Source of the DNA: Gammaproteobacteria bacterium
GTDB lineage: Bacteria > Pseudomonadota > Gammaproteobacteria > Xanthomonadales > SZUA-36
Length of the DNA stretch: 52,271 nucleotides
Direction: 5' to 3'
NCBI GenBank assembly: GCA_024277815.1
Contig: JAJRUM010000006.1
Span: 1 to 52,271, forward strand
Part shown: positions 1-52,271 of the stretch, in pieces
Layout: each line of letters begins with the position of its first letter
Position numbering within the stretch: the first letter of the stretch is position 1
The notes under the pieces: model-generated
What the model saw: only the letters and a program-made list of their open reading frames with translations
Databases searched by the model: none
What the model was told of the DNA's origin: nothing
Translations under genes and position numbers: made by a program

Positions 1-2
1 CG

Positions 3-1064
3 CAATTGCGGTGCTCGAGCACGGCTGCCACAACCGGGCTTGGCCGTAAATCCCGACCCTGGAATATCGTTGCCGATGACTTCTTCGCGCCGGCAGAGCA
101 ACTGCGTGAACAATTCGCGCACTTGATTGATGCCAACACTGATGACATTGCCGTGGTTCCGAGCGTCAGCTATGCCATGGCCACCGCTGCGGCCAACCTG
201 CCGGCCGAATCAAGCCGGCATACGGTCATGCTCGCCGAGCAGTTTCCCTCGCATGTCTATGCCTGGCGGGAATGCAACGGTAACAATACCGCCGTCAGCA
301 CGGTTCAGCGCCCGACGTCTGGCAACTGGACAGACAGCGTCATCGCCGCAATCGACAGCCGTTGTGCAGTTGCCGCCTTGCCCGAAGTCCACTGGACAGA
401 CGGCTACCGGCTTGAGCTGGATAAAATCAGCCAGCACTGCGACCACAACGGCACTGCGCTGGTACTCGACCTGACACAGTCGCTCGGCGTGATGCCGTTC
501 TCGGTACGGGCGATCAAGGCAGATTTTGTCGCCACATCAGTTTACAAGTGGCTGCTTGGTCCGATTGGCTTGTGCCTGATGTACGTTAACCCGCGCCATC
601 AGCAGGGCCGACCGATTGAGCTTAACTGGATCAGCCGCAAAAACAGCCAGAACCTGGCCAGCCTGACCGACTATACCGAGGATTTCCAGCCCGGCGCACG
701 GCGTTTCGATGCCGGCGGGCGCACCAACGGTGTCAGCCTGGCCATCGCCAACACGGCCTTGCAACAAATCAATGACTGGGGTGTGGAGCGTATCGCCGCC
801 TACATTGCTGAATTAACCCGCCTGGCAGCAAACATGGCAGCCGAACGCGGCCTGGACTGTACGAATGAGGCGCACCGTCCGCCACATATGCTGGGCATCA
901 GGCTGCCGGATGACACCGCCCAACGTATCGCTGATGGCCTGCATCAACAACAGGTCTTCGTCAGTCTGCGCGGCAACAAACTCAGGATATCGCCATATCT
1001 TTACAACACCGCGGAAGATATTGAACGGCTGTTTGCCGCGCTGGACAGTTTCCTGCAGGCCTAA
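3..1064 (+). CDS. class V aminotransferase / cysteine desulfurase-like protein (5' partial)
   Basis: This is a PLP-dependent fold-type I enzyme of the class V aminotransferase (cysteine desulfurase/selenocysteine lyase-like) family. The frame is open to the left edge, so the true start lies outside the window; the in-frame TTG near base 6 is not a credible start because family-like sequence (GRKSRPWNI, DDFFAPAEQLR) begins immediately. The segment IAVVPSVSYAMATAA is the cofactor-loop region typical of this family. The PLP-binding lysine is probably AAG at 546-548 in SVYKWLLGP. The C-terminal small domain (HMLGIRLP, VFVSLRGNKLRISPYLYN) is complete. No adjacent sulfur-transfer or amino-acid biosynthesis gene is visible, so the substrate is unknown. 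Its TAA stop overlaps the stop of the convergent pyruvate carboxylase gene. Confidence 0.85.
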   Translation, partial: QLRCSSTAATTGLGRKSRPWNIVADDFFAPAEQLREQFAHLIDANTDDIAVVPSVSYAMATAAANLPAESSRHTVMLAEQFPSHVYAWRECNGNNTAVSTVQRPTSGNWTDSVIAAIDSRCAVAALPEVHWTDGYRLELDKISQHCDHNGTALVLDLTQSLGVMPFSVRAIKADFVATSVYKWLLGPIGLCLMYVNPRHQQGRPIELNWISRKNSQNLASLTDYTEDFQPGARRFDAGGRTNGVSLAIANTALQQINDWGVERIAAYIAELTRLAANMAAERGLDCTNEAHRPPHMLGIRLPDDTAQRIADGLHQQQVFVSLRGNKLRISPYLYNTAEDIERLFAALDSFLQA

Positions 1065-4000
1065 CCACCCTTTTCCAGCTCAATAATCAGGTCACCCTGC
1101 TCGACCAGCTCACCGGCCGGCAAATGTACGGCGCGGATGGTGCTGGCATAGGGTGCCGTGATCGTGGTTTCCATTTTCATCGCCTCGATCACAAATATCG
1201 GCGTGTCCTTGTCAACCTTGTCACCCGCTTCCACCATCACCGTCGCCAGGCGTCCCATCAGGGGTGAACCGACCTCGTTGGGTTCTACCGCCTTGCGGTT
1301 GGGTGCGGTGCGGGGCACCACGGTCTCATCGCGCACCTGGATGCTGCGGGCCTGGCCATTGAGTTCGAACATGACCCGGCAAAAACCGTTCTCATCAGTA
1401 CCCGAACGGTATACAAAACGGATGGCAATGGTCTTGCCACGCTGCAACTTGACCAGAATTTCATCACCCTGGGTCAGGCCGAAGAAGAAGGTCTGGGTCG
1501 GCAGGTAGTGAACATCACCAAACTCCTTGCGATGCTCATAGTAGCCACGGAACACATCCGGATACATTTTGTAGGACAGAAAATCAAGCTCCGACAAACG
1601 GTGACCAAACTCCAAAATGAACCTTTCAAATTCCGCTTGGTAATCAACGGGTTCCAGTGCTGCGCCCGGCGCGCCGTGCAGTGGTTTCCTGCCCTTCAAC
1701 ACCATCGCACTGAGTCGCTCGGGAAAACCACCAGCGGTCTGGCCGAGTTTGCCGGAAAACAAATCAATAACCGAATCGGGAAAAGCCAGAGTATCACCCT
1801 GGGCCATGACGTCTTTCTCATCGAGGCCATTGGCGGTCATGAACATTGCCATGTCACCGACCACCTTGGATGACGGCGTTACCTTGACGATATCGCCGAA
1901 CATCTTGTTCACCACGACGTAGTTCTTCTTGATTTTCTCAAACCGGTGTTCCAGACCCAGTGCAATCGCCTGCGGGCGCAAATTCGAGTACTGGCCACCC
2001 GGGATCTCATGCTCATAGACCTCTGCGGTTCCCGCCTTGAGACCGGATTCAAACGGATAGTAAACCTCGCGTACTGCTTCCCAGTAGTTGGAATATGCGT
2101 TCAACGATGGCAGGTCAAATGGTTGTTCACGCTCGTGCCCCTGCATGACTGCAATCAGCGAATTCATATTGACCTGCGAAGTCAGGCCCGACATAGAGCC
2201 CAGGCAGACATCAACGATATCAACATCAGCTTCAATGGCTTTCAGCAAGGTGGCACTCTGCATGGATGAGGTGTCATGGGTGTGTAAATGAATCGGAATA
2301 TCCACCGCCGACTTGAGTGCCGGAATCAGCACTTCCGCCGCATAGGGTTTCAGCAAGCCCGCCATATCCTTCAGCGCCAGCATATGCGCACCCTCGTCCT
2401 CTAGTTGCCGCGCCATATCCAGGTAATACTGCAGGTTGTAACGGTTATCAGCAGATTTGTTCAACACATCGCCGGTGTAGCAAATCGTGGCCTCGGCAAT
2501 GCCACCGGTACGCTCGCGTACCACCCGGATTGAGCGTTTCATGCCTTCGATCCAGTTCAGCGAATCAAAAATGCGGAAAACATCAATGCCGTTTTCCCAT
2601 GATTTCTGAATGAATTTCTCGATCAGATTGTCCGGGTAGGCCTTGTATCCCACTGCGTTCGAACCCCTGAACAACATCTGGAAAAGTATATTCGGCACGG
2701 CTTCGCGCAATTGCTGCAGGCGCTGCCACGGGCACTCGCGCAAAAAGCGCATGCTGACGTCAAAGGTCGCACCGCCCCACATTTCCAGCGAGAATACCTG
2801 CGGGTGCGCCTTGGCAAAGCCTTCGGCAACCGCCAGCATGTCCTGGGTGCGCATGCGCGTGGCCAGTAACGACTGGTGCGCGTCACGCAGAGTGGTATCG
2901 GTGTAGAGGATATGCTTCTGCGCTTTGACCCAGCCACAGAACGCTTCCGGTCCCATTTCATCCAGCAGGTTTTTGGTGCCACGGGGGTATTCCGCCAGGC
3001 GATTGACCGGCGGAACCACCGCTTTGCGGAAGCTGCGCCCGGGATCAATGGTTTTGACATCCGGATTGCCATTAACGGTCAGGTTGGCGATGTAACGCAG
3101 GGTCTTGGTCGCGCGGTCAAAGCTGCGGGTGATCCTGAACAATTCCGGGTGGTTGTGAATGAAAGCCACGGTCGCTTTGCCGGCCACAAAGGTTGGATGC
3201 TCAAGGACATTTTCGAGGAAGCCGATATTGGTCTTGACCCCACGGATACGAAATTCACGCAAGGCGCGGTGTGCGCGCGCGACTGCACCATTCAGTGTGC
3301 GGCCCTGGGCGGTAACCTTGACCAGCATCGAATCAAAAAATGGTGAAACACGCGCGCCGGTATAGGCCGCACCAACATCCAGCCGGATACCAAAGCCGGC
3401 CGCACTTCGATAGGCAATCAGGGTGCCAAAATCCGGCTGAAAATCATTTTCTGGGTCTTCAGTGGTGATCCGGCACTGGATGGCATAACCACGACAGCGG
3501 ATGTCATCCTGGCTCTCAATGGCAATCTCCGGGTCGCTTAACTTATGGCCCCGGGCAATCTGTATCTGACTGCGCACGATATCCACACCGGTCACCTGCT
3601 CGGTCACCGTATGCTCGACCTGGATACGTGGATTGACCTCTATGAAATAAATGTTTTCATCGGCATCCAGCAAGAACTCGACGGTGCCGGCATTGCTGTA
3701 GTTAACATGGCGGGTAATTGCCAGCGCGTAGTCAAACAGCTTTTGCCGGGTGGCAGCCTGCAGCGAGGAACTGGGTGCAACTTCGATAACTTTCTGGAAG
3801 CGCCGCTGTACCGAGCAGTCCCGCTCAAACAAGTGCACCAGGTTACCATGGTTATCACCCAGTATCTGCACTTCGATATGCTTGGGCGAATCGATAAATT
3901 TTTCGAGGAAGACGGTGTCGTCACCGAATGCCTTGGCGGCCTCGCCGCGGGCTTCTCCATATGCGGACTTAAGCTCATCAGCATCGCGCACGATGCGCAT

Positions 4001-4513
4001 ACCACGTCCGCCACCGCCAGATACCGCCTTCAGCATCAACGGATAACCAATACGTTCCGCCTCGCTCAGCGCAGTTTCGAACTCGTCCAGTTTTTGCTGG
4101 CTGTCTTCAATCACCGGCAGGCCGGCCTCGATGGCATTCTGCTTGGCCTGTACCTTGTCACCCAGTTTGGCCATAGCCTCGGGCGTGGGACCGACAAAAA
4201 TGATGCCTTCATCGCGGCAGCGACTCGCGAACGCTACATTCTCAGATAAAAATCCGTAACCGGGGTGGATGGCATCGACCTGATTGAGCCGTGCAACCTC
4301 GATGATCGCATCGATATCCAGGTAGGGCTTAAGCGGCTCATCATCGGCACCGATCTGGTAAGCCTCATCAGCCTTGTAGCGGTGTGGTGAGTAGCGGTCT
4401 TCATGCGTGTAGACACTGACAGTGCGAATACCCAATTCCGCAGCGGCACGCAGAACCCGAATGGCAATTTCACTGCGGTTGGCGATGAGGATCTTGTCAA
4501 TTTTATTGGCCAT
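1061..4513 (-). CDS. pyc: pyruvate carboxylase, single-chain
   Basis: ATP- and biotin-dependent carboxylation of pyruvate to oxaloacetate, the anaplerotic feed of the TCA cycle, in the cytoplasm. The 1150-residue protein matches the usual single-chain length. Order of domains: biotin carboxylase/ATP-grasp (about 1-455, with ILIANRSEIAIRV and the glycine loop GGGGRGM near 167), carboxyltransferase TIM barrel (about 535-810, YTDTTLRDAHQSLLATRMRT), conserved carboxylase region, and C-terminal biotinyl domain with VIEAMKMETT, where the biotinylated lysine is about residue 1113. The start is ATG at 4513; the codon before it is TTG, and a GAAGGGG ribosome site lies about 8-14 bases upstream. It stands alone, convergent with the aminotransferase: the TAG (1061-1063) and the opposing TAA (1062-1064) overlap. 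Confidence 0.97.
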   Translation of the reverse strand: MANKIDKILIANRSEIAIRVLRAAAELGIRTVSVYTHEDRYSPHRYKADEAYQIGADDEPLKPYLDIDAIIEVARLNQVDAIHPGYGFLSENVAFASRCRDEGIIFVGPTPEAMAKLGDKVQAKQNAIEAGLPVIEDSQQKLDEFETALSEAERIGYPLMLKAVSGGGGRGMRIVRDADELKSAYGEARGEAAKAFGDDTVFLEKFIDSPKHIEVQILGDNHGNLVHLFERDCSVQRRFQKVIEVAPSSSLQAATRQKLFDYALAITRHVNYSNAGTVEFLLDADENIYFIEVNPRIQVEHTVTEQVTGVDIVRSQIQIARGHKLSDPEIAIESQDDIRCRGYAIQCRITTEDPENDFQPDFGTLIAYRSAAGFGIRLDVGAAYTGARVSPFFDSMLVKVTAQGRTLNGAVARAHRALREFRIRGVKTNIGFLENVLEHPTFVAGKATVAFIHNHPELFRITRSFDRATKTLRYIANLTVNGNPDVKTIDPGRSFRKAVVPPVNRLAEYPRGTKNLLDEMGPEAFCGWVKAQKHILYTDTTLRDAHQSLLATRMRTQDMLAVAEGFAKAHPQVFSLEMWGGATFDVSMRFLRECPWQRLQQLREAVPNILFQMLFRGSNAVGYKAYPDNLIEKFIQKSWENGIDVFRIFDSLNWIEGMKRSIRVVRERTGGIAEATICYTGDVLNKSADNRYNLQYYLDMARQLEDEGAHMLALKDMAGLLKPYAAEVLIPALKSAVDIPIHLHTHDTSSMQSATLLKAIEADVDIVDVCLGSMSGLTSQVNMNSLIAVMQGHEREQPFDLPSLNAYSNYWEAVREVYYPFESGLKAGTAEVYEHEIPGGQYSNLRPQAIALGLEHRFEKIKKNYVVVNKMFGDIVKVTPSSKVVGDMAMFMTANGLDEKDVMAQGDTLAFPDSVIDLFSGKLGQTAGGFPERLSAMVLKGRKPLHGAPGAALEPVDYQAEFERFILEFGHRLSELDFLSYKMYPDVFRGYYEHRKEFGDVHYLPTQTFFFGLTQGDEILVKLQRGKTIAIRFVYRSGTDENGFCRVMFELNGQARSIQVRDETVVPRTAPNRKAVEPNEVGSPLMGRLATVMVEAGDKVDKDTPIFVIEAMKMETTITAPYASTIRAVHLPAGELVEQGDLIIELEKGG

Positions 4514-4597
4514 CAAACCTACCCCTTCAACAGGATATGTATTTATGCAGTGTTAGTGACTAATTGTCCACAGTTGTCTTCAAACTGGACCCTTTCC

Positions 4598-4987
4598 TTA
4601 TGGGATTTGTATCGTGTATCGCTGAATCCATGGCAGTAAGTGCTCAAAATCGCAGGAACTGTTTTCCAGAGCGCCAATGATAAAAGTATATGCCTGCTCT
4701 GGATCTACAGCGAGTTTCCAGCCGTTGATACGTAGAAAAATGTCACAAATAAAGAAGGCTGCGCGCTTGTTCCCATCCACAAAAGCGTGATTGCTGACCA
4801 GCGATTCAAACAGCGCGGCTGACATATGTGCCAAATCCGGATAATACCCTGTTTGTGGCCGAAACAACGCGCTCTCCAGCAAACCCCTATCTCTCAGGCC
4901 GGGGCTGCCGCCAAATTTTTCAATTAACCGTTTATGGATGGCGATCGCTTCATCAAGCGATAAAAACTTTACCGTATCACTTGGCAA
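4598..4987 (-). CDS. doc: Doc-type Fic toxin (death-on-curing family)
   Basis: Toxin of a type II toxin-antitoxin pair. Doc proteins of phage P1 type phosphorylate EF-Tu and arrest translation; that activity is inferred from the family. The 129-residue product has the Doc beginning VKFLSLDEAIAIHKRLIEKF and GSPGLRDRGLLESAL, then the Fic core HAFVDGNKRAAFF with His67, Phe69, Asp71, Asn73, Lys74 and Arg75. I chose TTG at 4987, which overlaps the antitoxin stop by 11 bases and gives the usual Doc length; a longer open frame to 5161 runs antiparallel to nothing but lies inside the antitoxin gene in another frame and is not conserved-looking. The catalytic motif appears intact, so the toxin may be active. 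Overlap implies translational coupling to the antitoxin. Confidence 0.88.
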   Translation of the reverse strand: MPSDTVKFLSLDEAIAIHKRLIEKFGGSPGLRDRGLLESALFRPQTGYYPDLAHMSAALFESLVSNHAFVDGNKRAAFFICDIFLRINGWKLAVDPEQAYTFIIGALENSSCDFEHLLPWIQRYTIQIP

Positions 4988-5189
4988 GGCGGTACCCCAA
5001 CTCCTCGTTTTCACTGATTGAATCTTCAAGCTGTGAGAGGACTTCGGGGCGCAGACGGCGCTTGCGAACATAGTCTGCGACCGCCTCGGACAGCAAGCCA
5101 GCAATGCTCTGCTTTGATTCATAAGCAATCGCCTGCAGTGCTTCCCATTCGCGCTGTTCAACTTTGGAACTGATTTTTATCTTAGCCAT
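4977..5189 (-). CDS. ribbon-helix-helix antitoxin of the Doc module
   Basis: A 70-residue acidic-tailed protein, MAKIKISSKVEQREWEALQA at the start, fitting a ribbon-helix-helix DNA-binding fold (short beta strand KIKISSK, helices EWEALQAIAYES and IAGLLSEAVADYVRK). The C-terminal part (PEVLSQLEDSISENEELGYRLAK) would be the toxin-binding arm. It lies directly upstream of and overlaps the Doc gene, the standard order antitoxin then toxin. A perfect palindrome 17 bases upstream of the ATG is the expected autoregulatory operator. Classic P1 Doc is paired with the Phd/YefM fold, so an RHH partner is a variant pairing that also occurs in chromosomal Doc loci. The function is inferred from position and fold. 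Confidence 0.8.
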   Translation of the reverse strand: MAKIKISSKVEQREWEALQAIAYESKQSIAGLLSEAVADYVRKRRLRPEVLSQLEDSISENEELGYRLAK

Positions 5190-5205
5190 GACAGAAGATT
5201 ATCAG

Positions 5206-5223
5206 GACATGTCATGACATGTC
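5206..5223. promoter_or_regulatory. perfect 18-bp palindrome, probable antitoxin operator
   Basis: GACATGTCATGACATGTC equals its own reverse complement. It also contains a direct repeat of GACATGTCA (5206-5214 and 5216-5224). It sits 17-34 bases upstream of the RHH antitoxin ATG, where autorepressor operators of RHH toxin-antitoxin modules lie. Binding is inferred. Confidence 0.7.
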
Positions 5224-5305
5224 AATTATATTGCCAGCAAATAACCTTGAGGTGACCGCGGTGTACGGCACAGCTACTTGGCGGATCTGGCCACCGGCGT
5301 CATGG

Positions 5306-5325
5306 TGTCCACCTGTAAGTGGACA
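5306..5325 (-). terminator. hairpin at the end of the Rhs gene (terminator-like, no T-run)
   Basis: TGTCCAC (5306-5312) and GTGGACA (5319-5325) form a perfect 7-bp stem with a 6-base loop, abutting the TGA stop (5326-5328) of the Rhs gene. The stem can be lengthened by three pairs after one mismatch. No T-tract follows on the minus strand, so intrinsic termination is uncertain. Confidence 0.35.
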
Positions 5326-8300
5326 TCATCGGGCTATCCCGGGGTTACCCCCCGGCAAATCTTGAATCTCGCCCACGATCAGCTTAGTGAATTCCCATAT
5401 AAACGTCTCGATAGTGTTGAAGGCAGAAGCATCTCCCTCAAGGAACTTGAGAACAGTTACTTGAATCTCCTTAGGCACAAGCGTCTTCACCATCAACCGT
5501 CCTTTACGTACTGTACCTTTGACCAGAATCTGTTTAGGAACTTTCCCTGCTTCAAGTGAGAATGGACCCAGAAAAATATTGAACACAAAATTCAGGGCTA
5601 CCGCCGTTGCAAATTTCCCAGCGTAACCATCCTTGGCGGCATCCCCCGTTACAAGTGCCTTGCTGAAGTCTTCAGCAGCGCCAAGAACGGTAGCTGGAAT
5701 CGCCGCAACCAGCCTGCCAGCATACTTGCCAACCGCCGGATTCCTGACCAGGGTAAGAAGCACTTTGGATTTCGTGAAAAGTGTTCCGAGTGCTTTACCC
5801 AGCGGACCCCCTATCGCCCCGAATGCCGCGCCTATTATTGTTTCATAAATCAGCTCTTTGCCCTTTTTACCCGAGACCACTGCAACGCTGAATGATATTG
5901 TCGCGCTGATTGCCATACTTACCAGCACAGAGGGAATCGCGAACGTTCCATTCGGGTCGGAGAAATTAATCGGATTGTTATTGGCATATAAATATCGATG
6001 CAGCGATATCGGGTCACGCAGGTAACCGGCAAAGGGATCACGACTGACAAAGCGACCCGAGGCCGGGTCATAGTAGCGCGCCCGCATATAAGAGAGTCCG
6101 GTTAAAGGATCCTGCCTTTGTCCCGCAAACCGGTAAGGGTTGTCTGTCGTACCGGTTTCAGCTATGGGTACACCAAACGCCTGGAAGTCATAAGTGTCTG
6201 TTACGCTGCCGGTTGCATCGGTCAGCAACCGGACATTCAGGCTACCGTCCTGTTGCATATAGTGGCGGTTACCCGCACGGTTCTGACTCAACAGTTTATG
6301 ACCGTAAACGTACTCCGCACTCGGTGTGGCGGTATCATCGTAGTCGACCAGCACCTGTGAGACATCGTTGGTATTGTAGGGGTCAACCAGGAAGTTGGTC
6401 GCTGTCCCGGGAACCTCACGACGGACACGTTCGCCACCAGCGTCATAGGTGTAATCAACCTGGTCAAGGGGGGTTGTAACCCGCTGTAACTGATCTTCAA
6501 AATCAAAACTGAATAGTGTCGTGCCGGCTATATCGCTGCGCGCCACCAGGTTCCCGTTGGCGTCATAAAAATAATTATCGGTATCCACAGAAACCAGCTT
6601 GTCACCCGAATCATAGGTGAAGGTCTGGACGTTGCCATCTTTATCGGTAGCGCTGACCCGGTTTCCAACAGCATCATACCCATACCGCATTTCATAGGTG
6701 ATAACAGCCAGCTTGTCCTTGTGGGTTTCCCGGGTGAGGCGGCGTAAGCTATCGTACTCATATTCAACCAGCGAACCGTCTGAGAAAGACACACCGGTGC
6801 GATCACCCAGTGCGTTGACCTGATACTGATACCTGGCAACCTCTCCAACCCCTGATGTGTGCACAATCAGTGACAGGTAGTTGCGACTATCATAGGCAAA
6901 GCTGGTCAGTACACCATTCGGGTTGTCGATTGAAACCAGATTACCGATCTCATCATAAGTGTAGGTTGTAACATTGCCATCCGGGTCAGTCACTGAGGCA
7001 AGGCGATTCAGGACGTCATAGGTGCTGGTGGTCGTCCTGGGTAACTTCAACAGTGATGTCTGGGTGGTCACACTGGTTCTGTTCCCCTGTGCATCATAGG
7101 CATAGGCGACCAGGCTTCCATCCGGGTTGTCAATCTGTAACAACCGGTCATCGAGGTCATAGCTATACCTGACCACGCCCCAGGCATTGGTCCCAGTCAG
7201 CAGTTGCCCGGTCACGTTATATGTGTATAACTCCTGGCTGCCATCGGCGAACGTGCGGGATAACAACTGACCTTTGGCATCGTAACCAAGCGTCGTCTGG
7301 TTGCCGTTCGGATCAGTGCTCTGGGTTAAATCACCAGCGATATCGTAAGCCCTGACTTCAACGGTTCCATCTGCGAAGACCCTGGTAGTCCGCCGACCCA
7401 GATCATCATAGGTAAATGTGCTGATATTGCCGCGCGCATCAGTCTGTGAGACCAGCCGGTCTTCAGAATCATAGGCATAACCCGTCTGTTGTCCCGCCGC
7501 ATCAACAACCCTGACGAGGTTGCTGTTTGCATCGTACGCATACGAGCTTGTCTGTCCAAGCGCATCCGTCTCTGCAATGACATTGCCGAGCGCATCGTAT
7601 TCCATGGTCTCAAAACTGCCATCCGGATAAGTCGTTTTAACCGGCCGGTCCAGGGCATCGTACTGAAAAGAGAAACTATTCCCCCTGGCATCAACCATGG
7701 CTATCTGGTTGCCCGCCGGATCATAGCTATAGGTCGTGAAATTGCCCAGCGCATCAGTGACTTTAGTGTTTCGTCCAGCAGCATCATATTCATAGAAAGT
7801 GCTGTTGCCACGGGCATCAATACGCTCAATAAGACGCCCCAGCGGGTCATAGCGGGCTTCAACGACGCTACCACCCCGGGAGATACTTTTCGTGCGCCGG
7901 CCGAGTACGTCATATTCCAACACCGCCTTGCGATTAAGTGGATCAGTAATACTGGTCAGGTTGCCTTTGAGGTCATAGGTATTTACAACAGTATTACCGA
8001 GCATGTCGGTTTCAGAAACCACCTGCCCTGCTGCGTCAAATGTCTGGCTCGCACTGTTACCCGCAGGATCGCTCACTCCTTGTAGAAAATCTGTAACCGT
8101 GTAGTCAAACTGCGTATTGCGCCCCAGTGGGTCGGTATTCAGAACCTTAAGTCCCCGGCCGTCATACCGGGTGCTGGTAACCTTGCCGAAACTATCCAGC
8201 CGACTGGTCACCCTGCCGTTCGCATCGTAATTGAAGGTTGAAATGTTGCCCAGCGGGTCCACCCGCTCTATCTGGTTTCCGGCAGCATCATACTTGTGAA

Positions 8301-10635
8301 GGGTGCTGTTACCTTCCGCGTCCATGGTCAGAACCCGATTGCCCCGGACGTCATAACCATAGCTTTGCTGCAGATTGCCAAGGGCGTCTTGCACTTCAAC
8401 CAGATTGCCCCGGGCGTCATAATTCATACGCGTCACCCGCCCCATCGGATCAGTAATACTGGTCACCCTGTTCCCCGGGTCATAGGTTCTTGATGTCGTA
8501 TGACCAAGGGCATCGGTCTGTGACAATATATTCCCCGCGCTATCAAATGTTTGCGTGGTGGTCTCGCCTATGGAGTTGGTACGACTGACCTGGTTGCCTT
8601 GTGCGTCATAGCTGTACAGGGAGACATTGCCCAATGGGTCGGTCATAGAGATGATATTGCCGTTGATATCGTATTCCAGAACCGTGACGCTACCGTCTGC
8701 ATCAGTCAACACTTCCTGCCTGGAACCCATGTCATGCGTATAGGCGATAATCCTGCCATCGGCATCGGTAGAGCTGATCAATCTTCCACCGGTATCGTAT
8801 TCATTGCGCCGGACAACGCGATTGAGTGGATCAATCACACCGATCAAACCATGCTGATAATTATACTGAAACCAGGTGGTATTGCCTTCGGCGTCGGTAT
8901 GTGAGAGCAGGTCACCGGTGTCACTGTAAGTATAGGTCTGAATATTGCCTTCCGGGTCACTGATCTGGGTGATTCGACCACTGGTATCACGCTGGAATAG
9001 GACCGACTTTCCGGCTGAATGGAAAATTCCACCGTCTGTAAAAGTAAGTGTGTTGCCGTTGCTGTCCTCAATACGCTCTACACCATTGACCTTATGAATC
9101 GTAACTTTTGTACCATCCGCAGCGGTGTAAAGAAAACGGACCGGGTCATAGACTTTGTTGCTGATATCATCCAGCAACTGAACAGCACCAGGCTGTGAAT
9201 CGAGGATGGACAGGTTGTTGTTATCCAGGCTTTGTAGTGAACCAAGTGTGTCAGGGCGCGCAACATAGCTGGCGCGGTTGGCAAGTGGTGGAAATGGTGT
9301 AATGACAGACGTATCCGGGCTTATCCTGAGGTCAAACTCTTCAACCCTGCCATTGGCCATGGTGATGCTGACCTTGTGCTCATCCGAAGGAGCCAGCAGG
9401 TAGGCCAGGCCAGACTTGAAAACCTCCCAGCCACCACCAGGAATCCTGTTGGTTCGCAGACGTAATGTCTGGACGCCAAAACTCCAGCCAATACCAAAAT
9501 CTCCCTGGCCTTTATCCCGACTGTCATAACTGCGATTTATGATAATCGGCAAGCCACTCATGGGGATCTGCAGGTCAGTGAAGTTCAGGGTGAAATTACC
9601 CACCTTCATTTCTCCATCTGCCTGAACGCTAATCTGCGCTACCGTCTGGTTGCCACCCGTATCAAACACCGTCAAACGAAGGGTATACAGGTCGTTGATC
9701 AGCATGGTTGGGTCAAACCGCCCCAGCACACCGGCAGTAACCTGGCTTGTGCTGTTGGCAATTTCGGTAAAGTTCTGCTCGCCTGCAGCGGCGATCCCGA
9801 TCGTGTACTTGAGGAAATTGGTATCCGTGGCTGTACCGATAATATCGACGGGTTTAGTCACTGTAGTGTTGGCGGCGGGCGCGGTAATTTCCGCAACCGG
9901 AATCTCAACATCGCCCGGTACCCGGTCCACGACCGTAATGCTGGCCGAACCCGAGACAAGCCCTTTGGATACTGTAATTAAAAATGTACCCGCTGTTGGC
10001 GAGCTGAATTCAGGCCCATCTGACCAGGTCGCAATGGCCGTCATATTCTGGCTGGTGCCATCGTCAAAAATACCAACGGCACCGAGGCTCAGAATTTCGT
10101 CTGTCAGGATAGTATCGGTGGCGGGCAACACCAGGATTTCCACCGGTGGACGTGACGCATCCACGCCATCGCAGTCTTCATCGACGCCGTTGGCCGGGAT
10201 ATCAACGGCACCCGGGAATATGGTGTCATCGTTGTCATTGCAGTCACCCAGGTTTTCGGTAAACCCATCACCGTCATCATCCACATCTTCAGGCGCGGGG
10301 CCCAGCGAAATAAGCAAGTCAACCTTGCTGCCAAACTCCGCAACAGCACCACCCACAGGTGTCTGGCCACTGACCGCCCCGGCCGGGATGCTCGGATGGT
10401 TGAAACTCGACACCCTACCGGTCACGAAACCATCGGCAACTAGCATGGATTCAGCCTGGGCACGGATTTCTCCTACCACATCCGGCACCATGGCGATGTT
10501 TCGCACGGTGAGCGTATACGTCTGCAAGGAAGACAGCCCGCGCAAATCCGAGACTTTTGCCGTCACCATGTGGTCGCCGAGGTCTGCCACCGCGGGTGTC
10601 CAGCGCAACAGGCCGGTCGGTCCGTCGATGGTCAT
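5326..10635 (-). CDS. Rhs/YD-repeat protein, C-terminal part of a gene split by an in-frame stop
   Basis: The 1769-residue open frame is the downstream part of one giant gene: it follows the 10636-14724 frame without any shift, separated only by TGA. Visible order: end of an Ig-like repeat (MTIDGPTGLLRWTPA), a PASTA-like domain (about 50-112), a MopE-type metal-binding motif (DVDDDGDGFTENLGDCNDND, about 118-160), two Ig-like domains (about 165-340), the Rhs entry region (INRSYDSRDKGQGDFGIGW), several dozen YD repeats (about 550-1480) and the Rhs core (YMRARYYDPASGRFVSRDPF, LYANNNPINFSDPNG, about 1520-1595). The last ~185 residues are hydrophobic and glycine-rich and match no toxin motif I know. 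YD repeats form a cocoon-like shell around the C-terminal cargo in this family. The ATG right after the TGA would allow reinitiation, but that product lacks a signal peptide. Confidence 0.85.
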   Translation of the reverse strand: MTIDGPTGLLRWTPAVADLGDHMVTAKVSDLRGLSSLQTYTLTVRNIAMVPDVVGEIRAQAESMLVADGFVTGRVSSFNHPSIPAGAVSGQTPVGGAVAEFGSKVDLLISLGPAPEDVDDDGDGFTENLGDCNDNDDTIFPGAVDIPANGVDEDCDGVDASRPPVEILVLPATDTILTDEILSLGAVGIFDDGTSQNMTAIATWSDGPEFSSPTAGTFLITVSKGLVSGSASITVVDRVPGDVEIPVAEITAPAANTTVTKPVDIIGTATDTNFLKYTIGIAAAGEQNFTEIANSTSQVTAGVLGRFDPTMLINDLYTLRLTVFDTGGNQTVAQISVQADGEMKVGNFTLNFTDLQIPMSGLPIIINRSYDSRDKGQGDFGIGWSFGVQTLRLRTNRIPGGGWEVFKSGLAYLLAPSDEHKVSITMANGRVEEFDLRISPDTSVITPFPPLANRASYVARPDTLGSLQSLDNNNLSILDSQPGAVQLLDDISNKVYDPVRFLYTAADGTKVTIHKVNGVERIEDSNGNTLTFTDGGIFHSAGKSVLFQRDTSGRITQISDPEGNIQTYTYSDTGDLLSHTDAEGNTTWFQYNYQHGLIGVIDPLNRVVRRNEYDTGGRLISSTDADGRIIAYTHDMGSRQEVLTDADGSVTVLEYDINGNIISMTDPLGNVSLYSYDAQGNQVSRTNSIGETTTQTFDSAGNILSQTDALGHTTSRTYDPGNRVTSITDPMGRVTRMNYDARGNLVEVQDALGNLQQSYGYDVRGNRVLTMDAEGNSTLHKYDAAGNQIERVDPLGNISTFNYDANGRVTSRLDSFGKVTSTRYDGRGLKVLNTDPLGRNTQFDYTVTDFLQGVSDPAGNSASQTFDAAGQVVSETDMLGNTVVNTYDLKGNLTSITDPLNRKAVLEYDVLGRRTKSISRGGSVVEARYDPLGRLIERIDARGNSTFYEYDAAGRNTKVTDALGNFTTYSYDPAGNQIAMVDARGNSFSFQYDALDRPVKTTYPDGSFETMEYDALGNVIAETDALGQTSSYAYDANSNLVRVVDAAGQQTGYAYDSEDRLVSQTDARGNISTFTYDDLGRRTTRVFADGTVEVRAYDIAGDLTQSTDPNGNQTTLGYDAKGQLLSRTFADGSQELYTYNVTGQLLTGTNAWGVVRYSYDLDDRLLQIDNPDGSLVAYAYDAQGNRTSVTTQTSLLKLPRTTTSTYDVLNRLASVTDPDGNVTTYTYDEIGNLVSIDNPNGVLTSFAYDSRNYLSLIVHTSGVGEVARYQYQVNALGDRTGVSFSDGSLVEYEYDSLRRLTRETHKDKLAVITYEMRYGYDAVGNRVSATDKDGNVQTFTYDSGDKLVSVDTDNYFYDANGNLVARSDIAGTTLFSFDFEDQLQRVTTPLDQVDYTYDAGGERVRREVPGTATNFLVDPYNTNDVSQVLVDYDDTATPSAEYVYGHKLLSQNRAGNRHYMQQDGSLNVRLLTDATGSVTDTYDFQAFGVPIAETGTTDNPYRFAGQRQDPLTGLSYMRARYYDPASGRFVSRDPFAGYLRDPISLHRYLYANNNPINFSDPNGTFAIPSVLVSMAISATISFSVAVVSGKKGKELIYETIIGAAFGAIGGPLGKALGTLFTKSKVLLTLVRNPAVGKYAGRLVAAIPATVLGAAEDFSKALVTGDAAKDGYAGKFATAVALNFVFNIFLGPFSLEAGKVPKQILVKGTVRKGRLMVKTLVPKEIQVTVLKFLEGDASAFNTIETFIWEFTKLIVGEIQDLPGGNPGIAR

Positions 10636-13600
10636 TCAGGGTGGCCCGTCAATCAGCTCGAATACAAGCAAGTCAAACTCTGCATCTTTGGCCTGCAGGC
10701 CGTGCAGGTACTCAATATCCACCGTGGCGGTCGTATCGGGTGTCGAGGTAAATTCGGGTGCCGTATTGGGTGCCAGTACATCGATATAAGCCGTCGCAAT
10801 ATTCGATTCCTGTCCGGCTGCAAGCGCCTTGTAAGTGAACCGGTCCATCTTGTCCGGATTATCGGGGGTGAAGGCATTTTGCCGATAGTTGTTCAGCCCC
10901 GGGGTCAGCCAGTTGTGTTGCTCGACCAACGGGATGGTCAGGTCCTGGTTGACATTGGTTACGTGAAAGGCGTGTTGGTTCCAGGTATCAGGCGCACGAA
11001 CCCAGTCGTCATCGATACCGCCAAGAACCCGAATACCACGGGTGTCTTCAGCACTACCAAGACCGGTTGACGCCACCACGATTTCTGCGTGCCCGTCACT
11101 GTCAACATCGGCAACAACCGTATACTCGACCGCGGTGGACGAGGTGAGCGGCATTCTGAACAGCAGTTCACCGTCCGAGCCCCTGAACACCTGAATATAC
11201 TGTTCGTCATGATGCACGACTTCCATGCTGCCATCGCCATCAAAATCAAATATGGCAGATCCGGTAACACCGCTCCGGTCTTCAATGGGCTGGCGCCACA
11301 TCAGGCGACCATCGGTATCCACCACTTCATAAAACAGTGAGTTGGCCCGGCCGATTTCAGGCTTGCCGTCGCCATCAAAATCGGCAACCGTAGGCGGGCC
11401 ACCAGCCCAGGTGGTTTTTGTCGTCCACTTCAGGGTGCCGTCATGTTCATAGAGATAAAGCTGGGAGCCCGCCGCAAAAACAATTTCAGCATAGGGGTCA
11501 TCGTCAAAATTGCCCGTGGCCGCCCAACCTGCGAACGGGCTTGCTGTATTCCACAACAAAGTGCCGTCCGCGCTATAGACATAGCCTCCGGCGATAACCT
11601 CCACCGCCCCATCGAGGTCAATATCTGCTGCAATGGGAATAATCCGTCCCGGTTGCGGAATACTCCCCGACCAGAGCAGGGTCCCATTTGCATCCAGCAC
11701 CTGATCTCCTATCAGGATTTCCGGTAAGTCCTGGCCATCTATGTTGGCAATGGTTATACCCGACCAGTTGTTCTGTTTGAGTGGATCGCTGCGCCATTTG
11801 AGCGTTAAATCGTGTTCGAAGGCGATGAGTTCATAGGTAGGCGCTTGACGTGAACCCCACTCTGCTGCCGCCAGAATTTCGGGCAGGCCATCCCCGTCTA
11901 TATCACCCACGGCCATGGATACATAGCCACGCACGAGCAAATCCGGGTCCAGTAATACCTGCTTCTCGGCACCGGTGCGGCCATCGAGAACGACGATGTA
12001 GGCTGGGTAAGTGATGCCTTCAATAGGAATACCTGCACTGAACAGGATCTCCTGGAAGCCATCGCCATCGAGATCCACCACCAGCGGAACATTGCTGACA
12101 TGGCCTGCAGGCTTGACGCCATCAACCAGCATCGATGTCTCAGTCCATGACCACTCCTCTTGTGGATACAACGGCCAGATTAACCCATCCCCGAAGACCT
12201 TGAACTCACTGATGCCCGGCCCGCGCGTTGGGTCATTCCAGGTCACGCCCTCAAAACGGGCCGTCTGTACATCGGTGACCGCTGGCACTGGCAGCGTAAA
12301 ACCGGTATGCAGGTCGGTCAGGGTGACCACACCGCTGGTCCATAATTCAATGCCGGAGCTATCCAGCAAACGAAACTCCCCGGTCAGAAAATACCGTGGC
12401 GTATCCGGGTTACCAGTGGAAAACCTCGGGCCGAACAATTGAATCTCGCGAACGGTGACCCCCTGATCAGGGAACGTGATGTCCATAGCTGGTGCCAGAT
12501 CTGCGTCCTCGCTGTGCCAACTGGTCAGAAGGCGCTGATCAACCGCCTTTTCATCATCATTCAGGGCTCGCCTGTTACTGCTGGCGGAGGTTGAAAAACG
12601 GGCAAAACGTGTCAATTCGATGTTGGTTTTGTATTTGAACAGCTGTACCACGGCCGAGCCCATTACTTTCAGCTCGGCAAATCCGGGGTGATCGGATTCA
12701 TCTGCGGTCGGTGTGAAACGCACCTGCCTGACCATTTCAACCGCAGGTACCGACACCACAATATCCCGGTCCGGCGCCGGCAGGGCGAGATCACCACTGT
12801 TAAACAGCTCAACCCCGTTCTGATCGAACAACTGGAAAATCCCCGAGAGGAAGTCGAAGCCATCAGGCGATTCCCGATTGCCGAACATCTGTATTTCAGT
12901 AACAGTGACATCCACGGCAAAGCCTATCTCAAAGAACGGACTGGAACCCAGGTTGACTGCGTCACCAAGGTCGGCAAACCACGACGTGTTCAGATCACCA
13001 TCGAGGGCGCGGAATGCTTCACGGTCGTCTGTTTCGGTCCAGGTACGGTCGATAAAGGTACTGCTTGCATTGATAGAAACCGGCTCGGCCAGCTGCGCCA
13101 TATCGCCCGTAACCGGTGTTGCTACCAGGTTACTGACAGGTGATAGCGGTGCATATTCAAATGAACCATCAGGATTCAGAGTCAAACTACCGTTGGCAGG
13201 AGCGCTGACCAATTGCGTGGTCATCGGGTCGCCGTTGGGATCGGAGTCGTTGCCAAGCACCCCGGGAGCCGGGATGACCAGTGTTTCGATACCGTGGGCG
13301 GTGTACAGGTCATCCACCGCCACCGGTGGCTTGTTGATATCATTGACCGTCACAATAAAGCTGCCCGCATCCGCAGCACCGGCAGCATCTGTCACCCGCA
13401 CGGCAACATCATGTACACCAATCCGGGTCTCATCAGGTGTCCAGCTAATTGCACCCGTAACCGGATCAATCGACATGCCTGCGGGTGCGTTTATGAATTC
13501 AAAAGTAAGGGTGTCGGCGGGGTCTGCATCAGTGGCGCTGGCAAGTACATCCAGCAGTTCATCAAATACCAGGTTCTGGTCACCGGGCACGGTCAACACG

Positions 13601-14724
13601 GGTGCTGCGTTGCTTTGCTGCGTGGGTACCGGTTGCACGACCTCAACGATGAAGCTCTCCGTATCCGTCAGGCCACCCAGATCGGTAACCAGCGCCACCA
13701 CATTGTTGGCACCAAGATCACCCACTGTTGGCGTCCAGCTCAGAACACCACTCGCCGGGTCAATGCTCATACCCACCGGTGCGGCCGGCAGACTGAAAGT
13801 CAAAACATCACCCACATCGGGATCGACCGCAAACAATGGTGTCTCAAAAGGCACATCAAGCTGCAGCAACCGGTTACCCGGGGGTATCAGGTCCGGGGCA
13901 TTATTGACTTGCGGTGGCGGGGGGGGTGGTGGCGCCGTTGTGGACGCGCAAATCGTGTCCAGCACATCAACCACCAGATCCTGGTTACAGTCCGGGTCGC
14001 CGGGCGCGACGGCGCGCTCCAGTATTTGCGCTACGATGACCGGAATATCGCCGGCATTCACCAGACCATCATTGTTGGCATCGCCGGGCAGTCCCACCGC
14101 TGCACGCGCGATGGTTGAGCTGAATAAAGTCAGCCCGAGGAAAATTGAGAACGACACGCCAGCAAGACCACGCTGGACAAACACCCAGACAGTCCCCATC
14201 AGCAACAGGATCAGCAATACGATGGCCAGTGCCCCGAGCGCCGGAATAGCGATGGTATCCGCCAGCGTTATCGTTACACTGCCGTCGGCAACACCGGTTG
14301 CCATAACCGGCTGTGCCGCAGCATTGGACATCACCAGGTTATCAATGACCAGAGGGTAGGTTGCAGCCTGTGCATTGGCGGACAACAACAGGCGCACATC
14401 GGCGAGACTGCCACTGACCAGGGGTGTTTGCGTGGCGGTGGTGATGACAAAGCGCAGTTGGCCCGGTTGTATTTCCTGCCAACTGAGACTGTGGCCTGCC
14501 AATGCCGTGCCGGCAAACACTGCTTGCGGACTGAGTGCTGCCGCATCAAACGTCAGATCAAATTGAAGAGCCACCACCGAGCCATCGGCCACGAAATTAA
14601 CCGGGATGGTAACCTCCTGACCGGGCCCGGCTGTGGCGCCCCCCCCCACTAAATCGGGCGCGGCAAACAATGTGCTGGAAAAAAATAAGGCTATGCCTGT
14701 CAGTATTGCTCTCAGTGTTGCCAT
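10636..14724 (-). CDS. secreted cohesin/dockerin/Ig/beta-propeller protein, N-terminal part of the split Rhs gene
   Basis: The 1362-residue frame starts with a signal peptide (MATLRAILTGIALFFSSTLFAA). Then come a cohesin-like beta-sandwich (about 25-152), a hydrophobic IPTL-CTERM-like segment (IPALGALAIVLLILLLMG, about 160-185), a second hydrophobic, signal-peptide-like stretch (about 187-209), a dockerin-like pair of EF-hand loops (DANNDGLVNAGDI at 215, DCNQDLVVDVLDT at 245), a seven-proline linker, Ig/putative cadherin-type repeats (pattern GM.IDP.(T/S)G.(I/L)SWTP), a VCBS/cadherin-like repeat (GVLGNDSDPNGDPM), two discoidin-like repeats, and an FG-GAP/VCBS-type beta-propeller rich in DxDGDGxxEI. 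It ends FELIDGPP then TGA; the expected next residue of the repeat is Gly, and the following frame continues the repeat. Probably a surface or secreted adhesin/toxin-delivery protein, now interrupted. Confidence 0.85.
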   Translation of the reverse strand: MATLRAILTGIALFFSSTLFAAPDLVGGGATAGPGQEVTIPVNFVADGSVVALQFDLTFDAAALSPQAVFAGTALAGHSLSWQEIQPGQLRFVITTATQTPLVSGSLADVRLLLSANAQAATYPLVIDNLVMSNAAAQPVMATGVADGSVTITLADTIAIPALGALAIVLLILLLMGTVWVFVQRGLAGVSFSIFLGLTLFSSTIARAAVGLPGDANNDGLVNAGDIPVIVAQILERAVAPGDPDCNQDLVVDVLDTICASTTAPPPPPPPQVNNAPDLIPPGNRLLQLDVPFETPLFAVDPDVGDVLTFSLPAAPVGMSIDPASGVLSWTPTVGDLGANNVVALVTDLGGLTDTESFIVEVVQPVPTQQSNAAPVLTVPGDQNLVFDELLDVLASATDADPADTLTFEFINAPAGMSIDPVTGAISWTPDETRIGVHDVAVRVTDAAGAADAGSFIVTVNDINKPPVAVDDLYTAHGIETLVIPAPGVLGNDSDPNGDPMTTQLVSAPANGSLTLNPDGSFEYAPLSPVSNLVATPVTGDMAQLAEPVSINASSTFIDRTWTETDDREAFRALDGDLNTSWFADLGDAVNLGSSPFFEIGFAVDVTVTEIQMFGNRESPDGFDFLSGIFQLFDQNGVELFNSGDLALPAPDRDIVVSVPAVEMVRQVRFTPTADESDHPGFAELKVMGSAVVQLFKYKTNIELTRFARFSTSASSNRRALNDDEKAVDQRLLTSWHSEDADLAPAMDITFPDQGVTVREIQLFGPRFSTGNPDTPRYFLTGEFRLLDSSGIELWTSGVVTLTDLHTGFTLPVPAVTDVQTARFEGVTWNDPTRGPGISEFKVFGDGLIWPLYPQEEWSWTETSMLVDGVKPAGHVSNVPLVVDLDGDGFQEILFSAGIPIEGITYPAYIVVLDGRTGAEKQVLLDPDLLVRGYVSMAVGDIDGDGLPEILAAAEWGSRQAPTYELIAFEHDLTLKWRSDPLKQNNWSGITIANIDGQDLPEILIGDQVLDANGTLLWSGSIPQPGRIIPIAADIDLDGAVEVIAGGYVYSADGTLLWNTASPFAGWAATGNFDDDPYAEIVFAAGSQLYLYEHDGTLKWTTKTTWAGGPPTVADFDGDGKPEIGRANSLFYEVVDTDGRLMWRQPIEDRSGVTGSAIFDFDGDGSMEVVHHDEQYIQVFRGSDGELLFRMPLTSSTAVEYTVVADVDSDGHAEIVVASTGLGSAEDTRGIRVLGGIDDDWVRAPDTWNQHAFHVTNVNQDLTIPLVEQHNWLTPGLNNYRQNAFTPDNPDKMDRFTYKALAAGQESNIATAYIDVLAPNTAPEFTSTPDTTATVDIEYLHGLQAKDAEFDLLVFELIDGPP

Positions 14725-14805
14725 AAAACTTTACCTGTTGAACCGCGCCCCCGGTGACGGGAAAATTGGTATGATAATTATGAGGGTGTGCCAACAACTG
14801 TTCAT

Positions 14806-14829
14806 GACATCCAGAGGACATTGGATGTC
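14806..14829. promoter_or_regulatory. 8-bp inverted repeat between divergent genes, possible regulator site
   Basis: GACATCCA (14806-14813) and TGGATGTC (14822-14829) are perfect inverted arms separated by 8 bases. The site lies in the 246-bp intergenic space between the giant Rhs gene and the divergent ToxR/CadC-like regulator, a usual place for the regulator's own target. Function is inferred from position only. Confidence 0.35.
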
Positions 14830-14970
14830 GTTTACGGTCAAATTCGTGATTTTTCGGGCAAAAACACATAGATATCGCCCGCTACCGAACCGTTGGAAGT
14901 CAACGCCGGGCATTCGGAGCAGCCTTAAAAAGGGTGTCTGTCAGCGGTGTTTTTGGGGAACCAGGGTGAC

Positions 14971-17304
14971 ATGAATTCGAATATTGAATCAAAGCAATAC
15001 CGGTTTGCAGATTTCTATATCCGCAATGACCAACAGGTATTGTATCGCCAGCACAAAAAGATTCCGCTTGGCACAAAAGTCTATTACCTGTTGCTGACTT
15101 TCGTCGAAAACCCGGGGAAAATCCTGAGCAAAGACGAAATCATTGAAGCCGTCTGGCCAGGCCAGGTGGTGACCGATACTGCATTGGCCAAGCAGATCCT
15201 GCGTCTGCGGAAGCTACTCGGCGATGACAACTCTGAACACCCTTTTATAGAGACGCACCGTGGTGTCGGATACCGGTTTACAGCTTCGGTCGAAACCCAA
15301 TCGACCCTTCACCTCGCCTTCCCGACAAGGCAACCACGCAGGCCCGCCTGGCTGATTTACGCAGCACTGGCCATTATTTTGCTCGCCATCCCGTTCTTCA
15401 GGCAGTTGTCTGACCAGCCTGGAGAGGACAAAGAGGACTTCCAACAGGCTGGATTACCCATCAGCCTGGCCATCGTGCCAACAACCAGCAGAGATGACTG
15501 GTTGAACACCGGCGGCCTGGACTACCTGGCAGAGTTACTCGGACAACATGACTTGATTTACACCCTCGGTCCCGATGCGGAATGGTATGCATCCAGTTCT
15601 CCTGAGAAACTGGCCATTGGTTTGACCACCAACCAGAAATTTGACTACAGCTTCCTGATTGGGCTCGAAGAATCCGACGGTGGCTTTATCGCCACCACCA
15701 GGCTGCGTACTGAGGACGATATTCTGGCCAGTGCAGAAATTCAGGCGGCAAGCCTTCCGGCCCTGTTTAAAAAAATTGACAAGTGGGTCAGCCTCAACCT
15801 TTCAATCCGGGACCAGCTCGATACTATCGATGCTAATGTGCCCCTGACAACTGACCAGTTCGCGCTACAGAGCTATCTGCAAGGTATCTTCGAAGTTGAG
15901 GTCAGCGGCGACAATAAGCGTGCGCTCTCCTATTTCCAGTCAGCCGTCAACAAGGACGAAGAATTCCTGGTGGCCTGGATCAGGCTCGCCGCAGCGCATC
16001 TGGACGTCGGCGGCTTCGACCGGGCGATCGCCATTGCCAATACTCAAATCGAAAGGCTCAATGACAGCGACAGCCCCAAGGCGTTGATAGATTTTAACTT
16101 TATCAAAGCCATGGCCTATTACCGCCTCAGGGATGATGAACGATCCACCCTGGCGATCCGGCAATCCATCAATGCAATTGATCAATCAGGTGACCCGTAT
16201 GTAAAACTGGCCGGGCTAAAGTCACTGATCTTCCTCGCCAACATGCAGAACGATTGGGAAGAAGCTGAAACCTTAACCCTGGAGAGCCTGACGCTGAGCA
16301 AGGAATATTATCCACTGCCCAACCACCTGGCCGGTTTGAACCTGTCGCTGGCCAGAATCAAGTTGCTCGACAAGCAGGCGCAGGAGGCCAGGCAATACCT
16401 GTCTACCGCCATCAATTTTTACCAACAGTCTGAAAACAGCAATGGCATGATTTCGAGCCTGTGCGTTTTGAACCGTCTGAACCTCCAACGCAATATGTTG
16501 GATGACGGGGTACAAGTGGCCACCCGTGCAGAACCCTGGTTGCAAAACAGCACCTCCCTGCATGAGCAGGCGTGTTTCATTCAGGCCACCGGCACCATTC
16601 TGAACCTGCGCGGGTATTTTGACCGCTCGCAAATCTATATTGACAGGATGAGGGCCATTGGCCTGGAAACGAAAAGTGATTTCTACCCTTTCCTGGCCGA
16701 ATTTTTAACCGTCCACAGGCTGTATGTTCAAGGCAAGTTCCAGCAGGCCGCCGAACATATGGAAATTATGCGTACTTCCATCGTTGAGAAGAGTGCCCTG
16801 CCCTCTGTGCGCTTTGGCTTCTACGCGCTGGATATCCTGGTTTCATCCCGCGCGATGCCCGCCGCCGAAGCATTGCAGAAAATTGACAACACCCTGCAAA
16901 AATATCCTGCCTTAAAAGAGTATTTCACCAGCGAAATACTCAGGGCGCAAGGCCATGTCACCATCAAATCCGGCCAGGTTGAAGAAGGCCTGAAAATGTT
17001 GCAACTGGCTGAAGCCAAGTATCGGGAACAGCAGGAAGTTGCCATTGCAAATTATGTGGCTTTTGAGGCCCTGGAAACCCTCTTACAAACCCCCGGCCTG
17101 GACTACAAAGATACGCTCGACCGCCTCGAAGCCAATACTCAGTATGACTACCTGTTCTTCAAGCTCAAAGCCCAGTTTCTGGCCAGGGAAGACAAATTCC
17201 TGAACGCCGCCATGCTGATGCAGGAAAATAAACTCAAGGCCAACCAGTTGTGGAGTCCTGAAGATCAACTTTTACTTGAGCAATATCAGGGCAATTCACT
17301 GTAA
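14971..17304 (+). CDS. ToxR/CadC-like transmembrane regulator with TPR sensor domain
   Basis: A 777-residue membrane-bound transcription factor. Residues about 10-105 form an OmpR-type winged helix (YYLLLTFVENPGKILSKDEIIEAVWPGQVVTDTALAKQILRLRKLLGDD, HRGVGYRF). A basic patch (RQPRRP) and one membrane helix (about 126-143) follow, and the rest is a long alpha-helical TPR-like region predicted outside the cytoplasm. I prefer ATG at 14971, preceded by CCAGGGTGAC, to the in-frame GTG at 14947, because the wHTH fold begins shortly after it. It is divergent from the giant secreted Rhs gene, so regulation of that gene is a reasonable inference. No phosphoacceptor receiver domain is present, as expected for one-component CadC-type regulators. 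Confidence 0.88.
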   Translation: MNSNIESKQYRFADFYIRNDQQVLYRQHKKIPLGTKVYYLLLTFVENPGKILSKDEIIEAVWPGQVVTDTALAKQILRLRKLLGDDNSEHPFIETHRGVGYRFTASVETQSTLHLAFPTRQPRRPAWLIYAALAIILLAIPFFRQLSDQPGEDKEDFQQAGLPISLAIVPTTSRDDWLNTGGLDYLAELLGQHDLIYTLGPDAEWYASSSPEKLAIGLTTNQKFDYSFLIGLEESDGGFIATTRLRTEDDILASAEIQAASLPALFKKIDKWVSLNLSIRDQLDTIDANVPLTTDQFALQSYLQGIFEVEVSGDNKRALSYFQSAVNKDEEFLVAWIRLAAAHLDVGGFDRAIAIANTQIERLNDSDSPKALIDFNFIKAMAYYRLRDDERSTLAIRQSINAIDQSGDPYVKLAGLKSLIFLANMQNDWEEAETLTLESLTLSKEYYPLPNHLAGLNLSLARIKLLDKQAQEARQYLSTAINFYQQSENSNGMISSLCVLNRLNLQRNMLDDGVQVATRAEPWLQNSTSLHEQACFIQATGTILNLRGYFDRSQIYIDRMRAIGLETKSDFYPFLAEFLTVHRLYVQGKFQQAAEHMEIMRTSIVEKSALPSVRFGFYALDILVSSRAMPAAEALQKIDNTLQKYPALKEYFTSEILRAQGHVTIKSGQVEEGLKMLQLAEAKYREQQEVAIANYVAFEALETLLQTPGLDYKDTLDRLEANTQYDYLFFKLKAQFLAREDKFLNAAMLMQENKLKANQLWSPEDQLLLEQYQGNSL

Positions 17305-17381
17305 ACACCCTATAGTGTATTTACGAAACAAATCCAGACCAACACTGTTGGCGACAACCACTGTGGAAATGCGATTGACCC

Positions 17382-19019
17382 ATGCCAAATAGCCGCACCG
17401 ACATCACCAGCCCGCCCGACCTGAAGCGAAAATCCGGCACCGGACCCATCCGCCTGCAACAGCCGATATACCGGGACACCATACCGCCGTGCAACCATGC
17501 CTGTCCGGCCGGGGAAAATATCCAGGCCTGGCTGTCATTGGCCCAGGAGCAGCGCTTTGAAGAAGCCTGGCGGACCCTGGTGCGGGACAACCCGTTACCC
17601 GGCGTACATGGCAGGGTCTGTTACCACCCTTGTGAGACCCGTTGTAACCGCACCCATGTGGACGATGCTGTCAGTATTCATGCTGTTGAACGGTTTCTCG
17701 GCGACCTGGCGGTGGAAAGGGACTGGAAACCAGCACCACAAGCCCAGCCCAGTGGCAAACGGGTGCTGGTGGTAGGCTCGGGGCCATCCGGGCTGTCGGC
17801 GGCCTGGCACCTGGCGATGATGGGCCATGAGGTCGAGATTTTCGAAGCGGGCCCGATGGCCGGTGGCATGATGCGCCTGGGTATTCCAGCTTACCGCTTA
17901 CCACGGGAGGTGCTGGATGCAGAGATCAAGACCATTCAGGATATCGGTGTCACGATCCGGCTGGACTACAAGGTTGAGGATGTGCCGCAAGCCAAGCAGG
18001 ACGGTAACTTTGACGCGGTGTTCATGGCCATTGGTGCCCACCTGGCTAAAAAAGTGGACATTCCCGCCCGCGATGCAGGCAGGATTCTCGATGCCGTCAG
18101 CTACCTGGCGTCTGTAGAAGCCGGCGACAGCCCCAAGCTGGGCCGTCGTGTCGCGATATATGGCGGTGGCAATACCGCCATGGACGCAGCCCGTACAGCC
18201 AAGCGCATGGGTGCGGAAGAAGCCATGATCATTTACCGGCGCGACCGTGAACACATGCCTGCGCACGACTTTGAAGCCCAGGAAGCGGAAGAGGAAGGCA
18301 TCAAAATCAACTGGCTGCGTACCATCCGCCAGATCGACAGCACCGAGTTTCAGGTTGAAGTGATGGAGGTCGATGAAAACGGCCGGCCACAACCCACCGG
18401 TGAGTTCGAAACCCTCAAAGCAGACAGCCTGGTGCTGGCACTGGGACAGAATGTCGACACCAGTATCCTCGATTCCATCCCCGGTGTTGAACTTGGCTGG
18501 GATGGCGTGGTAGAGGTCGGGCCGAATATGATGACCGGTGCTACCGGTATCTTCGCTGGCGGCGACATGGTGCCTTCAGAGCGTACGGTGACCATTGCCA
18601 CAGGGCATGGCAAGAAGGCCGCACGCCACATTAACGCCTGGCTCCAGAGCAAGGAGTATTCCAAAACCTCCCCCGAGCCGAGCGTCGACTTCGACGCCCT
18701 GCACCTGTGGTATCACGCGGATGCACAAAAACGTGTGCAAACCGAACTGCCCGCCGGGCAGCGCAACACAGATTTCCGCGAAGTGACCGCCGGGCTGAGT
18801 GAGGAAGAAGCCATTTTTGAATCGTCGCGGTGCTATTCCTGCGGCAATTGCTTTGAGTGTGATGGTTGCTTTGGGGCCTGCCCTGAAAGTGCCATCATCA
18901 AACTGGGCAAAGACCTGCGCTACAAGATCGATTATGAACGCTGCACCGGTTGCGAGGCCTGCTTCCTGCAGTGTCCCTGCCATGCCATGGAGATGGTCGA
19001 CATCGGGAGTGTGGTATGA
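17382..19019 (+). CDS. GltD-like NAD(P)H oxidoreductase with additional ferredoxin clusters
   Basis: A 545-residue iron-sulfur flavoprotein. The N-terminus has the GltD-type cluster ligands (C37, C41, C80, C84, C88), then an FAD Rossmann motif VVGSGPSG (about 131-137), then an NAD(P) motif YGGGNTAMDAARTAKRMGA (about 260) with the YRRDREHMPA signature seen in NADPH-dependent members. The C-terminus adds ferredoxin-like cysteine sets (C484-C500 and C521, C524, C527, C531). Comparable proteins (for example PadE of phenylglyoxylate dehydrogenase) pass electrons between a 2-oxoacid oxidoreductase and NAD(P). Its TGA overlaps the ATG of nifJ (ATGA), so the two products are probably made together and form an electron-transfer complex. 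The stretch before the ATG has only a weak ribosome site. Confidence 0.88.
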   Translation: MPNSRTDITSPPDLKRKSGTGPIRLQQPIYRDTIPPCNHACPAGENIQAWLSLAQEQRFEEAWRTLVRDNPLPGVHGRVCYHPCETRCNRTHVDDAVSIHAVERFLGDLAVERDWKPAPQAQPSGKRVLVVGSGPSGLSAAWHLAMMGHEVEIFEAGPMAGGMMRLGIPAYRLPREVLDAEIKTIQDIGVTIRLDYKVEDVPQAKQDGNFDAVFMAIGAHLAKKVDIPARDAGRILDAVSYLASVEAGDSPKLGRRVAIYGGGNTAMDAARTAKRMGAEEAMIIYRRDREHMPAHDFEAQEAEEEGIKINWLRTIRQIDSTEFQVEVMEVDENGRPQPTGEFETLKADSLVLALGQNVDTSILDSIPGVELGWDGVVEVGPNMMTGATGIFAGGDMVPSERTVTIATGHGKKAARHINAWLQSKEYSKTSPEPSVDFDALHLWYHADAQKRVQTELPAGQRNTDFREVTAGLSEEEAIFESSRCYSCGNCFECDGCFGACPESAIIKLGKDLRYKIDYERCTGCEACFLQCPCHAMEMVDIGSVV

Positions 19020-20263
19020 ATAAGAAACCTCAAATGGCCTGTCTCGAAGGCAATGAAGCGGCCGCACGCATCGCCTACCAACTGAGTGAAATCTGCGCGA
19101 TTTACCCGATCACGCCCTCCTCAACCATGGCTGAACTGGCCGATGAATGGGCCAGCAATAAACAACCCAACCTGTGGGGCAATATTCCTACCGTGGTTGA
19201 GATGCAGCATGAGGGCGGAGCCGCCGGCGCCGTCCACGGCGCCCTGCAGGCCGGTGCCCTGTCCACCACCTTCACAGCCTCCCAGGGCCTGATGCTGATG
19301 TTGCCCAATATGTATAAAATCGCCGGTGAATTAACACCTGCTGTTTTTCATGTTGCGGCACGCTCACTGGCAGCGCAAGGCCTGTCCATCTTCGGTGACC
19401 ACCAGGATGTGATGGCAGCACGCACCACCGGTTTCGCCATCCTGGCTTCATCCTGTGTACAGGAAGCACAGGATCTGGCACTGGTCGCGCACCTGGCCAC
19501 GCTACAGTCGAGGATTCCTTTTCTGCATTTCTTCGATGGATTCAGAACTTCGCATGAAATCAATAAGATATGCCTGATTGAGAAGGCGCAAATCAGGCTA
19601 TTGGTCGATGACCAGTGGGTACTCGATCATCAGGCACGTGCGCTGAATCCTGATACGCCGGTGATGCGCGGCACGGCACAGAACCCGGATACTTATTTCC
19701 AGGCCCGGGAGAGTGTGAACCCGTACTACACGGCCGTTCCCGGCATCGTTCAAAATGCCATGGATCAACTTGCCGGAACCAGTGGCCGCCAGTACAGGCT
19801 GGTCGACTATTTTGGCAAACCGGAAGCTGAATCCGTCATCATTGCAATGGGCTCTGCGGTTTCCACCGTTCGCCAGACCGTCGACTGGCTGAACGCCAGG
19901 GGCGGCAACTTTGGCGTACTGGCAGTGCGCTTGTACCGGCCTTTTCCGGTCGATGCTCTGCTGGGGGCTTTACCTGCAACGGTGCGCAGAATCGCAGTGC
20001 TGGACCGCACCAAGGAACCGGGCTCCAATGGCGAGCCCCTGTACCAGGACGTCATCAGCGCGCTGGCACGGAAGCTCGCCGATGGCAGCCTGGAGAAAAT
20101 GCCCCGGGTGACCGGTGGCCGTTTCGGCTTGTCCTCGAAAGAGTTCACCCCGGCCATGGTGCGGGCTGTATTTGACAACCTTGACGGTGATGCACCCAGC
20201 CCGGTTTTCACCGTTGGCATCAACGACGATGTAACGCACCTGAGTTTGCCCGTCGATGCGTAA
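19016..20263 (+). CDS. nifJ: pyruvate:ferredoxin/flavodoxin oxidoreductase NifJ, N-terminal part (in-frame stop)
   Basis: NifJ converts pyruvate, CoA and oxidised ferredoxin/flavodoxin to acetyl-CoA, CO2 and reduced carrier. This 415-residue fragment covers domain I (MACLEGNEAAARIAYQLSEI, AIYPITPSSTMAELADEW, EMQHEGGAAGAVHGAL) and domain II (LAVRLYRPFPVDALL, AVLDRTKEPGSNGEPLYQDV). It ends VTHLSLPVDA at a TAA (20261-20263). The same reading frame continues the family sequence right after the stop, so this is one nifJ gene of about 1195 codons interrupted by a nonsense codon, not two natural subunits and not a frameshift. The ATG at 19016 overlaps the stop of the upstream flavoprotein gene. A truncated product would lack the TPP and Fe-S domains. 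Confidence 0.9.
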   Translation: MNKKPQMACLEGNEAAARIAYQLSEICAIYPITPSSTMAELADEWASNKQPNLWGNIPTVVEMQHEGGAAGAVHGALQAGALSTTFTASQGLMLMLPNMYKIAGELTPAVFHVAARSLAAQGLSIFGDHQDVMAARTTGFAILASSCVQEAQDLALVAHLATLQSRIPFLHFFDGFRTSHEINKICLIEKAQIRLLVDDQWVLDHQARALNPDTPVMRGTAQNPDTYFQARESVNPYYTAVPGIVQNAMDQLAGTSGRQYRLVDYFGKPEAESVIIAMGSAVSTVRQTVDWLNARGGNFGVLAVRLYRPFPVDALLGALPATVRRIAVLDRTKEPGSNGEPLYQDVISALARKLADGSLEKMPRVTGGRFGLSSKEFTPAMVRAVFDNLDGDAPSPVFTVGINDDVTHLSLPVDA

Positions 20264-20296
20264 TTTAATATCGAGCAGGAGGATGTCACACGGGCA

Positions 20297-22603
20297 TTGT
20301 TCTTTGGGCTGGGCTCCGACGGTACAGTAGGCGCCAATAAGAACACCATCAAGATTATCGGCAGTCAGGAAGGCCGCTTTGCGCAGGCATATTTTGTTTA
20401 CGATTCCCGCAAAGCCGGTGCCCAGACGGTTTCACACCTGCGCTTCGGCCCGCAACCGATCGATACACCCTACCTGGTGCAATCTGCCAACTTTATCGCC
20501 TGCCACCAGTGGGATTTCCTCGAAAAAGCTGACGTCTTGGGTCTGGCCGCCAATGGCGCGACCCTGCTGCTTAACAGTCCTTTTGAGGCCGACGAAGTCT
20601 GGGATCACCTGCCCTGCCATATCCAGGAAGTCATCGTTGAGCGCAAGCTCACGGTCTATAGCGTCAACGCCTACCGCGTGGCGCGCGAGACCGGTATGGG
20701 TAAGCGCATCAACACCATCATGCAGACCTGTTTCTTCGAACTCAGCGGCGTGATGGAAACGGAACTGGCGATTGCGCAAATCAAGCAGGCGATTGAAAAG
20801 ACCTACAGCAAGAAAGGCGCTGACATCGTTGCCAAAAATCATGCCGCAGTCGATGCGGCGCTGTCACAGCTCAAACAGGTAAGCCCCAAACCTGCATGTG
20901 ATGGCAAAAAGATCACCATTCACCTGATACCTGACCACGCGCCTGAGTTCGTGCGAAAGGTCACCGGTGAAATGCTGGCCGGACGTGGTGACGCGCTGCC
21001 AGTCTCCAGCCTGCCTGTCGATGGTACCTACCCGACCGGCACCAGCCACTGGGAAAAACGCAGCATCGCCCGGCGTATTCCGGAGTGGCTCGACAACCAC
21101 TGCATACAATGTGGCAATTGTGCTTTTGTCTGCCCGCATGCTGCCATCCGTGCCAAATTCTGCCATGTGGATGATCTTGTTGGTGCGCCGCGAGGCTTGC
21201 GTTCATCGGCAATGACCGCCCGGGGCTTTCCTGAAATGCGCTATGTACTGCAGGTTTACGCTGATGACTGCACCGATTGCGGCCTGTGTATTGATGCCTG
21301 CCCGGTACGTGTTGAAACGACTGGCGAAGAACCTGAACGCGCCCTCAAATGGGTGGAGAAGGCTGATGTGCTGGAGCGCGAGCGTGAAAACCTTGACTGG
21401 TTTGAAAAACTGGAATGGAACGACCGCTCGCAGGTGGATTTCTCCAACGTGCGCGGCACCCAATACCTGCAGCCGCTATTTGAATTCTCAAGCGCCTGCG
21501 CCGGCTGTGGTGAGACACCCTATTTAAAGACCATCAGCCAGCTTTTTGGCGACCGCATGATGGTGGCCAATGCGACCGGTTGTTCATCCATTTATGGCGG
21601 CAACCTGCCCACCACGCCGTGGACAAAAAATGCCGACGGTCGTGGCCCGGCCTGGTCAAATTCATTGTTTGAAGACAATGCAGAGTTCGGCCTCGGCTTC
21701 AGGCTGACGGCGGACCATCATCGGCGTCAGGCCGTGCTGCTGCTGAAAAAACTGGTTGACGAACTGGGGACAGAACGGATCGATGCCCTGTGTAGCGGTG
21801 CTCAGCATACCGAATCGCAAATCAGCACCCAGAGAAAGCGGGTCGTGGAACTCAAAGACAAGCTCGGCGGCATAGCTGGCGCCGATGCCCGTGCCCTGCT
21901 GTCACTCGCAGACCACCTCGTGCGGCGCTCGATCTGGATCGTTGGCGGCGACGGTTGGGCCTACGATATCGGCTCCAGTGGCGTCGATCACGTGCTGGCC
22001 TCCGGGCTTGATGTCAATATCCTGGTGATGGACACCGAGGTCTACTCCAATACCGGTGGCCAGATGTCCAAATCCACCCCCGTGGGCGCAGTGGCCAAGT
22101 TCGCTGCCGGTGGCAAAACCATGGCTAAAAAGGACGTTGCTCAACAGGCTATCGCCTACGGTAACGTCTATGTTGCCCGTGTCGCGATGGGCGCCAACCC
22201 ACAGCAGACCCTGCATGCCCTGCGCGAAGCCGAGGCTTATCCGGGACCATCGCTGATCATTGCCTATTCCCATTGCATCGCGCACGGCATCAACATGGAA
22301 GAAGGTTTACAACAGCAGAAGCGGGCCGTTGATTGCGGCCATTGGCCGTTGATCCGTTACAACCCGGTGATCCGCGAAGCCGGCGGCATCCCGTTTACGC
22401 TCGACAGCCTGCGCCCTTCACTTTCACTGGCCGAATACCGCCAGCATGAAGGTCGCTTCCGTTCACTGGAAAGACAGCACCCCGAAGAGGCCGCGCGCTT
22501 GCTGGAAATTGCAGAAAAATCTGTGCGCCAACGCTGGGCGCTGTACGAGGAGATGGCCACCCGCAATGCCGCTGATTTCCATCCGGATGCGCGACGGGAA
22601 TAA
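20297..22603 (+). CDS. nifJ: NifJ C-terminal part (domains III-VII) after the in-frame stop
   Basis: The homologous sequence begins right after the TAA at 20264 (FNIEQEDVTRALFFGLGSDG); the earliest listed start is a TTG at 20297 with a GGAGG about 14 bases upstream. It contains the gamma-type domain (GSDGTVGANKNTIKIIG, YFVYDSRKAGAQTVSHLRFG), two 4Fe-4S sets (HCIQCGNCAFVCPH, about 21100-21140; DCTDCGLCIDACPV, about 21268-21305), the proximal cluster region (SACAGCGETPYLK) and the TPP/Mg motif (GDGWAYDIGSSGVDHVL to DTEVYSNTGGQMSKSTP). All visible cofactor residues are intact. Together with 19016-20263 it would make a full-length NifJ. No nif genes are nearby, so a role in nitrogen fixation is not indicated. 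Confidence 0.87.
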   Translation: MFFGLGSDGTVGANKNTIKIIGSQEGRFAQAYFVYDSRKAGAQTVSHLRFGPQPIDTPYLVQSANFIACHQWDFLEKADVLGLAANGATLLLNSPFEADEVWDHLPCHIQEVIVERKLTVYSVNAYRVARETGMGKRINTIMQTCFFELSGVMETELAIAQIKQAIEKTYSKKGADIVAKNHAAVDAALSQLKQVSPKPACDGKKITIHLIPDHAPEFVRKVTGEMLAGRGDALPVSSLPVDGTYPTGTSHWEKRSIARRIPEWLDNHCIQCGNCAFVCPHAAIRAKFCHVDDLVGAPRGLRSSAMTARGFPEMRYVLQVYADDCTDCGLCIDACPVRVETTGEEPERALKWVEKADVLERERENLDWFEKLEWNDRSQVDFSNVRGTQYLQPLFEFSSACAGCGETPYLKTISQLFGDRMMVANATGCSSIYGGNLPTTPWTKNADGRGPAWSNSLFEDNAEFGLGFRLTADHHRRQAVLLLKKLVDELGTERIDALCSGAQHTESQISTQRKRVVELKDKLGGIAGADARALLSLADHLVRRSIWIVGGDGWAYDIGSSGVDHVLASGLDVNILVMDTEVYSNTGGQMSKSTPVGAVAKFAAGGKTMAKKDVAQQAIAYGNVYVARVAMGANPQQTLHALREAEAYPGPSLIIAYSHCIAHGINMEEGLQQQKRAVDCGHWPLIRYNPVIREAGGIPFTLDSLRPSLSLAEYRQHEGRFRSLERQHPEEAARLLEIAEKSVRQRWALYEEMATRNAADFHPDARRE

Positions 22604-22632
22604 ACGCGCGGAATACGCCACGTGTTGGTCAG

Positions 22633-24063
22633 CTAGCCTGCGTTGTAGCCATAGACCGTTTTGACTTCCAAATACTCTTCCAGGCCATATACGCCCCACT
22701 CCCGGCCATTGCCGGAATGTTTGTAACCACCAAACGGTGCCAGCGAATCCAGCGATGCGCCATTGATGTGCACCATGCCGGTACGCAGGCGGGCAGCGAC
22801 AGCACGTGCTCGTTGAGGGTCTGCAGACGTCACATAGCCGGATAGCCCGTAGGGCGTATCGTTGGCGATACGCACCGCATCGTCTTCATCGGTATACGGA
22901 ATAATCGACAACACCGGACCAAAAATTTCCTCGCGGGCAATGGTCATATCATTGCGGACATCCGCGAACACCGTTGGTCTGACGTAGTAGCCTTTATCCA
23001 GGCCTGCAGGACGCCCGGGGCCACCCGCAACCAGCCGCGCACCCTCGTCAATGCCCTGCTGAATCAGGCGCTGGATCTTATCCCACTGCAACTGTGAAAC
23101 CACCGGACCGATAGCGGTGCTTTTATCCTGTGGATCGCCCACTACGGTCGCTTCAGCAGTGGCCGCAGCAATCTCTGCCGCCTGCTGCATGCGGTCCTGC
23201 GGCACCAGCATGCGCGTCGGTGCATTGCACGACTGGCCACTGTTGTTAAAACACACATTGGCCCCGGCGCTCACAGCCTGGTCAAAATCAGCATCATCCA
23301 GCAGGATGTTGGCAGATTTGCCCCCCAGTTCCTGCGCCACGCGCTTGACCCCAACCGCCGCATTGCGGGCCACATCCACACCGGCACGCGTTGAGCCGGT
23401 AAACGACACCATGGTGATATCGGGGTGGCTGCTCAGGGCGGTGCCGACCTCCGGGCCATAGCCATTGACGAGGTTAAACACACCGGCGGGAACACCGGCC
23501 TCATCGAGGATCTCAGCAAAGATCATCGCATCAAACGGTGCTATTTCACTGGGCTTGAGAACCATCGTGCAACCCGCCGCCAGGGCCGGTGCCACTTTGA
23601 CCGCAACCTGGTTGATCGGCCAGTTCCAGGGCGTAATCAGTGCACAGGGGCCGATGGCCTCTTTCTGCAAACGTGTGCTGCCATGGTCCTCGAAGAAAGC
23701 ATAGGTCTTGAGTACTTCCAGCGTAGCCGCAATATGCTCGGGGCCGCTGGCCGCCTGAGCGTACTTGGCCAGTTTCCAGGGCGCACCCATTTCTTCCATG
23801 ATCGCGGTGGCAATTTCATCGTGACGACGAGCAAAAATCTCCAGAATCGACTGCAACAGATCAATGCGATCCTGGCGTGAGCTAAGCGCAAAGCCGGCAG
23901 CGGCCCGCTGAGCGGCAGCCACCGCCTTGTCCACATCTTCAGCCGTACCCATACTGATACGGCCACAGGGTTCCCCGGTCGCCGGGTTAATAACCTCAAG
24001 CGGGTTGTCCTGAACCGGATCAACCCATTTCCCATCGATATAAAATTGCAGCATGTTACGCAT
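22633..24063 (-). CDS. NAD(P)-dependent aldehyde dehydrogenase
   Basis: Oxidises an aldehyde to the carboxylate in the cytoplasm; the substrate cannot be read from sequence. The 476-residue length is typical. Conserved residues: Asn147 in TPWNWPIN, the cofactor motif FTGSTRAG (about 221-228), the general base Glu245 in QELGGKS, and the nucleophile Cys279 in NNSGQSCNAPTR. The start is ATG at 24063, with GGAG eight bases upstream; an in-frame ATG three codons later is less well placed. The gene lies 77 bp downstream of the MerA-like gene on the same strand and may be co-transcribed with it. It converges on nifJ, with 29 bp between stop codons. Confidence 0.93.
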   Translation of the reverse strand: MRNMLQFYIDGKWVDPVQDNPLEVINPATGEPCGRISMGTAEDVDKAVAAAQRAAAGFALSSRQDRIDLLQSILEIFARRHDEIATAIMEEMGAPWKLAKYAQAASGPEHIAATLEVLKTYAFFEDHGSTRLQKEAIGPCALITPWNWPINQVAVKVAPALAAGCTMVLKPSEIAPFDAMIFAEILDEAGVPAGVFNLVNGYGPEVGTALSSHPDITMVSFTGSTRAGVDVARNAAVGVKRVAQELGGKSANILLDDADFDQAVSAGANVCFNNSGQSCNAPTRMLVPQDRMQQAAEIAAATAEATVVGDPQDKSTAIGPVVSQLQWDKIQRLIQQGIDEGARLVAGGPGRPAGLDKGYYVRPTVFADVRNDMTIAREEIFGPVLSIIPYTDEDDAVRIANDTPYGLSGYVTSADPQRARAVAARLRTGMVHINGASLDSLAPFGGYKHSGNGREWGVYGLEEYLEVKTVYGYNAG

Positions 24064-24070
24064 GAATCAA

Positions 24071-24120
24071 TCTCCTCAAACAGGCTGTCATCATAACGCT
24101 TTGGATGGGCTCTGAGGAGA
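24071..24120 (-). promoter_or_regulatory. leader inverted repeat able to mask the aldehyde dehydrogenase ribosome site
   Basis: On the minus strand the leader has TCTCCTCA (24113-24120) and, 34 bases later, TGAGGAGA (24071-24078), which is perfectly complementary. The second arm contains the GAGGAG Shine-Dalgarno of the aldehyde dehydrogenase gene, so pairing would hide it. An 8-bp match with a long loop may be chance. Confidence 0.3.
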
Positions 24121-24140
24121 CCCGGTTTACCACTAAACGG

Positions 24141-25657
<1,517 letters not shown>

Positions 25658-25676
25658 AAGTTGATTGTACCTTGAA

Positions 25677-25700
25677 CTTTCGCACCGATGTACGGGTGAA
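25677..25700 (-). promoter_or_regulatory. mer-like operator/promoter dyad upstream of merA
   Basis: On the minus strand the sequence TTCACCCGTACATCGGTGCG followed by AAAG resembles the MerR operator of classical mer promoters (TTGACTCCGTACATGAGTACGG), sharing CCGTACAT and an imperfect CACC/GGTG dyad. A -10-like TACAAT lies at 25664-25669. The spacing does not exactly reproduce the 19-bp mer promoter, so assignment to a MerR-family regulator is tentative. Confidence 0.4.
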
Positions 25701-25751
25701 GATGTGCCTGGCTGCCCGATCGTAGAAGCGCTCTAGCAGTCCTGACCCACA

Positions 25752-27062
25752 TTAGTGATTGTTGAGGGGGCTTGCTTCGCGCCGGGCATACAGCCACGCA
25801 CCCATGGCCAGCAACAGGTACAGGACGAGCACCGACAACATCTGCCAGGGCCGGTGACTGAGTTCGTAGTACAGTATCAATAGCGTGCCACCCGCCAGCC
25901 CCAGCATGGAGAGGATGGTCAGGATGTCTGACGAACCCGTCTGTTTTCGAATCCGGTGGTTGGCATAGGCCATCAACAGCGATACCACCAGGAAAGTAAT
26001 GCTGCCAAACTCCAGGATTAACTCCAGTTCACCCACCAGTATCAGGCCGAAAGCAAAACCACCCATAACAAAAATGGCGTTTACCGGAATCTGGCCACGC
26101 CGCCGCGCCAGCACGGCCGGCAGGTAACCATCAGAGGCAATAACAGCCATTTGTCTTGAAGCACCAAACATGGTGCTGCTGATGGCGCTGCTGGTAGCCA
26201 GTACGGCACCGAGAATAACAATATTGGTGCCCGCCGCGCCGAGTATCTTGCCCGCCCCGGCAGCCAGTGCGTATTCCTTGTCCGCAATGATGTCGGCAAA
26301 CGGAATCGCCAGAATGGCCCCCACAGAAATCACGGTGTAGATCAGGATCGCAAGCAAAATGGCGGAATAAATGGCAATTGGTATATTCCTTTGTGGCCGC
26401 TCCATTTCGTTGACGGCATTGATCACCAATTGAAAACCTTCGTAGGCCACAAAGGTCAGAGAGGCAACAATCAGGATACTGAGAATGGAGATATCGCCCG
26501 AACTCTCAAGCAGTACCGGCAGCGATGTTTGCCGGTTGTGTACCAACAGAACAGAAATGACTACCAGGATGGCCAGCTTGGTATAGACCATGATGTCCTC
26601 GATGATGCCCATGCCCTTGACGCTCCAGGCATTGACCAACAGAAAAACACCGATAACAGCACCGGCCACCACCTTGCGAACCCACGCCTCATCACCAAAA
26701 CCTGTACCGCTGACAGCGTAAGAAGCGAAGGTGTAGGCATACAGTGCGAGTGTGCTGATGTAGCCGAATATGACGTACCAGCCCAGCAACGAGGCAGCAA
26801 AGGGTGCGCTTGGGAATGTCTTCTTGAAAAAGGAATAGGTTGCACCTTCGTCGCGATAGTACACACCCAGTTTGATATAGGAATAGGCGGCCAGTGATGC
26901 GATCGCACCACCGATGACAATGGCGACCGGCGTCATGGCCCCAATCATGGCAACGGATATCCCCAGCACCGTGAAGATACCGCCACCGACCATGCCGCCC
27001 AGAGCGATGGCAATCAACTCGGTAACACCCAGCGCCTTGTGCCTTTTTCTGTGCAGCGTCAT
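25752..27062 (-). CDS. APC-family amino acid permease
   Basis: Inner-membrane transporter of the amino acid-polyamine-organocation superfamily, 436 residues with about twelve hydrophobic helices. The N-terminus shows the APC helix-1 glycine motif ALGGMVGGGIFTVLGI; EGATYSFFKKTFPSAPFAA and SSAISSTMFGASRQMAVIASDGYLP match helix 2-3 and helix 8 regions of the family. Substrate is not predictable. It starts 40 bp downstream of a WbsX-like gene on the same strand, and merA follows downstream after about 220 bp, so it may end the glycan operon. The ribosome site upstream of ATG 27062 is weak. Confidence 0.9.
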   Translation of the reverse strand: MTLHRKRHKALGVTELIAIALGGMVGGGIFTVLGISVAMIGAMTPVAIVIGGAIASLAAYSYIKLGVYYRDEGATYSFFKKTFPSAPFAASLLGWYVIFGYISTLALYAYTFASYAVSGTGFGDEAWVRKVVAGAVIGVFLLVNAWSVKGMGIIEDIMVYTKLAILVVISVLLVHNRQTSLPVLLESSGDISILSILIVASLTFVAYEGFQLVINAVNEMERPQRNIPIAIYSAILLAILIYTVISVGAILAIPFADIIADKEYALAAGAGKILGAAGTNIVILGAVLATSSAISSTMFGASRQMAVIASDGYLPAVLARRRGQIPVNAIFVMGGFAFGLILVGELELILEFGSITFLVVSLLMAYANHRIRKQTGSSDILTILSMLGLAGGTLLILYYELSHRPWQMLSVLVLYLLLAMGAWLYARREASPLNNH

Positions 27063-27102
27063 GGGTTGCGCTCAGCGCTCAATTCCGGATTGCACGCCAG
27101 CA

Positions 27103-28179
27103 TCAACCCTGTTCACCCAACACACTCCGGCAAACGTCCAGATAAGTGCTGCCATGTTTGCGGTCAGGTTCCAGATAATTGCCCTCAGCCCATTCGTTCC
27201 AGGATTTGATAAACACCAGTTGTTTGTCTGGCGGGCGCGGCTCCACCTGCTGCACTGCGTATTGCAACTGGCTGCGAAACAACGCCGGCGAGGCACCGGT
27301 CAGAACGAAGCCATTGCGACCCGAGCGCGGCGTGTTATCCCAGTTGGGCAACACAGCGGGATAAAAGTCACCATGGCCGGGATCAACCTGGCTGTGGGCA
27401 ACGAAGTCCCGGTACTTGTGCAGCACCGGGTACCGCAAGAGTTTGTGTACGGCACGCGGCAGAAGGTAACGGGGTAGAAAACGTTTTTTGGCCAAACGCA
27501 GAAACGCCACCCCCGGGGTGTTTGCAACCACGGCGTCAAAGCCATTGGCCTTGTAGTCCCAGGGGTGATCATCGATGTAGACATCCTCACCAACAAAATG
27601 GATGCCCTTGAGGCCAGCCTCGATGGCCAGCTTTTGCCAGTGCTCGACAAATCGAAGACACTCGGGAATCTGCCGGGGTTTGTACACATAGAAAATCGGC
27701 TTGCCATCGACCGTCAGATACCTTGGATCCTTAAAAGCCTGTTCCAGCAACCGGAAATGGCGCGCTTCGTCCTCAGGTCCCGGGTAGGACTGCTGCATCA
27801 GGATTTTGTCAGGATTACCATGCCAGACACCCGACCAGCTTTCATTCGCCCAACCCAGGCAAAAAGGAAAATCGGGTTGCCCGGAATCCAGCACCTCGGC
27901 AAATGGTCGTTCCAGCAGGCGCTGGCCCGCAAACCAGTAATGCCAGTAGCAAAACCCGCTAATTCCGGCAGCGCTTGCCAGGCTGGCCTGAGCCTCACGC
28001 GTGTCACTGTCGCGCAGGTCGTAATAGCCCAGTTCACCCGGAATAACCGGTTGACGGTGGTGACGAAACAGCGGCCGGGCCTTTCTGACATTGGTCCATT
28101 CGGTAAAGCCTTCGCCCCACCATTGGTCATTTTCGGCAATGGGATGGTATTGCGGCAGGTAAAAGGCAATGGCACGCAT
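27103..28179 (-). CDS. WbsX-like (GH99-like) glycan biosynthesis protein
   Basis: A 358-residue protein of the WbsX/glycosyltransferase-associated family with a GH99-like TIM-barrel fold, often found in O-antigen or surface polysaccharide loci. Conserved blocks: IAFYLPQYHPIAENDQWWGEGFTEW at the start, GYYDLRDSDTREAQASLA, GFCYWHYWFAGQRLLERP, FPFCLGWANESWSGVWHG, and near the end VFIKSWNEWAEGNYLEPD. Only the enzyme fold is recognised; whether it is a hydrolase, transferase or non-catalytic is unknown. It lies 21 bp downstream of a larger gene carrying the same domain, and the two domains are clear paralogues, pointing to an internal duplication. Start ATG 28179 is in frame with the conserved N-terminus. 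Confidence 0.85.
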   Translation of the reverse strand: MRAIAFYLPQYHPIAENDQWWGEGFTEWTNVRKARPLFRHHRQPVIPGELGYYDLRDSDTREAQASLASAAGISGFCYWHYWFAGQRLLERPFAEVLDSGQPDFPFCLGWANESWSGVWHGNPDKILMQQSYPGPEDEARHFRLLEQAFKDPRYLTVDGKPIFYVYKPRQIPECLRFVEHWQKLAIEAGLKGIHFVGEDVYIDDHPWDYKANGFDAVVANTPGVAFLRLAKKRFLPRYLLPRAVHKLLRYPVLHKYRDFVAHSQVDPGHGDFYPAVLPNWDNTPRSGRNGFVLTGASPALFRSQLQYAVQQVEPRPPDKQLVFIKSWNEWAEGNYLEPDRKHGSTYLDVCRSVLGEQG

Positions 28180-28200
28180 CGGCGGCGAGGCTCCCTGCCC

Positions 28201-30717
28201 TTACCCTGAAAAACGCTTTTTCAGGTCCAATACAGCCTGCTTGGCCCAACGAACCGGCGCACTGGCCCGCCAACTGGTTGAAGCCAGTATTTCCTGTAAC
28301 TGCTGGTCACGCACGTCAACCTGGGCCTGCAACTCATTGACCCGGTACTTCAGATTAACCACCTGGCTGTGCAACCGACCTATTCTGACCTCATCAGAGG
28401 CGCCTGCGTGACGTGAACCTGCGGCGCGCTGACTATCCTCCAGTGCCTTGCGGGTCGCCTCCAGATAGCCGTGGCCGAATTTCTGGTCTGGCTCCAGGTG
28501 ATTGCCCTCGGCCCATTCGTTCCAGGCATTGATGAACACCAGCCGCTCCTCCCCCAGCAAGCGTCCATCGGTATTGGCAATCGCCCGCCCCAGCCAGGCC
28601 TGGTATTTCTCCGGCGTTGAACCCAGGAAAATACTGGCTCCTTGGGTGCGGCGTGCCCAGTTGTCCCAGGATGGCATTACGCACCTTAACCACTTGTAGG
28701 GAGGAATGGCTTTGGCCATCATCGTGTCGCTCAGTGCCTGGTAGGAATGGACAAAGTTATTGGCGCAAACATCTGCCACCGCCCCTTCCGCCCCGGCAAG
28801 TAACTCCGCATCTGCTTGCAGGCGGGGACCCTTGTTCCACCAGTCCGGTGCGAACTCCAGGGCCGAATCAAAATTGATCGCCACGGGATCACCCTTGTCC
28901 ATGCTCTCGACCCGGCACAGGTGGAGTTCGCCGAGGCCAGCCGTGCGTGCTTCCGCTCGCCATATTTCAGCCGTGCGCGCCGCATCAGGAAGGTTCTCAG
29001 TGCGGTAAACCAGAAACAACGGTTTGCCGTTAATCCGTATGTATCTTGGGTCCTCAAAGACCGGCAAAAGAGACTGAATATGGCGCCGGTCATCAGCTTC
29101 GCTGTAATCCTGCTTTATCAAAACCTGCTGGTCCTCACCGTCCCAGCGGCGCGTCCAGTTTTCGTTGGCCCAACAGATACAGAAGGGGAAATCCGGTTTG
29201 CCGGAACTGAGCATATCCTCAAGCGGACGTTCCAGCAGTCGGTGGCCGTTAAACCAGTAATGGTAGTAACAAAAACCTTCAATACCGTATTGTTTCGCCA
29301 GCTCAGCCTGAGCAACCCGTGTTGCTTCATCACGCAGGTCGTAATAACCCAGGTCTGCCGGCACATGCGGTTGGTAGTGCCCGGAAAACAGGGGTTCCGC
29401 TTTGGAAACATTGTGCCACTCGGTAAAGCCTTCCCCCCACCACTCATCATTTTCCTGAATCGGGTGGTATTGCGGCAGGTAAAAGGCAATCAGGCGCGGC
29501 GGTGGCAGGCTGTCATCCGTTGTCTCCGCCGCCAGGCGCGCAGCAGCCTCCTGCTGACTGACATCCAGGATATTTGCCATCAACTGGCTGGTGTTCTGAA
29601 AAGTGAAGTGATCCTCAACAAACGTCGTGCCTAGCTGGCTCAACCGCTCCAGCTCACTTTCATCCTGGTACAGCGCAACCACTTCCGCCGCAAAATCTGC
29701 AACGCTGTCCCGGGGCGTGGCCAGTGGGTCTATCCCCCCGATTCCTTCCAGGCCAATGGCGGTCGAAACCAGTGGCACCCCATGGTAGAGCGTCTCGATA
29801 ACCTTGCCTTTGACACCGGCACCAAACCTCAGCGGTACCACCATGATGCGCGTGCTGTCGTACAGGTCTTGCAGGTCTTTCTCACTCAAGCTGCCGAGGA
29901 TGCGGATGCTGTCAGACTGCAGCGCAGAGATTTCGGCGCTGGGATTCGCACCGACAACGTTAAAAACAATGTCCGGAATATGCGCTGTAACGAGCGGTAA
30001 AACCTGTTCACTGAACCAGGCGATTGCATCACCATTCGGACTGTGAGCGCAAGAACCGACAAACAGAAGCCCCTGCCGCTGGCTGAAATCACGTGGCGGA
30101 GTACGCACATCCCGATAGAAGAATAACGGTACCGTGAAGACCTTTTTATGCGGCAGTTTCGCCTTGATAAAACGTTCTTCGGTCTCACTGAAGGTCAAAA
30201 TGACATCGCTATTGGCAAAGATGAAATCTTCTTTCTGCTCGTAACGCTGTGCTTCCTCGAGGATTTCCGGCTTGTTTTCCAGCTCGGCTTTGCGCTGTAG
30301 CCTCAGGTAATGCAGATCATGGCACTGATAGATGATCGCCGCGTTGGTACAGCGCAGGACTGCCGGCAAAAAGCTGGCAGCCGGATCGGGTTTATGAAAA
30401 AAGACATAGTCGATGCCCTGGCCATGTTCCCGCAGCCAGTTTTCCCAGTTCTGCTCAAACCATTCGCCATCCAGGGTCTCGATACCCATTTTGTTGAGCT
30501 CGCTGGAATAGGGCTCAACGCGCTGAAAATCAGCCGGCAGGAACTTGACGTCCAGGCCAAGAGCCACCAACACCTCAAGATACATGAAGTTGGTGCGCGA
30601 GCCGGCAAACTGATCATATTGCGGTGCGGCATAGTCCACGAACAGCAGGGTTCGCTTTCTTTCCCATTTTTTTGCAGCCCCTGCCAGATCTGGAGCTTGG
30701 TTGGTTTTCCGGGTCAT
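28201..30717 (-). CDS. bifunctional GT4-like glycosyltransferase fused to a WbsX domain
   Basis: An 838-residue fusion. Residues about 20-405 are a GT-B glycosyltransferase (group 1/GT4-like): KRTLLFVDYAAPQYDQFAGSRTNFMYLE at the start, LLFVGSCAHSPNGDAI, and the sugar-nucleotide region VVPLRFGAGVKGKVIETLYHGVPLVSTAIGLEGI. Residues about 420-775 are a WbsX/GH99-like domain (IAFYLPQYHPIQENDEWWGEGFTEW, CWANENWTRRWDG, VFINAWNEWAEGNHLEP). The last ~60 residues form a likely coiled coil (RLHSQVVNLKYRVNELQAQV). Start is ATG 30717, preceded by a TTG and an AGGAT site. With the downstream WbsX gene it probably builds or tailors a surface polysaccharide, but the acceptor is unknown. Confidence 0.87.
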   Translation of the reverse strand: MTRKTNQAPDLAGAAKKWERKRTLLFVDYAAPQYDQFAGSRTNFMYLEVLVALGLDVKFLPADFQRVEPYSSELNKMGIETLDGEWFEQNWENWLREHGQGIDYVFFHKPDPAASFLPAVLRCTNAAIIYQCHDLHYLRLQRKAELENKPEILEEAQRYEQKEDFIFANSDVILTFSETEERFIKAKLPHKKVFTVPLFFYRDVRTPPRDFSQRQGLLFVGSCAHSPNGDAIAWFSEQVLPLVTAHIPDIVFNVVGANPSAEISALQSDSIRILGSLSEKDLQDLYDSTRIMVVPLRFGAGVKGKVIETLYHGVPLVSTAIGLEGIGGIDPLATPRDSVADFAAEVVALYQDESELERLSQLGTTFVEDHFTFQNTSQLMANILDVSQQEAAARLAAETTDDSLPPPRLIAFYLPQYHPIQENDEWWGEGFTEWHNVSKAEPLFSGHYQPHVPADLGYYDLRDEATRVAQAELAKQYGIEGFCYYHYWFNGHRLLERPLEDMLSSGKPDFPFCICWANENWTRRWDGEDQQVLIKQDYSEADDRRHIQSLLPVFEDPRYIRINGKPLFLVYRTENLPDAARTAEIWRAEARTAGLGELHLCRVESMDKGDPVAINFDSALEFAPDWWNKGPRLQADAELLAGAEGAVADVCANNFVHSYQALSDTMMAKAIPPYKWLRCVMPSWDNWARRTQGASIFLGSTPEKYQAWLGRAIANTDGRLLGEERLVFINAWNEWAEGNHLEPDQKFGHGYLEATRKALEDSQRAAGSRHAGASDEVRIGRLHSQVVNLKYRVNELQAQVDVRDQQLQEILASTSWRASAPVRWAKQAVLDLKKRFSG

Positions 30718-30760
30718 CAATATCCTGCAGCCCTGGCGCTGGGCTTGTTTGAGCAGACAG

Positions 30761-30788
30761 AGTATAGAACGGATTCAAATGCTGTTCA
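30761..30788 (-). promoter_or_regulatory. candidate sigma70-type promoter of the glycan operon
   Basis: On the minus strand TGAACA (30783-30788), a 16-bp spacer and TATACT (30761-30766) precede the glycosyltransferase ATG by 43 bases. The -10 matches five of six consensus bases and the -35 four of six. Not tested further. Confidence 0.35.
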
Positions 30789-30959
30789 GTACTTACAAAC
30801 CCTGAAGCACAACAGCGGAGAGCGCTAAACTCATGTTGCCGGCAAAGCCCAAAACATGCATTAAACCCGCAGCTTTTATTTTTGTGGGCTATACTTTTCT
30901 AAACTGGAGGTCGTGGAAGGGCCGTTGATAGTTTAATTCACTCATAAAAAATAAGAGAT

Positions 30960-32420
30960 TTGGATTATTTAAAGCAACTAACTGACTGGTTAAGTTCGAA
31001 TGAATCCGCGTTCTCGGCACTGGCTGCAATTCTGGTAATTGCAGGCGTTGCTTACGGTGCGATCAGATCATTTTATTCGTCTTTTAAAAGCGGTGACCAA
31101 ACCCGGGACACGGGTGCGCAACTACTTGCAGCACCGGCCAACCCCGAATCCGCACTCAATCCGGCCGACTCTGACCCATCCGCACCGATCTACAAGGATC
31201 ATTACTCAATCGCGGTAATGATGTTCAGAAGCCTGTCTAACTCTGAAGATGATGCCTATATAGCCGCAGGTATTTCATCTGAAATCATCGCTATGGTCAC
31301 ACCGATTCCGGATATCCGGGTCAGTTCCCGCCTCTCGTCTATCCAGTGGCAAGGCGATGAAAACGACGTCAAAAGCATGGCTGAGCATATGAATGCCGGG
31401 TTTGTGCTGACGGGCAGCCTGCAGCGCCAGGGTGAGCGTATACGTGTGGTGGGCCAATTGACGGATGTCGATGCTGACAACGAAATCTGGGCACATATCT
31501 ACGATCGGAATATTGAGGACCTGTTTGAAGTGCAGGCTGACATCGCCCGCTCAATTGTCGGCGCAATCCTCGGCGAGGTGCGATTGGCAGAAACACGGCT
31601 GATGCACAAAACGCCGGAGCACCAGCTGGATGCCTGGGGACTGGTGCAGAAAGCCTACTATTTCTGGCTCAATGCATTTTCTCCACAAGGCATATTCGAC
31701 GCCTGTGACTACCTGCGCCAGGCTTTGGTCATTGATCCCGAATACGCAACCGCAAACGCGGCACTGGCCATGCTGCTGACGCAGCAGATGAACGCCCGCA
31801 TCTGCAAAGACTACGAGGCCTGTGCCACGGAAGCCGAGGAGTTGATGGAAAAAGCCTACCTGCTGGCACCCAACGATATCGATGTATTGGAAAACGCCGG
31901 TGTCACCTGGATGAATATTGGCCAGGGGTTACGTGCACAACGGGCTTTGAGGCACTCGCTCGAACTGGCACCGCTGAACCTGGTGGCACGCGGCTACCTG
32001 GCACTGGCACTGGCGCTGACGGGCGGCGAAGCAGGTGCACAAGAAGCGCGGGAATTGATTGACGACAATCTGGCCACCGCGCCGAAACACCCTTCAGTGC
32101 CGTATTGGTATTTCTTCCAGTCCATTGCCGAACAATATCTAGGCAACCACGATGACAGCATTGAACTGGCGGGCAAGTGCCTGACCCGGCAGCCGGAATG
32201 GGTACACGGCTGGCTGGTGATTGCCAATTCGCAGTGCGAGAAAGACGACCTGGAAGCCGCCAACGTGGCGATTCAAAATGCAGCTGCAATCAACCCCTAC
32301 CTGACCGTACCGCTGTACGCACAGAACGTTTATCGCATCACCGGCAGCCAGGAAAAAGCCCTGCCCTTCGTCGGTGGTTTTGCCCGCCAGGGCATGATCG
32401 ATGACCAGCCAGCCCGGTAA
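30960..32420 (+). CDS. TolB-like/TPR membrane protein, first gene of the oxidative cluster
   Basis: A 486-residue protein with one N-terminal membrane helix (about 17-38), a linker, then the TolB N-terminal-like/FlgO-like domain common in TPR-adenylate cyclase proteins (SIAVMMFRSLSNSEDDAYIAAGISSEII, GFVLTGSLQRQGERIRVVGQL, IWAHIYDRNIEDLFEVQADIA) and several TPR units to the end. The start is TTG at 30960 after AAGAGA; no ATG fits the conserved frame. Two larger relatives lie at 40476-42233 and 47248-48945. It lacks both a cyclase and a wHTH domain. It is 19 bp from the SMP-30-like gene, so it may be a sensor or scaffold for the operon. Function is not known. Confidence 0.75.
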   Translation: MDYLKQLTDWLSSNESAFSALAAILVIAGVAYGAIRSFYSSFKSGDQTRDTGAQLLAAPANPESALNPADSDPSAPIYKDHYSIAVMMFRSLSNSEDDAYIAAGISSEIIAMVTPIPDIRVSSRLSSIQWQGDENDVKSMAEHMNAGFVLTGSLQRQGERIRVVGQLTDVDADNEIWAHIYDRNIEDLFEVQADIARSIVGAILGEVRLAETRLMHKTPEHQLDAWGLVQKAYYFWLNAFSPQGIFDACDYLRQALVIDPEYATANAALAMLLTQQMNARICKDYEACATEAEELMEKAYLLAPNDIDVLENAGVTWMNIGQGLRAQRALRHSLELAPLNLVARGYLALALALTGGEAGAQEARELIDDNLATAPKHPSVPYWYFFQSIAEQYLGNHDDSIELAGKCLTRQPEWVHGWLVIANSQCEKDDLEAANVAIQNAAAINPYLTVPLYAQNVYRITGSQEKALPFVGGFARQGMIDDQPAR

Positions 32421-32439
32421 CTTTTGAAAAGGAACGACT

Positions 32440-33558
32440 ATGCCGTTACTCGATAACACCTCGATTGAGTTGGTTTGCTCCGGACTGGGATATCCGGAGG
32501 GGCCGGTTTATTGCAGCAACGGTGACATCATCCTGGTCGAAATACGGGGTGACGAACGCAAAGATGCGGCGACTTGCGGTGCAGACAAGAACAAATTCTC
32601 ACCCTGCATTTCCAGAATCTCACCCACCGGCAAGCGCACCATCATCACCGAAATACCCGGCGGACCCAATGGTGCTGCCGTCGGCCCTGACGGCGCAATA
32701 TACATTTGTAATGACGGTGGTTTTGACTGGATACCCATACCACCGCCGCCGGCGGACCCCATCCTGTGGTTCGGCGGCAACCAGCCCGCCTGGTACAGCG
32801 GCGGGAAACTACAAAAAGTGGATCTCAGCACAGGCACCTTGACGGATATCTACACCGAGTGCAGCAGTCGCATGGTGCGGCAAACTGACCCGGCCAAAAA
32901 AATCGACCATTATGTCAAAGGGCTGGACTGGACACCGCCCTACCGGCTTTGCGGCCTGGACGACCTGGTGTTTGATAGCAGTGGCGGGATGTGGATAACC
33001 GACTACGGCAAGAAACGTGAGCGTGAGCAGGACGTGACGGCCATCTATTACGCAGCACCCGACGGCTCAGACATTCGCCAGATGATTTACCCGCTGATGT
33101 GCCCCAATGGCATCGCCCTGTCACCCAAAGGCGACAGGCTGTACTTTGCACTGACATTCGAACGCCGGATCATCTATTACAAATTATCGGCACCCGGCGT
33201 CATTGAGCCCAACCCTGTGACCATCGATGGTTCCTATCTGTTAACTGCTGATCTGCCCGGGCAGGCATTGCTTGATTCGATGGCGGTTGATGTCGACGGC
33301 AATGTATATGTTGCCACCATGCTGCCCGACGGGCTCAACCCGATGAGCAATGGTGGTATCACGACCATCTCGCCTGATGGCAAAAACATTGATTTTATTG
33401 AACTGAGTCCCGGCAATGGACTGCCCGCTCCAATGCCATCCAATATCTGTTTTGGCGATGACGACATGAAGACCGCTTACGTGACCTGTGGCGCTTCAGG
33501 ACACTTGCTCAAAATGCAGGCCTCAGTTCCAGGCCTGAAACTTGAATTCAACTGTTGA
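32440..33558 (+). CDS. SMP-30/gluconolactonase-like protein (LRE family)
   Basis: A six-bladed beta-propeller lactonase-like enzyme, 372 residues, no signal peptide. Candidate metal ligands seen: Glu20 in GYPEGPVY, an Asn in PGGPNGAAVGPDGAIYICNDGGFDW, CPNGIALSPKGDRLYF, and an Asp in LDSMAVDVDGNVYVAT. Family members hydrolyse lactones or act on related esters; its substrate here is unknown. It follows the TolB/TPR gene with 19 bp and a good ribosome site (AAAGGA) before ATG 32440. An unusual insertion with two cysteines (CGADKNKFSPC) interrupts the N-terminal blade. It precedes a haem protein pair, suggesting it acts on an oxidised product in the same pathway. Confidence 0.85.
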   Translation: MPLLDNTSIELVCSGLGYPEGPVYCSNGDIILVEIRGDERKDAATCGADKNKFSPCISRISPTGKRTIITEIPGGPNGAAVGPDGAIYICNDGGFDWIPIPPPPADPILWFGGNQPAWYSGGKLQKVDLSTGTLTDIYTECSSRMVRQTDPAKKIDHYVKGLDWTPPYRLCGLDDLVFDSSGGMWITDYGKKREREQDVTAIYYAAPDGSDIRQMIYPLMCPNGIALSPKGDRLYFALTFERRIIYYKLSAPGVIEPNPVTIDGSYLLTADLPGQALLDSMAVDVDGNVYVATMLPDGLNPMSNGGITTISPDGKNIDFIELSPGNGLPAPMPSNICFGDDDMKTAYVTCGASGHLLKMQASVPGLKLEFNC

Positions 33559-33645
33559 AGAATCTCCGATCAAATTCCGGATCCACATCCTGGATTCAAA
33601 ATAAATCATTGGTTCTTAGGGTAGAAACATTCCTGGGAGGGAGTT

Positions 33646-35847
33646 ATGGCCGATAAACAGCCAACACCGTGGCCGAAGAAAATTCTTAAGTGGGTACTGG
33701 TCAGCATTCCTGTTCTGCTGCTGATTGTCATTGCCGGTGCGTATGGTTACCTCTGGTATATCTCAAACTTTCAAAACATCCCTGAGCTCAGGCCGGTTGA
33801 TCGCATTGTCTACCTGAATGAGCAGAAAAATGCCTGCCTGCAGGATTCAGCAAACGCAGATGGCGAAACAGCCCCGGCGGATGATGATGACCCGCTTGCA
33901 ATACGCGCCACATCGTCCTACCAGGGCTGGTGCAATGATTACCGGCAGAACTTTTACCGTACCCCGCAAGGCACCGACTTCTTCGGCCTGCAATATGCCT
34001 GGTTACCCAGTCTGGAAAGGCCGGTGGGCAAGAAACAGCTGATTACACGCGAGTTTATGCGCCGGCTTGGCTTTGTTTATGACCCGTCCGAAAATATCAA
34101 CCCCAACAACCCCCTCGACATGCCTATCGGCCTGACCTGGCACTACGCCAAGGACAGCAACGATAAAATTATGGATGTCAGCTGTGCTGCCTGCCATTCG
34201 GGGCAAATGACCTACGAGGGAACGCTGATCCAGATCGATGGCAGCCCGGGTGGACATGCTTTGCCGGCACTGCAGCCCTCGCAGTTTTTACCCAATGTTT
34301 ACGCCTCCTTGTTCACTACGATGGTCAACCCCTTCAAGTTTTCCCGTTTCGCCGACAAAGTGCTGGTGGATGTGCCGGAAAAAGAGCTTTCTGCACAGAA
34401 AAAGCATCTGAAAAAGAAGGTTTGGAGCTCTATCTGGCAAGCGCTGGTGTTTGCCTGGTATAACCACGCGCTTTACCCCACGGTAGAAGGCTATGGGCGA
34501 ACGGATGGCCTCGGGCGCATCGCCAATACCGTTTATGGCGATGACTTGAGTCCGGACAACTATCGCATCGCCGATGCACCGGTGAATTACCCGCATGTAT
34601 GGGATATCTGGGCCTTTGACTGGGTGCAGTGGATGGGCTCTGTCAAGCAACCCATGGCGCGTAACCTCAATGAGTCCCTTGGCGTGCGCTCCAGGCTGGA
34701 TTTGACCAGCCCGGCAGGTGAAGGCCGCTACGATACCAGCGCGATGCTGCCGGAAATGCATTGCATTGAAATAACCCTGCAGCATCTGCAACCACCCACC
34801 TGGTCGGAAGAGCTGTTTGGTCCCATCGACAGGCAGCTGGCGGCGCAGGGCAAACAACTGTTTGAGCAGACCTGCAAGACCTGCCACGGCCCCTTTCCAA
34901 GCAACCCGGAAATACCGATCTCGGACCAGCCCATTGCCAAACGCACTGCCTGTGCGACCTGCCATGGGCCAAGTGTGACCGACCCGATAAAAGAAGATGC
35001 CGCCTCCGACAGTGATTACCACCAGGTGGCGACCCACCAACGAACCTATACGGCATACCCCGATCCGGATCCGGGCGATCATTATGAACTACAGACCAAG
35101 CGCTATGAGGTCTGGCAGGTTATCCACATTCCGCTGGAATACATTGGCACCGACCCGCAGTCGGCGTTGAATATGATCAACTACCGCTATGACATCAGTT
35201 CACTGAAGCCGGAAACCACTCCCATGACAGGGTGGGAACCGGGCATCAAGGAAGAAGCATGGTCGAACATCGATTTTGCAACCGGCTTGCGCTATATCGG
35301 CGGCCAGGTGAGGTTTTCGCAGTACGGCAACATGGGCATCATGGAAGGACCAAACGTGCTTGACCGGGCCGCCATGGAGGATCTCAACGGCTTCGGCGAA
35401 GAGGACAACCCATACGCCTGGCGCGCCTATCGGCCGCGACCGCTGCAGGGCATCTGGGCCACTGCGCCGTATTTACATAACGGCTCTGTACCCAGCATTT
35501 ACCAGTTGTTATTGCCCGCAGATGAACGCGACCAGACTTTCTACCTGGGCCGCAAGGAATTTAACCCGGCGACGCTTGGGCTGAGGGTAGAGAAATACAA
35601 AAATGCCTTCAAGTTCGACACTACAAAGACTGGTAACTCGAACCTTGGCCACGAATTTGACGACGGGCTCTGCGGCAGCGGTGTCATCGGATTCCAGATT
35701 CCGGAGCGCCCCGGGTTCTGCCGTCAATTCACAGAACGCGAACGCATGGCATTGCTGGAGTACCTGAAAATTCATGATGATGGCAAACGGCCAAACCCCC
35801 GTACGGCACCCCATTGCAGCAACTCAAAATGGCCGGAGAAAGCCTGA
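33646..35847 (+). CDS. membrane-anchored RoxA/MauG-like cytochrome c with three haem motifs
   Basis: A 733-residue protein with an N-terminal membrane anchor (about 12-34), exported side facing the periplasm. It carries three CxxCH motifs: C180-AAC-H184, C410-KTC-H414 and C436-ATC-H440. The C-terminal part (RPRPLQGIWATAPYLHNGSVPSIYQLL) is the conserved haem pocket region of the cytochrome c peroxidase/MauG superfamily; overall length and spacing recall the rubber oxygenase RoxA/RoxB group, which oxidatively cleaves polyisoprene. Those known enzymes have two haems, so the third is notable. Preceded by a strong ribosome site (GGGAGGGAG), and its TGA overlaps the ATG of the catalase-like gene. 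RoxA-like chemistry is inference from resemblance. Confidence 0.78.
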   Translation: MADKQPTPWPKKILKWVLVSIPVLLLIVIAGAYGYLWYISNFQNIPELRPVDRIVYLNEQKNACLQDSANADGETAPADDDDPLAIRATSSYQGWCNDYRQNFYRTPQGTDFFGLQYAWLPSLERPVGKKQLITREFMRRLGFVYDPSENINPNNPLDMPIGLTWHYAKDSNDKIMDVSCAACHSGQMTYEGTLIQIDGSPGGHALPALQPSQFLPNVYASLFTTMVNPFKFSRFADKVLVDVPEKELSAQKKHLKKKVWSSIWQALVFAWYNHALYPTVEGYGRTDGLGRIANTVYGDDLSPDNYRIADAPVNYPHVWDIWAFDWVQWMGSVKQPMARNLNESLGVRSRLDLTSPAGEGRYDTSAMLPEMHCIEITLQHLQPPTWSEELFGPIDRQLAAQGKQLFEQTCKTCHGPFPSNPEIPISDQPIAKRTACATCHGPSVTDPIKEDAASDSDYHQVATHQRTYTAYPDPDPGDHYELQTKRYEVWQVIHIPLEYIGTDPQSALNMINYRYDISSLKPETTPMTGWEPGIKEEAWSNIDFATGLRYIGGQVRFSQYGNMGIMEGPNVLDRAAMEDLNGFGEEDNPYAWRAYRPRPLQGIWATAPYLHNGSVPSIYQLLLPADERDQTFYLGRKEFNPATLGLRVEKYKNAFKFDTTKTGNSNLGHEFDDGLCGSGVIGFQIPERPGFCRQFTERERMALLEYLKIHDDGKRPNPRTAPHCSNSKWPEKA

Positions 35848-37052
35848 TGCTTAACAGGATAAAGCACTTTAGCAAACGCTTTTTGAAATGGCTTGCGCTG
35901 GCATCAGCCGCCTGGCTGGGACTGGTTTTGATCGCCCTCGCCTGGCAAATGATCAGCGCCAAGGTCCGGGATCCGGATGCCGACCTGGTCAAACAGGAAA
36001 TGCAACCGGCGGTTACCGAGATCGTTGAATCAGCCAGGGAAATTGTCAGCATTTATAGAACCCCGGAATATAAACGCGATGCCCACTCCAAAGCCCATGG
36101 TTGCGTCAGGGCCAACATGGAAGTGTTGCAGAATGAAAGCCAGTACCGCTACGGCATCTTTGCGAAGCCTGCCCGTTACGAGGCATGGGTACGTTTTTCC
36201 AATGGCACGACACCGGCAATCCCGGACTATAAACGTGATGCCCGGGGTATGGCTATCAAGGTCATGGGTGTTGAGGGCAAACAATTGCTGCCTGCCGCGC
36301 TGGCCGGCAGCACGCAGGATTTCCTGATGATTAACTCACCGGTGTTTTTTGTGCGCCGTATTGATGAATACCAGCAGTTGATGAACGACACCGCCCACGG
36401 CAAGCCTTTCAGGTATTTCTTTGCCAACTATTCGGTCAACCCGTTCAAATGGAAGTTACGGCAATTGGTGGTCGCCCTGAGTACGCGTAAGCCACCACCG
36501 GCAACGCCATTCTCGACCCAGTATTACAGCATGTCGGCCTATAAACTCGGCCCCAATGACGTTAAATTCAGTTCCAAAGCCTGTAATGCCATTTCCACCG
36601 AAGGCATTGATGACAAGCACCCCAATTTCTTGCGTGAAAGCCTCAAAAGCGTGCTCAGAAAACAGGACGTCTGCATGGAGTTGATGGTGCAGATTCGCGA
36701 CCCGGACGCACGCATGCCGATCGAAGACACGACCGTTGAGTGGTCTGAGAAGGTCTCCCCTTTCGTCTCGGTTGCCCGTTTGCTGATCCCGCGCCATGAT
36801 TTTGACACGCCGCAACAGAACCGCATGTGTGAGGATATTTCGATGAACCCCTGGCACGGTATTGCAGCCCACCAGCCCATCGGCAAGATCAATGAAATGC
36901 GTAAAGAACTGTACCTGCACACCGCAGCATTCAGGCGCATGCGAAATGGCGTTATGTTGGTAGAACCGGACAGTTGGTGCGACAGCCTGAAAGAATATTG
37001 TCCTCAGTCGGCTGCTGCTGAACCACTGGCAACCCCGCCACCCACTGAATAA
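35847..37052 (+). CDS. catalase-related haem protein (allene-oxide-synthase/catalase superfamily)
   Basis: A 401-residue protein with an N-terminal membrane helix (about 14-34) and a single-domain catalase-like fold. Catalase-type features: distal-side HSKAHGCVR with His80/His84, RYEAWVRFSNG, the haem-face DFLMINSPVFFVRR, and a C-terminal RxxxY motif (Arg352, Tyr356 in MRKELYLH) that would supply the proximal haem ligand. It is much shorter than true catalases. Relatives handle lipid hydroperoxides or act as haem-dependent oxygenases. I chose ATG 35847, overlapping the previous stop (TGATG) with GGAG eight bases before it, rather than an ATG 33 bases upstream. The MFS gene follows after 7 bp. 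Cosynthesis with the cytochrome is likely. Confidence 0.82.
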   Translation: MLNRIKHFSKRFLKWLALASAAWLGLVLIALAWQMISAKVRDPDADLVKQEMQPAVTEIVESAREIVSIYRTPEYKRDAHSKAHGCVRANMEVLQNESQYRYGIFAKPARYEAWVRFSNGTTPAIPDYKRDARGMAIKVMGVEGKQLLPAALAGSTQDFLMINSPVFFVRRIDEYQQLMNDTAHGKPFRYFFANYSVNPFKWKLRQLVVALSTRKPPPATPFSTQYYSMSAYKLGPNDVKFSSKACNAISTEGIDDKHPNFLRESLKSVLRKQDVCMELMVQIRDPDARMPIEDTTVEWSEKVSPFVSVARLLIPRHDFDTPQQNRMCEDISMNPWHGIAAHQPIGKINEMRKELYLHTAAFRRMRNGVMLVEPDSWCDSLKEYCPQSAAAEPLATPPPTE

Positions 37053-37059
37053 TGAGTAG

Positions 37060-38781
37060 ATGGCCATGACTTTTACCCTCGCTAACAGTTCGCGCACCCG
37101 TTACATGACCGGGGCAATGATGTATTTCGGGCAGGGGATTCCACAAGGCCTGCTGAGTATAACCATACCCGCATGGCTCGCCAGCCAGGGCGTCAGTGCT
37201 GCGGACATCGGTTCTTACCTGGCCGTCATCATTCTGCCCTGGGCATTCAAACTGGTGACCGGACCGCTGATGGACCGCTATCAGTTCCCGGCTATGGGTA
37301 AACGCCGGCCCTGGGTGCTCGCAGCACAAGCCGGCTTGTCGCTGTCATTGCTGGCACTCATGTTGATCGAAAATCCTGCCGAGCAGATCGGCCTGTTGAT
37401 GCTCATTGGCGTGCTCGTTAACAGTTTTGCCGCTACCCAGGATGTTGCGGTTGATGGTATGTCGATCGATCTTACACCGGTCAGGGAACAGGGCCGGCTG
37501 AACGCGTTCATGAGCTTTGGAAAGGCGGTTGGCTGGGCCGTTACAGCGGCGGTATCGGGTATGCTGTTGGCAACCTGGGGCATGCAGGTCACGGCGATCG
37601 TTGCGTCAGTAACTGCTGGTCTCGTACTGCTTGCGTTCGTGGCTGTGCTGGAACATGAGGGTGAACGCAAACTGCCCTGGAGCGCTGGTAAAGCAGCACT
37701 GACGGGGCAGCAACCCACTTCTTTCGGCGCGGTATTCAGTGGCGTTAACAAGGTGCTTTGGACACGCACCAGCCTGGTCGTCATGCTCATCATGCTGACT
37801 GACGGTATCATCGCGGGCTTCGGTCAGGCACTGATGCCGATCGCCGCTGTGAAGCTGTTTGGTTACAGCACCCAACAATGGTCACAACTGGTCGCCGTTA
37901 TGGGACTGATTGGTGCCGCCATCGCGCTCTCGCTGGGGCCTATGATTGATCGCTTCGGCGCCAAGCGCATACTGCTCCTGACAGTCTCACTGGTCGGTTT
38001 ACACGCAGTTCTGATAGCACAGACCCAATACCTGTGGCAGGACACCACCTACGTTAAAGTCATGTTGTCCTTCTGGATACTGATGGTGCCGGTGGTGATG
38101 GTCTGTATTATCGCGCTGGCAATGGCTGTGTGTTCATCGGCCAATTCAGCAACACAGTTTGCTATTTACATGTCGGTGGCAAACCTCGGCTACTCTGCCG
38201 GTTCCAAGGTCTACGGGATGGTCGCCGAACGGTCAAGCTACGTGGAAACCTACATGCTGCTCGCCCTGTTGATCGTGACTTTGATTTTCGTATTGATTTT
38301 TTACCGCCACAAGCACGAACACGCCGGGACGCCGGCGCACAAAAACGCTCCAAAATACACCATCGGAACCGGCAGCGGTGGCGGCGGCGTCTATTTCTCA
38401 GGCGCGATACGCTGCCCGAAATGCAGGGCAGATATGGAGCAGGTTGAGATTGAAGGCGTCACCATTGATCGCTGCATCTTCTGCAGCGGGATCTGGTTCG
38501 ATGCAGGAGAAGTCGAGGCACTGAGCCACAAGCAGGCTGCCGTCACCATCGATACTGGCAGCGCTAAGGTCGGAAAGCAGCATAATCACATTGATCATTA
38601 TCCCTGCCCGCGCTGTGGCGGCAGCATGGAAAAAAAGGTCGATTCGCGCCAGCGGCACATTTGGTACGAGTCATGCACTGACTGCAATGGATCGTTCTTC
38701 GATGCCGGCGAATTTCTTGATCTTTCAAAGCTGACCCTCTCAGATATTTTCAAAAGACTGGTCACGCCCGTACGCGAATGA
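37060..38781 (+). CDS. AmpG-like MFS transporter fused to two zinc-ribbon domains
   Basis: A 573-residue protein. Residues about 15-425 are a 12-helix MFS transporter of the AmpG/PAT type (GQGIPQGLLSITIPAWLASQG, ILPWAFKLVTGPLMDRY, DVAVDGMSIDLTP). The cytoplasmic C-terminus holds two TFIIB-type zinc ribbons: C452, C455, C472, C475 with CSGIWFDAGEVEAL, and C516, C519, C539, C542 with CNGSFFDAGEFLDL. Such ribbons are normally small separate proteins; fusion to a transporter is unusual and there is no frame break at the junction (GGGGVYFSGAIRCPKC). It follows the catalase-like gene with 7 bp. Two in-frame ATGs (37060, 37066) are possible starts. Substrate is unknown. Confidence 0.85.
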   Translation: MAMTFTLANSSRTRYMTGAMMYFGQGIPQGLLSITIPAWLASQGVSAADIGSYLAVIILPWAFKLVTGPLMDRYQFPAMGKRRPWVLAAQAGLSLSLLALMLIENPAEQIGLLMLIGVLVNSFAATQDVAVDGMSIDLTPVREQGRLNAFMSFGKAVGWAVTAAVSGMLLATWGMQVTAIVASVTAGLVLLAFVAVLEHEGERKLPWSAGKAALTGQQPTSFGAVFSGVNKVLWTRTSLVVMLIMLTDGIIAGFGQALMPIAAVKLFGYSTQQWSQLVAVMGLIGAAIALSLGPMIDRFGAKRILLLTVSLVGLHAVLIAQTQYLWQDTTYVKVMLSFWILMVPVVMVCIIALAMAVCSSANSATQFAIYMSVANLGYSAGSKVYGMVAERSSYVETYMLLALLIVTLIFVLIFYRHKHEHAGTPAHKNAPKYTIGTGSGGGGVYFSGAIRCPKCRADMEQVEIEGVTIDRCIFCSGIWFDAGEVEALSHKQAAVTIDTGSAKVGKQHNHIDHYPCPRCGGSMEKKVDSRQRHIWYESCTDCNGSFFDAGEFLDLSKLTLSDIFKRLVTPVRE

Positions 38782-38869
38782 ACAATTCAAAAAAGAGCAC
38801 GAAAAAGAGCATGGACACCCATGACTCAGCACTGTGCGTGAGGGCTGCGCCGTGTTCCCGCCGTTCTTG

Positions 38870-38888
38870 TGAACTATAATGAAGTTCA
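38870..38888 (+). promoter_or_regulatory. -10-like TATAAT inside an inverted repeat, candidate promoter of the NHL gene
   Basis: TGAACT (38870-38875) and AGTTCA (38883-38888) are inverted arms around TATAAT (38875-38880), 46 bases before the ATG. A factor binding the repeat would block this -10. No good -35 is visible, so an activator or different sigma factor may be needed. Confidence 0.35.
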
Positions 38889-38925
38889 TACAGGTAAAAA
38901 TAATTAAAGTCCGGAAGATGTTTTA

Positions 38926-40383
38926 ATGATGGGAATTGTCGGCTCTGTAACAAGGCAGGTGACACCGCTGGCACGAATTGGTGCCTGCTTTGTCTTGGTG
39001 GCTATGTTTGCTACCAGCGTCTATGCCCAGCCCAAAGTTACTTTCAAATTTGAAAATACCTTTGGCAAAAAAGGGTTTTATGACCGGGGCCCGACTTTCG
39101 ATACCAATTCAATCCCACCTGAGGGTTTCAATTCCCCGACCGGTGTAGCCTTTCAGTCAGCCGGTAGAATTATCGTGGCAGACCGGGGCAACCTGAAGCT
39201 GCAATCCTGTGACACACTCGGCGACTGCCTCTGGATCGGCAGCGATGCTGCCTTCGGCACCCGCAATCAACCCGGCACTTTTGATTTACCGCATGGCGTA
39301 TCTGTTTCAAAAAACGGATTAATCAATATCGCCGATGAGGACAACCACATGTTGCAAGTCTGTGACAGCGGCGGCGGTTGCAAGGCCAGTGGTGGATCCT
39401 TTTCTGAAGATACCGCCTGCTCGCCCTCGTTAGGCAAGTGGTGTTTTCCACAGGACACCGCGGTTGATTCGCTTGGTCATATCTATGGTATGGATACCGG
39501 CAATAACCGCATTCAGGTACTGCAAGCTGGCACCCTGGTTGCAGTTGGCGTGTTTATGCGGCCCGGGTCAGCACCCGGGCAACTTAACAACGCCCGGGGT
39601 ATCGCCATCGATAAGGACGACCGCATTATTATTGCCGACAGTGGCAACAACCGTGTCCAGATCTGCGACCGGGATGCAAATTGCACGGCCTTTGGCAGCA
39701 TGGGCTCTGCCGTTGGCCAGTTTAATGCGCCGGTTGGCATTGATGTCGACGCACTCGGTCGCATTTGGGTAGCAGATACCGGTAACAACCGCATCCAGGT
39801 TTGTGACTACGCAGGTGATTGCGTGGCTTTCGGTGGGCCGGGAACAGGTGAGGGGCAGTTTGACCAACCGCAGGATGTCGCGACACACCCCTCCGGGCGG
39901 GTCGCTGTTGTGGATACAGGCAACAATCGCATCCAGTTATTCAGGACTGAAGCCAGCTTTAAAATGAATGCAGGGCTGAATGACGCCTGGTTCGACCCGG
40001 CTACCGATGGGCAAGGGTTTTTCATTACGGTGTTTCCCGACCTTGGGCTGGTTCTACTGGCCTGGTTCACCTATGACACGGAGCTGCCGCCTACCGATGC
40101 GCAAGCCAACCTCGGCGATGCCGGTCACCGCTGGCTGACTGCGGTGGGACCCATTGACGGCAACAAGGCAACCATGGACGTTGAAATTGCATCGGGTGGT
40201 CTTTTTGACCAACCAGGCAACATCGAGCGCGTCACCGACGGCACCATCACCTTAAACTTTGATAACTGTGAAAGCGGTACCGTCACATACGACATTCCGT
40301 CTATCAACCGACAAGGTACAGTCCTGATCAAGCGGGTCGCAAGTGACAATATAGTGCTGTGCGAAAGCTTGTCGACCAACTAA
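38926..40383 (+). CDS. secreted NHL-repeat beta-propeller protein
   Basis: A 485-residue exported protein. The signal peptide ends near VYAQP (about residue 35). Residues about 60-345 hold roughly six NHL-type repeats (for example GQFNAPVGIDVDALGRIWVADTGNNRIQVC), with paired cysteines at recurrent positions in several repeats. The last ~135 residues form a domain seen at the C-terminus of gammaproteobacterial secreted proteins (NDAWFDPATDGQGFFITVFP, LAWFTYDTE). NHL propellers bind proteins or ligands; no catalytic site is evident. ATG 38926 has GGAAG nine bases upstream; ATG 38929 is a near alternative. It is separated from the oxidative cluster by 144 bp with its own candidate promoter. Confidence 0.87.
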   Translation: MMGIVGSVTRQVTPLARIGACFVLVAMFATSVYAQPKVTFKFENTFGKKGFYDRGPTFDTNSIPPEGFNSPTGVAFQSAGRIIVADRGNLKLQSCDTLGDCLWIGSDAAFGTRNQPGTFDLPHGVSVSKNGLINIADEDNHMLQVCDSGGGCKASGGSFSEDTACSPSLGKWCFPQDTAVDSLGHIYGMDTGNNRIQVLQAGTLVAVGVFMRPGSAPGQLNNARGIAIDKDDRIIIADSGNNRVQICDRDANCTAFGSMGSAVGQFNAPVGIDVDALGRIWVADTGNNRIQVCDYAGDCVAFGGPGTGEGQFDQPQDVATHPSGRVAVVDTGNNRIQLFRTEASFKMNAGLNDAWFDPATDGQGFFITVFPDLGLVLLAWFTYDTELPPTDAQANLGDAGHRWLTAVGPIDGNKATMDVEIASGGLFDQPGNIERVTDGTITLNFDNCESGTVTYDIPSINRQGTVLIKRVASDNIVLCESLSTN

Positions 40384-40405
40384 CGCAGGCCAGACCCCGC
40401 CTGCG
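40384..40405 (+). terminator. hairpin directly after the NHL gene
   Basis: CGCAGGC (40384-40390) and GCCTGCG (40399-40405) form a perfect 7-bp GC-rich stem with an 8-base loop right after the TAA, between two convergent genes. No T-tract follows, so termination may need Rho. Confidence 0.45.
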
Positions 40406-40475
40406 AATGGCCTGAAACTGCCAGTTCCGCCATGCAAATACAAATAATTGCTGTCTTCAAAAATTTAGCCTCCCC

Positions 40476-42233
40476 TTATTCTATTTGCTTGAGCAGATTG
40501 TCCCAGCGGGGGTCGTCGTGGAGGTTTTTGAGGAAGGGCTCAAACTTTATCTCCCCCAACCTGAAACTGCGCGTTTTGAGGGTCTTGACCAGCCATTCAA
40601 ATGCCTGGTCAGGTTCATTTCGCATGGCATGTGCGGTGGCTGTCAGGAGAGGGACATGCTTTCCCGTGCTGCTGGTCAATTGCTTCATCGCCGCATCCGA
40701 CTCATCAAACCGACCCATTGCGTGATAGGTCACTGTCAGGCCAAAAACCTTATGGGCGTCTTCAGGTAGAGCCTGAGTCAGCTCGAGAGCCCGGTTGTAA
40801 TGGCCCTGAAAGAAGTAAACCAGAATCAGGCTATCCTGAAAGAAAACTGATTCCGGGCTGAGTTCCCTTGCCTTGTATATGGCTTGTTCAGCCTCATCGA
40901 AACGCCCGGCCTTGATCAATGCATCAGCCGTCATGGCTGGCCAGGTGGCCACCAGGGGGTCGATGTCTTCGGCATTCCTGAACAGGTCAATCGCCTCATC
41001 CAGATACCCGTCCTTCCAGGTAAAGGAGGCCATGGTTCCTAAAGCCAACGGGTTGTTCGGCGCCAGTGCCAATGCCTGCAGGTACTCATGCCGGGCTGCC
41101 TTCCAGTCATTAACTTGCTCGTACATTTGCGCCAGTCTCACGTGTGCTTCAGCAAAATCGGGATCAATTGACAGGGCGGTTGCAACCGCCTTGCGGGCTT
41201 TCGCCATCCCGGTTTCGAAGGGGATCCGCTCTTTCGCTGCCAGCGACAGGTAGGCCACTGACAGTCCGGTCCAGGCTGCTGCATTACCGGGATCAATATC
41301 AATCGCCTGCTGGTAGTAATCCATGGCCTTTTCTTCATCCCCCGGCGAGCGCCGGTTCCAGAAAAATCTTGCCTGCAGTACCCGCTTGAAGGCTTCCGGG
41401 TCAGTTTTACGCGCATGCGGGGCTGCGCCAAGCAGTTCAATCTTGAGCGCCTCTACAACTGCTGCAGCAATTTCATCCTGTATTTGAAAAATATTATCCA
41501 GCTTGCGGTCATAAGTCTCCGACCACAGATGGGTGTCTGAACGCGCGTCGATCAACTGCGCGGTGATCCGCACCTGGTTGCCAGCCTTGCGTACCGAACC
41601 TTCAAGAATATGCCTGACGTTCAGTTGCCGGGCAATCGTGGGAACACTCAAGCCCTTGCCCTTGAAGCTGAAAGTCGATGAGCGTGAAATAACCCGTAAT
41701 TCGGGAATTTTCGCTAACAGATTGAGCAACTCCTCGGAAATGCCGTCGGAAAAATACTCGTTATTTGCATCATCACTCATATTGACAAACGGCAGCACTG
41801 CGATGGATTTGTCACCGTAGGACTCCACCAGCGCTTCCGAGCGTGCCTGCAGCGCTGTCTCCTCCATCAAAACTGCGACCCGGGCAGGCTCCAGCACGAA
41901 CTTGTCAAAGGCAAAATAGCCCAAAGCCAATGCCAGTAGCACGACGAAGATGCGGTCAAGTTGCTTGCCGGTTTTGTGCATGACCGATGCACTGCGCTCG
42001 ACCTCTGTCTCACGTTTGAGCCCATCAGGGGTGAATTCAAACACCCAGGAAAATACCAGGAACAGGGGGAAGCCAATGGCCATCACGATCACTACAATGC
42101 GCGCGGGTGTATCGCCGAAACCGAACAGTGGAAAGATGGTCTCGGCAACCTGGATGACCAGCCACGACGCGACAATATACGCAGCCCCAACCCGGAGCAC
42201 ATTGCGGCGCTTGAGTTCGTTAAAAAGCGACAT
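40476..42233 (-). CDS. TolB-like/TPR membrane protein (585 aa)
   Basis: Membrane protein with three N-terminal helices (about 10-32, 40-62, 90-110), then a TolB/FlgO-like domain (SIAVLPFVNMSDDANNEYFSDGISEELLNLL, VRHILEGSVRKAGNQVRITAQL, HLWSETYDRKLDNIFQIQDEIAAAVV) and about eight TPR units. This architecture is that of TPR-containing adenylate cyclase-like proteins without the cyclase domain. The conserved beginning MSLFNELKRRNVLRVGAAY puts the start at ATG 42233; the open frame reaches 42326, but that extension is not family-like. It is a clear paralogue of 47248-48945. The function is not established; a signal-sensing or protein-scaffold role is possible. There is no strong ribosome site. 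Confidence 0.82.
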   Translation of the reverse strand: MSLFNELKRRNVLRVGAAYIVASWLVIQVAETIFPLFGFGDTPARIVVIVMAIGFPLFLVFSWVFEFTPDGLKRETEVERSASVMHKTGKQLDRIFVVLLALALGYFAFDKFVLEPARVAVLMEETALQARSEALVESYGDKSIAVLPFVNMSDDANNEYFSDGISEELLNLLAKIPELRVISRSSTFSFKGKGLSVPTIARQLNVRHILEGSVRKAGNQVRITAQLIDARSDTHLWSETYDRKLDNIFQIQDEIAAAVVEALKIELLGAAPHARKTDPEAFKRVLQARFFWNRRSPGDEEKAMDYYQQAIDIDPGNAAAWTGLSVAYLSLAAKERIPFETGMAKARKAVATALSIDPDFAEAHVRLAQMYEQVNDWKAARHEYLQALALAPNNPLALGTMASFTWKDGYLDEAIDLFRNAEDIDPLVATWPAMTADALIKAGRFDEAEQAIYKARELSPESVFFQDSLILVYFFQGHYNRALELTQALPEDAHKVFGLTVTYHAMGRFDESDAAMKQLTSSTGKHVPLLTATAHAMRNEPDQAFEWLVKTLKTRSFRLGEIKFEPFLKNLHDDPRWDNLLKQIE

Positions 42234-42474
42234 GTTGAACACTTTGTGCGCTACTGCATTGGTAAAGAGCCTACGCGCTGATGAGCAACAGCGCAACGCC
42301 GTTGCCGAAGCCGGCGAATGTGGCATGCACCACAGTAGTCACGCAGATAAAATTATCGAAGTGGTGATGGGCGAACCGGGAGAGGAGAGTCCGGCGCAAG
42401 GACTTGGTAGCCACCGGCTTCGAAACATGCTGTCGCTAAGCGTCATTGATGTATGTTTGAGGGTACCGAAAACG

Positions 42475-42786
42475 TCAGGCGGCATGATTCAGGTTTTGAT
42501 CAACTTCCACTGCTAATCTGAGCCCAAGTCCCTTGAGCAGTTTTTCCAGGCTGTTCAATTCCGGATTACCTTTTTCAGATAGAACGCGATACAGGTTTTC
42601 TCGATTCAAACCGGTATGACGGGCAATTTGGGTCATACCACCCAATGCATCGATTACATTTCTAATCGCCAAAAGAAATGCAGCACGATCACCTGCTTCG
42701 AGGGCCGCATCCAGATAAGCTGCAGCTTCCTGAGGGTCGCGTAATGCTGCAATTAAGCTATCCTGATATTTTCGGCTGGTTGCCAC
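42475..42786 (-). CDS. higA: HigA-like antitoxin (XRE-type HTH)
   Basis: A 103-residue antidote. SRKYQDSLIAALRDPQEAAAYLDAALE and the HTH GGMTQIARHTGLNRENLYRVLSEKGNPELNSLEKLLKGLGL are typical of the addiction-module antidotes paired with phage-Gp49-like killer proteins. I use GTG 42786, with AGGA nine bases before it and the family-like start; ATG 42807 is an alternative, and the open frame to 42954 is too long. It overlaps the toxin gene upstream by 29 bases, giving the toxin-first order characteristic of HigBA. It probably represses the operon through the palindrome at 43119-43136. Confidence 0.82.
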   Translation of the reverse strand: MATSRKYQDSLIAALRDPQEAAAYLDAALEAGDRAAFLLAIRNVIDALGGMTQIARHTGLNRENLYRVLSEKGNPELNSLEKLLKGLGLRLAVEVDQNLNHAA

Positions 42787-43117
42787 TGTTTCGTTTCCTG
42801 TAATCATTCCAATATACCTTGGTGATTCGAATATCGCGTTCCTGGGTATCTTTTGTACCACCACACAAAAGCAACATCTTGGTATCACTCTCCAGACCGT
42901 AATACACTCGATATCCTGGCCCAAAGAAAAAACGCAATTCAAAAACTCCGTCACCTACAGAAGCGTGATCACCCAGGTTTCCGAGACTAACCCGATCCAG
43001 TCGGGTTCTTATTCGTGCCCGTGCTTTTAAATCCCGAAGTCCTTGCAACCACTCGCTGAATGGGCTGTGTCCACCTGCAGCGAGGTACTCTCTAACACCA
43101 AAATAAGGCATACACAT
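42758..43117 (-). CDS. higB: HigB/RelE-like toxin (Gp49-like)
   Basis: A 119-residue toxin of the RelE/ParE-superfamily HigB group; such proteins cleave mRNA at the ribosome. Conserved stretch SPFSEWLQGLRDLKARARIRTRLDRVSLGNLGDH, then GVFELRFFFGPGYRVYYG and LLLCGGTKDTQERDIRIT. The usual basic and aromatic active-site residues appear kept. ATG 43117 and ATG 43111 are both possible starts; the second gives the more family-like MPYFGVREY. The stop lies inside the antitoxin gene. Module is likely intact. Confidence 0.84.
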   Translation of the reverse strand: MCMPYFGVREYLAAGGHSPFSEWLQGLRDLKARARIRTRLDRVSLGNLGDHASVGDGVFELRFFFGPGYRVYYGLESDTKMLLLCGGTKDTQERDIRITKVYWNDYRKRNSGNQPKISG

Positions 43118-43118
43118 C

Positions 43119-43136
43119 TGTAGCTTATTAGCTACA
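43119..43136. promoter_or_regulatory. palindromic operator of the HigBA module
   Basis: TGTAGCT (43119-43125) and AGCTACA (43130-43136) form a perfect inverted repeat with a 4-base centre, starting one base upstream of the toxin ATG. A TATTAT -10-like box lies beside it at 43137-43142 on the minus strand. Expected position for HigA autorepression. Confidence 0.6.
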
Positions 43137-43422
43137 TAATAACCGAGAAAGCCATTGATTGAAAGCCAGACTGCCCAATGGTAATGAGTTAGTTGTAGTT
43201 TGCGACATGAAGCTAAGCTTGAATCAGCATGGTTTCATTTAAAATGGGAAAGTCCAGCGCTTGTTTGTAGGTAAACGACGCTTCTCAATCAACCACCGGG
43301 TAACAAGCCTCACCCCAAGCCTGTGCCTCAAAGACAAAAGAAAGGCCGGCGTTCTTGGGCTGGCACAACAACCATCGACTGGTTCCTAGGCGCTTACGCT
43401 ATGGATCAGAAATTTAAACCAG
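43137..43422. other. non-coding stretch, no recognisable gene
   Basis: This stretch lies between the HigB toxin start and the IS21-like terminus. Short open frames exist, for example one with PHPKPVPQRQKKGRRSWAGT, but I cannot match any to a family. It may be the remnant interior of the insertion sequence whose end follows. Confidence 0.4.
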
Positions 43423-43485
43423 GGGGGTCAATTCTAAACCGGTGAAAAAGCTCCAAAGGGGGTCAATTTTAAACCGGCATTGACA
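43423..43485. mobile_element. terminus of an IS21-family-like insertion sequence (remnant)
   Basis: GGGGGTCAATTCTAAACCGG (43423-43442) and GGGGGTCAATTTTAAACCGG (43458-43477) are 20-bp direct repeats differing at one base, 35 bp apart, followed by CATTGACA ending in CA at 43485. IS21-family ends carry such repeated transposase-binding boxes and a terminal TG/CA dinucleotide. No istA or istB is present, so only the end survives. Confidence 0.55.
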
Positions 43486-43568
43486 GACGTCATACATTAT
43501 GCACATCTTGTGGGCTAGCTAGCTGCCCCAGATCAATTGTTGCTCTGTATTGCTAGCATAACATCGCT

Positions 43569-43883
43569 ATGCGAGTGCTTGACCGGAACTGGTTTGAACT
43601 GGGACAGAACGTGAACTTGAGTAGAGAGGGCTTAAACTGGATAAAGGAATTGCAATCCATTCGTAATAAATGTGCTCACCTGTCACTGCAAAAAGTAGAG
43701 GCTGAAGAGATTTACCAGGATGCCGATAGCATGGGCCGAGCCCTTAAGGAACTGAATGCACCATTTCTCTTTGCATGGAGGAGAAGAGTCTTTTGGCACA
43801 ACCTTTGGATATTTTGGGGTACACAGAAATCTACAAGCCCGGAACAGGAACTACGCAAATCGACTGATTATTGTGGCGACTGA
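43569..43883 (+). pseudogene. Swt1-like HEPN domain fragment
   Basis: The first ~65 residues (MRVLDRNWFELGQNVNLSRE, LNWIKELQSIRNKCAHLS, ADSMGRALKEL) match the second half of a Swt1-like HEPN domain, with the characteristic R-N-K-C-A-H variant of the HEPN Rx4-6H motif. Such domains normally sit in much larger helicase or restriction proteins. The frame then runs into unrelated sequence, and a second frame (43756-43953) opens with no recognised family. It begins 84 bp after the IS21-like end, so the parent gene was probably cut by the insertion and later deletion. I treat it as a relic; a small HEPN protein cannot be fully excluded. Confidence 0.5.
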
Positions 43884-44066
43884 GCACCAGAAATCAAGTG
43901 CTGGGTTAACTCAACTCACTCGGCAAGCGCTTGAAAAATGGCCATTGGTATAAATCAATAAAGTCTAAAATCTAATTACTCCAATTGAACTCAGGTTTAA
44001 AATTACTAGGTGTATCTGGTCCTTTTTTTCGTTCATTTCCTGCAAATTTGTCCTACACAATTCAAG

Positions 44067-44381
44067 TCAGGAAATCGAACGACCCAGCTCCTTCTTTGAG
44101 ACACCAAGCGCCAGTAGGGACTTAACAAGCAGATCAATGGAAACTGCCGGATCTCCCGCTTCCATTTTTGCGATCCTGGACTGGCTGGATTTCATGATTC
44201 TGGCAAGCTCTGACTGGGTTAGTCTCTTGCTCACTCGTTTTGCTTTTAACTTGTCACTCAGAGCCAACTTCAGTTCTATATATGCTATTTCCTCGACTGA
44301 AAGCCGAAGAAATTCATCTGCCGCGCCAAACTTCCATCCCTTTCTTTCTAGCTTGGCCTGCTTTGCCTTATTCACTGTCAT
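44067..44381 (-). CDS. XRE-family antitoxin of the second HigBA-like module
   Basis: A 104-residue protein with a C-terminal helix-turn-helix (LKAKRVSKRLTQSELARIMKSSQSRIAKMEAGDPAVSIDLLVKSLLALG, about 43-95), typical of antitoxins partnered with Gp49/HigB-like toxins. The start ATG 44381 overlaps the original, pre-truncation toxin stop by 14 bases, the usual toxin-first layout. The antitoxin frame is intact even though the toxin is broken. A 36-bp stretch of this gene is repeated at 47185-47220 with three differences. It probably binds the palindrome at 44714-44731. Confidence 0.82.
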   Translation of the reverse strand: MTVNKAKQAKLERKGWKFGAADEFLRLSVEEIAYIELKLALSDKLKAKRVSKRLTQSELARIMKSSQSRIAKMEAGDPAVSIDLLVKSLLALGVSKKELGRSIS

Positions 44382-44436
44382 ATTCCCTTAATCGCTTCTT
44401 ACATATGTTTATGATTCGCTTGGGGGTTTTACCTGT

Positions 44437-44691
44437 TTACTTATTAAAAACTTCAAGCAAAATGATTGCGCCTGCATCAGTGCGGTAGATAATTCGCCAA
44501 CTCACGTTCCGGTCATTTATGCGAAGTTCGTGACAGCGAGATCCCACCGTGGGCATGGGCCGGGAGCGAGGCATTCCTATCAACTCGCCACGCAGCAATA
44601 ACCGCAGTAGTACCCCCGCCTCAAGTCTTGCATTCCCTGAGAAGGGTGGAGTCTTAACCTCTCCATGCAGCCAGACTAAAGGCTTATCCAT
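44437..44691 (-). pseudogene. Gp49/HigB-like toxin truncated by an in-frame TAA
   Basis: The 84 residues resemble the first part of Gp49/HigB-like toxins (WLHGEVKTPPFSGNARLEAG, CHELRINDRNVSWRIIYRTDAGAIILLEVFNK). After the TAA at 44437-44439 the same frame continues with TGKTPKRIINICKKRLREYD up to a second TAA at 44368, which is the standard C-terminal ending of this family (normally K-K-T-x-x-T-P-K). A full protein would have about 107 residues. Thus one nonsense codon removed the last 22 residues, including the basic tail. The toxin is probably inactive or weakened, while antitoxin and operator remain. Confidence 0.72.
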
Positions 44692-44713
44692 ACGCTACAC
44701 TTGCTATGAATAG

Positions 44714-44731
44714 TATGTCATATATGACATA
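44714..44731. promoter_or_regulatory. perfect 18-bp palindrome, operator of the second HigBA-like module
   Basis: TATGTCATATATGACATA equals its reverse complement and lies 23-40 bases upstream of the toxin ATG on the minus strand. It resembles antitoxin operators in position and symmetry. Binding is inferred. Confidence 0.62.
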
Positions 44732-44915
44732 TTTGGCAATACAAATATACTTCACCTCCCCCCCCTTCAGAATCATTGACTCACAAACGATTAGAAGTAT
44801 GACGGGGTGTCGACTCCAGTAGAAGCCGCGGAAAGCCCGTATTGGTGTAGGTACCGCGGAATATACAACGCTGGCGCCAGCAGGAGAATAGCTTTGGCAT
44901 TCACCCTTGTGCTTC

Positions 44916-45692
44916 TTATGGCCTGGTACTTTCCAGATAATCAGCAAGCGCACGGGATCTTTCCGCATTTCGCTGCATTATCCGCAACTTCGTATCTAAA
45001 TCGCTGAGCCTGCGGTTCAGGTTCGCCACAATTCCCGGTGCAGCCAGGAGCGATTCGATCGCAACCTGAATGGTCGCTGCATCCAAACCGAGTGTGCAGT
45101 TTTCTGGAAAACGGGTAATCAGCGCCCCGCTTGCGTCAGTGGTTACCGTATCACCGCAATTCTTTTCAATAGTCCGCTGTACCTCGATCGGCATGTGAGC
45201 ACGCAATACCTCGCGATAGGTATTTATATCGCGAAGTTGAAAACCTACCGCATCAACAGCAACGTAGTAGTTGGTCAAACGCGCGCGCGCTTCAATATCG
45301 GGAATCGTACTCATCGCTCCAACACTCAGAATTTCTTCAAAAGCCGATCGATTGAATACGGTGTGCCAGACTTGCGTTGCCTGGTAGGCTTCGATCAGAA
45401 ATTGCTCATCCAGATTGTCGGGTGCATTCTGCAGAGCGGAAAGTGCAGCTTCACCGTGTGTTCTCACATTCCGGTAGTAAGCCTGATGCGCCTGCAAGCT
45501 GCGCTCGTTGGCCCGCAGGTCCTGAATGAGACGATCATAGTAGGTTTTGACAGTATTCCGCTCAACTCGCGAATCGTTCCAGTTATCAACCTGAAGGCCC
45601 ATAAACACACCGATCACGAGAACCAGCAACTCGACCCCGATGGCGGTCCAGTTTTGCTCCTTCAGATTATTCGCTATACGGCGTGGCAGCAT
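44916..45692 (-). CDS. DUF6090-like membrane protein, unknown function
   Basis: A 258-residue protein with one N-terminal membrane helix. The opening NLKEQNWTAIGVELLVLVIGVFMGLQVDNWN is the hallmark of a gammaproteobacterial family of unknown function annotated as DUF6090-like; the remainder is helical, with YYDRLIQDLRANERSLQAH and a predicted coiled coil (LNRRLSDLDTKLRIMQRNAERSRAL). The start is ATG 45692. No operon partner is evident. The name is a recollection of the family pattern and could not be searched. I cannot assign a role. Confidence 0.7.
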   Translation of the reverse strand: MLPRRIANNLKEQNWTAIGVELLVLVIGVFMGLQVDNWNDSRVERNTVKTYYDRLIQDLRANERSLQAHQAYYRNVRTHGEAALSALQNAPDNLDEQFLIEAYQATQVWHTVFNRSAFEEILSVGAMSTIPDIEARARLTNYYVAVDAVGFQLRDINTYREVLRAHMPIEVQRTIEKNCGDTVTTDASGALITRFPENCTLGLDAATIQVAIESLLAAPGIVANLNRRLSDLDTKLRIMQRNAERSRALADYLESTRP

Positions 45693-45885
45693 AAAGACTT
45701 CCTTTTTTAAATCTTAAATCGGATCAACAGCATATCGCTTCAGATCAACCAACTTCACAATCCGCAACGATGCAGGAGGCTAGCACTTCGCCCGGCACAT
45801 TGAAACTAACAGCAAAAAGAATATTGGGTGCCATCTGCAATCGCTAATCAGGTTATGCTCATACTCACCCCCAGGGCACACACGT

Positions 45886-46086
45886 ATGGCTTCAAATTCC
45901 AAAATCTGCAAATTGAAAATATCCTTGTCTGATATCGATCGAAACCACTACGATTCACTCAGCTTAACCGTCGCCCAGCACCCTTCCGAAACAACTGAAA
46001 GGATGATGGTTCGAATTCTGGTTTTTTGTATCAATGCCCGGGCAGGTCTCGAATTTACCAGGGGTTGGGTGCCGTTACAGGGCTAA
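45886..46086 (+). pseudogene. yaeQ: YaeQ N-terminal fragment
   Basis: The 66-residue product SLTVAQHPSETTERMMVRIL and ARAGLEFTRG matches the beginning of YaeQ, a roughly 180-residue protein, but then reads WVPLQG and stops. About two thirds of the gene are missing, so it is a 3'-deleted relic. The next gene starts 3 bp after its stop, so the deletion may have placed it under the yaeQ promoter. Confidence 0.75.
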
Positions 46087-46089
46087 CAG

Positions 46090-46362
46090 ATGTCTGAGGT
46101 TAAGAAACTTTTAAAAAAACACGGGCAGCTCAACCAGTTAGACAACGTGAAAGTCGAGAGCCATGTGCAACGGAACAAAGACGAGTGGGTAATCAATACG
46201 ATTATGCTGGAAGGATATGACGTGCCTTTCAAATACAAGCGTCAGATAGTTTACAAAAGCCTGCAAGGGGCGCGGGTTAATCTGACTTTCTACCCGGAAA
46301 CGGAATCCATAGCCGGCATCATATTTGAAGTGATGACTGTGGTTCGAATTAGGAGATCATAG
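46090..46362 (+). CDS. conserved hypothetical protein (90 aa)
   Basis: A 90-residue basic protein. VKKLLKKHGQLNQLDNVKVESH, TIMLEGYDVPFKYKRQIVYKSLQGARVNLTFYP and IIFEVMTVVRIR read like a conserved small family in gammaproteobacteria, but no function is known to me. Its start is 3 bp after the truncated yaeQ frame, so expression may depend on that relic's promoter and translation. No ribosome site better than the yaeQ context is visible. Confidence 0.65.
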   Translation: MSEVKKLLKKHGQLNQLDNVKVESHVQRNKDEWVINTIMLEGYDVPFKYKRQIVYKSLQGARVNLTFYPETESIAGIIFEVMTVVRIRRS

Positions 46363-46392
46363 TTCAACCGAACGGTGCGCGCCCCTGGTGCA

Positions 46393-46435
46393 TTGACAGC
46401 CATATCTCTGTGGCATAGGCTATGGCATATGCTAT
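46393..46435 (+). promoter_or_regulatory. VapBC promoter/operator region
   Basis: A consensus -35 TTGACA lies at 46393-46398. Downstream are the perfect inverted repeat CATAGGCTATG (46414-46424) and the perfect palindrome GCATATGC (46425-46432) within the near-symmetric ATGGCATATGCTAT (46422-46435), covering the expected -10. This is the usual place for VapBC autorepression. Confidence 0.5.
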
Positions 46436-46456
46436 TTCTGCATAAAGGAGCATTTG

Positions 46457-46696
46457 ATGCAATCTGAGCGACACGTTCGCCTTTTCCGCAACGGACGCAA
46501 TCAGGCATTGCGTATTCCCCGTGAGTTTGAACTGGAGGGAGACGAAGCGATCATCCACAAAGACGGCGATCGCCTGATTATTGAACCTGTAAGGAAGGGT
46601 AAGTTGTCAGCGTTGCTTGCCACCCTTGATCCATTGGAAGAACTTTTCCCCGATGTGGATGAGACACTGCCAACACTTGATGATGTGGAAATCTGA
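46457..46696 (+). CDS. vapB: VapB-type antitoxin (AbrB-like)
   Basis: A 79-residue antitoxin: RLFRNGRNQALRIPREFELEG fits the swapped-hairpin AbrB/SpoVT DNA-binding fold, and the C-terminus (LDPLEELFPDVDETLPTLDD) is the acidic toxin-binding arm. ATG 46457 is six bases after AAGGAG; a TTG directly precedes it. The VapC gene starts 2 bp beyond the stop, making a classical antitoxin-first pair. Confidence 0.87.
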   Translation: MQSERHVRLFRNGRNQALRIPREFELEGDEAIIHKDGDRLIIEPVRKGKLSALLATLDPLEELFPDVDETLPTLDDVEI

Positions 46697-46698
46697 CT

Positions 46699-47106
46699 TT
46701 GAAACCCCGGTTTCTGCTGGATACCAACATCCTTTCTGACCTGGTGCGCAACCCGCAAGGACTGATTGCTCAAAAAATACTGACTGAGGGTGAACGAACG
46801 ATTTGCACCAGCATTATCGCGGCCGCTGAATTACGCTTCGGAGCCAGAAAGCTTGGTTCAAAGAGGTTAGCCACCCAGCTCCATACCATTCTTTCAGCCA
46901 TTGAAATACTGCCGCTGGAAGAACCTTCTGATCAACGTTATGGAGAGCTTAGGGCTGGCCTGGAAAAGCGGGGATTAATAATTGGGCCTAACGATATGCT
47001 TATAGCTGCACATGCCCTGATGTTAGATTGCGTGCTGGTTACTGCAAATGTGCGGGGGTTTTCCCGCGTGCCCGGTCTAAAAGTAGAGAACTGGCTTCAG
47101 CATTGA
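46699..47106 (+). CDS. vapC: VapC-type PIN-domain ribonuclease toxin
   Basis: A 135-residue PIN nuclease. Acidic site residues: Asp8 in FLLDTNILSDLV, Glu44 in AAAELRFGAR, Asp99 in GPNDMLIAAHA; the fourth position has Asn117 in TANVRGFSRVPGL, which is common in this VapC group (FitB/VapC-like). The start is TTG at 46699, with AAATCTGAC before it. All motifs look intact. VapC toxins cleave tRNA or rRNA; target here is unknown. Confidence 0.9.
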   Translation: MKPRFLLDTNILSDLVRNPQGLIAQKILTEGERTICTSIIAAAELRFGARKLGSKRLATQLHTILSAIEILPLEEPSDQRYGELRAGLEKRGLIIGPNDMLIAAHALMLDCVLVTANVRGFSRVPGLKVENWLQH

Positions 47107-47184
47107 TTCCTGCGCCGCGCCGCTCCCGCTTAGCGCAGCGCATCCAGTTACAGTTAATGGGGCCGGATACTTTTTAAAATGAGA

Positions 47185-47220
47185 AGATCAATAGAAACTA
47201 CCGGGTCTCCCGCTTCCATT
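47185..47220 (-). repeat. 36-bp degenerate copy of the XRE antitoxin gene
   Basis: This stretch matches 44131-44166 at 33 of 36 bases; all three differences are G/A transitions. On the minus strand it still reads MEAGDPVVSIDL, as in the antitoxin's MEAGDPAVSIDL. It is a relic of a second antitoxin copy. Confidence 0.7.
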
Positions 47221-47247
47221 CACCACCTTCTTTCACATAGATGCCTG

Positions 47248-48945
47248 TCACCCCGATTCCGGGATCAGATGGGATAAACCAATCGCACGCAATACGCCAG
47301 GAAACCTGGGATCGCTGTGGAAGCCGAACGCTGATGGGATGAAAAATATGTACAGAAGGTTACTGTCACGCAGCACCCTTGCGGTCTCGAGCGAGTCAAA
47401 CGCGGCATCCATATCACCAATCCCGGCCTGGGCTATGGCAACCCACAAGCTTGATGAATAGCCCTGGGGTGATCGTGCTTCGAGTTGCTGAATGAGGTCT
47501 TGAGCCTTGTCGGTGGATCCCTGCAACCCGTAAAAACCAGCCAGTATGCCGATCACCATCACCAGGGGGCCTCCAAACTCAAGCGCCTGCTCCATCACGG
47601 CAACTGCCTCGTTGATTCGCCCCTGGCGCATCAGCGTGTCAGCCAGGCCGATATGCAGCAAAGGCAGCTCAGGCATCTTTTCGAGCAGGGCTCGAAATGA
47701 TTTCTCAGCCTCATCCACATCACCAAACAGATAGCGAACCGTTGCCTCCCTGCTCTGCAGCGCCACATCGAGGGGGTCCAGCTTCTGTGCCAGCGCATTC
47801 TCAGCGATGGCTGCAGCATAGTCATGCTCAACGTAGGTGAAATAAAACTCCCGCCACATGTGGATACGGGCGATATTGGGGCCAAGTTCCACCGCACGAT
47901 CAAAATGCGTTTTGGCCGCCCGGTAGTCCCATTCGTAGTACATGGCGACCAATGCACGCGCCAGGTGAGCGTCCGGGAGATTCGGGTCAAGCTCAATAGC
48001 CACGTCAGCCTCCTGCCGTGCACGGGGCATGGTTTCCTTGTCAGCCTTTAGCTGAAAGCCGATAGACTGGAGGGTGAGCGCTTCGGCCAGACCTGCGCGA
48101 GCAGCTGCAAAGCCGGAATCCAGGGCAATACTCTCTTCGAAACAGGCAGCCGCCTCCAACATGTCCTTGCCGGCAAAACCGGTTAACAACTGCCGCGCCT
48201 TCAGGAACACATCGTATGCTGGTAGCTCGCTGCTGCGGGCCACAGGCCGGAGCGCATTACCGGCCAATCGGACGTGCTGTGACAAGCGCTCCGCCACCGC
48301 ACCCGCGATCTCATCCTGAATCTCAAAAACAGCCCCCACCGACCGGTCGAAACGTTCCGACCAGATATGGTAGCCACTTGTCGCATCTATTAGTTGGGCA
48401 GTGATTCGCAGGGTGTCGCCGGCACGTCGAACGCTCCCCTCGACCAGGTACGACACACCCAGTCGCTGACCGATCTCACGAATGTCGGCATGTTTCCCCT
48501 TGAACATAAAAGCAGAGGTCCGCGCGGTCACGCGAAGGTCGGCAAGACCTGCCAGCACGTTGGTGATTTCCTCTGTTATACCATCGGCAAAATACTCACG
48601 CTCCTGTTCAGGATCCATGCTTTCGAAAGGCAGAACCACAACGGAGTTTGTCTGCGGCGGGGCATCCGGAGAAGGTGTAGCCAGAGCAGGTTCAGCTTCA
48701 GCCGTGGTGACCGGTGCTTGCTCCTCAGGTCGCACCTCGCACGCCCAGGCCAGCACCAGTGCAAGCGGAAACCCAAGAACGGTCAGCACCAGCACTATAC
48801 CAACGGCGCTTTCCGGAAGGTTCAGGCTGGGGAAAGCGATATCGGCTATCTGCCAGATAACAAACGCCACGGCCGCGTAGACGACGGCCACCTTGTAGAC
48901 CTTCCGGCGACGAAGTTCCGCGAGGAACTTACGGACTGCGTTCAT
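47248..48945 (-). CDS. TolB-like/TPR membrane protein (565 aa)
   Basis: Membrane protein with two N-terminal helices (about 17-40 and 47-70), a TolB/FlgO-like domain (SVVVLPFESMDPEQEREYFADGITEEITNVL, LVEGSVRRAGDTLRITAQL, HIWSERFDRSVGAVFEIQDEIAGAV) and about eight TPR units. The N-terminus FLAELRRRKVYKVAVVYAAVAFVIWQIADIAFP is a close relative of the 40476-42233 product. Relatives are found with cyclase or wHTH domains, absent here. It is divergent from the tricorn protease gene. Function unknown; helper or signalling role possible. Confidence 0.83.
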   Translation of the reverse strand: MNAVRKFLAELRRRKVYKVAVVYAAVAFVIWQIADIAFPSLNLPESAVGIVLVLTVLGFPLALVLAWACEVRPEEQAPVTTAEAEPALATPSPDAPPQTNSVVVLPFESMDPEQEREYFADGITEEITNVLAGLADLRVTARTSAFMFKGKHADIREIGQRLGVSYLVEGSVRRAGDTLRITAQLIDATSGYHIWSERFDRSVGAVFEIQDEIAGAVAERLSQHVRLAGNALRPVARSSELPAYDVFLKARQLLTGFAGKDMLEAAACFEESIALDSGFAAARAGLAEALTLQSIGFQLKADKETMPRARQEADVAIELDPNLPDAHLARALVAMYYEWDYRAAKTHFDRAVELGPNIARIHMWREFYFTYVEHDYAAAIAENALAQKLDPLDVALQSREATVRYLFGDVDEAEKSFRALLEKMPELPLLHIGLADTLMRQGRINEAVAVMEQALEFGGPLVMVIGILAGFYGLQGSTDKAQDLIQQLEARSPQGYSSSLWVAIAQAGIGDMDAAFDSLETARVLRDSNLLYIFFIPSAFGFHSDPRFPGVLRAIGLSHLIPESG

Positions 48946-49050
48946 TTAGATTTCTCGCCCACCCTGGTGACGAATTCCTGTATAGGTTACACCAAAAGAA
49001 ATTGGGCGGTAAAAGCCGGCTGAAAAGAAGCCCTGCTGAGGCAGGTGGTT

Positions 49051-49079
49051 TTGCGTGATGACAACGACGGGCGTAGAAT
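49051..49079 (+). promoter_or_regulatory. candidate promoter of the tricorn-type protease gene
   Basis: TTGCGT (49051-49056), a 17-bp spacer and TAGAAT (49074-49079) fit a sigma70 promoter and lie 75 bases before the ATG. The -10 matches five of six positions, the -35 three of six. Confidence 0.4.
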
Positions 49080-49154
49080 CTTTGCCCATATCCAACCACA
49101 ACCAACACATGACAGGTGTCTGGCTATCGCATCGGTCCAAATCACGGGGTAATA

Positions 49155-52100
49155 ATGAAATTCAAATCGCTAACCGTTTTCGCGGCAGTTCTGCTGTTCG
49201 CGCAATCCGCCTTTTCCCAGCCAACCCTGTTGCTTCGCCAACCTGCGGTTTCCGCCCAACACCTGGCCTTTGTCTATGCCGGTGATATCTGGGTTGCCAA
49301 CCGTGATGGTTCCAGTCCACGCCGCCTGACCTCGCAGCCGGCCAATGAGAGTGGCCCGATTTTCTCCCCGGATGGCAGCCTGATTGCATACACTGCCCGT
49401 TACGAAGACAACGTCGATGTGTACATCGTGCCCACTGCGGGTGGCCAGCCACAACGCCAGACCTGGCACCCGGGTCCGGATATCGCGACCGGATGGAGCG
49501 CGGATGGCGAAGCCATTGTGCTGGTTTCAAGACGTGAAACCGACCATGGGCGTTCCGCCCAACTTTACCACCTGAAACCAGGTGGCGGCCTGCCGGTAAA
49601 GCAGATGGAAGCGCGCATTTACCGCGCCAGCTATGATGCCAGCGGTAAGCAGTTGGCGTTTATCGCACACGGTTCGGGCTACAACGGCCTGTTTGGGGGT
49701 ACCGCCGGCTGGAAGGGCTACCGTGGTGGTACCACGCCTGAAATCCAGATCATGGATATCGCAGCGCAGACGGTTACCACCGTGGAGGGCGCCGGTGCCA
49801 CCAACTTCAACCCGTTCTGGCTGAACGGGCAGTTGTATTTTATTTCTGACCGTGACAACAAGATGTTCAACATCTTCCACTATGATGCGGAAAAGGGAGC
49901 CGTTGAGCGCCTTACGGACGAGACAGTATGGGACGTGCGCGCCGCCTCCGGCTTTGGCAACACCATCGTCTACGAGGCCGGCGGACAACTCAAGCAGTAC
50001 GAGATCGGTAGCCAACAGGCTCGCGTGATCGACATCAACATCAACCCCGACCTGCCGCAATTGCGCACCCAGTGGAAGTCGGCCGCCGGGAATATCGAGA
50101 CCATTGGCCTGTCGCCGTCAGGCAAGCGCGCAATCATCACCGCCCGGGGCGAGGTGTTTACACTGCCGGTCAAGGACGGCCCGACCCGCAATGTCAGCGC
50201 CGATGGTGCCCGGCACGAATACACCGGCCTGTGGTCTCCCAAGGGTGACAAGATCGCCTATATCACCGAGTCTGCTGACGGCCAGGCGCTGGTCATCCGC
50301 GACCAGACCGGCCGCGGTGACAGCACCCGCCATCAACTGGGCCCGTATTTCTACCATTTGCTGGCCTGGGGTGGCGGCGACAAGCCGCGTATCGTGTTCC
50401 AGGATAACCACTTATCGCTGTACGCCATTGAAACCGCAAGCGGCAAGGTTCACAAGATTGCCACCGGCACGCGCCGTGATCAGATCGATGTCTCCATTTC
50501 TTCTGATGGCCAGTGGCTGGCCTACACGCAGGAGCAACCCAACTACAACCGTGATCTTATGCTGCTGAATTTTGCCTCAGGTACCAGCACACAGGTGACC
50601 GATGGTGCCGCAGATGTGGCCTCGCCCGCATTCAGCATGGATGGCAAGTATCTGTATTTCGCCGCCTCGACAAATGCCGGTCCGATCCAGGTGGGTCTCA
50701 ATATGACCAGCCAGGAACGCCCGTACCGCGCCGGACTTTACGCCCTGGTGTTGGCCGCCGATGGCAAGTCACCGGTGCTGGCTGACACCAGCGACGAAGG
50801 TGAAGACAAGAATATCGAGGAAAACAAGGATAAGAAAGCGGGTAAAAAGAAGAAGTCCCGGAACAAGGACGCTGATGATGCCGATAAGCCAGCCGAGACG
50901 CGCATTGATCTGCCTGGCTTGGCCGGGCGCATGGTCGCGCTGCCGGTGGCAGAAAACAACTACGGCAACCTGGCGGTCGGTAAGGACGGCAAGCTGTTCT
51001 ATATCCAGTCAACCCAGGCCGGCGCCAGTGTCGAACCACCCGGTGCCAAGCGCGGTGCCGGTAACACCCTGAAGCACTTTGACCCCAGGGAAAAGAAAGC
51101 CACCACGCTGCTCACCGGCATCACTGGCTTCACGCTTGGCGCGAAGGGCAGCCACCTGATCATCAGGCAGGCAGACGGTGCGCTCGTGGTGGCCGAAATA
51201 GCCGACAAGCTGGAGCCGAAAAAGCTCTCGCTGGATGGCCTGAAAGTGCGCGTCAACCCGCGTGAAGAATGGCTGCAGATATTCAATGAAGCCTGGCGCA
51301 TGGAAAAGGAATATTTCTATGCCGACAACATGCACGGACTGGACTGGCAGGCTGTCTATGACCGCTTCCGGCCATTGGTCGACCACCTGGGCCGACGCGA
51401 GGACCTGAATGCATTGATCGTCGAAATGATCGCCGAAATGCAGGTTGGCCACAACCGTGCCGGTGGTGGTGATGTGTACAAGGAAAAGGGCGTTAAAGCC
51501 GGTCTGCTGGGCGCAAATTTCCGCCTTCACAAGGGCCGTTACCAGATCGCCAAAATATACACCGGTGAACAATGGAACCCGTTTATCAAGGCACCGCTGG
51601 CCACACCGGGCAATGCCGCCCGCGAAGGTTACTACATCCTCGCCATTGATGGCAAGGAACTAAGTGCCCGGGACAACATCTTCGATGCCTTACAGGGTAC
51701 TGCCGGCAAGCAGGTGAACCTGCGGGTCAGCGCCGACCCCAGGGGCCGCGATGCGCGCGATATCGTGGTCGAGCCAGTGAAATCCGAGCGTAATCTGCGC
51801 CTGTGGTCGTGGATCGAGGCCAACCGGCGTGCGGTCGATAAAGCCACCGCTGGCCGCGTGGGCTACGTATACCTGCCCAACACCGCCAGCGCCGGCTACA
51901 CATTCTTCAACCGCATGTTCTTCGCCCAGGTAGACAAAGACGCGATCATCATCGATGAGCGTGCGAATGCGGGTGGCCAGGCTGCCAACTACATCACCGA
52001 GGTATTGAGCCGCCGACACCTGTCCGGCTGGAAAGACCGTGACGGGATACCTTACAACACGCCGGCGGGCGCCATCCACGGCCCAAAGGTGATGTTGATC

Positions 52101-52271
52101 GACCAGGATGCCGGCTCCGGCGGCGACTACCTGCCCTACTCATTCCGCCAACTGGGCATCGGCAAGCTGATCGGCACCCGCACCTGGGGCGGCCTGATTG
52201 GTATCTACGCCAATCCACAATTGATGGATGGCGGTACGTTGACAGTGCCGTTCTTCAGGTTCTATGACGCC
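49155..52271 (+). CDS. tricorn-type S41 protease (3' partial)
   Basis: A periplasmic/exported peptidase whose frame is open to the right edge (1039 codons so far). A signal peptide (MKFKSLTVFAAVLLFAQSAF) is followed by WD/PD40 beta-propeller repeats (PIFSPDGSLIAYTARYEDNV), a lysine-rich linker (about residues 552-580), a helical/tricorn core (EAWRMEKEYFYADNMHGLDW), a PDZ-like region (GNAAREGYYILAIDGKELS) and an S41 catalytic core with DERANAGGQAANYITE and the nucleophile serine in DQDAGSGGDYLPYSFRQLG. The family degrades short peptides into still smaller ones. ATG 49155 has GGGG seven bases upstream. The remaining C-terminal part lies outside the window. Confidence 0.92.
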   Translation, partial: MKFKSLTVFAAVLLFAQSAFSQPTLLLRQPAVSAQHLAFVYAGDIWVANRDGSSPRRLTSQPANESGPIFSPDGSLIAYTARYEDNVDVYIVPTAGGQPQRQTWHPGPDIATGWSADGEAIVLVSRRETDHGRSAQLYHLKPGGGLPVKQMEARIYRASYDASGKQLAFIAHGSGYNGLFGGTAGWKGYRGGTTPEIQIMDIAAQTVTTVEGAGATNFNPFWLNGQLYFISDRDNKMFNIFHYDAEKGAVERLTDETVWDVRAASGFGNTIVYEAGGQLKQYEIGSQQARVIDININPDLPQLRTQWKSAAGNIETIGLSPSGKRAIITARGEVFTLPVKDGPTRNVSADGARHEYTGLWSPKGDKIAYITESADGQALVIRDQTGRGDSTRHQLGPYFYHLLAWGGGDKPRIVFQDNHLSLYAIETASGKVHKIATGTRRDQIDVSISSDGQWLAYTQEQPNYNRDLMLLNFASGTSTQVTDGAADVASPAFSMDGKYLYFAASTNAGPIQVGLNMTSQERPYRAGLYALVLAADGKSPVLADTSDEGEDKNIEENKDKKAGKKKKSRNKDADDADKPAETRIDLPGLAGRMVALPVAENNYGNLAVGKDGKLFYIQSTQAGASVEPPGAKRGAGNTLKHFDPREKKATTLLTGITGFTLGAKGSHLIIRQADGALVVAEIADKLEPKKLSLDGLKVRVNPREEWLQIFNEAWRMEKEYFYADNMHGLDWQAVYDRFRPLVDHLGRREDLNALIVEMIAEMQVGHNRAGGGDVYKEKGVKAGLLGANFRLHKGRYQIAKIYTGEQWNPFIKAPLATPGNAAREGYYILAIDGKELSARDNIFDALQGTAGKQVNLRVSADPRGRDARDIVVEPVKSERNLRLWSWIEANRRAVDKATAGRVGYVYLPNTASAGYTFFNRMFFAQVDKDAIIIDERANAGGQAANYITEVLSRRHLSGWKDRDGIPYNTPAGAIHGPKVMLIDQDAGSGGDYLPYSFRQLGIGKLIGTRTWGGLIGIYANPQLMDGGTLTVPFFRFYDA

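Follow-up and report, generated by a model that had tools for sequence, protein, structure and literature searches.

A conserved four-gene unit pairs a RoxA-like cytochrome with a catalase-related protein and may act on fatty-acid hydroperoxides

Five closely packed genes

We analysed a 52,271-nucleotide stretch of DNA from a gammaproteobacterial genome (contig JAJRUM010000006.1 of GCA_024277815.1), which we call the window. It encodes five genes on the same strand:

30960–32420, + strand: TPR protein gene (ORF); gene 1, which opens the conserved unit
32440–33558, + strand: SMP-30/gluconolactonase-like beta-propeller gene (ORF); gene 2 of the unit
33646–35847, + strand: RoxA-like three-haem cytochrome gene (ORF); gene 3 of the unit
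35847–37052 from the ATG (ORF 35814–37052), + strand: catalase-related haem protein gene; gene 4 of the unit
37060–38781, + strand: gene for an AmpG-like MFS transporter with two fused zinc ribbons; gene 5, a neighbour outside the conserved unit

The gaps between these ORFs are 19, 87, -1, and 7 bp (the gap of -1 uses the ATG at 35847), which bears out the tight packing described in the initial annotation. Its domain calls also agree with Pfam, which matches SGL/SMP-30 in gene 2 (PF08450; 7.7e-31), RoxA-like_Cyt-c in gene 3 (E = 1.3e-17), Catalase in gene 4, and MFS_1 (9e-31) plus two Zn_ribbon_TFIIB stretches in gene 5. The TPR matches in gene 1 are weak; by eye, this protein has one hydrophobic N-terminal helix.

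A promoter scan found 8 promoter-like sites (6.1 expected), with one immediately 5' of gene 1 (30925–30952) and one at the end of gene 4 (37026–37053). A terminator scan found 16 terminator-like sites (7.9 expected), none of them on the + strand within the intergenic gaps of the unit. These predictions carry no weight in our conclusions.

Four of the genes form a conserved unit

Seven other gammaproteobacterial genomes, four of them Arenicella-type and three from the window's family, have the genes in the same order, TPR–SMP-30–cytochrome–catalase. The initial annotation had proposed a five-gene cluster, but conservation does not extend to gene 5, so we take the core to be four genes and the transporter to be a neighbour. 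The four-gene unit is real and is conserved beyond chance. In all seven genomes, orthologues of gene 1 (39–55% identity) and gene 2 (48–57% identity) are found at the same positions.

In an uncultured Arenicella (L043) and in three genomes from one genus (G203, G315, and G410), the unit is 50–58% identical to the window's. In three genomes from one other genus of the window's family (G019, G027, and G032), the four genes are in the same order with lower identity by tblastn: 39–41% for the TPR protein, 48–51% for SMP-30, 32–35% for the cytochrome, and 41–45% for the catalase-like protein. A fourth sampled member of that genus (G035) has neither the cytochrome nor the catalase-like protein. Among 61 genomes (the window's own and 60 relatives), we found the catalase-like protein in 7, the cytochrome in 8, and both in 4. 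Neither protein was found in the nine genomes from the window's own genus, some of which are incomplete.

Gene 5 does not lie beside the unit in any of the seven other genomes that have it. Elsewhere in six of these genomes (all but L043), the search for relatives of gene 5 gave partial or weak matches in five and none in G032. Full-length copies (67–75% identity) are present in 3 of the 9 same-genus genomes, all of which lack the unit; the copy in G006 has one in-frame stop. The flanking stretches that we fetched around these three copies had no match to the cytochrome, the catalase-like protein, or SMP-30. Transporter–zinc-ribbon fusions are a common family of their own: by eye, the zinc ribbon is present in 120/120 of the matches listed, including the window's protein. 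Because the transporter does not adjoin the unit in the seven other genomes and occurs without it in the same genus, we rejected it as part of the system.

The window's four genes are more similar to those of Arenicella, which belongs to another order and shares only the class with the window, than to those of its own family. The protein CcmF shows the opposite pattern (66–67% identity to G019, G027, and G032; 52–55% to G203, G315, and G410). Because the identities of the unit and of CcmF conflict, and because the unit is absent from all nine same-genus genomes (some of them incomplete), the sequences point to acquisition of the unit by transfer as a block, with CcmF as the one marker; we discarded pyruvate carboxylase as a yardstick because of its paralogues.

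The cytochrome belongs to a family that includes fatty-acid oxygenases

The three haem motifs expected for the cytochrome are present (CxxCH at 180, 410, and 436), along with other functional residues:

34183–34197, + strand: haem-c motif 1, C180-A-A-C-H184; C180, C183, and H184 are invariant in 35/35 aligned cytochromes
34630–34632, + strand: W329, which aligns with the inter-haem tryptophan (W302 in RoxA, W251 in PA2077) in an alignment anchored on PA2077
34873–34887, + strand: haem-c motif 2, C410-K-T-C-H414; C410, C413, and H414 are invariant in 35/35
34951–34965, + strand: haem-c motif 3, C436-A-T-C-H440; internal, inside a low-confidence insert of the model
35467–35493, + strand: MauG/RoxA signature P608-YLHNGSVP; P608, H611, N612, and S614 are invariant in 35/35
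35650–35652, + strand: H669, counterpart of RoxA H641 and PA2077 H611 and hence the putative sixth ligand of the C-terminal haem; invariant in 35/35

By analogy with RoxA, whose H195 it matches, motif 1 probably carries the active-site haem.

The cytochrome is a full-length member of NCBIfam NF040606 (459 bits, 2.5e-137, model positions 1–523 of 524; the cut-off is 150 bits). This family includes the oleate 10S-dioxygenase (PA2077) and the diol synthase (PA2078) of P. aeruginosa, and orthologues of PA2078 and PA2077 score 488 and 529 bits, respectively. PA2077 and PA2078 are assigned to a "FadCcp" (fatty-acid di-haem Ccp) subfamily in PMC4496055. The window's cytochrome has the sequence features of FadCcp, namely two haem-c sites, the MauG signature, the axial histidines, and the PA2077-type inter-haem tryptophan, plus one additional haem motif. 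In a phylogenetic tree, to be read with a warning about long branches, the cytochromes from the window and from the Pseudomonas pairs described below do not group with PA2077 and PA2078.

The additional motif (motif 3) is present in all 5 of the window and Arenicella cytochromes in our alignment and in 0/30 of the others. It lies in an insert of the model, where pLDDT is below 50 at residues 424–476. The cytochrome of L137, which is outside the unit, also counts three CxxCH motifs, with the extra one at residue 17 of the mechanical ORF and not in the insert. The first cytochrome copy at L036 contains two in-frame TGA codons and was excluded from every alignment.

The structural model has the RoxA fold; RoxA was its sole Foldseek match at E ≤ 0.001 (5.7e-9), and MauG was the second-best fold. 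The initial annotation had looked to a RoxA-like pocket: the haem ligands, the MauG motif, and the inter-haem tryptophan are indeed kept, but scores against the NCBIfam models for RoxA, RoxB, and RoxC (41.2, 49.0, and 45.9 bits) are far below their cut-offs of 900–1000. Also, in the sequence alignment, the residue of PA2077 that PMC4496055 gives as equivalent to F317 falls in a loop that is missing from the window's cytochrome. CCP_MauG (PF03150) is absent from the five Pfam families that matched at E ≤ 0.001, so we rejected a classical CcP identity.

Proteins acquire their haem c outside the cytoplasm. By eye, a basic stretch precedes the hydrophobic N-terminal helix (residues 9–40). From the helix, the charges, and the haem-c motifs, we predict that the cytochrome is membrane-anchored with its body in the periplasm.

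The catalase-related protein and the SMP-30 protein

Gene 4 encodes a single Catalase domain, without a lipoxygenase fusion; its neighbour is the cytochrome. The Pfam match (2.3e-6, 27.4 bits with a cut-off of 25) covers positions 44–292 of 383 in the profile. The haem-site residues of catalase-related allene oxide synthases (AOS) and hydroperoxide lyases are present, including the RxxxY noted initially (R363xxxY367):

36084–36086, + strand: distal His H91 (numbering from 35814), kept in 19/19 examined homologues with the cytochrome directly upstream
36333–36335, + strand: distal Asn N174 (numbering from 35814), kept in 18/19 of the same homologues; Asp in L114
36900–36914, + strand: proximal haem ligand motif R363-K-E-L-Y367; Arg and Tyr are kept in 19/19 of the same homologues

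The catalase-like protein of L035, which is encoded upstream of two divergent cytochromes, lacks the distal histidine. The residue before the distal histidine is Ala in the window and Ala or Val in all 19 cytochrome-paired homologues that we examined; in coral AOS it is Thr66. Because this threonine is absent, we do not claim an allene oxide product, and we dropped a direct AOS label.

As modelled, the protein has the catalase/AOS fold. Confidence in the model, which was built from 7 sequences, is middling (pLDDT 65.8, pTM 0.65); a 26-sequence alignment was used for the profile search and the residue counts only. The best solved relative is coral AOS, with a narrow lead over catalases (the structural alignment with 1u5u shows 14% identity). 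Foldseek ranks a catalase-related protein from M. avium first and AOS 26th, and the rankings of AOS against catalase by Foldseek and VIA are near ties. By eye, the N-terminus is basic and leads into a hydrophobic helix, which is also in the model; this suggests membrane anchoring here too.

SMP-30-related propellers open the lactones that oxidised fatty acids form. We compared the N-termini of the SMP-30 proteins by eye in an alignment of seven rows (without the protein from G032), and no signal peptide was visible. Lactone opening, if any, is therefore probably cytoplasmic.

The cytochrome–catalase pair is common in Pseudomonas

A single-sequence genome scan gave no match. A profile scan of named genomes confirmed 531 loci, of which we analysed the best 80. 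Of these 80, 76 have the cytochrome gene upstream on the same strand, 75 of them within 200 bp, but because these are the best 80 of 531, the proportion is biased towards close relatives. By eye, 65 of the 80 have Pseudomonas or Stutzerimonas titles. The loci without an upstream cytochrome are L046 (at a contig edge), L059, L095, and L112. Two of the 76 pairs (L060 and L085) have large negative gaps, an artefact of mechanical catalase ORFs that begin too far upstream, and L044 and L045 are the same loci as G027 and G032. When we clustered the neighbours, the cytochrome was at position -1 in 74/78. Among the 76 paired loci, TPR and SMP-30 accompany the pair in just 3, and the cytochrome has two haem-c motifs in 75; the one from L043 has three.

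Across 369 Gammaproteobacteria, a set with less bias, the cytochrome scored over the cut-off in 19 genomes and the catalase-like protein scored above 100 bits in 13, with both in 6. (At most three candidates per genome were scored. These 13 are from 41 genomes with a catalase-like match at E ≤ 0.001; the remaining matches had 18–44 bits, as expected of ordinary catalases.) The co-occurrence has a Fisher p of 1.1e-5, or 1.0e-4 without the window's own genome, but these counts are of genomes and not of independent events, and the test overstates independence because the four genomes with an adjacent pair (the window's and three Arenicella-type) represent only two genera. In G116 and G252, the two genes are on separate contigs; those of G252 are short, so that adjacency is not readable.

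Patatin-like phospholipases are encoded at seven related loci (G019, G027, G032, G038, G049, G051, and G058; tblastn), which fits a fatty-acid substrate. At the window, Arenicella, and Pseudomonas loci, tblastn at 1e-8 found no patatin. As a side observation, blastp gave a weak patatin match at L135; tblastn at 1e-8 failed to reproduce it, and we left it uncounted. Separately, a fatty-acid cis/trans isomerase is encoded near 10 loci, about 2.6 kb away, which may be plain synteny.

Possible functions of the pair

We know of no activity for any catalase-paired cytochrome. The most economical reading, and in our view the best, is that unsaturated fatty acids are oxygenated to hydroperoxides, which are then converted by the catalase-related partner; we consider the chances of this to be about even. 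The cytochrome would use O2 to oxygenate an unsaturated fatty acid on the outer side of the inner membrane, and the hydroperoxide would be an intermediate that both proteins share at this face. The partner, most likely a hydroperoxide isomerase/lyase or a peroxidase, would turn it into an oxylipin that is less toxic or serves as a signal. We infer the hand-over of a lipid hydroperoxide because the cytochrome belongs to FadCcp's family and is encoded next to the fold that acts on hydroperoxides in corals. As guesses, the third haem might relay electrons to or from haem 2, and the SMP-30 protein might act in the cytoplasm, opening a lactone that the oxidised acid forms. Family membership by itself does not establish dioxygenation at the haem, because haem-site mutants of PA2078 are described as still active in PMC4496055.

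The main rival is peroxide defence in the envelope: the cytochrome would be a peroxidase that uses respiratory electrons against H2O2 or lipid hydroperoxides, and the catalase-like protein would be a second, membrane-anchored scavenger. The family name of NF040606, "di-heme cytochrome C peroxidase", makes a peroxidase role conceivable. However, CCP_MauG does not match at E ≤ 0.001, those members of NF040606 that have been tested either oxygenate fatty acids or act on the hydroperoxides of these acids (PMC4496055), and RoxA itself is reported to lack peroxidase activity (PMC6311187). We view this defence role as somewhat unlikely.

We give still less credence to a reading in which the unit oxidises something else in the envelope, be it a quinone, a sterol, an aromatic compound, or, as MauG does, a side chain of a protein, and the catalase-like protein only clears by-product peroxide. 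MauG's place as second-best fold and the small number of family members with a tested function would allow this, but fatty acids or hydroperoxides derived from them are the substrates of both tested members that we found (PMC4496055). A RoxA-type enzyme that cleaves polyisoprenoids or other alkenes, together with uptake through the linked transporter, would suit the Foldseek match to RoxA and the retained MauG motif and tryptophan, but we rejected this reading as the first choice on the NCBIfam scores and, with no F317 equivalent seen in the alignment and the transporter outside the unit, find it very improbable. Thus, from the initial proposal of periplasmic oxidative cleavage of a lipid or isoprenoid followed by uptake, oxidative lipid chemistry fits our results, but neither isoprenoid cleavage nor uptake is supported.

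More broadly, we speculate that fatty-acid hydroperoxide chemistry of this kind is a widespread bacterial oxylipin pathway. The cytochrome would peroxidise membrane-derived unsaturated fatty acids and its anchored partner would make a defined oxylipin; in Arenicella and in this organism, the pathway would be extended by a third haem, an SMP-30 lactonase, and the TPR protein, and would have moved between orders as a unit. We hold this broader proposal with less than even confidence. If it is true, it would be a bacterial counterpart of the coral couple of an oxygenase and an allene oxide synthase, with a different oxygenase. A catalase-related hydroperoxide enzyme would be paired with a haem-c oxygenase, and the labels "di-heme cytochrome C peroxidase" and "catalase family protein" would gain a shared substrate. 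Because the pair is present in 76 of the best 80 of 531 loci, mostly in ordinary Pseudomonas species, the prevalence of lipid-peroxide chemistry would be testable in laboratory strains.

Comparison with known systems

To our knowledge, few bacterial systems of oxylipin synthesis have been worked out, and the P. aeruginosa pair is among the best studied. We found no report of the cytochrome–catalase pair among the titles and abstract openings listed by a non-exhaustive search of mostly open-access literature. As described in PMC4496055, PA2077 (10S-DOX) converts oleate to 10-H(P)OME and requires both haems; PA2077 overexpressed alone is lethal or toxic, but co-expression with PA2078 (7,10-DS) is not. 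The activity is described as periplasmic (PMC4496055, PMC5155153). The window's cytochrome resembles these proteins in its full-length match to NF040606, its haem ligands, its MauG signature, and the inter-haem tryptophan of PA2077, and the two-gene logic of an oxygenase and a converter may be shared as well. It differs in having a third haem-c motif and only 31% and 30% identity to PA2077 and PA2078; also, it is paired with a catalase-related protein and not with a second cytochrome, and TPR and SMP-30 genes are added. Unlike RoxA, RoxB, and RoxC, it scores only 41–49 bits against their models and has no visible equivalent of F317.

The catalase-related protein shares the catalase fold, the distal His and Asn, and the proximal Arg-xxx-Tyr with coral AOS and hydroperoxide lyase (1u5u, 3dy5; PMC5617202) and with the M. 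avium protein (3e4w/3e4y). A genetic link to a fatty-acid oxygenase, which is presumed for the window, would be another likeness to the coral and M. avium systems. Compared to coral AOS as presented in PMC5617202, the window's protein has Ala instead of Thr before the distal His and an N-terminal membrane helix, and its partner is a RoxA-like cytochrome instead of the lipoxygenase that is fused in the coral proteins.

Neighbors of the cytochrome and catalase-like genes

Among the best 80 of the 531 loci that were confirmed in the profile scan for the catalase-like protein, 29 encode a member of a sigma-54-dependent activator family upstream of the cytochrome and on the opposite strand (for instance, at 5213-6496 in L052). 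The label for this family is based on the typing of one member, and we consider it a possible regulator. Also, in 10 of these 80 loci the catalase-like gene has a CTI (fatty-acid cis/trans isomerase) family gene downstream, at a distance of about 2.6 kb (for instance, at 7462-9756 in L055); this label, too, is based on typing one member, and the proximity may be plain synteny.

Variant loci

A second type of locus, found in L035 (genome G027), L036 (G032), and L130 (G412), encodes catalase-like proteins that lack the distal histidine of the heme site, along with an animal-heme-peroxidase (PF03098) protein. In L035 and L036, this pair is followed by two tandem RoxA-like cytochromes. In L036, which is the second locus of G032, the first cytochrome copy (9038-10972) contains two in-frame TGA codons, which probably indicate either a pseudogene or a mistake in the assembly. 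In L146 (G191), a gene with a weak match to DyP-type peroxidases precedes a catalase-like gene without the distal histidine.

In L042 (G055), a single open reading frame (5056-7983) encodes a catalase-like region with LodA-type amino-acid oxidase domains C-terminal to it.

We found no catalase-like gene at L037 (G038) or L040 (G051). At both loci, the gene for a cytochrome from NF040606 (the NCBIfam family of the window's cytochrome, which includes PA2077/PA2078) shares a 4-bp overlap with the gene for a patatin-like phospholipase, and a 7TMR-DISM-GGDEF gene is nearby.

Other genes in the window

The window also contains two large, adjoining genes:

5326-10635, minus strand, RHS-repeat protein (1769 amino acids)
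10636-14724, minus strand, cohesin/cadherin/FG-GAP protein (1362 amino acids)

The NHL protein encoded at 38926-40383 ends in a stretch of ~140 residues (about residues 343-483) that recurs in many proteins from the same genome and from the nine genomes of the same genus, as if it were a shared C-terminal domain.
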